A stretch of DNA of 64,000 bases from NCBI GenBank assembly GCA_014871385.1, contig CM026426.1:45556484-45620483 (forward strand), read 5' to 3'. The notes beneath the pieces were generated by a model that did not search any database, had not been told where the DNA came from, and worked only from the letters and a program-made list of their open reading frames with translations. This DNA is from Ceratodon purpureus (taxonomy: Eukaryota > Streptophyta > Bryopsida > Pseudoditrichales > Ditrichaceae). Below are positions 1-64,000 of the stretch, one piece after another; the first letter of the stretch is position 1, and every line of letters begins with the position of its first letter. The position numbers and the translations under genes were made by a program.

Positions 1-1710
1 TGATCTCCATGACCAGGTTCAGGTTTTTCCAGAAGACGAGCTGGGCCTCCGTGTCCTCGGACTGCATGTCGCAAGTGGCGATTGTCATCACGCGGCAGTA
101 GGTGGCATCGTACACATGGCACGCCATCGTCGACCAATCTTTGACGTGTTTTAGATGGTCGAATATGATCCATGCGTTCTCCAAGTCTCCACCAGATTGC
201 ATTCGGCTGACCAAGTCGACCCCACTTCCCGGCCCGACCTCCGACATCTTGAAGACGAAGACTTTGTCACGCATAGATCCCTAACCAGGAAACCTATTCT
301 CTTGGTTATACACCCACAGACTGTTTCCACGGAGCTTAGTGATACCGTCCATGACTCCGTACCTTCTGTATTTTTTGAATGTCGCGACTTTGTTGCGGAT
401 TTTTGGTGACGCCATATCTTTGCATCGATCCAGAACAGGAACCAACTCCTCCATCGTCAGCTTCCTCGTTGGTGCATCCTCGGGCTATAGAAGGTAGCTC
501 CCGATGAGGTGTTTGCTCGCCTCCAAGACAACGGCGCTCTTCGTTGCTTTGTTGTTCATCTCTACCTGCTCTTCTATTAAGCTACTAATCTCTGCTTTAG
601 AGTCTCTGTAGTCTCCAACTTTCACTGGATGATCATGTGTTCCTATGTGAATACATGCTCTAGTCTGATTCGGTTTGCCCACAACGTAATAAATCTTAGC
701 CTCGCATGTAGCTACACATGATGGAGGTTCTTTACATACCTTGCACACTAGCGTGGAGTCAGATGGAGGAGGCTGATCCATGAGAAAAGCTTGCAGGATA
801 CACCCTTCGAACTCAGTCTCGTTAATCTCAAAGATCTTGGGAACACGCTTCAGGAAGTTACACTCCTCGTTGGTGCAGCGCAGCCATCCGAGGCTGTTCG
901 GACTTCGAAAAGAGAGTCCAAAGTCGTTTTTGATGTTTGTTGTGATGGTCTTGGTCCACAAGTGTCCGTCGTATCGTTTGTCCATTCCCTGCATTGACTT
1001 GGCGGCGAGCTTAGAGGATCCTGCAGCAGCTGGGGGCAACTCAAAAAGAACCTGACCATCAACTTCGCAGGCAAGTACTCTACTCTCTCGTGTCTAATTG
1101 TGGAATAGTCTATCTTCTTCAGAATGTTTTTTGACCCACGCGCCTTTGCAAGCTGTTGAAGGAGCGGAACAATGCTAACTGTGACCTTGGACAATGGAGG
1201 AGACACGTTGGAAGGAGGAGCATCAGCGTGGACCTCAGGCACCAACTTCACGGGACTGACTTCGTCATCAGTGGAGAGAGATATGACGGACGGACGAAGA
1301 GGTTTCTCTACATCTGAAGTCTCAGTACCAGGCTCGACTTTGACCTTGACATCACGAGGTAAGGGAGTCTGAATTGTGCAAGTAGAAGAGCGATGGCGGG
1401 TGAGGATCTCAGTGGATGCAGCCATCAGAGAATCAGTAAGACCATAGACTCTATAGGATCCAGGGAGGAGTCTCCACTGCAACATATTGTTTTCATCTCT
1501 CACTGAAGGTTGCCCGAGGGTGTGGGTAACCTCCGCAGTAACGTCATCAAAGATCTCCTCCTCTATACTAATGGAGTCCTCACGGAAATGGAATCTGAGA
1601 CTAAGGCGAAGAGAGGAAACTGTAGCTAGACCATTGTCATCTACGCGAAACCTAAGAGGGATGCCCATGCCTTGGGCATACAGACAGACCATCCCCATGA
1701 TCGCAGGCAA
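1..1710 (-). pseudogene. Transposase-like gene with GCM/WRKY-type zinc finger, 5' part, broken
   Basis: Reading leftward from about 1710, an N-terminal acidic, Ser/Pro-rich region leads, after a one-base frame change near 1060, into a zinc-finger-like block at 1039-485. That block has the pattern C-x4-C (CTNEEC), a CKVC pair and a THDHP ending, resembling the GCM/WRKY/FLYWCH-like fingers at the front of many Mutator-type transposases. The same frame continues to the window edge through two TAG stops (485-487 and 281-283). It ends in a stretch with YDATYCRVMTIATCDMQSED, which looks like the first-Asp region of a DDE transposase core. The rest of the catalytic core lies beyond position 1. Both stops are one C-to-T change from CAG. 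The transposase assignment is inferred from motif layout only. Confidence 0.5.
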
Positions 1711-1715
1711 GTGAA

Positions 1716-3140
1716 GCGTATTAGCGGAAAGAGGAGAAGAGTGAATTCACTAGCGAAGCGGTATCGCGAGAGCAAAGTGAGAGGAATGATGCATCGCTGT
1801 TGATCATTTTATTTAATTTCGAATGTCCACGTGGACGACTAAGTAATGATTCATTCTGTTACGAAACGAATGTATGATTTAAGAGAGACGGCGCCAACTA
1901 ATCAGAATGCAACTTTTGGCAGGTTTAAGTATGTAAGGTAATATTTTTATGACTCTATTTTAATAATTTGAAACGTGGAGCAGATTCTATTTGTCAGGAT
2001 GTATTATAAGATTAGAATGAGCCGTCTTTTAAATTCTACATTTAAATCAGTGAATATAAAAAGGAGCATGCATTGAAGTGCTTGAGTCAAATCTTTTAAT
2101 TTATAGTGTACTTGGAGGGGAGTAAAGGTTTTTGGGAAATGTTCTCAAATTCTCACTTTGAAATAGTCGTTGTCGGTGCCAAGTTCGCTTAAGCATGTTC
2201 AGGTGTATTTGAGCATGAGATGTTTACCACCGTCCATTGGTCAACTTGTGCATTCATCGTAAAGAAGATTAATGCACTCATCAGTTGCTGGAGGATAGTT
2301 CAGAGGGTTGTGGATTCGACAGAGTACTTTGGTGTAAATGATTCTTGAATCTTGGAGTTTGGCAATCTTCAATGAGGTTGAATTCGAGGGAATCGAAAAC
2401 ATGAACAAGTCAGTGTTGCATGTTTCAGGCTTTTCTTTCAGGGCAGGCACTGGACATCCTTGTAATTCAAAGTTCACATTGCAATAACACGCTGTGGATT
2501 TTGCATTGCAAGGATGTCGAATCTTTTCAAGTTGTGTGGTTCCTCACCAGATGACCACGCTACAGCTTGTGCATGAAATACACTGCACAGCAGAGAGAGG
2601 ATTCCATCTCGAGATTTTTTTCGCTCAAATGACCACTTTCAGAATCCGACTTGGTTTTGTTGGCATATACTGTCGGCATGTGAACTTTCTATCTGTTCAT
2701 TTGAAGTAAAGCATCGACTTTAGACAACTTTTGGTCATCTGTTTGGGACGTATTTTGTTTGACGTTCAGATTGATCCCAGTGCCGCGACTCCATCTGTGG
2801 AATAGAATCAGCCATGGTAATTAACTGCTGCAGGCCATCTGTTTTGATGATGTTTTGAAGCTGTAGGAGAGGCACTGATTGATGCATATTGTCGACACAT
2901 GGACATTGATAATAGTGAATTCTCCACAAGTTCATTCATGATTAGGATCAGTTGTATAAGATTGGATCAGCTGGCATATCTTGAATTGTAGGATTTTAGA
3001 CATCCTTATAACATTGTCTGAGAGGATAGAAAGCAGGCCTTGGGTGAGCTTGAAAGTCCGAGCATCCACACGGGCAACGAGGATGGGGTTCAAATTGAGA
3101 GCTGAATATCTGAGAGCTGAATCTCGAGGAATGTTTTTAC
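1716..3140. other. Spacer without recognisable gene
   Basis: AT-rich non-coding sequence upstream of the transposase-like gene. Short open frames on both strands show no recognisable domain or continuity. Nothing further is supported here. Confidence 0.5.
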
Positions 3141-3260
3141 TTTTAATTTGTAAAATTAAAAAAACCCCAAGCCTACTGTCGGCAACGATAGTAGGCCGGG
3201 GGCCTTGTACTCGTTTTGGGGATTTTTGAAAGTTTATTGGTGAATGGGAGCCTTGTGACA
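3141..3260. repeat. Hairpin repeat, copy 1 of 3
   Basis: About 120 bp. It begins in a TTTAATTTGTAAAATTAAA palindrome. The core CCTACTGTC-GGCAAC-GATAGTAGG forms a nine-pair stem with one G-T pair. Flanking AAAACCCCAAG and CTTG/TTTTGGGGATTTTT arms can pair outside the core, so the unit could fold as a nested hairpin. It ends in GGGAGCCTTGTGA. Confidence 0.7.
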
Positions 3261-3444
3261 TAGAATTTCTAACTTATGCATGAATGCTCCCAAAATTATA
3301 ACAACAATTTAAATGTTTTTGAGATGACTCCGTTTTCTGTTCATTTGGGTTGAGTATGAGGTTGATTATCTGGCCAGGTGCTCCAAATATTCACTCCTTA
3401 TAAGTATTCCAAGAGTGAATGAAATTTTGGAAGTTCAATATTTT

Positions 3445-3562
3445 ATTTAATTTGTAAAATTAAAAAAACCCCAAGCATACTGTTGCCAACGACAGTAGGC
3501 CGGAGGCCTTGCTCTCGGTTTCGGGATTTTTGGAAATTTATTGGTGAAAGGGAGCCTTGTGC
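3445..3562. repeat. Hairpin repeat, copy 2 of 3
   Basis: Same unit as at 3141-3260 with scattered substitutions. The core pairing is kept (CATACTGTT with GACAGTAGG), and the outer CCCCAAG and CGGGATTTTT arms are recognisable. It ends GGGAGCCTTGTGC. Confidence 0.65.
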
Positions 3563-3625
3563 ATTGTGTTGCTTGGTGCTTGTTGCTTGGTGCTTGTCCT
3601 AAGTCTGCTGCTGCTTGTCACTTGT

Positions 3626-3742
3626 ATTTAATTTTTAAAATTAAATGGCCCCAAGCCTACTGTCCGCAACGATAGTAGGCCGGGGGCCTTGTACTCGTTT
3701 TGGGGATTTTTGAAAGTTTATTGGTGAATGGGAGCCTTGTGA
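3626..3742. repeat. Hairpin repeat, copy 3 of 3
   Basis: Third copy, closest to copy 1. Here the stem is longer because GGCCCCAAGCCTACTGTC can pair with GATAGTAGGCCGGGGGCC around a CGCAAC loop. It ends about 80 bp before the start of the ParB/methyltransferase gene. Confidence 0.7.
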
Positions 3743-4573
3743 TGGTTGTGGCTTTTTATAAATTGTTTTTGATTGTGTGAAAATTCATATAGTTGCTGTT
3801 TTTTCTAATACTCATATAGTTGTTTATGAATAAGGAGTCAGATGAATATAACTTGGGGAGCGAACCTCAAGACCCGACGCCAGCAGAGACCGAGGTATTT
3901 CATTCGATTTACAATTTACATTGATTTCTTATGTTTAAGAATTTGAGTTCGTCCTGTACTATTCTTTGTTTACTACTCTTATAAAATTGGAATATAATCC
4001 TCACTTCATTTCTTCTACTATAGGTATCATCCGATGCTCCTGAGCTGTCCGCCACTTCCCCCATTTCTGTGATCAATGTTTCCGATCTTTTGGATTCATT
4101 TGATCAGCACTGTACCTGTGATGTAGCAAACCCTGTAGGTGTGGAAAGTGGACCTTTCGAGGTCCACTCTCCACAGTACATGCCTACCTCTCCAGTGTAT
4201 GAGCCAACCTCCCCGGGCTAGATGCCCACGTCTCCTCCATAGGGCTGCCCGCCGATGTCTCCACCCTCTCCTTTCTCGCCGATTAGAGTCAGGAGGCCAG
4301 CCCATGTGGTCTTTGCCCTTCCAACAATTCTGCCGTGCCCTGTCCAACAAACCAGGCGATTTTGGAGGAGGCGCCGTCACAGGAACCGTAGACAATCTAA
4401 GGAGTACTATAGTCAAGCATCACGTAGATAGTTCGTTCAATCACAGATGATAATTGAGTTGTTACAAGAGAGATGACAGTATGAAGATATATTGTTACTT
4501 TCTTTTACATACTTGTCTTCTTTGCATGACTTTCTGCAATTGTGATTCTTCTCCTAATTTGCACACCTTCAGG

Positions 4574-5160
4574 CAGGTTACGCAAACACAAGATGTGTTG
4601 GTCAAACCATCTTGTCCAATACACTTGAAGAGTGCTAGAGAAGGGGAATTGCAACATCAAACACAACACAAGGTGGACTCTATAGCCGTCATCAACAACC
4701 TCAGGATCAAGCCATCGCAGAAGTCCCGAATGTTGGTATCCCTGTGCAGGATGATCTCAATGGCCAAGGTTAGACCAGTTGGCGAAATGGGGGTACAGCA
4801 TTTGGAGCGAGAGTTTGTTAAGGGATATAGAGATGGGGACCGCGTCATGTACATCTCTATGTACAACAATGAAGAGCAGACAAGAGATGTTACGGATGAG
4901 CTCATGGCCGGTTGGAGCCCATTATGGAGGGACGCGAATGATGCTTTTGAATATGAGATTCAAAGAGACGAGGAGTGGTCGCAGTTCTCGGGGAAGATGT
5001 TTTTTGTCTGAGAAGGTAACCATCGCCTCTCAGCATGGCTTCGTCATTTCAACAAGCAGCATGCAGACGACCCGTCATGGCACATATCTGAGCACTGCAT
5101 AGTACTCAACCCCCGCGGCCATGTTGGCAATCTTCTTCACGCAATGCATGACATCAACTG
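4574..5160 (+). other. ParB-like domain exon within the fusion gene
   Basis: The exon encodes a stretch with KVRPVGEMGVQHLEREF followed by FV-stop-EGNHRLSAWLRHF. In ParB/sulfiredoxin-fold proteins, an early conserved 'I.p...' strand and a later '.DG.HR..A' motif are typical, and EGNHRLSAW fits the second. The TGA at 5009-5011 sits one residue before this motif and is one transition from TGG. Assignment rests on motif and spacing alone; no HTH domain of the bacterial partition ParB type is apparent. Confidence 0.5.
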
Positions 5161-7212
5161 GTATTTACTTGTATTTTTTTCCCTACTGCTTCATTCATAC
5201 TCCTATATAATCTCTATTATTCATCTAACGTATTTTTTGTACTTCCAGGTCGACTGTGAATGACCACGTCAAGAGTAATCTTCCAGCAAAATTGTTTCGA
5301 ATTTGCTCATTCGGAATGATGAAGCTAGAGGAGTTTAAAGACCTACTGACTCCTGAAGAATTTGATGCATGTTTGAAGAACAAGCCACCTAATCCGTCAT
5401 GGTTTTCCTTGACAACAAAAGTTTTCATCGCATTTCTGTACCAAGTAAGTTCTACCTCCTCTCTCTATTTGCTTATTATTATTCAATAGTCATGGAATTC
5501 TCTAGGGTTTTTTTATCTTTCTACAGCGGGAAATCGCTGTGGCCTCTGATGAAGCAGCCATGGCCTACCGCAACAAGACACCCGAGGATGAGCAGTCTGC
5601 AAGTGCGGTTTGGGATGTCATGAATGAGGCATCAAATAGACTGGTCAAAGCCATCAAGAAGAAGGACTTTACCAAGTACTTGGCCATTGCAAATCCCAAG
5701 AACGGTAACGACTTCCTCCATGAGGTGACTCCCTGATCAATGTTCAGTTCATTATTTCGTATGACTTCAATAATTTCTGTATTAATACATTTTAAAACTT
5801 TGGTGCTTCTTGCAGATCAATCGCCATTTTAGTGACAACAATAAACCTAAGATGTCACTCGATAAGCTTCAGAAGATTGTTCCAGCGGCCGTTGAGGCCA
5901 AGTACAAGGCTCGTTGAGGTGGTGGAACTCATCTCTGAGTTCCCGAATGTCTTATCGATTTCTGCCAGCTGAATTCAAAGACACCGAATTCGACCCATCG
6001 TTGAACAAAGCTTCATTCTGGGCTGAGGTAAGTTTCATTCGAAAACCTTTCCAATTCCGTGTTCCTTTATTATCTTACGGAATTATTTCTCGTTGCTACT
6101 GATATGAATTATGTACTATAGTTGGAGGAAGCAGTCATCAACGAGGTCGAGGACATATTCAAGGCAGAGAACCTCGATATCAATTGGAAGGCATTTCCTG
6201 ATGTCCAACAGCCGGGCGATTTTGTCGAGAGTTCACGTATTCTGTTGTGGGACAAGGCCTTCCTTACGTTCATTGGAAAGAAGGCTGAGAAGCCCTTCGA
6301 CAAGATGTCCAACTTCGCTAAATTCCCTGGAACCGCTCAAGTTGTCAAGCGGGTTACTTACCGGTTCGTTACCTAACTTAATTGCATTTAAATTTCATAA
6401 TTTTCACTCTACTTCGTTCTTATACTAACCTTCTAAATGTCTTCCCTTAAGTACTTCAAGAGAGAGCTTCTATTGAAAGGGGCCATCACGGTCCAGCAAC
6501 TCCCGAAGTACTTCAATGCTTGGAAGCAGACAAAATCCGACCAGTGTATGTACTCTCTCCAGCAGATAAAAAGGTACAAAGCAACTCACCTCGATGCTGG
6601 ATGCTGGTATCTTGATTGTATTGGTGGTTTCACTATTGACTCCGAGGCGGACGTTAAGATGCTACACGATGGGGGTGAGGTGGTGGTCGAAGACTCGGTG
6701 GACGGTGTAGAGGATCACGAAGGAGAGGAGGATCAATCATCTGCTCCTCCACCAAAGAAAGGGAGAGGGCGGCGACTTAAATCACTACGTTCTCAATCAG
6801 AGGCATCACAGCGAACCGGTGCGGAGTCTTCCGCGCCACGGCAAAAGGCACCGGAGCCCTCTCCAGGTAATGTCGTTACAAAGCCTTCTTCAACTTCTTC
6901 GCCGGCTCCTTCCTCGATCAGTGCTTCCGAGATCACCAGAAGTTTCCTTGAGCAGAGGAAAACGAAGCAATTTCCGCAGACTACCTCTTCTGCTGGAACT
7001 CCAAATTCCTCACAGGTTTATGTCGTCAACTCCTCTGTGGATTCGGTTCTGCTTCGACACAAGGAGCTCTCTAACGTGGGTGGCAATCACGAATGGAACA
7101 AGGCTCTAGACATCGTTCAAATGGTATGATCTATTTCTTAGTACTTTGCCTTCAATACGTACATTCCTGTAAATCTTTTAGTGTCTAACTCTTTTTTCCT
7201 TCCTTACTCAAG

Positions 7213-8194
7213 TTTGGTGCAGGCCGCAAGACCCGAGTTCCGCCAAGATGCATAGAGCAGAATCACTTGGGATTTGACTTGATCATTGCCGACATTCCTA
7301 AGAATCTTCCGGTTCCTACAATATCCAATCCCTCCTACGTCACTCCATCTTGGAACAAACGTGGTAAGGAGTATTTGGAGGAACTCTTCAAATTTGCAAG
7401 ACATTACTTGCAGTATGATGGTGCTCTTTGCATAATCCACAACAACGACCAAGATCTGACTTCGAAGATTTCTGAAGTGGCTACTGTTGATGGCTTCGTG
7501 CAACACCGAGACAGGTGGGGCTTCAATGCACTGGGCTTGGCTCACCCTACGATCCCCGGCTCCTTGGTATGTACATCATAATCATTCCTTGTCTTTGCAT
7601 TCTACTAAGCTTTCTTATTAAATACACTCACATATTTTGGTGTTCCGCAGTCTCTTTCATTCTGGGTGCGCGTCTTCATTCGTGGTGGCCATCCCCCATC
7701 GAAGTTCCCTTTTCAAACGAAGAAATCCGATGTCGTCTACAACGACCTCCACATTACCAAGTGTGATGCCATTCTCAACTTCACCGACGTGGAATCGCAG
7801 CACATGAATGGGGAGGTGCCGTGGAGAGGCCCAAGGGAGAAAGCCCCTGAGATGATGCAGGGCATAATTGAGGAGATGACCAAGCCCGGTGACATAGTCT
7901 TCGAGGGGACGGCAGGAACAGGTAGTCCTCCATTAACAGTTTCTGCATTTCCAATCCTCTGATTTTCTCCACAGGGACTCACTTCTTTCCTGTGCTACGT
8001 GTTTTCAGGTGCCTCCCTCAAGGCTTGCCAGAGTATTGGTCGTCATATTATACCTTGTGAGGACGACGAAGCCATATTCAACGCCCTTCTCAAACCGTAT
8101 ATGGCTACGTCATCCGCCATGGGCCCTCCAAAACATCCTAGACCGGCAGCAGTTGAAGATGCACCTCCGAAGAGAGTAAGACGAGATAAGTACT
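7213..8194 (+). other. Beta-class N6/N4 amino-DNA-methyltransferase-like core, three exons
   Basis: Read across exons 7213-7566, 7651-7921 and 8009-8194, the order matches the N6_N4_Mtase fold. First comes a catalytic-strand region, FDLIIADIPKNLP, then a 'YDGALCIIHN' strand. Next is a variable region, then 'REKAPEMMQGIIEE' followed by the SAM-binding loop GDIVFEGTAGTG-ASLKACQSIGR. The codon for the last Gly of that loop is split by the 7922-8008 intron and restored by splicing. The expected catalytic motif (D/S)PP(Y/F) reads ADIP, so activity may be altered or lost. A basic tail ends near 8194. Confidence 0.72.
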
Positions 8195-8957
8195 GTAAGT
8201 TCTCTACATTTTCTTACTTCAAAGTTAGTTTCCTTTGCTTCTTTACTGATTCCATCTTCACCCACTTATTCTTACCACTCTCGATTTTAACTTGCAGAGT
8301 AGTTGCGGCAAGACCGCCACACAGACCAAGGCCCGTCTCCATTCCATCGTTGCGTCTTCATTCCAGTCCAATTCAGCCTTATATACTTCCGCATTATGCA
8401 GAGGGCTTAGCACAAGCGCTCCAATCTGGAGCTCATTCATATGTTCCTAGTTGGCCAACTACTTTTGATCCCAGGGCCCTTCTATTTGTTGATGAAGAGG
8501 CTGTAGAAGGAGATTCCGAGTCATCTAGTTCTGAGAGTGGAAGTAGCGATTGTAGCATGTTTTGAGTTTGAAGGAGGCTTCGGTCTATCATTGTTTTCAT
8601 TTGATTTGATTTGATTTAATTGGAGCTCATTGCGTAATCCTTCGTCTACTCTACTACCCTAAACCTAAACTTGTTATGATTCTCATTTCCAGTTTGTATC
8701 TGTGTATGTAAAGGATGAAATGTCACATCTGTAATGCTCAACATGTAACATGAACAATGAAATGTAAAAAGTGAAATGCTCAAAAATATATATATTGCTG
8801 TAATTACTTTCTTAATCATTCAAAATCTCACCCTAACCCATAGCCATGTTACCTACTCTTGGGAGAGATCCAGATACCATCTCTCGGAGAAATTTTCTCT
8901 CCTTCTTGCACATCTAAGACCTGATTTCCATTGGCCAATAGCAATGACCCAACTGAT
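8195..8957. other. 3' flank of the methyltransferase gene
   Basis: After a good donor at 8195 and an acceptor near 8297, the spliced frame meets two consecutive TAG codons. An alternative open frame runs to 8565 but has no recognisable content. The remainder is AT-rich spacer. Confidence 0.35.
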
Positions 8958-9407
8958 CTAACTCAACGCAACTAAGTTCTTCAAGGATGCTGTCTCTAAC
9001 CTCTCGTTGTAAATTGGATTTGCAAGTTTCCACGAACTCCTAAAAACACTCCAGTTGATGTTGAACCGATTAACTTCGTATTCATCCTTTGGACTCCAAT
9101 GGCGACCCTCGTACAAAAAGTAATCCCACCTTGCTAGCCGAAGGCATGCGTATTCAGGACTGCTGTCAATCTCACGCTTCCAACTCTTCGAGACAGCACG
9201 AGCGTTCTCGACGTCTACAAACGTGATAACAGTCGCAGGAGTCCAACCCTGCGTTGCACTAGGATCTATATGATCCTAGGGGTTAGGCCCATCCGCCATC
9301 CGCTTAAGCAAATCCTGAAAAATTTTACCGGCCATGACCTCAAATGAATCTCCCATACCTTCAAACAACTCCCTAGCAAGTACAAGCTTAAGTTCTACAT
9401 AAATCAT
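8958..9407 (-). pseudogene. Small F-box-like gene remnant with one internal stop
   Basis: From the ATG at 9407 a 150-codon frame runs to TAG at 8958-8960, interrupted once by TAG at 9276-9278. The sequence has a leading hydrophobic/acidic helix (KIFQDLLKRMADG). This is followed by ENARAVSKSWKREIDSSPEY and CLRLARWDYFLYEG, a layout recalling plant F-box-like proteins, where an 'R.vSk.W' helix follows the Skp1-binding helices. The call is tentative; the sequence could equally be an unrelated small helical protein. Confidence 0.35.
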
Positions 9408-9409
9408 TG

Positions 9410-9960
9410 AACTAATACAACTCCAAGGACGTCTGCTAAGGTTTAAATAGATCGTTGCTTGACACTTAAGCTAGGACTGGTCTTATCTAAAGACGGAGAA
9501 ATCTTCGACGAAGACAAGCAATCTGACTTGGTGTACATCTTGGTTTCAGCTACTCCATTATTGTACACGAACTCTGAAATATTCCACAAACTTTTAAAAC
9601 CATTTCTTTTTGCTCGTTTCGAGTTTTCTTATTCCTTGAATTCTTTAATATCTAAAAACATCATGCTGGAATACTTGTATCTATATCCAATAAGGGACCA
9701 AATCTAAAGGAATGTATGCATGACGTCATCATGACATCAGCCCTAATTTGTACCTCAATAAACAAACGTAGGAAGTTCTTAACAGCCTAAACCCTGAAGT
9801 CCACGTTAATATACTCTTTTCTTAAAAATAGTAACAAAATCATGCCTTAATTTAGTAATTTTCCACGGTTATAGGGTCTACTTTGCTTTTGAAAATTTGG
9901 CTAATTGTCATTTCTGTGCTCTCCATTCTGTGCTCTCCACTCTCCGCTCTACGCTCTCCG
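9410..9960. other. Spacer without recognisable gene
   Basis: AT-rich sequence. A plus-strand open frame at 9459-9707 has no recognisable motif. A short run of CTCTCCRCTCT-type repeats lies at about 9915-9962. Confidence 0.4.
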
Positions 9961-10037
9961 CTCACATACGAACTTTCTCGTAGGGGCAGCAAACCAGGAT
10001 CGCCTTTGGCAGGAGCGGGCCGTTTGTTGAGATGAGT

Positions 10038-11743
10038 TTATGGACCAGGGGAGTCTCCAGTGACATGCTTGGCTTTCTTCCGCGTAAGCGCGGGTAGAGA
10101 GGGGCCAGCGGGCTTCTTGCTAGCAGCAGAGAGTTTGCTGCCATCATGTGGTGAAGCTTGCTCTGACAGAAGAATCTTCTCAGCCAGGCGTAATTCTTCC
10201 GCAGCCTTGGGGTTAAGGTTGAAGCCCCACTGTCCAAGCCACCCTCCAGTCATATCGAGCGCGCAACGGCGACATCCGGCGTCCTAGGAGAAAAACGCCT
10301 CACACATACAATGGGGATATGCCAAGCAGCCGCAAGTTAGTGGTACGCAGCAAGTGTCAACAAAGTAACGCTCGCAGAAGGGGCATTGGTCATTCAGGGC
10401 TACTGGCAACAACTGAAACTCCCATGGGTAACAAGCCAGCACTTTCTTTGGTCCCAAGGTTGCTGATGCCAACTCCAAGGCCGAGATCTCCGCTGTCGTC
10501 GCGGCAATTTCAGCATGTTGTTTCTCCTCATCGGCTTCCATCTCCTTGAACTTCTTGTAGATTCTGTCAATGCGACCATGGGCCTCCTCAGCTGCCTTGC
10601 TTGCAAGAGACAGCTTGTCTTGACCTAAGCGGGCCATCTGATCAAAGCGCCTCTTCTATTGATTGTTGCCAGCAGCCGCGGCCTTCTTGCCGGCCTCGCG
10701 GGCGGAGAAGACGTCCTCATAGAGCTTGGACTTTTTTCCTTGCAAAATCAAGCTTCACGCGGTCCCGTTTGGCCTCCACCTTCACAAGTGCGGCCTCCAA
10801 CGACTTCTTCTTGAGGCGCTGCTGCTCTAGGACGTGCTTCGGATCCATTGCCACCAAGGCCTGCTCCGTGATGGCAACGGCAGGAGGCTTCTGCTCTCTT
10901 CCACGGTCTCCGCAGGGGCGGGCAGGGATCTTGGAGCTGTCACCTTCTTCGCCTGCACGGCCTTCACTGCCTAGGAGGTGGCTCCAACTGTCTGGCCTCC
11001 TCGAGGTTCTTCATCCCCTTTGCCGTTGTTCTTGCTGCCAGCACCGCCGGGGATGTACTAGCACGGAAGTTGATGATGGCTAAGACCTGCTCCCTCAAGG
11101 ACGGAGGTGTCAGCTTCACGAGATTCCGCGCCGCCTGCTTCTCACGCGCCTTCTGAAGGACCTCTGCCTTCTGGGCGAAGTTGACATCCTCGCCCTCTAT
11201 AAAGAAGAGGTGGCACATTCAAAGGAAGGAAGTCCCGAATGCGCCATTGTCAGGGTCACCTCCATAAGTCTTTCAATAGATCTGCAAGTAAGTCCTTACG
11301 GCCTCCCCATTGTCACAGTCAGCAACGTAGTGCCGCCCAGAAGACCGCTCTGGCTATGCCTCGATGAAGGAGGACTTCTTGAGGTCGGAGAACTTGTACC
11401 CCACGTTGGAGAGCCCCAAGATGCGGTGGAAGAACTCTACATCGTAGTCGACTGTCTGCCTATCCAGCAGAAATGGGGCGAGGTGGTGGAGCTGACCTAC
11501 GAGTGCAGAGAGTAAGGCCTCCAAATCAAACGCATCGTCCCACGGCGTCTCAACTCCTTCCTCCTCCTTGCTGTCAGCAACCCTGTGGTCGTCCTTCTTT
11601 ACCTTCCTCTTGGCCTGATCCTCTTCCCTAGAAGCCGTGGCCTTTCCCTTCCTATGGCTGGATATCCCTGGCGCTCGTAGTGCAAAAACAACACAATTTA
11701 TGACAGGGGGATCACGCATGGCAGCTGAAAAAGGAAAGACCAC
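10038..11743 (-). pseudogene. Coiled-coil protein gene with C-terminal RING-like zinc-binding region, broken
   Basis: The best preserved part reads leftward from about 10850. A Lys/Glu/Ala-rich coiled coil (EQQRLKKKSLEAALVKV onward) has a one-base shift in an A-run near 10735. A TAG at 10656-10658 follows, then the frame from 10637 continues the coiled coil into CPFC-x8-CC-VPLTCGC-LAYPHC-MCEAFFS. The next TAG (10284-10286) interrupts a frame that goes straight on to DAGCRRC and a basic tail ending at 10038. Together the Cys/His pairs look like a RING-type cross-brace. Upstream remnants (11218-10964 and 11743-11354) are Lys/Glu-rich and out of frame. No family was recognised; an E3-ligase-like role would only be a guess. 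Confidence 0.45.
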
Positions 11744-11949
11744 AAGCAGTGGGGATCAGTCTTGCGTATTTGTGTAGTTTAGTTCTTACCCAAAAATCCT
11801 CACAGCTTGGAGTACCTTCGCAGCCATGGGTAACGACCCCTCTCAACTTTGCCATCGCCAATTTGCTTCTATTAAACACGAAAAAGAAAAGGAGAAAAAA
11901 AAACAAGAAATGGGTCTTTGTCTTACCTTGGAGCTCGTTACTCTCGGTG

Positions 11950-12200
11950 CGCGAAGACATGTAGCTCGCTGCCCCTTGCGGCACAGCTCCCTGCGCCTCA
12001 ACTCCCTAGGCCCAGAGCTCTCTTGTGCCCCAGCTCCTTGGGCCGCGACTCCCTCCTTGCGCCGCAGCTCCCTCCTTGCGCCGCAGCTACCTCCTTGGGC
12101 CCCGACTCCCTTCTTCGCCTCCCTGCAGCTCCGCGCCGCTCCCCCCTCGCACCCAGCCCTTGTTGTTGGCGTTCCCACTGATCTCACAAGAGCTCCACCC
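11950..12200. repeat. GC-rich low-complexity tract with imperfect short tandem repeats
   Basis: Repeated variants of GCGCCGCAGCTCCCTCCTT and related CTCCTTGGGCC words produce Ala/Pro/Arg-rich translations in several frames on both strands. I treat these as compositional and not coding. Confidence 0.6.
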
Positions 12201-13420
12201 CTCTCAGCGCGCAGCAGCTCCACCTGCTCCTCGTGCGGCACCTCCTCACTAGCGCCTTCCGCAGTAGCTTGTTGATGCCGCAGAGTCACCACGGCCCCAT
12301 ACTTCACGGCCCGCTCCTCCCGCTGCTGCTGCTTGCACCCAGAAATCATCACAGCCACGACTACCATAGCTCCGCCATGAGCTCTGCGCCTACCGTGTTC
12401 CTCAACGGCACGATGCTCCGTCACTCCCTAGTGACGATCCCCACGGCGCCCACGGCACTCCCTTGTCAGTGCAACTGGGAGGACGCTTGCTGGAAGCAAG
12501 AAGAAGATCAAAGAAGAGAGGCGGACCTGGAGGTGGAGTCAATGACATATCCAGTAGGAGAACAAGTAAGGTCAAAGACAGTTCCGGACAGCCCTTGTTG
12601 GAGTCAATCGCCTGCCACGTGGAGAAGCAGGCTTTAAGGGAGGTTGAGACCCTTAGACAACATTTATTAAGGATATCGTACGACGTTGGTTGGAACCTTA
12701 CATTAACCTTAATTGATAATTATTGCCACGGCCTTAGACCTCACTTCCCCATTTGTTGTAGATTCAAAAAAAATTGGCATAGAAATGAAAATGAAAATTT
12801 AAGAGTGAGTAACATATATGATTACTAAGACACATTCATTGAATTCATTATTAAGGAGAGTAATTATCCCTCAGATTGGGCTTTCTAGTGAAATAACCAG
12901 AAAATAGGTTTAGGAGTGAACCATGGTCGAGCCTATATAAATTAAAACATTGTTGACACCCAAAAAAGTCCCAAAGATTTGGCCAATCTATTTGTAGATG
13001 GCTGTTGTAGAATAAACCCATAAAACATGTTTAGGGGATAAGCATGGTCCACTCCAACTAAATGAAAACATTGTTGGCAGCCACATTCTATATGTCCATA
13101 TAGTAAGTTTACAATGTATTGCACTCAATTCACTCGGTCGTTGCTAGCGTCACCACAGCCCACGTTGTTGCCAGCGTCCTCACCGTTGGTGGAGTTGCGA
13201 CCTTCCTCAGGATCCACGTTGTTGCCACCTTCGTGGAGGTCCTCTTCGTTGGCAGAATCAGATGCTTGTCCACTATTGGCTCCACCACCTCCAACGGTGT
13301 TATCACACACCCAAGCGCTGCCGACACGCCGTCGCCATGACCGCCAATTCTCCAAAGCCCTGGCAGCATTTGATCGATGCCACTATTCTCGCCTTCTACG
13401 TGTGGCCTTCAATCTTGCCT
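12201..13420. other. Stretch without supportable gene
   Basis: Mixed GC-rich (12.2-12.65 kb, 13.11-13.38 kb) and AT-rich (12.65-13.1 kb) sequence. Open frames here are short and overlap on both strands without motifs. Two similar ~60-bp segments near 12890-12950 and 13010-13080 share CCA-TGGTC and AAACATTGTTG words. Confidence 0.35.
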
Positions 13421-13422
13421 CA

Positions 13423-16170
13423 TCAACCGGGGTATTGAGAACCCTGGTGCACTCTACTTTCTTGTGATACCGGTGCTATATATTTCGGTACCAATGCTAG
13501 AATTGTTGCTAAATAACACTGGTGCACTCTTTGCCACCATACCCTGGCAACTCCATACGGCCAAACTACTGTATACGTCCACAAACCAACTGCCATGCCT
13601 GACAAGTACATGCTGTCAACAACCACTCCAAGGTTAGTCCCGGATTGAGAATTGAAGAAAGTAAGGTCAGCCATCAAACCCTTATTCATCTCAAACACCG
13701 TATATAGAACTCATCATGTAGTGGGAAACATCCTCCTCTCCAAAGACCTCCAAAAAATCTTCTTCCCCACGTTTCTATCTTCCCTCTGAACTGGAGTCGT
13801 TGTTCTGCTATCAACACCAAACCGCTGAAATATGGTAGAACCTCTTCAAAGGCTTGCCACATAGGAGCCCTCGCCCTACGATGTGCACCACCGCCACTAT
13901 TATTGCTCTCTGCTTGACATATGTCTTTCTAGACCTTGTCGTTGCCTGACCAAACGCTTGGTTTAAATAGTCCGCTGGCAACAACCCCACTGAAAGATGG
14001 TTTTTGTGGCACATTCCCTGTGCTGCCACTCACTTTCGGATCCTTTCTGATCTCATCGTTGCCACCGTGAGCCCCGATAGCTGACAAGGACTTCTCCATT
14101 TGCTCTATTGCTATAGCCCTCAGTCTTTGATCTTCTATGTTCCAGACATAAACGATGTGTTGATGCATAATCTTCTGTGCTAATCAAACTAGGGCATGGA
14201 GTGTACAAATTTGCACTCTGTGCAAGGGAATTGACAAGATAGGCCGCCACCTTGTATGTGCAAGCATGTCACAAGATTCAGGCGCCACAGAGTTGGCAAA
14301 CAGTCCCCCCACCCAATTCGGTTTCCCACGTTTTCTGATGGCAGCACTCGCCTGGCTTGTTGTCCCTACGGTACGCTTAGCCCTCTTCTGCTCGCAGTAT
14401 ATGCAGTTCATTGCACACAACGGCCCTGACTGAAGCTCGTACATACACTTGATCGTCTTCATGTCCGCAGCAAGATGCCAATCCACATGAAATTCTCCAA
14501 CTTCAGGGACCGTGAGTTTCTCGCCACCGGACTGTGGTGCAATCACTAAGGGAAATTTGGATTTCCCAAATATCCACGAGAGAACTTCATAGGACTCTTT
14601 TTCCACTTGATAGATTGCCATTGGCTAGATTTCCTGCTCCGACTGGACTGAGAAAAATAGGGCATGGGTCCTGTGAATGTCTGTGTTGAGTGCCCGTAGA
14701 TTGCGACTGGCAAGAAATTTGAATTGTTGTCCCTACCGTACGCTTAGAGTGATGCTGACACGTTCAAATTTCCGAGATTGCGAATGGCAAGAAATTTGAA
14801 CGTGTTAGCAAACTCTGAAAACAACTGCCCAAGGTGATTACGTTACCTTCTTTCGTGATGTCGTAGAAGATCACCATGCTTCTTTGGACCACCTTACAGT
14901 CTGTGGAAAGGGAATTCTTCTCAGTCAAAACGACTTCCTTTACCATGTCCTCGGACTTCATGTTCTTCTAAGAACTTGTTGGCAGCGTAAGTCGTCCTTC
15001 AGCAGGGTAGTATTCGCCAATATACTGTGGCAAGTTTGCGATTAACTCCAGCTGAAGCAGTTTCACATGATAGGGGCTCGGCAAAATACTCCCGGAGACT
15101 CCTTTATTCAGACCAGCAATGGGAGCCTTCACAGCTTTGTAGATAGCATCATATCTCCGATGGGAAACCCCTGCCTGGTCGCAACCAGCAAGAATTTTGT
15201 GCGGTCCAATACTCTTACTAATTGATTTAAGCACATTGTTTGCAATCTTTGCCTCAACATGTGCCATTACAGGCTTAGAAGTGAGGGCTACGCCTTCATT
15301 CTTGACAAAATTTGAGCCAGTGCTACTGCGATTCTATTTTGGGACTCCTTATTGCCCCACATGCGTTGACCGTGTTGCTCCACCCAGTTTTTGTAGACAG
15401 CAGACTACACCACCTCATGTTGCAACACAGCCCGCACAAGCTTCACTCTTGCTTTTGTTCCACTCGTACCAAGTTTCAACACGTGAATCCCTCTAAGAGC
15501 CCGAGCCCTATGTTGCATGTCCATGGGGGTGTCCTTCTCGAAGCTGGCCCTCCACTGGCAGCGGTCAACGTCTTCTTCAAGACCGCGCACATGGCACTCC
15601 AATTGCTCCACCCTTTGGGCATGGCAATTACGGACAGCCTGTAATTCAGCCAGCAAATCCATGCATGTCTTCTCTAACTCAAGGCAACACATTCTCTCCA
15701 GTTGGACATCTTTGGCTGCCCTTGAGTTGCTGGCCAAAGCTTCGCCTCTAAGCTGAAGCACTTCTTTGCTCAACTTTGTCAACTGGATCCACGTCTCCTC
15801 CTGTGTAGGACCATGTACACAATGATACAGCAGCTTGTATGTATACCCGTGGAGACCCTGCTCTCCATGACATATGAATTTAATGAACTCTTTTAGCGAT
15901 TTAATTGGAGGTGGCTTCCCTGTCACTGGATCAACAGGGTAAATGTCTCCATAAATCCACAAGTCAATGTTCGTGTCTCCAAGCAACCTCTGTGTTGGAA
16001 ACAAGCTTCTCATGCACAGCTCCACTTGTTTTGAACCTCAAATGATGACCGGGGCATAGCGTGCGTCCAGTGAAACTTGGGGAATGTACTGAGTGCTTTG
16101 TGCAGCCCTTGCTGCCATCGTGAACTTAATAAATGGTAGACTTGATTGAATCTCCATTGGGCAACTTAGT
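13423..16170 (-). pseudogene. 'Gene A': large unrecognised mobile-type family member, broken
   Basis: Coherent protein-like sequence runs from about 16170 to 13423 with several stops and shifts. Its parts: an N-terminal block with RSLFPTQRLLGDTNIDLWIY and HGEQGLHGYTYKLLYHCVHG; a coiled coil with VEQLECHV (15660-15560); a block with GVSHRRYDAIYKAVKAP and LPQYIGEYYPAEGRL (15267-14968). Then follows a block with HVDWHLAADMKTIKCMYELQ and NCIYCEQKR (14621-14184). The 'D(L/M)K...C-x2-C' layout is reminiscent of insertion domains of large eukaryotic transposases, but this is weak. A TGA near 16041 is CGA in the second copy (51105-53037). I do not recognise the family. Confidence 0.5.
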
Positions 16171-16189
16171 GATTTGCAGGTAATCGACA

Positions 16190-16990
16190 GAACTTGTTAT
16201 GATTTTGGGATAATTATTGTTGGACGACTAAATTCACAATCACAAATACTTCTAACATAATTCGATAGACCACGGCATCTACGCATTCGACCACGAAACC
16301 TGCTTTGCCCTATACCGTTGTGGCAGCAAGGCCTAATGGCACCAAAATTTAAATTGCTCTAAAACCCATAAGCCTAGAAACACTCCACAAAGGTTTATCG
16401 TGGCAACTCACCTTCCCTTCAAGTACATCAATTTGCATCTCTTCGATGAAGCCAATGTTGCTGACAAAGAACGACCCTTCACTGCCGTCGCTATCAGCGA
16501 ACGCGAGAAAGAAGTTAATCTGAAACTCAATTTTGCTCCACCGATCTGGGGTGCCATCGTCACTCAGAATCTTTGGAGCAAATCACATACAATACTACGT
16601 GCCACAATGCCATAAACGAATTGCTTGAAGTAGAACGGGGCGCTTCGTTTTCTTGGTGCTGAACGGCGTAGAGTCGGTGGCGCCATCACACCTAAACCGT
16701 TGTGGCAACAAATCGAAGAAACCATGGATCGAGGCATCGGATCGAGGGAGTTTATTATTTGCAGAGTAGTAAATTCCACTCCTTGGCATTCAACGAACAC
16801 CGTTGACACCTTGGCGCCAACGAGGCAAAACCCGGCCAGGCAGCTCCCTTCCGAAATTTGTCAGGCAGCTGCGGGCAGTGTTTCCTCCTCTTGCTTACAG
16901 CTGCAGAGGGGTTTTTGGGCAGGAAGCTCACCTAATCCAGGCTGTCTTACAAGGCCCCTTGGAGACCCCAGATTTCCCCTAATGTAAGGA
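16190..16990. repeat. Long inverted repeat, left arm
   Basis: Diverged inverted copy of 19510-20290. Matching landmarks in order: GTGATTGTGAATTT near 16240; GGTGAGTTGCCAC (complement) near 16405; the MAPP exon block; CTTCCGAAATTTGTCAGGCA near 16850; AGCTCACCTAAT near 16927; and AAGGCCCCTTGGAGACC near 16950. The similarity is clear by eye but interrupted by indels. Confidence 0.6.
16565..16809 (-). pseudogene. Upstream exon-like block of gene A type
   Basis: An 81-codon frame with VMAPPTLRRSAPRKRSAPF and a following VARSIVCDLLQRF. A related block in opposite orientation lies at 19764-19973 (MAPPALPRLTPRKCSAQF, RTIQCDLLKRF). Because both copies keep this frame it may be a genuine first exon or leader of the family. 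It forms part of the long inverted repeat. Confidence 0.35.
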
Positions 16991-18320
16991 ATGTGCGTGC
17001 AGTGGTTACTCACAGGAATAGTGAGGACAATTAGGGCGATGACCGACCCGCGTAGGAAGAGTGGAAAGGCGTCAGTAATAGAGGAGATTACGCCTTTGAA
17101 AGTTCAAACGGTTCAGCGGCAATTCCCTATGGAAGATGAGAGAAATAAGCTCTAGACGTCGCTGCAGATAATGGGATGCATGGAGGTCTTGGATAAACCA
17201 TGGGGGTGGGCGGATCCAAAACCGGCGTTGGAGATGCTACACAAGGACAACGGTGGGACGAAACAAACCGGGGCCATCCGGATAAGCAGATGATAAATCA
17301 CTGGAGGATTGCCTACGGTTTCTGGCTGCGTGAAATTTTGACAACCAAGAAGCACAATGAGTTCTTGAACAATGTGTTTACCTAGCATGGTGATTCAAAG
17401 GAAGGATGGACACTAAAAGTCTTCCAGGACCCGACTGCCCCTTTGATAATCAAGTTTCTTAATACGACTTAGAGGGCGGACAAACTTTTGAATCTCTTGG
17501 CATAACAACGCCAAAGCCGAGTAATAGAGTTACGAAAGTAACCCTAGTAAGTTTATAGAGTATTTGTAGTGAAGGTGTGAGAGACTCTAGCAACTTCAAT
17601 ATGTGGCAGCAACAACTTCTACAATAGATTAATGAACCGATACTAAGATAAAACACATGTCTTACCTCTCCTCCTTTTATCGAATAAAAAATATCGTAAA
17701 CAAAAGAAATCAAAAAATATGTCCTATCCACCACTATTGCATTCATTAAACTTATTGAATAGGAAAAGAAAAAGCATAAATCTCACATTTTCTCCTTCCA
17801 TTATTGAAGTTTCTTACATGAGTGAATACAATATGTGACTCATGTCCAAGCCTTAAATTAAAGAATTAAACAGGTATTGAAGGGAAGGAGGCATCTGTCA
17901 CACCCTCGAGCTTTCACAAAAATGTGAACAAAAGTTAAGATTGGGGAAGGCATTGTCACATTCTTGGGCTTTCACTAAAGTATCAACTAAAGTTAAGAGG
18001 AAGGAGGCATATGTCACACCCCTGAGCTTGAATTGAATTATTGAATCAAAGCTAAATGAAGCAAGTATATATCACACCACCGGGCGATAATTAAAGAAAA
18101 GATTTTAAATCATTGCAGGAGACATATGTCTGACGTCTAAGCTTTTATTGAAGAATTGAATAAATCTAAAGAAATCATCTATCTCACAATCTATTTTTCA
18201 CAAAACAATTAAATGGAATTTGTGATCAATTGTTGTTAGGTTAAATTAAAAAATTCTTATTATATGTTTCATTTGAATCTCACATTCAATGTTTGGTTTT
18301 ATTTTTTGATGTAACAGAGT
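16991..18320. other. Stretch inside the inverted repeat without recognisable gene
   Basis: Open frames are short. From about 17880 to 18170 there are four imperfect copies of a ~60-bp unit containing GTCACA(C/T)-CC-GAGCTTT and AAAGTTAAGA-like words (TGTCACACCCTCGAGCTTTC and variants). This is a weak tandem repeat. Confidence 0.4.
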
Positions 18321-18326
18321 ATTCTA

Positions 18327-19350
18327 TGAAGTTTTAAATAACTCTATGAAACTAGATATCAAATGGGGATGGAACAATGTTGATGTTGGCATTCCTTCAT
18401 TTCAAGGATTAACTAACGATACAAATAGTCACTTTGAGCACATACAATTACTAATTTAACAAAGAAAAAACTAGTATTTATAATTAGGTCATTCTTCAGT
18501 ACATTTATGGTAACACAATTGATGAATGAAGCAAAAGGCAATATGAGTGTCAATGATATGTTAAATGATAAGCCCCTTTCTACGGATGATCAATTGGTTT
18601 GTATTCAAGGACTCATCATTCCAAGGACCCCTATTCATGAATGGCATCTTCAAACTATGGAAGATTGCTTTTATAGGTGTATAAAATGGCCTCAGTTTCA
18701 AATCAAGGATCACCCTATACCTATCCATCTAAATGTACCATCAGCAGCAACTGTTGCGAAAGGCATTTCAACAACTTTGAGAAAGAGTCAAAGCTCACAT
18801 GGTTCTTGGCAATCATTGTTAGATCTTTCATTGGAAGAATTACCAACTCTTTATCCTTGATGTGCATAAATACACAATATTTGCTAGCAAAGAAAACCAA
18901 AAGGCCCTCGCATGAGAGGATTATTAAAATCAAACAAAGTGACTTTACTTGCATTACAAAAAACAAAAGCCAAAAAAAATTTGTGTCCAAAAGTTTTTAA
19001 TGCTTATAATATTTTATCACTACGATATCAGGCATTGAGCATGACAAAGTATAACGACAAAGCACAACGGATTCTAAATTGTCTTTATAGCTTGATAGTT
19101 TTATCTTCAAGTACACAATTTAAAATTAAATTTGAAGCAAAGGTGGTCAAAGATATGGTGTGTGATGCTTGTTTTGCTAATGCAAGTGGAATTGCTTTAC
19201 AAGATCAAACAAGATAATGTCAAATATTTGAGATCAAAATGTTGTCAATGTTTCTCATGAAAACATTGGAAGAAAGGATGGAACAAACTCATATGAGCAT
19301 GAGTCGATTTGTATTTGAGTCATATATTCAATTTTTTAGAGAGCCTTGAC
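18327..19350 (+). pseudogene. Unrecognised broken gene between the inverted repeats
   Basis: Protein-like sequence begins near 18327 (MKLDIKWGWNNVDVGI) and is interrupted. An open frame at 18507-18860 follows, with LSTDDQLVCIQGLIIPR. Two frame changes (near 18855 and 18912) link it to a further block, KSNKVTLLALQKTKAKK to ANASGIALQDQTR, ending near 19216. Another fragment reaches about 19350. The composition is that of an ordinary soluble protein, with Lys-rich helices. I do not recognise the family; its position between large inverted repeats suggests mobile origin. Confidence 0.35.
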
Positions 19351-19509
19351 CTCGTCAAAATACAATCCAAAAGTCTGATGGATTGAGTGTTGGAGTGCTT
19401 TGCCTACCCAATAATGTGCGCCGCCAAATTTGTATCAAACAAAGATATGAAGGCTTTAATGACTCTAGAATACTAAGGATGATGTTTTCAGTATTATTAT
19501 AAATCATTC

Positions 19510-20290
19510 AAAAAAAGTTAAGGTCTCCAAAAGGCCTTGTAAGACAACCCGAATTAGGTGAGCTTCTTGCACAAACACCCCTCTGCTGGTGTCAGCATGG
19601 GTAGAGAACGCTGCCCGCAAATGCCTGTCTGGGTTCGAAAGGGAGCTGCGTGGCTGGATTTTTCCTTGTTGGCGTTGACGTATTGACGATATTCGGTGAG
19701 CGCCGATAGAGTAGAATTTATTGCTGTGAGAATGATAAACTCCCTTGATCCTTACCTCGATCCATGGTTTCTTTGATCTGTTGCCACAACGGTTTAGGCA
19801 TTATGGCGCCACCGGCTCTACCCCGGTTAACACCAAGAAAATGCAGTGCGCAATTCTACTTCCCACAATTCAATTATGCCACAATGACACGCACAATTCA
19901 ATGTGATCTCCTCAAAAGATTCCAAATGACGATAGCGCCCCTGATTGGTGGTGCGAAATCGAATTTCGAATAAACTTGGGATTGGTGTCTGCTGGCAGCA
20001 ATGGCTCTGAAGGCTTATTCTAAGTCGCCAACATTGGCTTCATCAAGGAGATTTAAATTGATGTACTTGACCGGAAGGTGAGTTGCCACAATGAACCTGT
20101 GTGAGGTATTTGTAGGTTAATGGGTTTGAGGAATTTGAAATTCAATGCCATCAAACCTTGCTGCAAAAACGGTTTCTAACAAAGTAGGTTTCCAGGCTAA
20201 AGGTGTTGCCCATGTTCCACCAAACTATATTAGAAGTAGTTGTGATTGTGAATTTGGTCGTCCAATAACAACAATTAATACCATTTTTGA
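19510..20290. repeat. Long inverted repeat, right arm
   Basis: Inverted partner of 16190-16990. It carries GGTCTCCAAAAGGCCTTG, AATTAGGTGAGCTTCTTG, the MAPP block on the plus strand (19764-19973), GGTGAGTTGCCACAATGAACC and GTTGTGATTGTGAATTTGG in mirrored order. About 2.5 kb separates the arms. Confidence 0.6.
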
Positions 20291-20690
20291 CATTTTGGGA
20301 GATTCAAAATCTCCCAAATCAATGCATATGCTACAATCAAGGTAAAGTAGGCTCCAAGGTTAATCCTTGGCAAGAGACGAGCTGAATTAGGAATTTCCAT
20401 TAAATTGGGAGATGATCATGCAGCAATAACAGGGAATGAAAGCATTGGATGACTCAAGCAAACTTATATTAGATATATATGAGAAAATACAATTTAGGTC
20501 TAACCAACATGAATGTTCTATATGTCAACGGCCCTATCTGATCTAAAGAACCGTTCTGGTTGACTCGACAAACATTGTTGCCTATAGTCTGGTACAGATG
20601 ATATAGAATCAATGGACATAAGGAATTAAGTATAGTTGCCTCCCAACAACTATAAGTGATCTGCTAGAATTCAAAACTCCTACACTATCA
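20291..20690. other. Short spacer
   Basis: AT-rich sequence between the right inverted-repeat arm and the 3' end of the DUF7869-like gene. No feature is supported. Confidence 0.4.
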
Positions 20691-20699
20691 ACTTCAATG

Positions 20700-23577
20700 C
20701 TATTTGTCTATCCCTAATTCCAAGGAAAAAAATCTCTCCAAGGAGGCCTTTATAAATTCCACTTTTTTCTGTGGTCTCTTCAATGTTGGATCCTTACCGC
20801 GTCCCCGTACTTTCTCATCTCTCTTCACTTCTTATTTCCAAGCTGTGAGGACTGCATCGGTACTTTGCCACGATTCGGGCACATCCTTCTCTACTGTCCA
20901 ACGTAGTCTTCCATCTACATCTCAGCTGGTATAAAATTTCAAAACATCTTCCTCTCGGGAAATTGGACGGTAGTACTCTACATGGATTGTGTCCAAGAGG
21001 TCCGGGTTTGAATTAGGATCAGTTAAGGCCCATGCAAGCTTAAAAGAACAGACATCTGCATCGCACGGTTGTAATGCTAAGAAGTACCTTGCAAAAAGGT
21101 CTTGGGCAACACGGAATGAAGGTCTTGGGGATTCCGTTTGTGACCAACAAAATCATCTTCTGCGAACTCTTCGCGCAAAGTTCCATCTTCCTGAAACTCA
21201 TCTTCAACAAAATGGGCAAGTTGTGTAGACGGCCAAAAGTTGTGCTGCAAAGCAAGAAGTGTATCAAAAGGGATGGCAAGAGCCTCTTTATCATCGTTCC
21301 AGTAGTATGAGAGGGGCTCATAGATTCTTCTAGACTCGGTTGACTCAGAAGACAGTCTCTCCAAATGATCTACAAAACTCGACAACTCCTTAACAACATG
21401 AGGTAGGTGCCGCATCTTAGGAGGCGCCACAGCACCAAGAAAACCACGAAGCCATGAAGATTGACCTTCTTAATCCCCCTTCTATATCTTAATGCCACAT
21501 CCATTTCCTTTTGGCATCAAATCGTCGTTGTGACGAAAAATCTTATACTTCATGACGGGGCATCTAGTAGAATCAACATAGAACTTGAGCTCATGAGCTT
21601 TCGTATGACCCATTTATGTCTTGTCGTCGTCCAACATCCAAACCGCGATGAATTTTTTGAAGTCTGGGACCTCCTGAATGAGATGAAGAATTGTTGGAAC
21701 AGTGTCATTCTTCATGAAGGACTTCATGAGTAGAGGAACTGTGGGGAAGTCCTCCCTCCGTAGAGCCATGCTCCAACGTCCAAAGAGAGCATCAGTATCG
21801 TCATAAGTATGACCGTCGAGCATGAAGTTCACATACACTTCGCGAAACAACCGCTTCGCGACTGATAGGGACCAAAAAAAAACAAATCCATTTTTGTTAT
21901 CGCTGACAGCATTATCCATTTGGACGTTAAGAATGGAAGGCAATGGTTTTGCTTAAACAAGAACCTTTGGGGGAGACCCAAGAGGATTGAAGCACGTCTC
22001 TGACCTATGCAATGGTGCGGCACACAAAGGGTGAGAAGGGTTTTCTTAAAAGAGTTCATTGGAGGTGGACTTAGGGGGGGATTTGAGATCGCGAAGGAGC
22101 TTTGCGAACGATCCAACCGTGTACTGAGGGTCATGGAGGTAAATGTCAAGGCTATAATGGGCATAACGCTAGTCCACATGCCCATGAGCAAGCATTCCCG
22201 TGACCACAAGAGGAAGCTACATGAGACCGTCTAAGTGTTTAACCTTGTGAAATATTGTCTGCAAAGCCGTCTTAGAGTGGTCCATTTTATCATGCATAAT
22301 TGTGAGAACTTCATGCAGAGTGGCCTTTGACCAAAATCAATTTAGATAGTACAAGTCTCAATGCGCCATGGCAGAGTCCATGTGCAGCCTCATTTTCTTG
22401 GACCATAACAAAGATGCTTGAGAGCCACTTGAGGTCAACTTCTTCTTGGACTAGAACTCATCACATTTTGAGCAACAAGCAAAGTTGTCTCCTGCTTATT
22501 TAGCGTAATATTCTAGATAGCTAAGCCTTCTATTCTTGCTCAAGTTTGAAGCAAACATAGGAGGCAATCCACAATCCGCTAGATGTTCATCGTGGATCGG
22601 AATCTGTTCCTTCCATGTGAAACAAGATGAAAGAACTTTGGCAACAAATGTCTCCCTTGTAGGAAGGACACGGCTTTTGTGAGGCATGTGGTCGACATGC
22701 CTCTCAAGAATGGCACCTAGGATTGCAGTTGCTACAACGGTGTGATTTCTCGGTTTTCGTTGATTAGCGTTACAATGGAATTGAGCTACGAATTCAGCAA
22801 CAACATACTTTGCATTTTGATAGAATGTACTAGAACTAACAATCATGATCTTCATCCACGCAAAGCGGCAAACTTCTATATCCTCCAGAGTCACCGCACT
22901 CCTCCCCGCGGTATTTTGTGTATCTGTCTATGGACGTCTCGTTTGATATGGTTTCAAAACTACACGGTGGTTTTGTCATACATATGAGACCGCAAAGTAG
23001 AGATTTCATCTCTAGGAAAGTGTTGGACGCAATGCTGATCACAACATGTATATGATGCTACAGAGTTAATTGACGGTTGAGTCATGAGATATTGAGCGTT
23101 ACGTGAAATTGGAGGTGGCGTTTTTCTAGAGGAGTTGTCAAAGGATCATGCAGGATCACCAACGGATCAGTTACGCTCGGCAACACAACGGTTATAAACA
23201 TCATGTTCACTATGGTGTTGCACACTAACTCCATCATGATAGACGTGGCTGATTGGCTACGTCTTGAATGAGTACCTCCAGTCATTCTTTGACTCCTCTT
23301 TGATCAACGATCGTGAAAACTGGACGACTACAACAGAATCACCAAGGAGACCAACCGAGTCACTTACCAACTTAGACCTAGGGTTCTAGATCAAGCCCTT
23401 TGCTAATGGGATATTGTTGCTACTGTAAATCGCAACAGTCCTGTTAAGCCATAATCTTGAGAGAACCACCTCAAAGTTGGGAAGGTCTAGGTTGATTGGA
23501 GCTTCAATTGATACCTTGTCGTCTAAGGAGTAATCCATGATAGTTGACATTGAACAATTACAAATTTGTAAGTACAA
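20700..23577 (-). pseudogene. DUF7869-like, transposase-type gene, apparently intronless, lightly broken
   Basis: Near-continuous protein-like sequence runs from ATG 23577 (or 23541) to TAG at 20700-20702, with a few stops and at least two frame changes. Blocks in order: 23577-23386; about 23130-22950 (CCDQHCVQHFPRDEISTLRS); 22894-22496; 21943-21614; 21430-21077; and a basic tail (KRPQKKVEFIKASLERFFS). The block at 21943-21614 has QMDNAVSDNKN and LDGHTYDDTDALFGRWS. Such 'QLDN...(E/D)NKN' and 'GHTHDD.D..F' motifs mark the DUF7869 family, often found in repetitive plant and algal genes and possibly an RNase-H-fold transposase core. The 22894, 21943 and 21430 blocks share one frame. A palindrome cluster lies just upstream. 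Confidence 0.6.
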
Positions 23578-23746
23578 ATGTCAGTATTTAATTAACTTGA
23601 TCTAGAAGGTGAGCGGAAAAGAGGAGAGTCATAATCAAATGAAGTGGCTAAGTAAGTAGCTTAGCGCAAAGAGAAACATTAGAAGATTTTAAGCGTTATT
23701 CCAGTGAAACACATATGTAGAATAATATCCCGAGAATTAGCGCTAA

Positions 23747-23907
23747 TGCAGTTTAGACTGAGTCGACCTAAACCGTTACAATAATCAGAGGAGGTTTATC
23801 CCAACTCAAGCTAAACTGCATGTAATGAGCTAATGTAATTTAACTCGGATCAACCTAACTGCATTACACTGATTACATGGAGTTTAGCTCAAGTCGAGCT
23901 AAATTGT
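23747..23907. repeat. Cluster of four ~27-bp palindromes upstream of the DUF7869-like gene
   Basis: Variants at 23747-23775, 23793-23820, 23836-23865 and 23880-23907 of a palindrome with arms CAGTTTAGCTCRA and TYGAGCTAAACTG. The last copy, GTTTAGCTCAAGTCGAGC, is close to consensus. They lie about 170-330 bp upstream of the ATG at 23577. The same element recurs at 42.6-47.9 kb. Confidence 0.75.
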
Positions 23908-24534
23908 CTTCCGCAAAATGCGCCGGTATTATCGCTCACAACATTCTCTAAAATTTTTAGATTGAGAAGAAGCCAACGCCCTCGTCGATTTGATGTTTTG
24001 GAACTGCTAACAATCAGAGGTTAGATTGTCTTGTGATACACCGAGCATGTACAACAATCGCAAACAATGGACAACCCAAAAACAATCATTCGTGTTGATG
24101 TTCGAAGTAAATTGAAGAGAAGACTTATGTGAGAGACGGCACAATATAACTTCCGCACAGAAAACAACGAGCTCCAAGAAAACACTAGGAGCTACCACAC
24201 GAGCGAAAAGCAAGAGAGAAGATAAACGACTTCAAGCAGCGACGGTTCTCGAGGTTTTCTTCTAACATGTGACTTTTATTCGAGGCTCCTATTTTGAAGC
24301 TAGACGTGAATAACACCGGACCAGTCCCCCTTCAACATTATACGGTGAGGGAGAGCACGGAAATTCTAGCTTGTCCTAAATCTTGGCACTTTTATCCAGA
24401 TGTTGATACGAGATATTTAGTTGATTAATTATTTCAAATGGGTAGGGTCAGAAATGTCATAGCGTCAGACATAAAATTCACTTTTAGCCCGGAACTTATC
24501 CTGTTCTTTCAAGAATCAGGGTTCAAGGTTCAAG

Positions 24535-24562
24535 TTTTAGGGTTTAGGGTTTAGGGTTTAGG
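24535..24562 (+). repeat. Interstitial telomere-type repeat
   Basis: Just over three units of TTTAGGG in tandem, bordered by degenerate units (TTCAAGG, TTCAGGG). This is the plant telomere motif; so short an array is common inside plant chromosomes. Confidence 0.8.
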
Positions 24563-24599
24563 ATTCAGGGTATTGGATTTTTAAGAATATATAATGTAA

Positions 24600-26700
24600 T
24601 CAAAACTGTATAAATTATCTTGTTTAGGTAACATGTTTAATTAGAAGATTTTTTTAATCTTTTTGACTTTAGAAATTGAGGTTGATGAAGAGAAGTACAT
24701 AGTTGAATATGTATATTTTTTCAAGTATTTATGTATATATGTATTTATCTATATATGTATATTTGTACATATGGATATATATTTCTATATATACTATACA
24801 TGTGTATAAAGTGTATTCATTTATATATTTATAGAAATATTTAAGTATATATGTAGCAATACATTTATTTTAAATTTCTTAGAGAATATATATATATATA
24901 AGTACACACAAATATTGCTACATCTAATATTCATATTAGATGAAGAGATAGATATGTTTTCAAAATATCAAACCACTGAAATGGTAATGTGAATATTTTT
25001 AATTATCGTGTTTATGCATCTTAGGTTCAATATTTCTATTCTTCTGCCATCGAAGCTAATATGTATGATGTACTTAAAATTTTATAAAAAATACTCTACG
25101 ATTAATGTTTTTTATCACTTGTTATGTTTTAGATCTCTTTCAATATTGAAAATGATGTTCATTTAAATCAGTACATGTGTGTGAATGAATAATTTTCTTT
25201 TTTTCTAGATAGATATATTTGTACATCTATATATAAATATATCTATCTATATATTTTTGTAGCTATATATATTTATTCTTTAATTTATGCATGTATATAT
25301 TTCACTATGAATAGTGTAGGTATATTATAATCTTCATTTTTTTAGAATATTTACATGTTTATATACACAAATATAAACTTTGTATTTGATTCAGATTATC
25401 TAAAGAGATAGATACGTTTTGAAATTATGAAATCAATGAGATTGTGTTATGATTCTTTTTAACTATTATGTATAGGTATATTCAGTTCATTATTTATAAT
25501 TTTAGGTCACAATTTTTTTTTAATGTTATTTAATTGTATGTGTGTTCCCACATCCTTTTTAAGGTAGACTGGATAGTTGTTGATGGTTTATTTATTTGGA
25601 TTCAAAGTAAAAATTTTAATGATCAGAAAAAGGCATGTACATATATGTATATAGATATTGCAATATTTAAAATCCGGCTTTCATTATGTAATATTGATAT
25701 TTCTTATATCAAATTGGCTGAACTGCAATATTTATATTTAAAGGAATTGCAAATTGGATATTATTTCACCATTTTATTTTTATTTATTTTAACGTGATTC
25801 GGTTGGTATGAAAGTGATAATTACATTTTTTTAAGAAGTTACTTTAAAGATAGACAATGCGGTGTTTAGACTCTACAATGTTAATTCCATAAGTATTGGT
25901 AAACCTGCTCTTTCTTGGTTTAAATAAGAATTACCATTAGGGACTTAATGACTCATATGGACTAGGCCAACCGTGTCACCCATTCGTAAGTCTAGTTTGG
26001 ATGGGGTGCGTCGTTGGCCAACTCTATGTGAGTTCCAATGAAAAACTAAACAGGATAGAAAAACTTTCTTCGTTTATTTTGGAGCAAAAATTAGATGTTT
26101 TTATTGCAATATTAAAAATCTTGCTTTATGTAATATTGGTATTGCATTTTGTATGTATTTGTTTTAACATGAATTGGTTAATGATAAAGTGATAATCACT
26201 TTATAAAAAAAGTTACTTTTAAGATAGAGAGTTCATTGTTTGAAAGAAATTTAAATGTTTAAAATTTAAATCGCATTTTGCAAACAAGATTTCTAGAATG
26301 CTATGTTTAAAATGTTAGTTACTACAAACAACTATGCAATTCATTGTTATAAGATATTTGACTTAAAATTTGAATAATTTAATAAAAAAAGAAGACATTT
26401 GGATTAGTCTAAATTTATGTTTTTACATTATTTTAATACTTTTGAACTTGTACAAATCTAAGTTAGGGAAGTACGTTATCAAATGATTGTATTATTTTCA
26501 ATGCATGTTTAAGAATTCCATTTAATCAAATTATTATAGACCAAACAGATATTATAAGACAAAATGTCATCGTATGATTTAATTCTTTAAATGGAATTTT
26601 GAATTGGAAATATACTTTAATTTGGAATAATATACTTCATATATGTACTTTAATATACTTTAATGTTATTTTTAAATTTTAATATAATATAATATATTTT
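24600..26700. other. AT-rich spacer with TATATATG/TATATA microsatellites
   Basis: Long runs of ATATATGTATAT-like sequence between about 24700 and 25300. Two fragments near 25600-25800 and 26000-26200 resemble each other (ATATTGCAATATTTAAAAT and TTATTGCAATATTAAAAAT, then TTATGTAATATTG). They may be copies of an unknown repeat. No gene is supported. Confidence 0.5.
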
Positions 26701-26886
26701 AAGTCGTCCCTTTCATAGTCATCACAGCTGGCGCCCGAGCAACCACACACATCCCATCAATGAAACTACTCAAAGACATCTTCAAAATTCCTATGCCTAC
26801 CATCAAAAACACCTTTAAAAATATAAATACCATTGCCATACAATACGCCATGTCTATCCTTCTCCACAAAAGAAGAATAAAAAACC

Positions 26887-27184
26887 TGTTAACTGGGGAT
26901 TTAAGGTAGTAGAATAGAGGGGCAGTAAAACTGTAGGGGGAGCAGTAAAACTGCAGTTACTGGGGGGGCAGTAAACTGTTAAGTTACTGTCCTGCCTTGT
27001 AGTAACTCTGTTGGATGAAAACTGCCTGTTTTGGATGAAAACTGCCAGATGGATGAAAACTGTCGGATGGATGAAATCCGGTGGTTGGATGAAGTCTGGT
27101 GGTCGGATGAAAACTGTTGGCAGTTAGGGTTTGGGGGGTGGCGGCTAGGGTTTTGGATGGGGTTGTGGGAGAGGGGGCTGCGAA

Positions 27185-27224
<40 letters not shown>

Positions 27225-27715
27225 CAGAGCTCTCAGATGGTAGTTTGTGTGTAGGACATGTTGTAGGACTGTAGGAGGATGCTGTTAGAGCAGTTTTCAG
27301 GACTCTGGGGGGTCCAGATAGTGATATCAGTAGGGAGCAGAATCATGTACGGATTTACAGTGAGTAAAGGGAAGGAATTGATTACATTGGGTGTAAATGT
27401 CTGAAATTGCAGTTATGAGTGCTTGAGGGACCAGGTTAGTGGATTCACCTGGTGGGTCCAGTAGATCTGGTGTTTAAATGAGTGGGTATTGTAGATCAGA
27501 CCAAGGAGAGTAGAAAAATGTATCAGATCTAGGAAAATACCATCAGGATTTGAGTAGATCTAAGTTGGCAGTTTCAGATCTAGGACCCGGATTTTGGACA
27601 GTTTCAGGGCAGTTTCAGGGCAGTTTCAGGGACAGTGCAGAATTTTTCGCAGGATTTCAGAGAGCTTTAGGACAGTATTCATTTTTGAAGGAGTAAGAAA
27701 AATATTCCTTTCACA
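26887..27715 (+). repeat. 5' LTR of the Gag-protease element
   Basis: 829 bp, TGTTAACTGG to CTTTCACA. It contains a (CT)n microsatellite at about 27190-27221 and an imperfect GGATGAAAACTG-type tandem repeat at 27013-27115. No good match to a standard tRNA 3' end was seen directly after it, so the primer site is unassigned. Confidence 0.9.
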
Positions 27716-28905
27716 AAAGCGACCATGCAACAGTTCAAACCATGTGGCTCTAGCTGCACACACCAGGACAGTACCAGATCCGTACTGTTCCAGGGGTGAC
27801 AGGTACAGTGGCGATCCAGGGTCTGGGGGGAGCAGATCTGACAGTTCCAGGGAGCAGATCTAACAGTTCCAGGGAGCAGATCTGACAGTACCAGGGAGCA
27901 GATCTGCACCAGTGGCAGTGGCAGTTACTGTGACCAGATCTGGAACAGTAAGAGTTTTTGAAGCAGTCATGGGAGGCGTTTCATTCGTGACACGAGGAGC
28001 AGTGCAGACAGGATCAGTTGGGACCAGTCAACAGCCAGCTGGAGAGGAGGCGCATCTCTGGAGCTGAGGGCAGCTCTACAGCAAAAGAGGGATAGTCAGC
28101 CAGGACCAGGTAAGTTGCTGTTTCCCACTGATTTGAGGTTGCATTGCAAGGAACAGTAGGCTGAATGTATGACCAGCAGTAAAAAACAGAGCAGTCAGTA
28201 AAAAATAGTCATAGATCTACTGTCTACGTAAATGGACAGACAGTAAAAATGTCGCAGTAAAAAATGAGGTAAAAAAACAGAGCAGTCAAAAAATCGCAGT
28301 AAAAAACGATGCAGTAAAAAATTAAGGTAAAAATGACGCTGTAAAAAAAAAATTTTAAAGTAAAAAGGTGGCAGTAAAAATGAACACCAGGAAAAAGGAA
28401 GGAAAGGAACCTAGGGACCAGTGATAGGAGTCTGGGAAGGAAACTGGACCTAAAAATCACTAGATCTAGGAAAAAACAGTCAAACTGGACCAGGACAGTG
28501 AAAAACTGGACCAGTTTCACTGAAAACTGTAAAGGCAGTACTGGAGGGTCCAGGACAGACCTTTTGTAAAACACTGTAAAACTGTATTGCTAAGAAATCT
28601 GGTATAATTCTAGACTAAGGATAACCTTGAAAACCTAAAAGGCAGTTAGGACCAACCTAAGTAGGAGCAGTAGCTACTGACAGATCCACAAAGGACCAGA
28701 CTGGGGTGGCAGACGGCTGTACTGACAGGGACCAGGAGTATGGAGGACTAGTACCGGCAGGGACCAGAGGAGGACTGGGACAGAGATCCACAGTACCTAC
28801 CCAAGAGATCACCTGGAAGGGCAGACTCGACTTACTGGAGGAGCAGACAGACCAGAAGACCACCAGCAGGAAGGACCAGGAGGGAGGAGCAGTAACTGCC
28901 CTATC
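27716..28905 (+). other. Leader of the Gag-protease element
   Basis: About 1.2 kb without a long ORF in the Gag frame. It holds a 22-bp tandem repeat (GAGCAGATCTGACAGTTCCAGG, about three and a half units at 27829-27905). It also holds a field of CAGTAAAAA words (28165-28390) and a strong donor-like CCAG|GTAAGT at 28106-28115, which could allow splicing of the leader. GGACCAG words are frequent here as in the coding part. Confidence 0.6.
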
Positions 28906-30312
28906 ATGGAAGGCGACTACCAAGGATGGGACAAGGAAGAGTTGGCTAGAAGACAGGCAGCAGAGAGGCTGGCCAGATACGAGCTCAGGGAGCAGCAGAG
29001 AGCAGCAGTTGAACCAGGCAGGATCATGGGGGGGCAGCCCAGTTCTGAGGAGAGCATTGCCAAAGGAAAGACCAGGGACTTGATTGACATGGACCTGGTG
29101 GGTGAAAATTCAAGCCAGGAGACACTGCTTGGAGTAAGCAGGAGGACCGGATCAGCCAAGGGCGAACCTGGTCCCAGTTTCAAGAACTGGCAGGAGGATG
29201 AAGAAATCAGGAAGTATGATGGCACAATGCCATCACCAAGGACCAGCAGAAGGGAGTTTCCAAGACCAGGAGGTGGAGACGTCCATCACAGTTGGAATCC
29301 TCAACTGGAGACAACAGTAGCATACGACCAGTTTCAAGAGGAGCAGAGGAGAAACACCAGCCGACCTAATACACCAAGACCAGGAATACAGACACCAGGA
29401 GACTTGGGGGAGACGCTAGAGACACTGAGGAAGAAACTGGACCAGGTCAGGAGTGAAGACACGGCCTCGGGAGAGGCAGTACCCAATTCAGACCCGACCA
29501 GGACCAGCAGACAGGGACAGCAGACCACCAGGAAGCAGACAGTCCAGTTCGTCCAGGACCAGTTCCAAGGACCAGAGCAGGATGAAGAAGAAGAAGATAG
29601 GAGACAGCTGGAGCAGATTAAGGCTAGGCAGCAGGCCAAGAGGCAGGCAGAGCAGGCCAGAAGGGACCAGCAGACCATGGAAGAGGTGTACAGACACCAG
29701 ATGGAGGAGCTAGGACAAGCCACCAGGTTCAAGGAAACCATGCAGGCTTGGGAGCAGAAGAACAGGGAAGAAATTCAAATGAAGGAAGCCATGAGGCTAT
29801 GGCAGGAGACCAAGAGGATAGAGGAGCAGGACCAGGAGAGACAGAGGCAGGAAGCCCTTAGATCCTGGCAGGAGGCTCAAAGGAGGGAAGAAATCAAGCA
29901 GGCAGCAGAGAAGCAGGAGGCCATGCAGCAGGACCTGCTACGCCAGGAGGCCATGCGTCTATGGCAGGAGGCCCAGAGATTGGAGGACCAGAAGAAAAAG
30001 GAGGAGGAGAGACAAGAAGCAACCCGCCAGTCTACCATGTACAGGTGGCAGGAGGTGTTGAGGGAGGAAAGTCAGAAATTACAGGCCCAGCAGAAGGACA
30101 TGTGGCCAGGATATGAACAATGTGAGGTACCAGGTGGAAGATCGGGTCCAGCAAAATCAGCAGAAGTGATGGGGGTACCGGTACCAGCAACTGCTATACC
30201 CAAAGGACCAGCACAGAGCCATTTCCATCACCAGACAAGACCAGCAGGTCCATTGGGAAGAGGAGGAACATCATCAACCTATGTGGACCACCTGACTGGT
30301 GATCTATACTAG
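28906..30312 (+). CDS. Gln/Glu/Arg-rich coiled-coil N-terminal part of the Gag polyprotein
   Basis: 468 codons from ATG 28906 to TAG 30310-30312. The first ~220 residues are polar and disordered-looking. Residues about 230-400 form a long Gln/Glu/Arg/Lys coiled coil with repeated AMRLWQE and WQEAQR units. No enzymatic motif is seen. The following codons stay in the same frame as the Gag ORF, so this is likely the front of one polyprotein. TAG here follows CTA TAC and precedes CCA, and is one transition from CAG. Confidence 0.65.
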   Translation: MEGDYQGWDKEELARRQAAERLARYELREQQRAAVEPGRIMGGQPSSEESIAKGKTRDLIDMDLVGENSSQETLLGVSRRTGSAKGEPGPSFKNWQEDEEIRKYDGTMPSPRTSRREFPRPGGGDVHHSWNPQLETTVAYDQFQEEQRRNTSRPNTPRPGIQTPGDLGETLETLRKKLDQVRSEDTASGEAVPNSDPTRTSRQGQQTTRKQTVQFVQDQFQGPEQDEEEEDRRQLEQIKARQQAKRQAEQARRDQQTMEEVYRHQMEELGQATRFKETMQAWEQKNREEIQMKEAMRLWQETKRIEEQDQERQRQEALRSWQEAQRREEIKQAAEKQEAMQQDLLRQEAMRLWQEAQRLEDQKKKEEERQEATRQSTMYRWQEVLREESQKLQAQQKDMWPGYEQCEVPGGRSGPAKSAEVMGVPVPATAIPKGPAQSHFHHQTRPAGPLGRGGTSSTYVDHLTGDLY

Positions 30313-30330
30313 CCAGAGGCACCCCAGTTA

Positions 30331-33300
30331 GTGTACTGGCCAGGTGGGGGAGCAGAGGTGGGAGCAGGAGCCACCAATCCAGGGACAGGATTCCGAAGAC
30401 CAGCAGAGGCAGTTGGAGGAACATCATATGGGTCCAGACCACCAGTGGGGGGTGGAGTACCAGTGGCAACAGCAGCCAGCAGTTATCCAGACCGGCCGGT
30501 ACCACCAGTCTACCCACCAGTTGGAAGGCCAGGTATACCTCCAGTATACCCACCAGATGGAAGGCCAGGTATACTACCAGTATACCCACCAGATCGAAGG
30601 CCAGGTATAGGACCAGTGTACCCACCAGTTGGAGGACCAGTGTACCCAGCAGTTGGAGGACCAGTCTACCCAGCAGTTGGAGGACCGGTATACCCACCAG
30701 CTATAGGACCAGTATACCCACCAGCTACAGGACCAGGCTACCCACCACCTACAGGACCGGGCTACCCACCAGCTACAGGACCAGTATACCCACCAGTTGG
30801 AGGACCAGTCGGACTACCAGCATCAGGACCAGTAAGTATGGCACATAGGAAGCCACTGCCATACTCCAAGTACAAAGAAGGTACAAATCCTGATGCTCAT
30901 ATTCGTCAGTTTGAGCGCACTTTGTGGCACAATGGGGAAACTGATGAGCAGGTTATCATTAACCTGATGGGTACCACCTTACTGGATAAGGTCGGGGCCT
31001 GGTATGAGAATTTTCTGGAGAGTCACCTCTACTGCTCATGGGAAGAAGTCAAGGCAGCCTTCAGAAGAAGGTATAGGGACCAGACAACTGATGAAGCAGT
31101 TTACAGGGAGCTGAAGTCTTTCAAGCAGGCAGATAGGGAGAAGGTGCAGGATTACTATGACAGGTTTATGACCCTGATCAAGTGTCTGCAGTCAGACCCT
31201 GGAGAAGGATTTCGAATTACAAATTTCAGGGCAGGTTTGCTGGAGTACATCAAGATTACGACCAGTATTGCACCAGTCAAGACCTTGACAGAGTTGGTGG
31301 ATGCTGCTCTGAGGTGTGAAGAAAACTGCACCGATTCAAGTGGCAAGCCAACCAAGATTGAAGTCAAGAAAGTGGAGACCACCAGTAAGCCAGCGACTGT
31401 GACCAGGAAGGAACCAGGTCAGGATGCTCCTAGGCGAATCTGTGGCACATGCAAGAAACTGGGCCATGAAGATCGTGACTGCTGGTACAACCCAGCAAAC
31501 CAGAGGGGACCAGGTGTTGACAAAGATGGAGATGTACCAGTAGGAGTGAATGTGGTGTCTGCTCAGAAGCCTGCTGCAGTCTACACTCCTGGATACCAGA
31601 GGTCACCAAACACCAAAGCAGGTAATGGCCAGCAGGGAAGTTATGGTGACAAGCCAGAATGTTGTTATTTGTGTGGTGGATCAGGGCACAGGAGCTGGAA
31701 CTGCCCTCTGAAGGCCCAGTGGGACCAGTTTCGGGCACAAGGGGACCAGTTTCGGGCACAAGGGGACCAGTTCCGAGTACAAGGGGACCAGTTTCGAGCA
31801 CAAGGGGACCAGTTTCGAGCACAAGGGGACCAATTTCGAGCAGAAGGGGACCAGGCAATGAAGAAGCAGGACCACCATGTGACGAATGTGGAAATTGAAT
31901 GGCTGGATGAGCCACAGGACCCAGTGGACGTGGCCAGTATGACCAGGGCCCAAACGAAGAAGGCAGGATTACCTCCGATTAAAGACCAGTCCAAGGAACC
32001 AGAACCAAGGAAGGTCCAGACTAAGGAAGATGAACGGCTCAGGGATTCTATGCTAGAAGCTTTGAAAGAGATTCAGCTCAAGGAGGAGCAGGAGGCCAGA
32101 GCAGCAGAGCAGAGCAAGACTGTTCACTTACCTGAAGCTCAGGAGATGGCTGAAGCAGAGATACAAGACAGTGAGTGGGCAGCATTTCCAGATTCTGACG
32201 TCTTCAATTACAGCTTAAAGACTGCTCAACAGGGACCAGGAATACCTGCAGGGACCAGTACAAGGGAGGACAGGAAGGGACCAGGAGTACCTGCAGGGAC
32301 CAGTACAAGGGCGGACCAGGAGCAGTATTATGCAAACCTGGTGGGCAGGAGGATATTGGCCGGTCCAGTCACTGTGCCTTTGGGTCAGCTGCTACAGCTG
32401 GCACCAAACATGACTGATATTGTCAAGGCTCATGTATTTCCGGAGTTAAGGGCCAGTAAGGATTCTGGTCAAGGAGAAACGGCTGGGGTGGAGCAGATGA
32501 CTAGAACAGCAGGTCAACCATGTCTGATACCCAGCTTGGCAGTAGATGTTGATACAGAATTGCCTATGTTAACTGTACAGATTGGCAACGGGACCCTGGA
32601 CAAGGTATTGCTGGACGGTGGATCTGGTGTCAATCTCATTACTGAAGAGGAGCAGAAGCGTTTAGGACTGAAGGACCCACAACCTGCTCCCTACAGATTG
32701 AGGATGGCAGACCAGACAGTGGTGGAACCGGTAGGTATAATCAGAAATGTTAAGGTACACATCCATAGCATTCCTTTTCTGATTACACTCACCGTCATCA
32801 AGAATAAGGAAGTGAATGAAGAGTATAGCATGCTGTTAGGTCGTCCTTGGTTGATCGATGCAAAAGTCAATCATGACTGGGGTAGAAATCTGGTCACAAT
32901 TCGAGGCAACGGGACAGTCAAGACAGTTTCAGTGAGCCAGAAGAAGGGGTCTGGACTAGATTTACCTGAGGTACTGGTCTGCTACAACCTTACTGAAGGA
33001 CTCATAGATGAAGAGGAGGAACGTTGGCTGACCACCAAGCAGGATGTACTGGTTGTTGAGACAGTAGCACTGCCCCAAAAATATGGAGACCAGGAGCCGG
33101 TGGCAGGAGCAGAAAGGGCCTATCTGGACCAGTTTTTGACAACCATACCAGAGTACTCGACCAAGGGACTGGTCGAACAGCAAAAGGGGGATAGTGGGCA
33201 AGTAGGCCAGGAAGGGACCAGTTTGTGTGACCAAGCAGGACAGGAAGGGACCAGTTCGGGTGACCAGGACAGCACCAGCACCAGACAGCGACATACACCA

Positions 33301-34026
33301 GGAGCAGAGGACCAGGACGGCAGACGCACTAAGGACCAGGGAGAAGACCAAGACCAGCAGAACAAGACAAGAGGGGACCAGGGAGAAGACCAAGACCAGC
33401 AGAACAAGACAAGAGGGGACCAGGGAGAAGACCAAGACCAGCAGAACAAGACAAGAGGGGACCAGGGAGAAGACCAAGACCAGCAGAACAAGAGAAGAGA
33501 GGACCTGGAGGCAGACCAAGACAGTGCAGGCCTTAAGGACCAGGACCAAGACCAGGACAACAATTTTTTCAAGGATCAGGAAGCAGACCAAGATGAGCGG
33601 AGCAGGAATAGACAGGACCAGGACAGCAAAAATGAAGAGGGACAGAACAAAGATCAGAAGCAGCAGAACAGGTGGGAAGAGGGCCAGAGTTCAGAAAAAA
33701 GATATGAGGGCGAAATAGAGGAAAAAATAATAGAAAAAAGAGAAAAAAAATATGAAGTAATCAAAAAAGGAGCAGGAGAGAAAGGAAGGAAGCAGCTAGC
33801 AGTATTGTGCGGGGTAGTGGGAATCAGCCCTCTAAAACATGAACAAGATATAGGACAGCAGGACGAGCTCTGTGAGCCAAGAGGAGGAGGCAGCCAAGGT
33901 TATAGTAGGAGCAGTTGCCAAGGCAGAGAACAGCAAGAGCTTGGAGACCAGGAGCAAGAGCTTGAAGACCAGAAGAATGAGGTTGGAGACCAAGAAGATG
34001 AGGCAGCAGCCAAGATAGAGGACTAG
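30331..34026 (+). CDS. gag-pr: Gag with zinc knuckles and aspartic protease
   Basis: Codes for 1,231 residues; the first codon counted (GTG 30331) simply follows the TAG at 30310 in the same frame. Residues ~50-170 are tandem VYPP-x2-GP repeats. A Retrotrans_gag-type domain lies at ~176-340 (HIRQFERTLW, TLLDKVGAWYENFL). The first zinc knuckle, CGTCKKLGHEDRDC, is at ~371 and the second, CYLCGGSGHRSWNC, at ~445. DQFRAQG repeats follow at ~464-510. The protease has LLDGGSGVNLI at ~760-770, then LRMADQ and LLGRPWL. Near 33342-33509 are four 42-bp units encoding GEDQDQQNKTRGDQ, then a charged Lys/Glu tail. The frame ends at TAG 34024-34026, where GAC TAG AAG replaces a probable GAC CAG AAG. Confidence 0.82.
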   Translation: MYWPGGGAEVGAGATNPGTGFRRPAEAVGGTSYGSRPPVGGGVPVATAASSYPDRPVPPVYPPVGRPGIPPVYPPDGRPGILPVYPPDRRPGIGPVYPPVGGPVYPAVGGPVYPAVGGPVYPPAIGPVYPPATGPGYPPPTGPGYPPATGPVYPPVGGPVGLPASGPVSMAHRKPLPYSKYKEGTNPDAHIRQFERTLWHNGETDEQVIINLMGTTLLDKVGAWYENFLESHLYCSWEEVKAAFRRRYRDQTTDEAVYRELKSFKQADREKVQDYYDRFMTLIKCLQSDPGEGFRITNFRAGLLEYIKITTSIAPVKTLTELVDAALRCEENCTDSSGKPTKIEVKKVETTSKPATVTRKEPGQDAPRRICGTCKKLGHEDRDCWYNPANQRGPGVDKDGDVPVGVNVVSAQKPAAVYTPGYQRSPNTKAGNGQQGSYGDKPECCYLCGGSGHRSWNCPLKAQWDQFRAQGDQFRAQGDQFRVQGDQFRAQGDQFRAQGDQFRAEGDQAMKKQDHHVTNVEIEWLDEPQDPVDVASMTRAQTKKAGLPPIKDQSKEPEPRKVQTKEDERLRDSMLEALKEIQLKEEQEARAAEQSKTVHLPEAQEMAEAEIQDSEWAAFPDSDVFNYSLKTAQQGPGIPAGTSTREDRKGPGVPAGTSTRADQEQYYANLVGRRILAGPVTVPLGQLLQLAPNMTDIVKAHVFPELRASKDSGQGETAGVEQMTRTAGQPCLIPSLAVDVDTELPMLTVQIGNGTLDKVLLDGGSGVNLITEEEQKRLGLKDPQPAPYRLRMADQTVVEPVGIIRNVKVHIHSIPFLITLTVIKNKEVNEEYSMLLGRPWLIDAKVNHDWGRNLVTIRGNGTVKTVSVSQKKGSGLDLPEVLVCYNLTEGLIDEEEERWLTTKQDVLVVETVALPQKYGDQEPVAGAERAYLDQFLTTIPEYSTKGLVEQQKGDSGQVGQEGTSLCDQAGQEGTSSGDQDSTSTRQRHTPGAEDQDGRRTKDQGEDQDQQNKTRGDQGEDQDQQNKTRGDQGEDQDQQNKTRGDQGEDQDQQNKRREDLEADQDSAGLKDQDQDQDNNFFKDQEADQDERSRNRQDQDSKNEEGQNKDQKQQNRWEEGQSSEKRYEGEIEEKIIEKREKKYEVIKKGAGEKGRKQLAVLCGVVGISPLKHEQDIGQQDELCEPRGGGSQGYSRSSCQGREQQELGDQEQELEDQKNEVGDQEDEAAAKIED
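31721..31857 (+). repeat. 21-bp coding tandem repeat (DQFRAQG)
   Basis: Six to seven units of GGGGACCAGTTTCGAGCACAA-like sequence just after the second zinc knuckle. Minor variants (DQFRVQG, DQFRAEG) show independent drift. It may alter spacing between the nucleocapsid-like and protease parts. Confidence 0.85.
33342..33509 (+). repeat. 42-bp coding tandem repeat (GEDQDQQNKTRGDQ)
   Basis: Four nearly identical 14-codon units in the acidic/Gln-rich tail after the protease. Near identity implies recent expansion or ongoing homogenisation. Confidence 0.85.
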
Positions 34027-34086
34027 AAGAACGGGAGTCTGGAGAAGGACCAGAAGGACACCAGTCCAAATGACCAGGAAAAGAGA

Positions 34087-35361
34087 GTGGATAGGTTGGA
34101 CCAGGAAAACAGGGACCAGCCAAGGTGGACCAAAGATGGAGGAGGTGAGAAAAATAAAAAAGAGAAAAATGAAGGAACAGACCAAGAGAAATGGGACCAG
34201 CAAGAGGTAGAACAAGAGCAGCAAAGATCCAAAGACCAGGCTAGGATGCCACAGGAATCTAGAAGAGGACATCAAGGGAGGAGGATGCGGGGCCAGGTGA
34301 GCAGTCCAGTACTGATCTCCAGTAGTCCAGAGTTGGTATTAGTATCGACACCCACCAGGGAGCAGCGAGTTTCAGAGGGCCAGCACCAGGACCAGTACGA
34401 GGACCAGCCCCAGGACCGGCCTCAGGACCAGTACCAGGACCAGCCCCAGGAGCAGGCTCAGGAGCAGCACCAGGACCAGGTACAGGAGCAGGATCCCATG
34501 GACCACCAGGAGGAGCCAGTTGTGGATTTTCCCACAGGCTCGGTAGGGACCAGGATTCAGCCAGGACCAGCAGGGCTGGGGGACCAGGAGGATATCACCA
34601 AGGAGGTGGACCAGTTGGTCCAGCAGTTGCAGGTGGCATTGGCCCAAGCATCTCGGGTGCAGATGTTACAGGGGCAGGAGGACAGGTCTCGACCGACTTA
34701 CCAAGTGTTGTTGACCACCAGACAGGCCCAGGAGGAGCAGATTCAGCAGTTGACCGACCAGCTGCAGCAGGCCCAGCATCAGCTGGTAGTACTCCAGGAG
34801 GACCACGACAGGGAGAGGCAGACTTGGGTGGATCAGGGGGTCCAGGCAGAGGCAGTCAGGGCCCGGAGATTGGAGTTGGAGGCCAGGACCTGTGCCAGGT
34901 TCAGGGACTTTGATCGGCTGGCCAGAGAGAACCAGCAGCTGAGGCAGAGGGTGGAGTTGGCTGAGGCCAGTTCTACTCAGGCTTCTAGGGGGTTGACCAG
35001 GCATCTGCTGTCTACCACCAAGAAGCAGGTACTCGACCAGATTCAGGCCTATTCAGAGGACCAGGCCAGGTACTCCAGGTATTTGATGAGGTTTGCTGAG
35101 GCTTACCCATCTTTTGTGTACTGGTCTGAGGATGACCAGGATGAGGGGGACCAGGAGATGCCTGATGGGGGGCAGTTTGCGGATGATGGAGGGGCTTCCA
35201 GCAGTGGCCTGGGGACCACTTCTGGTATTGGATCCGAGTCAGGTGATGGACCAGCAGGTACCACTCCTACTCTACCACGAGTACCAGCACCACCAGGACC
35301 AGAGGCAGCACCAGCGGGACCAGCATCAGCAGCAGGAGGGGCGGCACCAGTTAGTGGCTAG
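34087..35361 (+). CDS. C-terminal Gln-rich coiled-coil region of the same frame
   Basis: 424 codons in the frame of the preceding ORF, separated only by TAG 34024-34026 and 20 sense codons, and ending at TAG 35359-35361. Content: PQDQ/QEQ-type repeats (~34390-34500); a coiled coil with Leu heptads (~34590-35080, for example QLTDQLQQAQHQLVVLQ); then a Pro/Ala/Gly-rich tail. The slot where Pol would sit in an autonomous element is filled by this structural-looking region. No RT, RNase H or integrase motif is present. Confidence 0.65.
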   Translation: MDRLDQENRDQPRWTKDGGGEKNKKEKNEGTDQEKWDQQEVEQEQQRSKDQARMPQESRRGHQGRRMRGQVSSPVLISSSPELVLVSTPTREQRVSEGQHQDQYEDQPQDRPQDQYQDQPQEQAQEQHQDQVQEQDPMDHQEEPVVDFPTGSVGTRIQPGPAGLGDQEDITKEVDQLVQQLQVALAQASRVQMLQGQEDRSRPTYQVLLTTRQAQEEQIQQLTDQLQQAQHQLVVLQEDHDRERQTWVDQGVQAEAVRARRLELEARTCARFRDFDRLARENQQLRQRVELAEASSTQASRGLTRHLLSTTKKQVLDQIQAYSEDQARYSRYLMRFAEAYPSFVYWSEDDQDEGDQEMPDGGQFADDGGASSSGLGTTSGIGSESGDGPAGTTPTLPRVPAPPGPEAAPAGPASAAGGAAPVSG

Positions 35362-35490
35362 GCAGTAGATGTAGGCCAGGTTACTGGTAAGACCAGTAGT
35401 ATGTCTTCTTTTTTTGATTTTTTTGATACCTTAGTTTTTTTGGTTAACCCCATAAAACTTAAAACCGAGCATCTGAGGGCAGATGCAGAC

Positions 35491-35504
35491 TAAAAGGGGG
35501 ATAA
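35491..35504 (+). promoter_or_regulatory. Polypurine tract before the 3' LTR
   Basis: TAAAAGGGGGATAA directly abuts the TGTTAAC start of the 3' LTR. This is the usual position and composition for plus-strand primer generation. Confidence 0.8.
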
Positions 35505-35802
35505 TGTTAACTGGGGATTTAAGGTAGTAGAATAGAGGGGCAGTAAAACTGTAGGGGGAGCAGTAAAACTGCAGTTACTGGGGGGGCAGTAAACTGTTAA
35601 GTTACTGTCCTGCCTTGTAGTAACTCTGTTGGATGAAAACTGCCTGTTTTGGATGAAAACTGCCAGATGGATGAAAACTGTCGGATGGATGAAATCCGGT
35701 GGTTGGATGAAGTCTGGTGGTCGGATGAAAACTGTTGGCAGTTAGGGTTTTGGGGGTGGCGGCTAGGGTTTTGGATGGGGTTGTGGGAGAGGGGGCTGCG
35801 AA

Positions 35803-35834
<32 letters not shown>

Positions 35835-36329
35835 AGTTCAGAGCTCTCAGATGGTAGTTTGTGTGTAGGACATGTTGTAGGACTGTAGGAGGATGCTGTT
35901 AGAGCAGTTTTCAGGACTCTGGGGGGTCCAGATAGTGATATCAGTAGGGAGCAGAATCATGTACGGATTTACAGTGAGTAAAGGGAAGGAATTGATTACA
36001 TTGGGTGTAAATGTCTGAAATTGCAGTTATGAGTGCTTGAGGGACCAGGTTAGTGGATTCACCTGGTGGGTCCAGTAGATCTGGTGTTTAAATGAGTGGG
36101 TATTGTAGATCAGACCAAGGAGAGTAGAAAAATGTATCAGATCTAGGAAAATACCATCAGGATTTGAGTAGATCTAAGTTGGCAGTTTCAGATCTAGGAC
36201 CCGGATTTTGGACAGTTTCAGGGCAGTTTCAGGGCAGTTTCAGGGACAGTGCAGAATTTTTCGCAGGATTTCAGAGAGCTTTAGGACAGTATTCATTTTT
36301 GAAGGAGTAAGAAAAATATTCCTTTCACA
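35505..36329 (+). repeat. 3' LTR of the Gag-protease element
   Basis: 825 bp, nearly identical to 26887-27715. The (CT)n tract at about 35811-35835 is shorter. It is followed by the AAACC target duplication. Confidence 0.9.
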
Positions 36330-36480
36330 AAACCACCAACCATTACCCGAGACATTAGACCCCCCATAGCCAAAACCATAAAAACAAAAAATTTTAGTAG
36401 CTAAAGCTTCTTTATTTAACTGTTAGCACACAGGTGATAAATCTCTTGTAAACTGTTAGCACACTTCTCGCAAAGGGGGT

Positions 36481-36625
36481 TGTTGGTTGGCACAACTCAT
36501 TTCCTGCCTGCGATCGCTCACTAAGCAGCACCAAGCCACTTCATCCCCCACATCCGCTCAAACGAGTCCATCACGGTTCAAACCCGAACCAGATAAATGA
36601 GACAAACGCTCACCTCCAACCAACA
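36481..36625 (+). repeat. Possible small LTR with perfect 10-bp terminal inverted repeats
   Basis: 145 bp bounded by TGTTGGTTGG and CCAACCAACA and directly preceded by the purine-rich CAAAGGGGGT. This resembles the 3' LTR of a small (TRIM-type) element whose interior was split by the insertion at 26887. On the far side, TGGCGCCCGAGCAACC at 26731-26746 resembles a primer site, but no matching left LTR is visible. The interpretation is therefore incomplete. Confidence 0.3.
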
Positions 36626-36845
36626 ATGAGCTCGTGGCTTGGTGATCAAACTTGTACTGCAACCTAACTTATATGTTGGTTCCTATTGTGTTTTGTTAGT
36701 GATTACTTGTGACTAAAGTCTCTACTCTCGAAAGGGGGGAGTAGATCTTCACTTCTATACCTTTGTCCTGTGGGCTTTGGATTCGGAGTAGATCGAACAG
36801 ACACTTAATTCACGTCGGTCTCCTTCGGAGACCGTAGTTCATCTC

Positions 36846-38467
36846 TCTAATATATTTTAATATTATTATATTAAAATATACTTTATTATTATTATGTTTA
36901 AATATGCCTTAATATTATTCTGATTGAATTGTATTAGAATAGTATACATTATGTATAGTAAAGTGTATTAAAGTATATTACTGTATATGAAATGGAAGTA
37001 TAATTTAATTCCAAATAATATATATTTCAATTCCAAATAATGTATATTCCATATAATTCTTTAATTGAGAGCAACATATGATTTATTGTTATAAATGTAT
37101 GCATTTTAAATGCTATAAGTATATAATTTCAAATTATTTCCCAAACTCTATTTTTGCATGGCCAAAGTAGATTTGTCTTGTGTTAAATAGAAACTTCATA
37201 GATTTGAAAAAAATCATATGCCATTTAAATATTTTAAGGTCCCATATTCAAATAAGATTGAATATTTGGAATTATTTAAAAAAACTCTTCAATTTGCTTT
37301 ATTTTATAACCTTTTAATATTGTATGAAAAATAGTTAGAGTACAACGTTTATTGAATTGATTAGGTTAGAGATATTTCACATGCTAATTTTTTAATCTGT
37401 GAATTATTTTTTGAAAAAATAGTATTTCTTGAATAATAGTAAATGTTTCCATCATTTTTAAAAGATCAATCACTTGCCTATTTGTAAATTTAAAATTGGA
37501 CATTATTTTTAGAACTTTAAGAATTGTAATATTCTTTTTAGAGAAGATTGTTAGTGAAGAATTTTAATGGTATTTGAATATCTGACAATTTATATTAAAA
37601 TATCAATCTTGACCAAGCAAATAAGATGGAATGAAGCATCATAGCTATTTAATTAGATTAATTTTTTACATACTTTGTAGAACAACAATTCTTATAGTTT
37701 AAAATGCTAGCATTTAATTTAAAGTTAAGACTTTAATCCCCACATGGACGAGTCTTTTCTCTTGTGGCAACGTGGTCTAAGGTTCCCGCAAGGGCACAAG
37801 AGAATTTGAGACCCCGATCTCGTCCACCCAAGTCTATTTTGAAGTAGAGTAGGAGTTTTCGCTTTAGCACGAGTTCTGTGCAGCATGACCTGTGTCTGAT
37901 TTTGCATATACTTTGTATGTTTTTTTGCTTCCTTCTTCGTTATTGTTTTCCAAGACTTGAATTGAGGGTTTGATGTTATGTTTTGTATGTTGTGGAGGGT
38001 TTAAGCCTTGGGTGTTCGTTGAGGGGTTTCGTGTTGGGGTCTACGCAGACTTCTATGGATATTAGGATTTAGATGTTGTGTGTCGCAAAGTTCGCAATTT
38101 TCTTAATTTCTGTTCTGCAGTATACTCCGTCTGCTGTGTTCTTACCTGCCGTTAGCTTAATTAGATGTAGAATTTTGACTTTATGAGTGTAGTATTGGTT
38201 TAAGATTTGTAAATAATAGAATTTTGAGTACTGGGTTTAGGGCGCGGAGAGGTAAGAATTGTTGGGAGGATACCTTCTTTGTGAGTTTTGTTGCCTGTGG
38301 CGTAAGTGCAAGGACTCCTTCGTGAGTGCAAGCACTTTGTCGATGGGCGGTGAAGATTTTGGAGGAATTTCTATTCGGTCGCAGAGGTGGACGCAAGGAA
38401 TTTGCTGCTGAAGAAATTTCAGGTTAGTCATTCTTCATTTTCTTATTCTATGAGTTCTTGTTGTTGT
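36846..38467. other. AT-rich spacer without recognisable gene
   Basis: Long AT-rich tract to about 37700 with TATTAAAATATA-like words, then less biased sequence. No ORF with recognisable content on either strand. Confidence 0.5.
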
Positions 38468-39122
38468 TGTTGGGACACAGAAACTCACTTTTCATCCGGT
38501 TAACACCAAAAACAAGCAGAAACTTCCTTCCTATCCGTGTCATTCCGAGTATGGTCCAGGGATTCAATAGTGTTTTATCAGGTAGCCACTCACAACCAAT
38601 CCGGTTTCCTTCTCTGCATGGATTGTATCTCCGGAACCGGATCTTTCTTCTTTCTATCTTCTATTTCTCTCTCTCTTATCTTCCTTGCTCGGTAGATTAT
38701 GTTGAACCAATCCCAACGTACCTTGCAGGAGACCACCTTTCAACTGACCTAGAAGGCTCTCGTCAGCAGCTCATACAAGTGGTTCCTTTCGATCTATGAG
38801 ACTACCACAACAAACCGATCTGGATCCGAGAGAACTAGGATCCGGCTATCTCTAGGAGACCCGTACTACTATCCGTACCTCTGCTCATTGACTGCGGAAC
38901 CGCTTCGGAAGTTCAGGAAGCCCGATCAAATACTTCTCAATCCGCTACGACCTTAGCGACGGCAATACCGCGTTAGACATCTGTGGAGGTTAGGTTCAAC
39001 AAAAACCCTAATTCCTAATCAACTACCTAAAATCCTTCTTCAACGATTAATCCGGATCTGAGATCCAGTTTCTACTCCTTTAAATCCGGAAAGTGACAAG
39101 TGGCAACGGGAAAAGGAAGGAT

Positions 39123-41322
39123 CTACTGAGTCTTCCTCTTCTTTGTTTTATCGTGAATGTCCTTTGACTGCGTCGTCTTTAGAGTCGGTGCTGACCTTCC
39201 TGCCTTCTCAGACCACTCAGCCCTCCGAGCCTTCCGTGGTGCTTTCTCCTCGGCCTTCTTCTCCTTGGACTTGCTCTCCGATGCCCTAGTGATGATCTGG
39301 GTCTTAGGGGACTTGATCGGGGTACCAATTGGGGTCAGCGTACGGGTAACGGATCCGGTTGTCCCGGATGGAGAACTCCCAGAAGAATCCAACTCGGCTA
39401 TTTCTTCATCAGAACCTAGGTCAATTGTGTCTGACTTGACCGGCTCCTTCCTCTTCCTCAATGTGCGCCTTGTCTCCACTCAGATGACCGGGGACTCCGT
39501 TACAATGGTCTCAGTTGGTGTGGGCGTAACACTAGGCGTCTGGGAGGTGGGAGACAAAGTTATAACCCGATACGGAACCACCTTGGTGCAACCCGGTGGA
39601 GACGGAACGATCTCCCATTCCGATCCAATAGACCCGTCCTCTTGTCTTAGGCTTGCGAGAGTCTTGACTACCAGAGCCGGTGCTCTATAGAAGGTACGGG
39701 TGATTTCTTCTGTGACCACCCGTTCCTGGGATCGTGCCTGGATCACTTCCGTATGGAGAATGGGGATTGGTACACCTGGCTGCGCCATGCTGGCCCCTAG
39801 AGGTATCAGCTCCGCCTCCACCTGACGCAACAGGTCACCAATCGTCCCGACTGGAGACCAATAACCTGGGGATTGAACTCCGGCTGGCACTATAACCTCA
39901 TCCCCAACCATCCGTGGTGACTGAATCAGCTCCTGCGGCACCTTGAACGTCATCCCACTAGATTCTCCTACCACGGCCTTCAAGGGAGATACGAGATGGA
40001 TTGAACCAGTCACTTGGTCCCCGGATTTTGGTTTAAGCAGCTTCTTCAAAAGCCTCAGGGTCTTGTTCATCGCCAAATTGTAGTTGCACAAGACCGTAAT
40101 GATCCTCTTCCTGTTGGCTTCTCCGGTCTTGGACAAAATGCCCTCATCAAACATCCGGGCCTTGTTGACCACATCACCCGGTATCCCAATTAGCTTCCAG
40201 ATGTCGTTCACGATCTGCTCCTGCCTTGCATGAAACTTACGAATCTCCTCGCTCTTGGCCGCTAGATCCGTGGTGAGTTCCGCTACCTAGATCTCCAATA
40301 ACTGCTTCTCGGCCCGGAGTTGAAGCGCCTCCTTTAGGAACTCAATCTCTTTGAGCAGTTCTTCAGGCACACATCCCCCCATTGACGTGCACACCATCTT
40401 GAGCAAGGACTCGATTTGCTCGTAGTTGGCTTTGACGTAACGGGTATTCTCCCAGAGTGCCCGGAACGGGTCATCCGGTAAGCCTTGCTCGGAATTGACC
40501 ACGTTCCTCGCCGTATCGTCTCGGACAGGTGAAGGTTCCGCGTTGTGAGAGGTTGGCTGTTGGGATCGTGACTTGGAGTGGAATTTTGCTGGAGCAGCTT
40601 CCGGGTGTAGCTCTACTTCCGGTTCTACCTCCGTGGATCCCGTATCCGTATCGTCCTCACTCTGTTCCTCTTCCTGACTGTTCTCATCGTTCTTGAAATA
40701 TAGAATGGCTTCGGCCGCCTTCATGTTGTTCTCCTCATCCTCCGTCAGAACTTCCTTCTTATTGTAAAGGTGATACAGGAACAAAGTGATGGAGGTCGCC
40801 TTCTTTTCGATCTTGGGTGGTAACTTTTGCACGACTTCCTCCACTATCCGCGCCCAGTCTGTCACCAGTAAGGCCGCTGAAGATGGTATTTCCTATTGTA
40901 ATGATGAGTCGCTTCAGTTTTGACGGGTATAGGATTGGAATGAGAAAAGCTAAAACCTGTCTTTCTCTCTTATCCCTATACGCATCTACCGAATACCCAT
41001 CGTTCCTATGGAACTTCCCGCTGAACCTATCCTAGATATACTTATCCGTCCTGCCGGCCCAACCGAATCCTTTCTAAACAAACCCGTAAGTATCCGCCCA
41101 CATATCCGTGGTCCACGGAGTTGGGTGCCCTCGGATCGTATTGTCCTACTGGTTCCCCGGCCCATCTACCAACTCTCTCACCATCGCATCATTCTTCAGC
41201 AATAGGGGCCGGGCAAGTAATCTGTGGCTTCTCATCCGGGTCAGATCATTGATCAACTCCTGCATCCCTTCTTCTGTTTCCCGAATCGCAGGGCTAAGGA
41301 CCTTAAGCGCTATGGGCGTCAT
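39123..41322 (-). pseudogene. Diverged copy of the LTR-encoded protein gene
   Basis: From ATG 41322 the family N terminus is recognisable (MQELINDLTRMRSH, ARPLLLKNDAMVRELVDG) but carries stops and a frame change before 40865. From 40865 one frame runs to 39123 through TAG at 40287-40289 and TGA at 39480-39482. It retains the acidic linker, the CTSMGGCVPEELLKEIEFLK block, and the basic C terminus beginning RRTLRKRKEP. All domains of the younger copies are present in the same order, showing that the ORF is an old constituent of this LTR family. Confidence 0.7.
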
Positions 41323-41468
41323 TGCTAAATGTCACGTTGCTCACTCTTTGACCCGACAGCAAGAAACCCGGCAATCCAACTGCCGGTGAATCAAAAAAGA
41401 CACCTCGCCACTCATTCACTCTCTACTCACAGTTCGCAAAAAGGACTACAAATCCTAAACATCCTCGC

Positions 41469-41478
41469 TTATATACTC
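41469..41478 (-). promoter_or_regulatory. TATA box in the old solo LTR
   Basis: TATATAAGC on the minus strand, about 150 bp before the LTR-ORF ATG at 41322. The same spacing is found in the other two complete LTRs. Confidence 0.5.
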
Positions 41479-41812
41479 AGTGAATCATTAATCCAAATCA
41501 TCGTTTAATTACAGCCGCCACCATACCCGTCCGACCGTTATCCGATCATGATGTCTTCTGGGTTGGATCAGATTCCGCACGTGGTTACTGTAACGGTCAA
41601 CTTTTGCCCAGATCGAGATTTGGTTTCTCGTTCCAAGATCACGTTCCGCGTTAACTATTTTACTGATTTTCAAGTATCCGGTTGTGACTATCTCTTCACT
41701 CGGATTGTTTCTAGTTCATTTTTACAAACTTAACCATAAAATGAAAAAGTGATTGAATTCTAACTCCGGTTGGGGAATATCCGGTTTATTCTTAACTTTC
41801 TCGGATCCCATA

Positions 41813-42663
41813 GTTGTAGTGTGCCCTCTTCTATCTAGTTATTGTAGATGAAGTTAGAATTTGGTTTTTCTGAGTTCAATTCTGGTGATACATGCGGTAG
41901 ATGAACACGCATATTGGGGTAGTCCTTTTTCCTGTTGAATTTCTATAAGATTGGTGTGTGTATTTGATTGATTACGTGTCATGTAGGGGGGGGTTTTGAT
42001 TTCTAGTTCAATTACAGTTTGATCAGTGTCTATATAAGTGAGTTGATTGTGATGAATAAAATGGTTTTATCTTGTAAGTGTTATTTTTTGAATTGTTTTG
42101 TTTTAAAGATTTGTGCAAAGTTTTTGTCCTGGAGTTTTGTTCAACTGATTTGGAGTTTGGAATGAGTCTGTTCAACTCCTTTGTATGTATAAGTGTGTCA
42201 AGCATGGTATAAAATAACGTCCTCACTGCGTAAATTGTGTAATGTGTTCTCAGTATCAATCATGTCATAACTCTTACTATTGTATTTTGATTTAAACTTC
42301 GCTTGATTTTAGTTTCATGTGCATTGCTTATCTGTGTGCGACATCTTCAACCGAAGTCTATTTTTGTTTACCTATATAATCTAACTCACTTTGAATAGAA
42401 ACTCAAGAAAACATATCATCCTTCATGTCAAGTGATGTTCCACAATTTATGAGACATCATAGATGATTGAAACAAGATTCTACTCCTATATCCTCTTCTA
42501 ATGCTGAAAATCCATTTGTTTCTGCAGGCACAACACAATTGAAGAGGCATACGTTAGATGAAGACAATTGAAGAGGCATTGACATTTTCATCATTTGATA
42601 ATGGCGGAGAGGTAATAATTATAATTCAATTTAAAAACATGTTGCCGCACGCAACACAGCAGA
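41813..42663. other. Spacer between the solo LTR and the palindrome field
   Basis: AT-rich and without coding signal. A weak exon-like segment near 42540-42600 has stops in all frames. Confidence 0.35.
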
Positions 42664-43147
42664 TTAGCTCAATTCGAGCTAAACTGCTAGCGAAAGTCAA
42701 CCATCTCTCAACAATTTAGCTCAACTTAAGCTAAACTGATCCCAACTAACTTATAAATCAAGATTAAGTAACCGATAAATACATTAAATTTATTTGTAAA
42801 AAACTTGCAGTTTAGCTCGACTCGAGCTCAATTGTAGTTGAAAAGTCATGTGAACGCAACAATTTAGCCTAACTCAAGCTTAATTACACTGCACATTATA
42901 CTTTTCAACTACAGTTTAGCTTGACTCGAGCTAAATTGTAGCACATTCTCAAATAAGACATTACCAATTTTCTCTAATTTGATGTAATGCAGAAACATCG
43001 AGTTGTTTACCCCCAAAGTTTAGCTCAAATCGAGCTAAACTGTAGGTAGAACTTCCTGGGTGCTTTACAGTTTAGCTGTTTAGTGGGGACGATCAGTATA
43101 CTTATTAGAAATTGGGACAGCAGTTTAGCTCGAGTCGAGCTAAATGG
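42664..43147. repeat. Palindrome field upstream of the second ParB/methyltransferase-type gene
   Basis: Seven full copies at 42664-42686, 42713-42738, 42808-42835, 42859-42887, 42911-42939, 43018-43043 and 43121-43147, plus a half copy at about 43066-43080. Arms are CAGTTTAGCTCRA and TYGAGCTAAACTG about a central base. Copies differ in sequence, but several mismatches still leave self-complementary arms. Intervals range from about 20 to 80 bp. Confidence 0.8.
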
Positions 43148-44660
43148 ATAGTTAGAATTGAATTCTAATGTTGCACGTTGGCTATTTCTAGTGAGAAGAG
43201 AACCTAGGTAATTGAGGCGTTGATGCATTTCTTCAAGCCTATTCCAATAAAAGACTTGGAAGACAATGATGGAGATGACTCGAAAACTTTCAAGACATGG
43301 AAAATGATTGATCCATCCAAGCACAAATCCTAGACCCTACTATAGGTTCTTAATACACCCTACCTCATGTTCTCATCATCATTCGAGGGAAGCGTAGATC
43401 AACCCTAGGTCATAGACTTTGATACAAGGATTATAGAGTTTGACCCGGAAAACGCAGACGTAACTAAACTCTTCTGCTCATCAACAAGGGATGATCCATA
43501 CAGTTTTCCTATAACAAAAGACACAACCGTAGTCCCCTTCAATGCGATACACTTAGTCAAGAGCCTAGAGCCTTCCGATTTTGACGAGATTCAGAAAATG
43601 ATCAAAGAGGAGGTCCAGGCCAAGAAATGGTTGATAAAGCAAGGACATGCTGTCAAGGCCAAGTCTTTGGCCTTCAAGCTACGGAATGTCTTGACCAGCA
43701 TTTCAGTACATGCAAAACTCAGTAAGGGCAGGACAACACTCAATCGTGGGCCTATGGACGTGGTGGAAGTCACAGCAACGGGGAGTCAGATGGGAAGTCA
43801 CCTATCCAGATGTGCTAAAGGCAAAGCAGTTGCAGTGATTCCTACCCAAAGCCGAGTTGCTACTGCAACTCCACCATCCCACTCTCTAGCCAAAAAAAAA
43901 GCCGTGACAAAGAAGACTGACAAGGTCGTCATGAAAAAGAACAAACTAATATTCGCGGAGGACCTCGCAACCAGCCTAAACTCTGCTGTCGAGGCAATTC
44001 TAAGGGAATACAAGGTTGGAGAGGTTTTTGACTTTGATAACGCCAATAGGATATACCAAAACTTCTTATTGATTGCCAGGAGGCGTTTATTTTTAGAAAA
44101 GAGGCGCAGCCAAGGAAGATTCTGTGGACGTGACGAAGTGCAAGGATGCACTGGTTAAGTGGACAATCCGCACATATGAAAAACGGGGCATGGAAGAGAT
44201 GAAGATTATATGATCAATATGCCGGACAAGTCACAGAAGCAAACGCTTAGTGTGATGCTCTGTCTACAAAATAAACCCAGCAATGAGCAGGATTTGAAGA
44301 ATTGCGATTTTTGGATCATCAACGAGCAACACAGCATTGCACCGTCAAAATAGCTTATTGAGAAGAATGCAATTGAGGAGTTAGTCAAAGACTTAAGGAA
44401 GTAGAATACCTATGTTGTTTGGACAAAGGACCATGACAAGCTTTGGAAGATCTCGGCATTCTACAATTGAGTGAACCACCTGTCCATGTTCAAACCAATT
44501 TGAGCAACCAACATACTAGCTGCACGGACAGTGTGGGAAAAATATTATAGACCGCAGCCAAGGCATGCCGCAGCAGGAGCAGCTAAGTCAAGGTTCGCTT
44601 GGAGGAGAACATCATCAACAAAGACTTACGACGTGAGTTTACTAACCTCACCAACATCAA

Positions 44661-44763
44661 CAGTTTAGCTCGACTCAAGCTAAACTGCAAAGTTCTCAAT
44701 GTCATTATGTGTTCTTCACTATGTAGGTACTAACGCACTTTAGCTTAAGTCGAGATAAAATGT
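44661..44763. repeat. Two palindromes in an intron of the second ParB-type gene
   Basis: Copies at 44661-44688 (near consensus) and 44736-44763 (diverged arm CGAGATAAAATG), lying between the exon-like segments that end near 44640 and resume near 44806. Confidence 0.7.
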
Positions 44764-46168
44764 AATATGTTAGAATTGTTGATAGACCAAATGTCCTTGC
44801 CATTGCAGTGCTTTATAGAAGCCATTAGGGATCGCTTCTCAATGATCGATGTTGCAAAGCATCAGATGGAGGTGTCACGGTAGGGAGATAAAAACGAAGT
44901 TATTGCACTCATAAACGAGCCAAAGATCATCACATTCGACGACCCTACATGGGAACTGGGGAAGGATGTCATCTCCTATGCGGCTCAAGGAGATTTGGTA
45001 GACGTGGACGACCCATCGCTCAATAAATTTCATGAGCATGATAGGTTTGTTCTAGACAAGGATGGAGTGCTGACGAGGGAAATTTTCAAGTTCCTAGGAA
45101 ACTTGTCGAAGGCAGAACACGCGAAGCTCTATAGACACATCCTCTGCGGGTCTGACCCAGACCGAAGGTTGTGATCAAGCAACCTACCACCGTCTGGGAG
45201 GAATGCTACACGGTTAAGGAGTGGATAGAGCACAGAAAACAAGAGGCTGTAACTCAAGCGGAACTTCAGACGATCAAACTTGCCCTCCAACTCTTCAAGG
45301 GTGGTGCCCTTGATGTACCTGCATGAAAGAAGTTTCAGCAAGACTACTCGGTCAGCAAAGAATCCAAGCACGTTCTTCTTGACTAGGCTATTCTCGACTC
45401 ATTCTGGACCAACGCTAAAGCAACAATGCATCTTAACACGCCTACCAAAGACCTCTCGCCTTTCGCAATTCAGTTCTTCATGACATTCCTTGAGGTGCCG
45501 TCAAAATTTGTCCAGCCAACAGCTAGCATGTTGTTCCGCTCATTCCAGAGGGTACCTTGGCTGAGCTTTGAAACTTGGCCCTCCAATGTATGGACATTGA
45601 ATGGGCACAATGTCTCTTTCGGAATCATTGACTTCCGGTTCCTTCCTAAATACGATTCAAAAGATATGTATACAATGAATTAACCCTTCTTCACGGAGTC
45701 CTTCAACTTCATGGACGCTAAGGGACAACCCAAGTTGGACAACATTCATAACTGGCTTTTGATTTGTGGAGATGAGGACTATCTCCAAGTAGAGACATGG
45801 GTTGAGCAGACCGTCTTAAGTGATCAAAGAAGGATCCTGCCGTTGTACATCCCCACTCTGAACGAGCAACTTGGCGGTCATTCAGCAAAGAGCAGACTTG
45901 CAACGTAACCCGTGCACCTCTTTTTTCTAATTTATACGGATACAAAAGTCAAGCCTCCCCAACTGAGGGAGGAATACAACACATTTCCTCATCCGCAGTA
46001 CAAGAAGCCGAGGAAGCATTAGGAGTTCAAGTACGCAACCTACCCAACAGAGTTGAGGATGGAGTTCTATCTCCAAGTCCTCCAAGCCTTTGTCAAAATT
46101 GAGGAGGCTGTGTTTCAACTCTATGCTCAAACTAAGCTTGTCATAGCTAGTTTGATAAGACACTTTCA

Positions 46169-46281
46169 CACTTTAGCTCAAGTCAAGTTAAATTGTTTCA
46201 TTCTTAGTTGCTTTGGAATGTGTACCGCAAAATAAATCACAACATATAATTCTACACTTTAGCACAACTCGACGTAAACTG
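46169..46281. repeat. Two palindromes in a later intron of the same gene
   Basis: Copies at 46169-46195 and 46255-46281, both with the starting arm CACTTTAGC. They follow the methyltransferase-like exon directly. Confidence 0.65.
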
Positions 46282-47337
46282 TCTCTTGTTTGTTATCGGT
46301 TTTTTCAGATGCTCTCCCTGAACTAATTCGTCATTGCGGATGATAGTGACTCAAACCATTTGAGCAATGCACAATCTTCAAGGCTGAATCTTGACTAGCT
46401 TGATTTCTTCATTGACAGATATCATGTTGATGAGAGGCGGTTTCTAGTATTTGGAAAGGCCTTCTTAAAAGGGAAGGCCAGGGCTCAAGAGGCGAGTGAG
46501 GATTTATGGGGCGAGGAGGAGCTTCCAACTCAAGGATTTGTTCCCTCCTCTAGTATTGCAAACATCAATTCAGAGGACGAGGGTCACCGCATAGATCCAC
46601 TAAGTCAGACAGCATCCGAAGCTGATATGGGATTGGGCGCAGTTTGTCAAAGGCTCGATTATCCGAATTTGGAGGTGCTCGCTATAGCTGAAGGAAGACC
46701 TAATTCTGCACCAACTATTGGTTCTAGAAGTGGGAGACAACCATCAAAGAGGAGGAGGATTGACACTGCATCCGAGCGCGTCGCTCCATTAGGCAAAGTC
46801 AGCGCCAACACTGACAACTCCGAGATTCTTCTCAGTCTTCAGGCAAGTGAGGCACGGAAGAAGCAAATGAAGGAGAGGATGGCTAGTCAACAACGGGATT
46901 TGGCCGCTGTAGTGGCTGCTACAGTGTCCGTCCAAATGTAGGCCTTCATGAAAAACATGGCCAATATTGTTCAGATTGCTGCTGCAGTTCATCCAAGCCT
47001 CAAGACGATAGTTAATGAGACCCCTACAACGCCCATTCTGCCACGGTTGGACTCCCCTAGCAGTGCTGCAAATGTGCCAAACTTTAAAGATATTTCAACA
47101 TCAATCCCTGAGCCAACCCATCAATCTCCCAATGTACACATGCAAGATCGTAGTCCGAGCCCACTCCATTCTCTCCTTTGCACTCAGACAGAAGAAGATT
47201 GTCCCGAAATAGCTTCAAGTCCCTCTGAAACTTAGATTTTTTGAACTCCAAATTTTGTAGTTAAGGTGTTAATACCGGAATAACTCACTTAAATGTGCAT
47301 TTTTGTACCAAAAAACTTGTAATTAATACAAATGAGC

Positions 47338-47848
47338 TCTTTAGCTAGACTCAAGCTAAATTGTTCAAACATTTTTCCATTCCTGCTTCCTTGTCTTCAT
47401 GATTACTGCCTGATGATTCTATAGTTGTCCTGCAATGTTTAGGTTAGAAGTTACATGATGAAGTGGACGATCTTCCGCTCATGAATGATGGTTCCCTTGT
47501 CTGATGAGCTTGTATGCAAGGATCTAAAATTTAGTTGTCATTGAGCAATGTGGTCCTAGCCTAGGACCAAGCGTAGCTGTCGTTCTTGACAACCAACCCT
47601 AGCAGTTGTTAGGGTCGATGGGTTCTATTGATGTTTTGATTTTTGTAATGGGGTAGTTGATGGTCGTTGCTCGCATCTGTACTTGCCTCCTATGATGTCT
47701 TTAGTTTAGCTTGAGCCTACCTAAAAATGATTGATCTTTACACTGCTTTCTTCTAGAGCTGTACTAGCTCATGTAGTCTTGTTTGTTTCGGCTCAGTTCG
47801 ACCTAAACAAATGCACTCATTCATTTTAGGTCAATCCGACATAAACCC
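47338..47848. repeat. Diverged palindromes in the 3' part of the same gene
   Basis: Copies at 47338-47363, 47703-47729, 47785-47810 and 47824-47848, the last two strongly diverged (CAGTTCGACCTAAAC and TTTAGGTCAATCCGACATAAA). A further possible copy lies near 48330-48355. Confidence 0.5.
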
Positions 47849-48820
47849 AAAGTTATCCCAATCCTAATCCGTCCCCCCTTTACTTGCCTTGCAGGTGCCA
47901 AGGCTAGGATCTACAAATAGTGGATCTGGGGCAAGGAAGTCCGTCGACACCCATTGTCCTTCATCCAATTCCTGCCGCCACTCGCTTCCTGAGACGAGCA
48001 TTGGTGAGAGACGTAGACAGAAGTTGCAGCGTCTTCTTGATAGTCCATTGATGTAGATGGAGGGAATGTTGTGGACACGTCCGCGTCAACGAGCATTTGT
48101 CATGTCAAGATTTGAGTTGTACAGGGGGACTCTTTAGTGATATAGTTATTAGTACGTACAGTGTAGGAGTGACGCACACAATGAATAGATGATTTTAATA
48201 AATGTCTATGTTATTTTAATGTAATTCTTTTTTGAATCGAAATGATTCTTGTGTACATCAAGATTTCCTGTATGCATTAGATGCGTGAATCTCATGCAAA
48301 GTATTTGTTGTCTCTGATATCACAAATCTCTTTAGTTCGACTATACATTGGGTTGAGCTACAGTGTAAAGATTGGTAATGAATAGTTTATTACTATGAAT
48401 GCAAGAACGTGGTGATTGTACTTTACTTTTCTTTCTCGTCTTTAAGTGCCTTGAAGATGGGATCCGAGAAACTTAAAATAAACCGGAAGAGCCTCATCCG
48501 GAGTTAGTATTCCATTAATTTTTCATTTTTTTGGTTAATTAGGTAAAAACTAGCTAGACACTAGCTGCATTAGGAGTTAACGCAAACCGGATACTCCAGA
48601 AACCTAAAAACAATTAACGCAGGAAGTATTCTCGGAACCTTGATTTCGGAAACTCGGAAGAGAAAATACGGAATAGGTTGACGACTCGAGAACTGACCGT
48701 TACCGTAACCGCGTCTAGGATCCGAAACGACGCGGAAGTCATCATGACTCGGATAGGCGTCTAGCTCGGTACGGTGGCGGCTGCAATTACGGGCCGCCGC
48801 AGCTTTTATGATGCCCGTGG

Positions 48821-48828
48821 TATATAAG
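48821..48828 (+). promoter_or_regulatory. TATA box in solo LTR
   Basis: TATATAAG, 151-158 bp before the ATG at 48979. Context and spacing are shared with 56323-56330 and 41469-41478. Confidence 0.6.
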
Positions 48829-48978
48829 CGAGGGTGTTAGGGTTTGGAGTTCCTTTTTGCGGACTGGGAGTAGGGAGTGAAAGAGTGGTGAGGTGTTTTG
48901 TCTTTTCCGATTCACTGGCAGTTGGATTGCCGGGTTTCTTGCTGTCGGATCGCAAAGGGAGAGAAGTGAGACGTAGAA

Positions 48979-49575
48979 ATGGCGCACGTCCAGTGTAGAG
49001 TTCTTAGTCGCGGCACTCCGGTGAAAGAGTCGCAGATGGAAGAATTGATTGCCGATCTCACCCGGATGAGGTGCCAGGGTTTGCTGTCACGGCCGTGGTT
49101 GCTGAAGAATGAGGCGATGGTGAGGGAGGTCCTGGACGGACCGGACAATAGGTGGGACAACACGATCCGGGGCAAGCCCACGCTGTGGAATGCGGAACAG
49201 TGGGCGGAAACTTACGACTTCGAGCAGAACGGACTTCTTTGGGCAACCCGGACGGATAGGTACGTGCAGGATAGGTTTCACGGGAAGATCCATAAGAATA
49301 ATGGATACGAGATAGACGCCTGCAAGGATAGGAGGCAAAGACAGGTCTTAGCCTTCCTCGTTCCGATCCTGTATCCGCTGAAACCGGAACAGGTCACCAT
49401 TACGGTCGGGAACACCATCTTTGGAGCGTACACGGGGGAACGTCCGGTGAATTGGGCCGCGCTCATGGCGGAAGTCGTGCGGAAGATGGTGCCATCGATC
49501 GGAAAGAAGCCGACCCCTATCGCCCCTTTCCTCTACCACCTTTACCACGCATATAGTTTGCTCGGAGAGTTTTGA
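48979..49575 (+). CDS. LTR-encoded protein, N-terminal part (truncated by deletion)
   Basis: 198 codons from ATG 48979, opening MAHVQC. It matches the first part of the LTR ORF at 56171-53974 at roughly 85-90% identity by eye and stays open across the spot where that copy has lost a base. It ends shortly after FLYHLYHAY because a deletion joins this point to the C-terminal part in another frame, reaching TGA at 49573. Conserved motifs include NGYEIDACKDRRQRQ and ERPVNWAALMAEVV. Some resemblance to the 'putative plant transposon protein' domain of plant repetitive genes is possible but untested. Confidence 0.6.
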   Translation: MAHVQCRVLSRGTPVKESQMEELIADLTRMRCQGLLSRPWLLKNEAMVREVLDGPDNRWDNTIRGKPTLWNAEQWAETYDFEQNGLLWATRTDRYVQDRFHGKIHKNNGYEIDACKDRRQRQVLAFLVPILYPLKPEQVTITVGNTIFGAYTGERPVNWAALMAEVVRKMVPSIGKKPTPIAPFLYHLYHAYSLLGEF

Positions 49576-49916
49576 GGAAGAGGAAGGATCCGGCAAAGAA
49601 GGGACCCATTACGATTTCCAGGTCCGACTCGGAAACCTATGCGAGTTCTCCGGTTGGGACAGCCGGAACTGGGACTCGGACCCCTACGACAGGAACCCCT
49701 CCCGCGCATATGTTGCCGAAGTCCCCCAATTCTCCCAAGAACCAAATCGTTACCCGGCTGTCCTTGGAGGCCCAGGCGAAGGAGTCAAAGGCGAAACGGA
49801 GTGCGAGGCGCCAGGCGGAGCGGGCAGCAAGAGCAGGAGGATCCGAGCCACGGATGACCAAGTCGAAGGAGAAAGACCGCGAGCAGGAGAGCCACAAGAA
49901 GACAAAGATGGGGTAG
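49572..49916 (+). pseudogene. LTR-encoded protein, C-terminal remnant
   Basis: 114 codons matching the end of the ORF at 53974. It opens RKRKDP, followed by ITISRSDSET, then TGTPPAHMLPKSPNSPK, then a Lys/Arg-rich tail ending HKKTKMG. The basic tail could act as a nuclear localisation or nucleic-acid-binding segment. It is out of frame with 48979-49575. Confidence 0.6.
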
Positions 49917-50850
49917 ATTCCTCTCGCTGCAACTGGCCGTCACTTTCCGGATTTATAGGAGTAGATTTCGGATCGGGAGATCCGGTTTAGTCGTAAAGTA
50001 GGATTCTAGGTAGATAACTAGGGATTAGGGTTTTTGATTGAACTGCCGGCGCCGCCGCTTTTGTGAAAGCCCCTGCTTACTTAAACGGGGAAGGCGATGC
50101 AGTCCGGGTCTTCGTTTTGCATGTTTTCTCCCTATATTCCTTATCAGTAAAGTATTCGTGTTTTGCAAGTACTGTGCGTGGTTTCCCGCTAAGTAGGAAT
50201 GATCGGGAAGGATATGAGAGTTCCGCTGTAGCTCGGATAGGAAGGTGATGGGAGTTGTGACGAGACCCGAACCGAAAAAGGTAATGGGATTGAGCGGAAA
50301 GATTTAGTGGATTGTCGTTGGAGTGAAGCCTCACTGCTCCGTCCCCAACCCAACCTCACGCGGAATAGCCGTCGCTAGGGTCGAAGCGGATCAAGGAGTA
50401 CTTGATCGGGCTCCTTGAACTTCTGAAGAGGTTCCGTACACTGTGAGAGGGGGATTCCGAACGTGGTACGGGTTGCCTAGGGATAATCGGATCCTGGTTC
50501 TCCTAGAGCCGGATTGGTTTGTCGTTGTAGTCTCACGGATTGGAAGGGATCGTCTGTGTGACCTGCTGTCCAGAGTATTCTAGGACAGTTGTGAGACGGT
50601 AATTGTTCCGAGACATTGGGGTTTGTGGATGAAACACCTGATGAGAGAAAGAAAGAGTGAGAGAGATAGTTAAGGAGTTACGTTCCGAAGACACTATCCG
50701 AGCAGCGGCAAGGCTCGGAACAATTAGAAGTAACTACTTGGTGAAACACTATTGAATCCCTGGACGATACTCGGAACCTAGTAACAATACGGAAGTTTAC
50801 GCTCAATAAGAGTGCTATCCGGATGTTAGTTGCGTTTCCGTGTTGCGACA

Positions 50851-51104
50851 TATAGATCTGGTCGATCTAAATGAGAGAGTCATCAATTTACCAATACCAT
50901 GTTTTAAATGAATCAATAATGATTTTAGGTAAGGTCTAGGTAAATGAGAAATCATTAATGTGGCCATTTCATTACATGCTTATTTGCCAAATTCAACGAT
51001 ATCTACTAAAATAATGGATATGATGTTGATTACGGTTTAGAGAGTTTGTTCAGATTCTTTTTTGCGCTGGAGGTATCCCAAATGTTTACAAGATTTTTTG
51101 ATTA
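50851..51104. other. Short spacer between the solo LTR and the gene A fragment
   Basis: AT-rich sequence with no recognisable feature. Confidence 0.4.
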
Positions 51105-53037
51105 GCTGCAGGTCCATAAGCAGGCTTGTGGAGATTTAATCATATCTAAGGATTTTTAGGTTCACAAAGGTACCAAGGTCTTCACGCAATACTCAGTACA
51201 TTTCCTAAGTTTTACTAGATGCAGGCTATGCCCTGGTCATCAAACGAGGTTCTAAACAAGTAGAGCTGCTAATGAGAAGCTTGTTTTGAGCACAGAGGTG
51301 TCTTGGAGACACCAACATTGACTTGTGCACCGATGAGGACATTTACCTTGTTGACCCACTAACATGGAAGCCACCTCGACTCAAAACGCTTAATGAGTTC
51401 ATTGAATTCATATGCCATTGAGAACACAGTATCCAAGGATATACATACAGGCCGATGTATCATTGTGTACATGGTCCTACACCCCATGAAGAGGACAAGG
51501 AGATGCAATGCAATCAATTGAGTGAAGAAGTGCTTCTGCTTAAAGGCGAAGCTGTTGCGTGCAACTCAAGGGTGACCCAAGATCTCCGAATGGAGAGAAT
51601 GCATTGATTGACTTAGAGAAGACATGCATGGATTCGCGGTCTGAAATGTAGGTTGTCCGCGATAGCCATTCCAAAAGGGTGGATGTGAAGTGGAATATTC
51701 GCTAAACAACACCCAAGCCCAATAAAATCTAGATTCGTTCTACGGGAGGGTCAAATTCGTCTAAGTTTGGTGTATGTCTAAGGTTGAGTAGGTAGATGAA
51801 GGTTTTTAAGGGAAAATGTCTTAAGGATAACTCTTATCTTTGAGTTTCTGTAGCATTCTGCCAATTAAGTCTTAAGGTACCAACCCCAAGAAATTGTACT
51901 AAGTCTTAAGCTTCAAGTGATACAAGTCTACGGTCCTTGACCATTTAAGTAGACTTTATCATTGCCATCTTGGCTATGGAGTTCCTCCATATAATCTTCT
52001 TCTTCACTTCTTATCCATTTATCAAATAACTCAATGAATTATCAACACACAACTTACCTCAAGCAAAGATGATACTTCAATCTCCTTTACTCCAAGCCAT
52101 TCCTTCTTTAACTTAAGAAAACACACTTAAGTTAGTAATTAATGTATTCATAATACAATTGAATTAAAGCTTCTATCACACTTGAATTACATGAATGCTT
52201 TATACAAACATTAATTCAATATTCAATTCCTTTATCTTATTCAATTTACACAATATAAGAATTCACTCAATTCTCATTGCAAATCTTAATTCCTTCACAC
52301 ACTAAGTACTTCTTGACTTCCAATTTCAACTCAAGTATTTAAATCACTCTTTCAACTTCCAATCTTATTACAATTCAATAATTTGCCAACACTCTTTAAA
52401 CAATTAAGGTAATTCCTTAATTCTCATGAAGTACTATTTAATTTTTAAGTAATACAATGCTAAAACATTACTTCTCTCAAGTCAATGTTCCAAGCATTTA
52501 ACTCACAACACACACATTCAACACTTTCTATACAATTCCTTGTACAATCTTAAAGAATTCACTCATTCTTTTATTGCAAAGACTAGCTCCAAGCTAGGAC
52601 ACACATAATTCACAATGAGGTGATCTCCACTTTGGAGAAGATGGTGATATACTTGAATCCTTAAGGGGTGCACCCTTTCCCAATGGGTGTGCCTTAAGGT
52701 AACATCTATTCTTAAGGTCGTGACTCTCTATAAAGGTGTACTCCTTAACATCTCTTAGCTAGGGGTGTGTCTCTTACTACATTCACACCTAACCTCTCTC
52801 TTTAAGGTTTATTCTTTAACTATTTGCTTATTCTAATGTGGACTAGGTTTCTTTTAAGACCTATTCACATTCTAATGATTATATCCTACTTAAAGCACTT
52901 GATTTTTTATTTTTTAAAGTTTCTATTGCTTTTTTTTTTTATTTTAAAGAATTTGGGCTTAAATCTAAAAAGTAGCTCTACAGTGGAGCAATTGGAGTGC
53001 CATGTGCAAAGTTTCCAAGAAGAGACTGAGTGCAGCT
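51105..53037 (+). pseudogene. Fragment of a second gene A copy, split by one solo LTR and ended by the large retroelement
   Basis: 51105-51683 and 52983-53037 together correspond to the minus-strand segment 16170 to about 15560. Shared words include GATTCAATC/GATTTAATC, GCTATGCCC(T/C)GGTCATCA, AACATTGACTTGTG, CATTGTGTACATGGTCCTAC and GGAGCAATTGGAGTGCCATG. The frame has stops and shifts. At 51684 it is interrupted by a solo LTR and resumes after the GTGGA duplication. At 53038 the Ty3/gypsy element begins, so the rest of the gene, if kept, lies beyond 64000. Confidence 0.75.
51684..52982. mobile_element. Solo LTR of an unrelated AT-rich family
   Basis: 1,299 bp beginning TGTGAAGTGG and ending AGCTCTACA, flanked by the perfect five-base direct repeat GTGGA at 51679-51683 and 52983-52987. 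The flanking gene A sequence rejoins exactly when this segment and one repeat are removed. It has no coding content and is not similar to the other LTRs in the window. It contains CTTAAGG-rich segments near 52660-52810. Orientation is undetermined. Confidence 0.78.
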
Positions 53038-53973
53038 TGTCGGAACACGGAAACGCAACTAACATCCGGATAGTGCTCTAATTGAGCGTAAACTTCCGTA
53101 CTGTCACTAGGTTCCGAGTATCGTCCAGGGATTCAATAGTGTTTCACCAAGTAGTTACTTCTAATCGTTCCGAGCCTTGCCACTGCTCGGATAGTGTCTT
53201 CGGAACGTAACTCCTGAACTATCTCCTTCTCTATTCTTCTCTCATTAGGTGTTTCGTCCACAAACCCCAACGTCTCGGATCAGTTACCGTCTCACAACTG
53301 TCCTAGAGTACTCTGGCCAGCAGGTCACACAAACGATCCTCTCCGATCCGTGGGACTACAACGACAAACCAATCCGGATCTGGGAGAACCAGGATCCGAT
53401 TATCCCTAGGCGACCCGTACCACGTTCCGACTCCCCCTCTCACTGTGCACGGAACCTCTTCAGAAGTTCAGGGAGCCCGACCAAGTAGTTCTTGATCCGC
53501 TTCGACCCTAGCGACGGCTATTCCGTATGAGGTTAATTTGGGGGCGGAACAGTGAGGCTTCACTCCTACGACAATCCGCTAAATCTTTCCGCTCAATCCC
53601 ATCTCCTTTCCGGTTCGGGTCTCGTCGCAACTCCCATCACCTTCCTATCCGAGCTACAGCGGAACTCTCATATCCTTCCCGGATCATTCACACTTAGCTG
53701 GAAATCACTTACAGTACTTACAAAACACAAAATACTTTACTGATAAGGAATATAGGGGGAAAACATGCAAAAACGAAGACCCGGACCGCATCGCCTGCCT
53801 GGTTTAAGTAAGCAGGGGCTTCCACAAAAGCGGCGGCGCCGGCAGTTCAATCAAAACCCTAATCCCTAACTACCTACCTAGAATTCTACTTTACGACTAG
53901 GACGGATCTCCCGATCCGGAATCTACTCCTATAAATCCGGAAAGTTACGACAAGTGGCAGTGAGAGGAATCTA

Positions 53974-56171
53974 TCACTTCTTTGTCTTCTTGTGGCTCTC
54001 CTGCTCGCGATCCTTCGACCTGGTCACCCGCGGCTCTGATCCGCCCGCCCCTGCTGCTCGTGCCGCCTTGCGCCTAGCGCTCCGTTCCGCCTTTGACTCC
54101 CTCTCCTGAGCCTCCAAGGACAACCGGGTAATGATCCGGGGCTTGGGAGAATTGGGCGATTTCGGGATCATATGTGCGGGAGGGGTTCCGGACGTCGGAG
54201 TCCGAGTTTCAGTTCCGGTGGTCCTGACCGGAGAGCTCTCACGCGTCTCTGAATCGGACTCTGAAATCGTAATCGGGACCTCCTTCCTTTTCCGCAACCT
54301 CCGGTAAGCACCGACACTGTTCGGAGGGGAATCCGCTGCCGGCGTTCCGGTGGGAGTAGGCGTCACCGTTCCGGTCTTGGCTGTGGGTGAAGGGGTCAAT
54401 CCCCCCTCCTGAGTCACTCGGGTCCGTCCGGGTGGTGAAATAGGTCGTCCCCATTCCGGTCCCGCTACCTCCCCTTGGTAATTCGCAATGATCACCTCCT
54501 CTCCGAGTCGTGGAAGAACATCCGGCGGCACGGTCCGAGTCACCTGTTCCGAAACCGTCCTCTCCTCGATCCGCCTCTCGGTGACTGTCGTTCCGGTCAC
54601 CTCCACCTGACCTGTGGGGATCGCGCAGCTCTGCTGGACTGTACTGGTTCCGGGTGACGCCACTTGTGCTTGGTGTTCCCGGAGCACATCTGCAATCGTC
54701 CGATTTGTCATGGCGGCCTCTTCGACTGTCATCCGCTCCTCGACTTGGAGGTTACTCCCTATCGGGGTTCGGAACCCCACTCCGCGAGATTCTCCTACCA
54801 CGGCACGAGAGGGCGACCCGGTGAGCGGAAGGCTCCGACCAGCGACTCCGAGACTGGGACTTCCGGTACTCGGATTGAGCAGCTGCCGGACCTTCTTCAG
54901 GATCATGTTCATCGAGTGCTCGCATTTGGAGAGGATCATGATGATCCTTTGCTTGTCCTCGAAATCAGCCGGCTGCACTACGTTTTCATCAAACAGCCGG
55001 GCCTTGTTGATTACCGCTCCCGAACTTCCCACCAACTTCCGAAGCTCCCCCAAAGTCTCCTCCTGCTCGGCGTGGAACTTACGGATCTCATCACTCTTGG
55101 CTGCCAGTTCCTTTGTCAGCTCCTGCAACTGAAGCTCTAGCCGCTTCTTCTCACTCCGGAGATTTGGGGCGTCCTTCAACAACTCCACTTCTCGGATCAC
55201 CTCTTCCGGTAAGCACCCTCCCAGTGATGTACAGACCCTCCGGAACAGGGTTTCGATCCGATCGTAGGAAGCTTGCGCCCGGTGAGTTTCCTCCCGAATC
55301 CCCCGAAATAGGTCCACCGGAAATCCCCGATCGGAACTGACCTCTCTCCGTTCCGGATCTCCCCGGGCCGTAGACGGCTCCGCGTGTCGTGACGCAGCCT
55401 GCTCCGATCGCGATCTGGACTGGGCCCTAGTAGCGCCAGGGTTCGGAACCTCCTTCGTATCGTCCTCATCTTCCGAGGACGTTGTATCCGAGAGCTCACC
55501 TCGCGGATCGGGTTCCATTCCGGGCGGAATCTCCGAGAATTTGAGGCAGTTCTTCGCGTGCGTATATGTCTCGTCCTCCTTATCGGTCAGCAAGTCATAC
55601 GCATGGTAAAGGTGAAAGAGGAAAGGGGAGAGTGGGGTCGGCTTCTTTCCGATCGTCGGCACCATCTTCTGCACCACTTCCGCCATGAGTGCGGCCCAAT
55701 TCACCGGGCGTTCTCCTGAGTACGCTCCGAGGATGGTGTTCCCGACCGTAATGGTGACCTGTGCCGGTTTTTGCGGATACAGGATCGGAACGAGGAAAGC
55801 TAAGACCTGCCTTTGCCTCCTATCCTTGCAGGCGTCTATCTCGTATCCATTGTTCCTATGGATCTTCCCGTGGAACCTATCCTGCACGTACTTATCCGCC
55901 GGGTCGCCCAAAGGAGTCCCTTCTGCTCGAAACCGTAAGCTTCCGCCCACTGTTCCGCATTCCACAGCGTGGGCTTGCCTCGGATCGTATTATCCCACTG
56001 GTTGTCCGGACCTTCCAGGACCTCCCTCACCATCACCTCACTCTTCAGTAACCACGGCCGTGCCAACAATCCCTCACACCTCATCCGAGTGAGGTCGGTG
56101 ATCAGTTCCTCCATATCCGATTCCTTCACTGGAGTTCCGGGGCTAAGGATGCTACACTGCACGTGCGCCAT
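53974..56171 (-). pseudogene. LTR-encoded ~730-codon protein gene, one base deleted
   Basis: ATG 56171 opens MAHVQC and runs about 90 codons to a one-base deletion near 55899, found by comparison with 48979-49575. The second frame then stays open for over 640 codons to the stop at 53974. Parts: conserved N-terminal globular region (~1-200); acidic linker; block VCTSLGGCLPEEVIREVELL; coiled coil (~340-430, RSEKKRLELQLQELTKEL); Thr/Pro-rich region; basic tail with RKRKEVP and a Lys/Arg-rich end (HKKTKK). No nuclease, protease or envelope-type membrane segment is visible. Function is unknown; DNA binding or a capsid-accessory role would be guesses. Whether the 5' LTR copy is intact cannot be seen here. 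Confidence 0.75.
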
Positions 56172-56322
56172 CTCTACTCCTTACTTCTCTCCCTCTACGA
56201 CCCGACAGCAAGAAACCCGGCAATCCAACTGCCGGTGAATCGGAAAAGACAAAAACACCTCACCGCTCTTTCACTCTCTACTCCCAGTTCGCAAGAAGGA
56301 ACTCCAAACCCTAACACCCCCG

Positions 56323-56330
56323 CTTATATA
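56323..56330 (-). promoter_or_regulatory. TATA box of the LTR promoter
   Basis: TATATAAG on the minus strand, 152-159 bp upstream of the LTR-ORF ATG and about 370 bp from the LTR start. The same position in the 5' LTR would place transcription start ahead of the LTR ORF. Confidence 0.6.
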
Positions 56331-56696
56331 CCCCAGGCATAATAAACGCTGTGGCGGCCCGTAATTGCAGCCGCCAACGTACCGGGGTAAACGCCTATCC
56401 GAGTCATGATGACTTCCGCGTCGCTTCGGATCCTTGACGCGGTTACAGTAACGGTCAGTACTCGGATCGTCCACCCGTTCCGTATCTTATCTTCCGAGTT
56501 TCCGGAATCCAGGTTCCGGGAACACTTCCTACGTTAACTGTTTTAACGTTTCTGGAGTATCCGGTTTGCGTTAACTACTAATACTGCTAGTGTCTCGCCA
56601 GTTTTTACCTAATTAACCAAAAAAAATGAAAAATTAATGGAATACTTACGCCGGCTGGGGTTCTTCCGGGTTATTCTGAGTTTCTCGGATCCCACA

Positions 56697-56715
56697 TTAC
56701 CCCATTTTCAAATGT
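56697..56715 (-). promoter_or_regulatory. Polypurine-tract region before the 3' LTR
   Basis: On the minus strand TTTGAAAATGGGGTAA directly precedes TGTGGGATCC. It is a modest purine tract but correctly placed for plus-strand priming. Confidence 0.55.
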
Positions 56716-56732
56716 GAGAGTCCCCGCGAACA

Positions 56733-59700
56733 CTATTCTTCTTCCTCCCCTTCCGGGCCTTCGCTTTCTTCGGTGTCTGTGAACTCCTCAGGGTTGTAAT
56801 TCTTCACTCGGGATCCGTTCACCCGGGTTTCGAAGCTATTTCCCTGGAGGTCCGCCAGTTGTAATGATCCGTTTTCAAAGATCCGCGTAACCCGGTAAGG
56901 TCCCATCCATCTCGTGTGTAACTTTCCCGGAAACTTTTGGTGCCGATTATCATATAAGAGCACCAAGCCTCCTTCTAGCACTTTATTGTCCTTAGGAATT
57001 TTCTTGTCGTAGGCCTCCTTACGCTTTGCCTGGACATCTACAGCCTGCTGTAGAGCGCCTCTCCTGACTTCTTCCAGATCCTGTAATGCCACGATCCGGT
57101 ACCCCGGATCCTCTACTCTCGTCCCGTGACGGGCAGCCATAACCCGTAAGGTTTCTACCTCCAGCTCCACTCCGTGAACTGCGGATTGTCCAAAGACTAG
57201 GAAGAACGGACTCTTACCCATGGTTTTCTTCTCACTGGTATTGTAGGCGTGTACAGCTGAAGGGAGCTTCCGATCCCAATCCGTCTTATGAGCCGAGACC
57301 ATCTTGTTCAGAATCTTTCCGACGATGCCATTAGCTCGTTCCGTCAGTCCATTCGCTTTCGGATTATAAGGGGTCGTCTTCCGGTGCTTGATGAGATACC
57401 GTTCCGTGATATTGATGATGACATCGTTCAGGAAATGTTTTCCCCGGTCACTCACCAGTTCTAACGGATGTCCAAATCTCATCATTATTTCTTCAAAGAG
57501 AAATGTGGCTGCGGCTGCGGCGTCATTCTTCACCGTTGCTCTTGCCTCTACCCATCTGGTCGCATAATCCGTAGCCAGGATAATGTATCTCCTCTTCCGG
57601 GCTGTGACCGGATTGATCGGTCCGATAAAGTCTATCCCCCATTTTTCAAACGGAGCCAAGGGGATAATGGGAGTAAGGGGCCAGTGGTTCCGGAACGAGG
57701 GTGCCCCGGTTCTTTGACACTGGTCACACTGCCCTACAAATTCCTTCACGTCCCGGGAGAGGTAAGGCCACCAATATCCGGCTGATCGGATCCGCTTGAT
57801 GGTTGTCTCCGAGGCGAAATGGCCGCCCGAGGGTCCGGCGTGTAAGGCCCTCATGACCTGCCTTCTTTCGGATTCCTCGAGGCACCTTCGTAATACATCA
57901 TCCGGTCCCATCCGGAAAAGTACTCCTCGGATCAGTGTGAAAGGAGCTACTGTATTCTGAAATACCATCTTCTCCTCCCGCGTGAATCCCTCCGGGTACC
58001 TTCGTTGTGTTAAATACTGGATAATTTCCGAATAATCGGATTCCTCCGTTCCGGAAATGTGAAATACCTCCGCCTCTTCCGAAAACTCATCCGGAAACGT
58101 GGCGGTGATATCCGAAACTGCTTCCGGGCCACGCATCCTTGACAGGTAGTCAGCGTTGGCATTGGCCTTACCCGGTTTCACTACTACCTCGTAGTTGAAT
58201 TCCTGGAGCAGCAAGATCCATCGTGCAATACGCCCTGAGAGATCCGGTTTGTTCACCAAATACTTCAGGGAGTCATGATCCGTATGGAACACGATCTTGT
58301 ATCCGAGAAGGTAGTGTCGGAACTTCTTGCAGGCGTATACTACCGCCAAGGCTTCCCGTTCAGTGGTAGTATATTTCCGTTCCGCCAGGCTCATCTGTCT
58401 GCTGGCGTAATAGATCGGATGCTCCTTCCGATCCTCCCCTTGTTGCCACAGAATCGCCCCTAGGCACCACCCGGAAGCGTCGATTGTCACATGGAATTCC
58501 TTCGACCAATCCGGTGCAGATAGGATCGGGGCGGTGGTCAAGGCCTTCTTCAGTTCTTCGAACGCCTGTTGTCTTCGTTCCGTCCACAAAAACTCTTCTT
58601 CCTTCTTCAACAGTTCCGTTAATGGGGCTGCCAATTTGGCATACGCAATAATAAACCTCCTATAGTAACCGACGCATCCTAGGAATCCCCGGACCTCTCG
58701 GACGTTGGTGGGAGACACTAGAATAAGGATAGCTCGTACCTTATCCGAATCGACTTCCAACCCGTTCCGACTTACGATGTGCCCGAGAAGAATTCCGGAA
58801 ATCATCCCCATAAAACATTTTCCGGGGTGTAATTTCAGTCCGGTTTCCCTGCACCTCTGGAAGGTCCTTCGGAGGTACTCGAGATGTTCCTTCCACTTAC
58901 TAAACACCGCGAAGTCATCGATGAAGACTTCTAGAAAATGCCTCAAGAAATCTCGGAAAATATCCACCATCAGCCTTTGGAATGTTCCGGGAGCGTTACA
59001 CAGTCCGAAGGGCATCCTGTTGAAGGCGAACGTCCCCCATTCCGTGGTAAAGGTCGTTTTCAGCTGATCTTCTTCCCGGATCGACACCTGGTTGTAACCG
59101 GAAAATCCATCAAGAAAGCTGTAGCACTCCTGCCCTGCCACGTGATCGAGGATAATGTCCGTAAAAGGTAACGGAAAGTAATCCTTCTTTGTGGCCGCAT
59201 TCAGTTTCCGAAAATCTTGACAAACTCGGATCTTGACTTTCCCATCCGAGCCAACTTTCTTCGGAACGACGACTATGGGCGATACCCACTCGGAATTATT
59301 TACCGGATAAATGAATCCGGCTTTCAGGAGGCTATCGATTTCTTCCTTCACCATCAGAGAATACTTCGGATTGAGCCTGTACTGGCGTTGTCTGACCGGA
59401 ACTGATCCGTCAACCAAATCTATATGATGTTGGCCGAGTTCCGGAGGTATTCCCTTGAGGTCGGATGGTGACCAAGCGAATACGTCTAAATATTCCTTTA
59501 GTAAATCCACATACTCCTTTCTCTGCTCCTTGCTCATGCTTCGCCCTAGCAGAAATGTCTTTCCGGGGGCTACTTCCACCTTCTCATAGTCGGATGGTTT
59601 CTCAACGTTCTTGACTCGTTCCGATTCCTGTTCCTCTCCCTGATCCGTCCATGCGCTCCACACCCGGACTGGGGTGTCCGGATCGAGGCCCATGGCCGGC

Positions 59701-60878
59701 AGGTTTCCCTCCTCGACCTGTTGTCGGAACCATTCGGCTGAGAGGGGGACACTTCCTTCTCCGAGAGAGCGATCCTCCAGTACCGGGTATCTCACGCGCT
59801 CCGGTGATGGTTGGGGTTGCTCACTGATCGGATTATGAAATCGGAAGTCATCCTCGGTAACTTCCGAGAACTGATTCACGAAATAACTAAATACTTCGTC
59901 ATCCTCCTCTTCCGGGTCGGACCAATCAGACGTGTACCCATCCGAGCCACTGGTTTCCCCTAGATATCCATCCATCTTCCACGGAATCCGTTGATTGGTT
60001 TTTCCGAGCACGAACTCCTTGGCTCCCCAATCAACGAGGACTCGCGCCATGTATAGCCAGGGTCTTCCCAACAACATCGGGAAGGGACGGCCCGTACTAA
60101 CTCGGATTATCACGTAATTCAAGAGGTAGGTTACCTCTCCGATCGTGGTCGGAACTTGGGACAACCTTCCCACGGGTTTAACTCTAGATTGATCCGCCAT
60201 TCGTAACACCTGATCGGTGGATTCGAACGAGGTGTATCCGAGTTCAAAGGCCGTATCCTCCAACATCAGGTTCACACCGGATCCTCCATCTACCGGAACT
60301 TTCGGGATAGCACATCCTTCTATTAGCACCGTCAGTTCCGGGGCTCCGTGATCCTCAACCTGTAAGAAGTTAGTAGCTACAGACGGAAGTTTCACCCCTC
60401 GGCGCCTCCGCTTCGTCCATGCCTCTTGGATTACCTTCTGGTAATTCACATTGTCATGGAGCAACTGTCCAATCGTGACATTTGCCTTGAGGGATTTGAT
60501 GTCCCCAAGAATATCATACTCGTCCACTCTAGGATCGGAAGGAATAACCACCGGAACGTCATCAAACCGGACCGAAGGCTTAGTGATCTTCCGGGCAGGG
60601 GGATCCGTGAGCTCTTTTCGAACTTCCTCGCTGATATCTTCCGGAAGGTTCCCTCCTTCCACCCCATTTTCCGCTCTTGGACGGTCATTTTCTTCTGGTA
60701 AAGCTCTGGCTACCGTAGAGGGTTCGGATCCCGAATCCGAATCCACTCTCCTGGATCTCACCCTCCTTCTGGTCTTCCAGGATTTCGGAAGATCCGGTTC
60801 CTGGGCACGTTCTCTAGCGGAACTACGGGTTGATACTCTGTGTACTAATACTTCCGCGCCCTCCTGTAGTTCCGTCAC
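56733..60878 (-). CDS. pol: Pol: protease, reverse transcriptase, RNase H, integrase
   Basis: 1,381 codons counted from GTG 60878, which only marks the first codons after the TGA at 60885-60887. The first ATG lies at residue 205, inside the protease active site, so Pol is probably made only as an extension of Gag. Protease has VDGGSGVNLM (D197) and LLGRPWL. RT has CQDFRKLN (~553), LDGFSGYNQ and FIDD (652-655). RNase H has TIDAS (D800), E840 and HTDHDS. Integrase has H1013/H1020/C1051/C1054, then D1083 (GIDFIG), D1144 (VSDRG) and E1180 (GLTERANG). A C-terminal GPYRVTRIFENGSLQL module ends in acidic residues. All catalytic residues are intact and there is no chromodomain. Confidence 0.95.
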   Translation of the reverse strand: MTELQEGAEVLVHRVSTRSSARERAQEPDLPKSWKTRRRVRSRRVDSDSGSEPSTVARALPEENDRPRAENGVEGGNLPEDISEEVRKELTDPPARKITKPSVRFDDVPVVIPSDPRVDEYDILGDIKSLKANVTIGQLLHDNVNYQKVIQEAWTKRRRRGVKLPSVATNFLQVEDHGAPELTVLIEGCAIPKVPVDGGSGVNLMLEDTAFELGYTSFESTDQVLRMADQSRVKPVGRLSQVPTTIGEVTYLLNYVIIRVSTGRPFPMLLGRPWLYMARVLVDWGAKEFVLGKTNQRIPWKMDGYLGETSGSDGYTSDWSDPEEEDDEVFSYFVNQFSEVTEDDFRFHNPISEQPQPSPERVRYPVLEDRSLGEGSVPLSAEWFRQQVEEGNLPAMGLDPDTPVRVWSAWTDQGEEQESERVKNVEKPSDYEKVEVAPGKTFLLGRSMSKEQRKEYVDLLKEYLDVFAWSPSDLKGIPPELGQHHIDLVDGSVPVRQRQYRLNPKYSLMVKEEIDSLLKAGFIYPVNNSEWVSPIVVVPKKVGSDGKVKIRVCQDFRKLNAATKKDYFPLPFTDIILDHVAGQECYSFLDGFSGYNQVSIREEDQLKTTFTTEWGTFAFNRMPFGLCNAPGTFQRLMVDIFRDFLRHFLEVFIDDFAVFSKWKEHLEYLRRTFQRCRETGLKLHPGKCFMGMISGILLGHIVSRNGLEVDSDKVRAILILVSPTNVREVRGFLGCVGYYRRFIIAYAKLAAPLTELLKKEEEFLWTERRQQAFEELKKALTTAPILSAPDWSKEFHVTIDASGWCLGAILWQQGEDRKEHPIYYASRQMSLAERKYTTTEREALAVVYACKKFRHYLLGYKIVFHTDHDSLKYLVNKPDLSGRIARWILLLQEFNYEVVVKPGKANANADYLSRMRGPEAVSDITATFPDEFSEEAEVFHISGTEESDYSEIIQYLTQRRYPEGFTREEKMVFQNTVAPFTLIRGVLFRMGPDDVLRRCLEESERRQVMRALHAGPSGGHFASETTIKRIRSAGYWWPYLSRDVKEFVGQCDQCQRTGAPSFRNHWPLTPIIPLAPFEKWGIDFIGPINPVTARKRRYIILATDYATRWVEARATVKNDAAAAATFLFEEIMMRFGHPLELVSDRGKHFLNDVIINITERYLIKHRKTTPYNPKANGLTERANGIVGKILNKMVSAHKTDWDRKLPSAVHAYNTSEKKTMGKSPFFLVFGQSAVHGVELEVETLRVMAARHGTRVEDPGYRIVALQDLEEVRRGALQQAVDVQAKRKEAYDKKIPKDNKVLEGGLVLLYDNRHQKFPGKLHTRWMGPYRVTRIFENGSLQLADLQGNSFETRVNGSRVKNYNPEEFTDTEESEGPEGEEEE

Positions 60879-60884
60879 GAACCG

Positions 60885-61622
60885 TCATTTGTCCGGATTC
60901 TCTATCCCACCTGAGTGACCATAGTTTAGCCCAGTCATCTCTCTCGGAGGGACCTCCACCTGTTTGAAAGTCGGGCGGGGTTGTGCCGGTTTGGCACACT
61001 GAGGAGCCGTATGACCGTACTCTCCACAATTTTGGCACGGAAGGATCCGCGGTGCTCCTTGCCCCTGTCGCTCAAACGGACAATTAGGTGCGTAATGATC
61101 CGGGCTCCCACAGTTGAAGCAGTACCCGTGGGTCGGCTTCTGGTACATCGGCCTACCCGGAACGTTCTGTGGGATCCGGTATCCGGTGGGAGGACAGGCT
61201 ATCTGGATCGGAGCTTTCCCTCGTCCGTAAGTGGTCTGAACCTGATACACAGGTTGGTACTCTTCCATCTGAAACTCTTCCTCTTCCGGATAGGCAAAGT
61301 ATACCTCTTCTTCCGGATGGACGTAGTGAATTCGTTTCTGGCGGGGTTCAGTACACTCCGGAGGATAATGTCCTTGCTTTCCGCAGTTAGCACACCACAC
61401 ATTAGCTCTGCTGGTTGGAATCATCTTACGAGGTTTCCGATTCTCGGAAAGGTGAACGTTGAGTTCGGCAATTGATTCTCGGATCTCCTTCATCTCCTTC
61501 ATGACCTTCCGAGAATCGTCATCCTCCACCTTCACCTTGATCAACTCTCGGTTCCGTCTAGGCCGGGAGTCTCTATTGGAACCGCCTCGGCGTTTCGAGG
61601 CTCCCCTGGAGTCCTCTTCCGA
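60885..61622 (-). CDS. gag: Nucleocapsid part of Gag with three zinc knuckles
   Basis: Same frame as Gag (upstream) and Pol (downstream). It follows TAG 61623-61625 and ends at TGA 60885-60887. It opens with an Arg/Ser-rich basic stretch and then carries three CCHC knuckles: CANCGKQGHYPPEC, CFNCGSPDHYAPNC and CQNCGEYGHTAPQC. Acidic/Tyr-rich spacers (VYFAYPEEEEF) separate the first two. It is expected to bind element RNA. There is no close upstream ATG of its own, which supports its being the continuation of Gag. Confidence 0.85.
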   Translation of the reverse strand, partial: SEEDSRGASKRRGGSNRDSRPRRNRELIKVKVEDDDSRKVMKEMKEIRESIAELNVHLSENRKPRKMIPTSRANVWCANCGKQGHYPPECTEPRQKRIHYVHPEEEVYFAYPEEEEFQMEEYQPVYQVQTTYGRGKAPIQIACPPTGYRIPQNVPGRPMYQKPTHGYCFNCGSPDHYAPNCPFERQGQGAPRILPCQNCGEYGHTAPQCAKPAQPRPTFKQVEVPPREMTGLNYGHSGGIENPDK

Positions 61623-62651
61623 CTAATCGGAACTGGATGAAGTGGAATCGCTCTTACTGGTAGAGTCGGAATCTTCCGAGGAGGACTCGTGCCTCCGCCG
61701 GCGCTCTCTCTCCTTCCGGATCTTCTTACCCCGCTTCTCGGTATGCTTCAGAGACTTCCGTAGAGATTGGGCCGAGTTCTCATAGTTCTGAGCCGCTTCC
61801 ACGGCTTCCTGAAGTGTGGCGGGACGGGTTTGTCGGATCTGAAACCCCATCTCCTCCGGGAATCTGGCGACAAACCATTCCACTTGTACACTCGGAGCTA
61901 TGGCTGTAGTGAGTTTTTGTATGAGCGCCTTTACTCTCTGACTGTACTTCCGTACTGACTCGGAAGATCTCATCGTCATCCGACTCAGCTTTCCGAGTGC
62001 GCGAGCTTCTCCTCCGGCCTCACGGAACGTACGTCGGAACAAGGTCACGAAACTGGTCCAGTCGTTACGTGTACGTTCCGGAACGTCTTGGTACCACTGG
62101 AGAGCTTCTCCCTTCAGAAGACCTTGGAATATTCTCCTCTTCGCATCCGGATCTTCCTGATTGGCCAGAGCGATGGATTCGAACTCACAGAGCCATTCGT
62201 CCACGTCTTGACTTCCGTCTCCTTTGAATCTGTTGTACTTCAGTAGGGTAGAGGGTGCCATTGGATTGTCTTCCTCGTCTTCTTCCTCTTCCTCGGTCTC
62301 CTCTTCTACTCCTGCGTCGGCTTCGACTTCGTCAGCTACGACTTCTTCTTCTTCCGTATCTGGAGCTGTACGCGGTCCGGCTGCGGAGGTTCCGGCCAAC
62401 GATACCACGATTACGTCTCCTTCTCGTTCTACAGCAGTCTGGATCCGGGGAAGTAGATTCGTCCCCGGTAGATCGTGTACCAAAACTCTTCCCCTCTTCT
62501 GTAGCAACCGAGTGGATCTTCTTCCCCCTAACTCTTCCAGTTGCGCCCCAACCATCGAAGAGATTGGGAATTCTTCTTCCGATTCCTCGGAAGGCAGGAT
62601 CTGTACGTAAGACTTCCGCCTACCGCATATCCACCTAAATGAAGCCTTCAC
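61623..62651 (-). CDS. gag: Gag (capsid part)
   Basis: 342 codons from ATG 62651 to TAG 61623-61625. An acidic N-terminal region includes a long Glu run near residues 110-125. A Retrotrans_gag-type domain occupies about 135-290, with KYNRFKGDGSQDVDEWLCEF, GLLKGEALQWYQDV and VEWFVARFPEEM. A basic segment and a Ser/Asp-rich end follow. The frame continues beyond the TAG into the zinc knuckles. About 100 bp separate the primer-site region and the ATG. Confidence 0.9.
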   Translation of the reverse strand: MKASFRWICGRRKSYVQILPSEESEEEFPISSMVGAQLEELGGRRSTRLLQKRGRVLVHDLPGTNLLPRIQTAVEREGDVIVVSLAGTSAAGPRTAPDTEEEEVVADEVEADAGVEEETEEEEEDEEDNPMAPSTLLKYNRFKGDGSQDVDEWLCEFESIALANQEDPDAKRRIFQGLLKGEALQWYQDVPERTRNDWTSFVTLFRRTFREAGGEARALGKLSRMTMRSSESVRKYSQRVKALIQKLTTAIAPSVQVEWFVARFPEEMGFQIRQTRPATLQEAVEAAQNYENSAQSLRKSLKHTEKRGKKIRKERERRRRHESSSEDSDSTSKSDSTSSSSD

Positions 62652-62720
62652 GGTCTGACTCCACTTTTCTTCAAATCTGCGCTCACTTATCTTCCGAGTA
62701 TCTACCTAGTTCACAGCTTA

Positions 62721-62743
62721 TCGAATCCCCGGCAGCGGCGCCA
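62721..62743 (-). promoter_or_regulatory. Primer-binding site, tRNA-Asp-like
   Basis: On the minus strand TGGCGCCGCTGCCGGGGA lies ten bases after the end of the 5' LTR. Its complement, CCCCGGCAGCGGCGCCA, closely resembles the 3' end of plant tRNA-Asp, a primer used by several plant Ty3 lineages. The ten-base gap is longer than usual. Confidence 0.8.
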
Positions 62744-62753
62744 GATTTTTACG

Positions 62754-64000
62754 TGTCGGAACACTGAAACGCAACTAACATCCGGATAGTGCTCTAATTG
62801 AGCGTAAACTTCCGTACTGTCACTAGGTTCCGAGTATCGTCCAGGGATTCAATAGTGTTTCACCAAGTAGTTACTTCTAATCGTTCCGAGCCTTGCCACT
62901 GCTCGGATAGTGTCTTCGGAACGTAACTCCTGAACTATCTCCTTCTCTATTCTTCTCTCATTAGGTGTTTCGTCCACAAACCCCAACGTCTCGGATCAGT
63001 TACCGTCTCACAACTGTCCTAGAGTACTCTGGCCAGCAGGTCACACAAACGATCCTCTCCGATCCGTGGGACTACAACGACAAACCAATCCGGATCTGGG
63101 AGAACCAGGATCCGATTATCCCTAGGCGACCCGTACCACGTTCCGACTCCCCCTCTCACTGTGCACGGAACCTCTTCAGAAGTTCAGGGAGCCCGACCAA
63201 GTAGTTCTTGGTCCGCTTCGACCCTAGCGACGGCTATTCCGTATGAGGTTAATTTGGGGGCGGAACAGTGAGGCTTCACTCCTACGACAATCCGCTAAAT
63301 CTTTCCGCTCAATCCCATCTCCTTTCCGGTTCGGGTCTCGTCGCAACTCCCATCACCTTCCTATCCGAGCTACAGCGGAACTCTCATATCCTTCCCGGAT
63401 CATTCACACTTAGCTGGAAATCACTTACAGTACTTACAAAACACAAAATACTTTACTGATAAGGAATATAGGGGGAAAACATGCAAAAACGAAGACCCGG
63501 ACCGCATCGCCTGCCTGGTTTAAGTAAGCAGGGGCTTCCACAAAAGCGGCGGCGCCGGCAGTTCAATCAAAACCCTAATCCCTAACTACCTACCTAGAAT
63601 TCTACTTTACGACTAGGACGGATCTCCCGATCCGGAATCTACTCCTATAAATCCGGAAAGTTACGACAAGTGGCAGTGAGAGGAATCTATCACTTCTTTG
63701 TCTTCTTGTGGCTCTCCTGCTCGCGATCCTTCGACCTGGTCACCCGCGGCTCTGATCCGCCCGCCCCTGCTGCTCGTGCCGCCTTGCGCCTAGCGCTCCG
63801 TTCCGCCTTTGACTCCCTCTCCTGAGCCTCCAAGGACAACCGGGTAATGATCCGGGGCTTGGGAGAATTGGGCGATTTCGGGATCATATGTGCGGGAGGG
63901 GTTCCGGACGTCGGAGTCCGAGTTTCAGTTCCGGTGGTCCTGACCGGAGAGCTCTCACGCGTCTCTGAATCGGACTCTGAAATCGTAATCGGGACCTCCT
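62754..64000 (-). repeat. 5' LTR, partial (inner 1,247 bp)
   Basis: Nearly identical to 53038-54284. It includes the non-coding end and the C-terminal ~100 codons of the LTR ORF, whose stop lies at 63690. The remaining ~2.4 kb, with the promoter and ORF start, falls outside the window. Confidence 0.92.

Follow-up and report, generated by a model that had tools for sequence, protein, structure and literature searches.

The LTR of a young Ty3/gypsy element in Ceratodon purpureus contains a coding sequence of ~730 codons. Our analysis covered a window of 64,000 nucleotides, by which we mean the whole stretch of DNA, and it supports the view that this is a long-standing protein-coding gene in the LTR of a Ty3/gypsy lineage. 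The gene lies within the LTR, is under purifying selection and starts at the first ATG after a TATA box and a leader. Additionally, the element is rich in a short motif, WTCCGR. We tentatively propose, at a little less than an even chance, that each LTR is a self-contained gene whose VANC-like product binds WTCCGR across its own element and counters silencing.

A gene contained in the LTR

The young element has the features of the Ty3/gypsy group, namely gag, RT-RNase H placed before integrase, LTRs and a primer-binding site. We number its 3' LTR as copy 1 and compare it with two further LTR copies in the window:

53038-56696, minus strand: 3' LTR of the young element, 3659 bp, running from TGTGGGATCC to CCGACA, with its ends placed by copies 2 and 3
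62754 to beyond the window end, minus strand: 5' LTR of the young element, holding the last 100 codons of the gene
62743-62726, minus strand: primer-binding site TGGCGCCGCTGCCGGGGA, adjoining the 5' LTR
61623-62705, minus strand: gag (Retrotrans_gag in Pfam), ending at an in-frame TAG
60885-61622, minus strand: CCHC zinc-knuckle part of gag (Pfam), ending at an in-frame TGA (TGACGG)
56733-60884, minus strand: frame with RT, RNase H, H2C2 and integrase core (Pfam)
55899-56171, minus strand: codons 1-91 of the LTR gene, in the ATG frame from 56171, with homology until codon 91 at about 55899
53974-55932, minus strand: remainder of the LTR gene in a shifted frame, which is open over 53974-55989 (671 codons)
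56325-56330, minus strand: TATAWA, the sole match in the sense orientation of the LTR, with counterparts at the aligned position of copies 2 (48821) and 3 (41475)
53736-53741, minus strand: AGTAAA behind the gene, a candidate poly(A) signal that recurs in copy 2 (50146)
48456-50850, plus strand: LTR copy 2, in which a deletion has removed the gene's middle and left codons 1-195 and about 624-730
38468-41812, minus strand: copy 3, an old solo LTR flanked by a target-site repeat (ACAAC), with the entire gene in decayed form at 41322-39138

Where both LTRs of the young element can be compared (53038-54284 and 62754-64000), they are 99.84% identical, with 2 mismatches in 1247 bp; just the last 100 gene codons are shared by the pair here because the window end cuts the 5' LTR. 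The primer-binding site is presumably of the tRNA-Asp type. On the 1383-aa pol frame, Pfam reported neither the chromodomain of chromoviruses nor the additional RNase H of Tat elements. Gag, its zinc-knuckle part and pol form a single minus-strand frame that is separated by TAG (61623-61625) and TGA (60885-60887). CGG directly follows this TGA, a context prone to readthrough in plant viruses; the plainer reading of the two stops is C-to-T decay of CAG and CGA codons. Searches of the whole window with Rfam at gathering thresholds and with a tRNA scan returned nothing.

According to the earlier note, four LTR copies carry all or part of the same ORF. All four indeed match P0001, an intact relative from public data (731 aa, 93% identical to the LTR gene product), in tblastn searches (56171-53977, 63992-63693, 48979-49907 and 41322-39138). 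The copy at 53974-56171, however, is frame-broken, as the gene in the 3' LTR is split near codon 91 into two frames. Public data also hold P0002, a 723-aa relative at 55% identity, and seven more relatives at 31-33% on contigs of 143-803 kb, and a profile search collected 884 proteins at E<=0.01. Viral contigs and genome contigs yielded no relatives of the LTR protein, and a pol search of the viral contigs was equally empty. A short degenerate relative of the N-terminal domain, from another family, lies at 17251-17460 on the plus strand (tblastn E 8e-9 with P0064). With 671 codons, the longest open frame of the LTR exceeds the maximum of 327 in 500 dinucleotide shuffles, and we reject a chance ORF.

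Copy 3 demonstrates that the full reading frame is contained in the LTR, as this solo LTR with a target-site duplication includes the entire decayed gene. It begins with TATGGGATCC, finishes with CCAACA and is flanked by identical 5-bp ACAAC sequences. With ACA-rich sequence around the flank, this repeat is of modest weight by itself; stronger evidence comes from the two homology ends of copy 3, both of which agree with those of copies 1 and 2. No target-site repeat was seen at the LTR ends of copy 2. The gene of copy 3 has a frame shift near codon 156 and five in-frame stops, four TAG and one TGA. There is no TAA among them, and cytosine deamination of CAG, CGA and TGG codons would yield such a set.

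A single sense TATAWA is present in every one of the three LTR copies (at 56330, 48821 and 41475). In copy 1, it stands 159 bp upstream of the gene's ATG (context GTAGAGATGGCG), with no ATG in between. Because the gene is downstream of the LTR TATA, an element RNA that starts at the usual place would have it as its first cistron, within R/U5. The first in-frame ATG of gag (62555) is preceded by nine other ATGs downstream of the gene, and gag may be translated via splicing, reinitiation or a separate transcript.

A codon comparison of the copies, of the kind that the earlier note proposed for many genomic LTRs, gave dN/dS values of 0.18-0.32, far below 1, in three pairs. The Nei-Gojobori estimates are 0.18 for copies 1 and 2 (bootstrap 0.12-0.26; 301 codons), 0.32 for copies 1 and 3 (0.24-0.41; 694 codons) and 0.21 for copies 2 and 3 (0.13-0.29; 285 codons). 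By codon position, copies 1 and 2 differ at 31, 23 and 77 sites. We therefore reject neutral drift of the gene at these values, and since decay after insertion should raise dN/dS, the active lineage has probably been more constrained than measured. Together with the intact P0001, the low dN/dS supports the claim that the gene has long been part of this LTR lineage, although the frame break affects the one young copy of the window. Copies 1 and 2 differ at 35% of synonymous sites but by only 8.4-10.2% in the non-coding LTR, contrary to simple expectation; constraint on the non-coding LTR and recombination are candidate explanations.

The protein encoded in the LTR

Three regions of the protein could be placed on copy 1:

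55558-56171, minus strand: N-terminal domain, about codons 1-205 (borders approximate), for which a model built from copy 2 (pTM 0.77) shows a weak resemblance to VANC21
54871-55320, minus strand: long-helix, coiled-coil-like region, about codons 285-434 (borders approximate), with CTS-GGC-PEE and NKARLFDEN blocks
53974-54303, minus strand: basic tail rich in Ser, Pro and Thr, judged by the composition of P0001, with an RRLRKRK cluster as a candidate nuclear signal

The domain order described earlier, an N-domain, a CTS-x-GGC-x-PEE block, a coiled-coil region and a basic tail, is common to the young copy and the old one. Similarly, the statement that the product has no recognised enzyme motif agrees with Pfam, which gave nothing convincing. 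A suspected relation to PF20167-type domains found no support: this family had no Pfam match in complete lists and is absent among the families listed for 31 members, and we reject membership of PF20167 (Transposase_32). The complete Pfam lists of five members contain no match to PF20167, PF03078, PF10536 or PF04195. DUF1985 and DUF287 are absent from these five lists at E<=10, a setting at which HMMER drops most matches above about 0.1, and neither is among the 25 Pfam families listed for the 31 members.

The resemblance of the predicted N-domain to VANC21 (structure 9lnj) is weak (model from copy 2, pTM 0.77). Foldseek found nothing at E<=0.001 for either protein model, and PDB sequences gave four matches to the LTR protein at E<=10, none of them a convincing relative and none VANC. 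The model comparison suggests a VANC21-like fold for the N-domain.

A protein for which Pfam offers nothing convincing could also belong to the heterogeneous group of additional ORFs known from plant LTR retrotransposons, conserved but with an ordinary envelope-like, movement or structural role and only an incidental location in the LTR. Extra ORFs of at least 250 codons are described in 3372 plant Ty3/gypsy elements in the accessible text of PMC6317226. The motif and the suggested fold point to a different role, however, and we consider this explanation improbable.

WTCCGR across the young element

VANC proteins act via short motifs that are dense in their own element (PMC5735166, in the portion available), and for this reason we searched the element for short motifs. 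In the non-coding LTR, ATCCG occurs 20 times versus 3.5 expected and CGGAA 23 times versus 4.6, counting both strands. These words led to WTCCGR:

53038-62753, both strands: 176 WTCCGR sites, spread over one LTR and the internal region

Base composition predicts 19.4 sites for this stretch. The density is about 17 per kb in the LTR (16.9) and about 19 in the internal region (18.8), and every 1-kb bin between 53 and 64 kb, eleven in all, has 13-23 sites. Bins covering copy 2 have 11-13 sites and those covering copy 3 have 7-8, compared to 0-4 in the remaining window. The non-coding DNA of the LTR has 30 sites versus 4.6 expected, and that of the two further copies has 26 versus 4.3 (copy 2) and 17 versus 3.2; U3 and the leader together hold 11 sites. 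Coding DNA is enriched as well when protein and codon usage are held fixed, with 81 sites versus 28.3 in pol (maximum 41 in 500 shuffles), 19 versus 6.2 in gag (shuffle maximum 15), 14 versus 4.1 in the zinc-knuckle part (maximum 10) and 29 versus 13.2 in the second frame of the LTR gene (maximum 24). WTCCGR was chosen post hoc, after the k-mer tables had been inspected; as a guard on this choice, the largest 5-mer z in shuffled 4-kb stretches was 3.0-4.4, versus 9.6-11.6 for CGGAA in the three stretches of 52001-64000. TCCG is still the top 4-mer under a Markov-2 expectation (311 versus 241), which by construction absorbs most of the WTCCGR signal. We conclude that the enrichment of the motif exceeds what protein and composition need.

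Individual sites are also shared between copies. Of the alignable motif sites of copy 1, copy 3 has 15 of 51; with 11 permuted control motifs, the figure is 5 of 68 (p 0.0024). U3 and the leader together share 4 of 7 sites and the 3' part 6 of 13, while the first coding part shares 2 of 5 and the remaining coding sequence only 3 of 26. TRF listed 11 rows, the longest array being 40 bp; the tandem, same-orientation layout is absent, and WTCCGR occurs in both orientations. With no array longer than this, we reject a tandem-repeat origin of the motif.

Since WTCCGR contains a CpG, its abundance might be mutational, with CpGs kept only where they are bound or unmethylated, or might reflect a codon or composition habit. 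The dinucleotide ratios bear on this. CpG o/e and TpG+CpA o/e are 1.02 and 0.81 in the young element, 1.09 and 0.79 in copy 2 and 0.86 and 0.95 in copy 3. For bases 1-26800 the two ratios are 0.70 and 1.15, for 41900-48400 they are 0.61 and 1.20, and the second young LTR element of the window (26887-36332) has 0.21 and 1.31. The lack of a TpG/CpA excess in the young element is expected of a rarely methylated lineage, although the compared stretches differ in base composition and coding content. Masking TCCG lowers the CpG o/e of the element from 1.02 to 0.76, so the motif itself supplies part of the CpG level. Against a mutational cause, TCCG is 3.7-fold and WTCCGR 9.1-fold above base composition, which retention alone cannot yield, and the excess persists in non-coding DNA and with protein and codon usage fixed. 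We reject mutational retention as the sole cause of the motif, and the mutational explanation as a whole is very improbable.

The other young LTR element (26887-36332, plus strand) has LTRs that are 99.4% identical, gag and a weak protease match; Pfam reported no RT in its three long frames, and no homologue of the LTR gene was detectable in it by tblastn. It contains GACCAG 100 times in the sense direction and CTGGTC 6 times. GACCAG is about twofold above synonymous shuffles and above the maximum of 300 of them in all three frames, and the element also stands out by 5-mer z (up to 18.5), for other words. Its LTRs (26887-27718 and 35505-36332) carry AACTG/CAGTT 17 times, 8 in one orientation and 9 in the other, where about 2 would be expected. 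An enriched GACCAG without a detectable homologue of the LTR gene calls for caution, and it is perhaps a second case. Elsewhere in the window, 15405-16037 (minus strand) is 77% identical to 51074-51683 over 612 bp and has a 210-codon frame with coiled-coil-like sequence and no convincing Pfam match.

The element at 26887-36332 also lends weight to the idea that WTCCGR is read by integrase, nucleocapsid or a host factor, and that the LTR protein does an unrelated job, such as an accessory Gag-like or RNA-export function, because it has its own enriched k-mer in the absence of a detectable homologue of the gene. The strands speak on both sides. Overall, TCCG cores are more frequent on the antisense strand (121 and 189), as might be expected of an RNA signal, but WTCCGR is split near-equally between the orientations within the internal region (55 and 59), with less balance in the LTR (24 and 38). 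For the 6-mer, the presence of both orientations makes an RNA signal the less likely reading, in spite of the lean of its core. The predicted VANC21-like fold would be a separate reason to expect DNA binding by the LTR protein, and we regard a different reader as unlikely.

An anti-silencing proposal and known systems

In the mechanism that we propose, each LTR of the family would be a self-contained gene with a TATA box, a short leader, a first-ATG frame of ~730 codons and a candidate poly(A) region, transcription presumably starting behind the TATA. With the gene in the LTR, each insertion carries two copies. The protein would be nuclear, given its basic cluster, and may dimerise through the coiled coil, while its N-domain may be built like VANC21. 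It would bind the WTCCGR sites that the element has accumulated and thereby keep the element's DNA unmethylated or transcribable, as a sequence-specific, VANC-like anti-silencing factor. Since every WTCCGR includes a CG and a CCG site, binding could, speculatively, occlude methylation directly. Solo LTRs left by recombination could go on supplying the protein in trans. A bolder version strikes us as possible but rather doubtful: the LTR would be a free-standing anti-silencing gene, its VANC-like protein would read a WTCCGR "barcode" selected across the entire element, coding DNA included via synonymous codons, and full copies and solo LTRs would jointly shield the family from methylation.

Alternatively, the protein might activate or repress transcription from its own LTR promoter, with no part in DNA methylation. 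The Tas and Tax proteins of complex retroviruses are comparable in role. The gene has the first ATG behind the LTR TATA, and the 11 motif sites in U3 and the leader would suit such a regulator. The motif is, however, equally dense in the internal region (18.8 per kb, versus 16.9 in the LTR), far beyond the needs of a promoter, and the suggested fold resembles that of an anti-silencing factor. On balance, we think a pure promoter regulator rather unlikely.

The sag gene of mouse mammary tumour virus is a known LTR-borne gene, located in U3 upstream of the start site. The analogy drawn in the earlier note holds insofar as both reading frames are contained in the LTR, hence two per provirus. It seems not to extend to the position within the LTR: compared by layout, our gene has the sole TATAWA upstream of its ATG in 3 of 3 copies, which argues against U3 and would put it in R/U5 if transcription begins there.

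Extra proteins are also encoded by other LTR retrotransposons. The Tekay 5' aORF, Retrosat2 ORF0 and the Athila ORFs (PF20167/PF03078) resemble the LTR gene in adding a protein upstream of gag-pol; the accessible texts (PMC6317226, PMC11728184, PMC3485330) place these ORFs relative to gag-pol and, in those parts, do not state a placement in the LTR. For the sunflower Tekay 5' aORF protein, a nuclear signal is described along with helices and long disordered stretches (PMC11728184, as far as the available text goes), and an excerpt of PMC12844716 likens the Tekay protein to dsRNA-binding proteins. Rotifer LTR retrotransposons likewise have an accessory ORF3 added to gag and pol, but the types described in the available part of PMC5408684 are esterase, exonuclease, coiled-coil, transmembrane or envelope proteins, and they adjoin LTRs of only 159-551 bp.

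The idea that LTR retrotransposons might influence their own methylation through the proteins they encode is already in print, with VANC serving as the model; the accessible portion of PMC12844716 poses it as an open question. That portion names neither a target motif nor an LTR-contained gene. In the texts available to us, sequence-specific anti-silencing is demonstrated for VANDAL DNA transposons only. Among the matches listed for literal phrases in the open-access literature, as far as their text was available, we recognised no ORF inside a plant LTR and no demonstrated retrotransposon-encoded anti-silencing factor. In the same partial, open-access literature, we did not find an LTR-contained gene, a VANC21-like model or an element-wide motif of this kind.

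The closest comparison is with VANC proteins such as VANC21, from the VANDAL MULE DNA transposons of Arabidopsis. As with VANC, the LTR protein is encoded by a mobile element in its own frame, apart from the gag-pol enzymes, and the non-coding DNA of the same element is dense in a short motif, whose reading by the LTR protein is a candidate function. There are also differences. Our gene belongs to an LTR retrotransposon and lies inside the LTR. VANC proteins have the sequence domains DUF1985 and DUF287 (PMC5735166, available part), neither of which was detected in the LTR protein. The VANC motif, YAGTATTAY, occurs in one orientation and in tandem repeats, whereas WTCCGR occurs in both orientations, is not tandem and is also found in coding DNA. 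Because these sequence domains and the tandem same-orientation layout are absent, the LTR protein should not be filed as a VANC protein, though it may work like one. The element-wide WTCCGR makes a direct prediction for binding and suggests a DNA-level signal selected on top of protein coding, and a family-specific k-mer excess under synonymous shuffling offers a computational route to such systems in other genomes. If the proposal is true, solo LTRs, usually regarded as inert scars, gain a coding role, and a VANC-like factor in an LTR would extend sequence-specific anti-silencing to retrotransposons.
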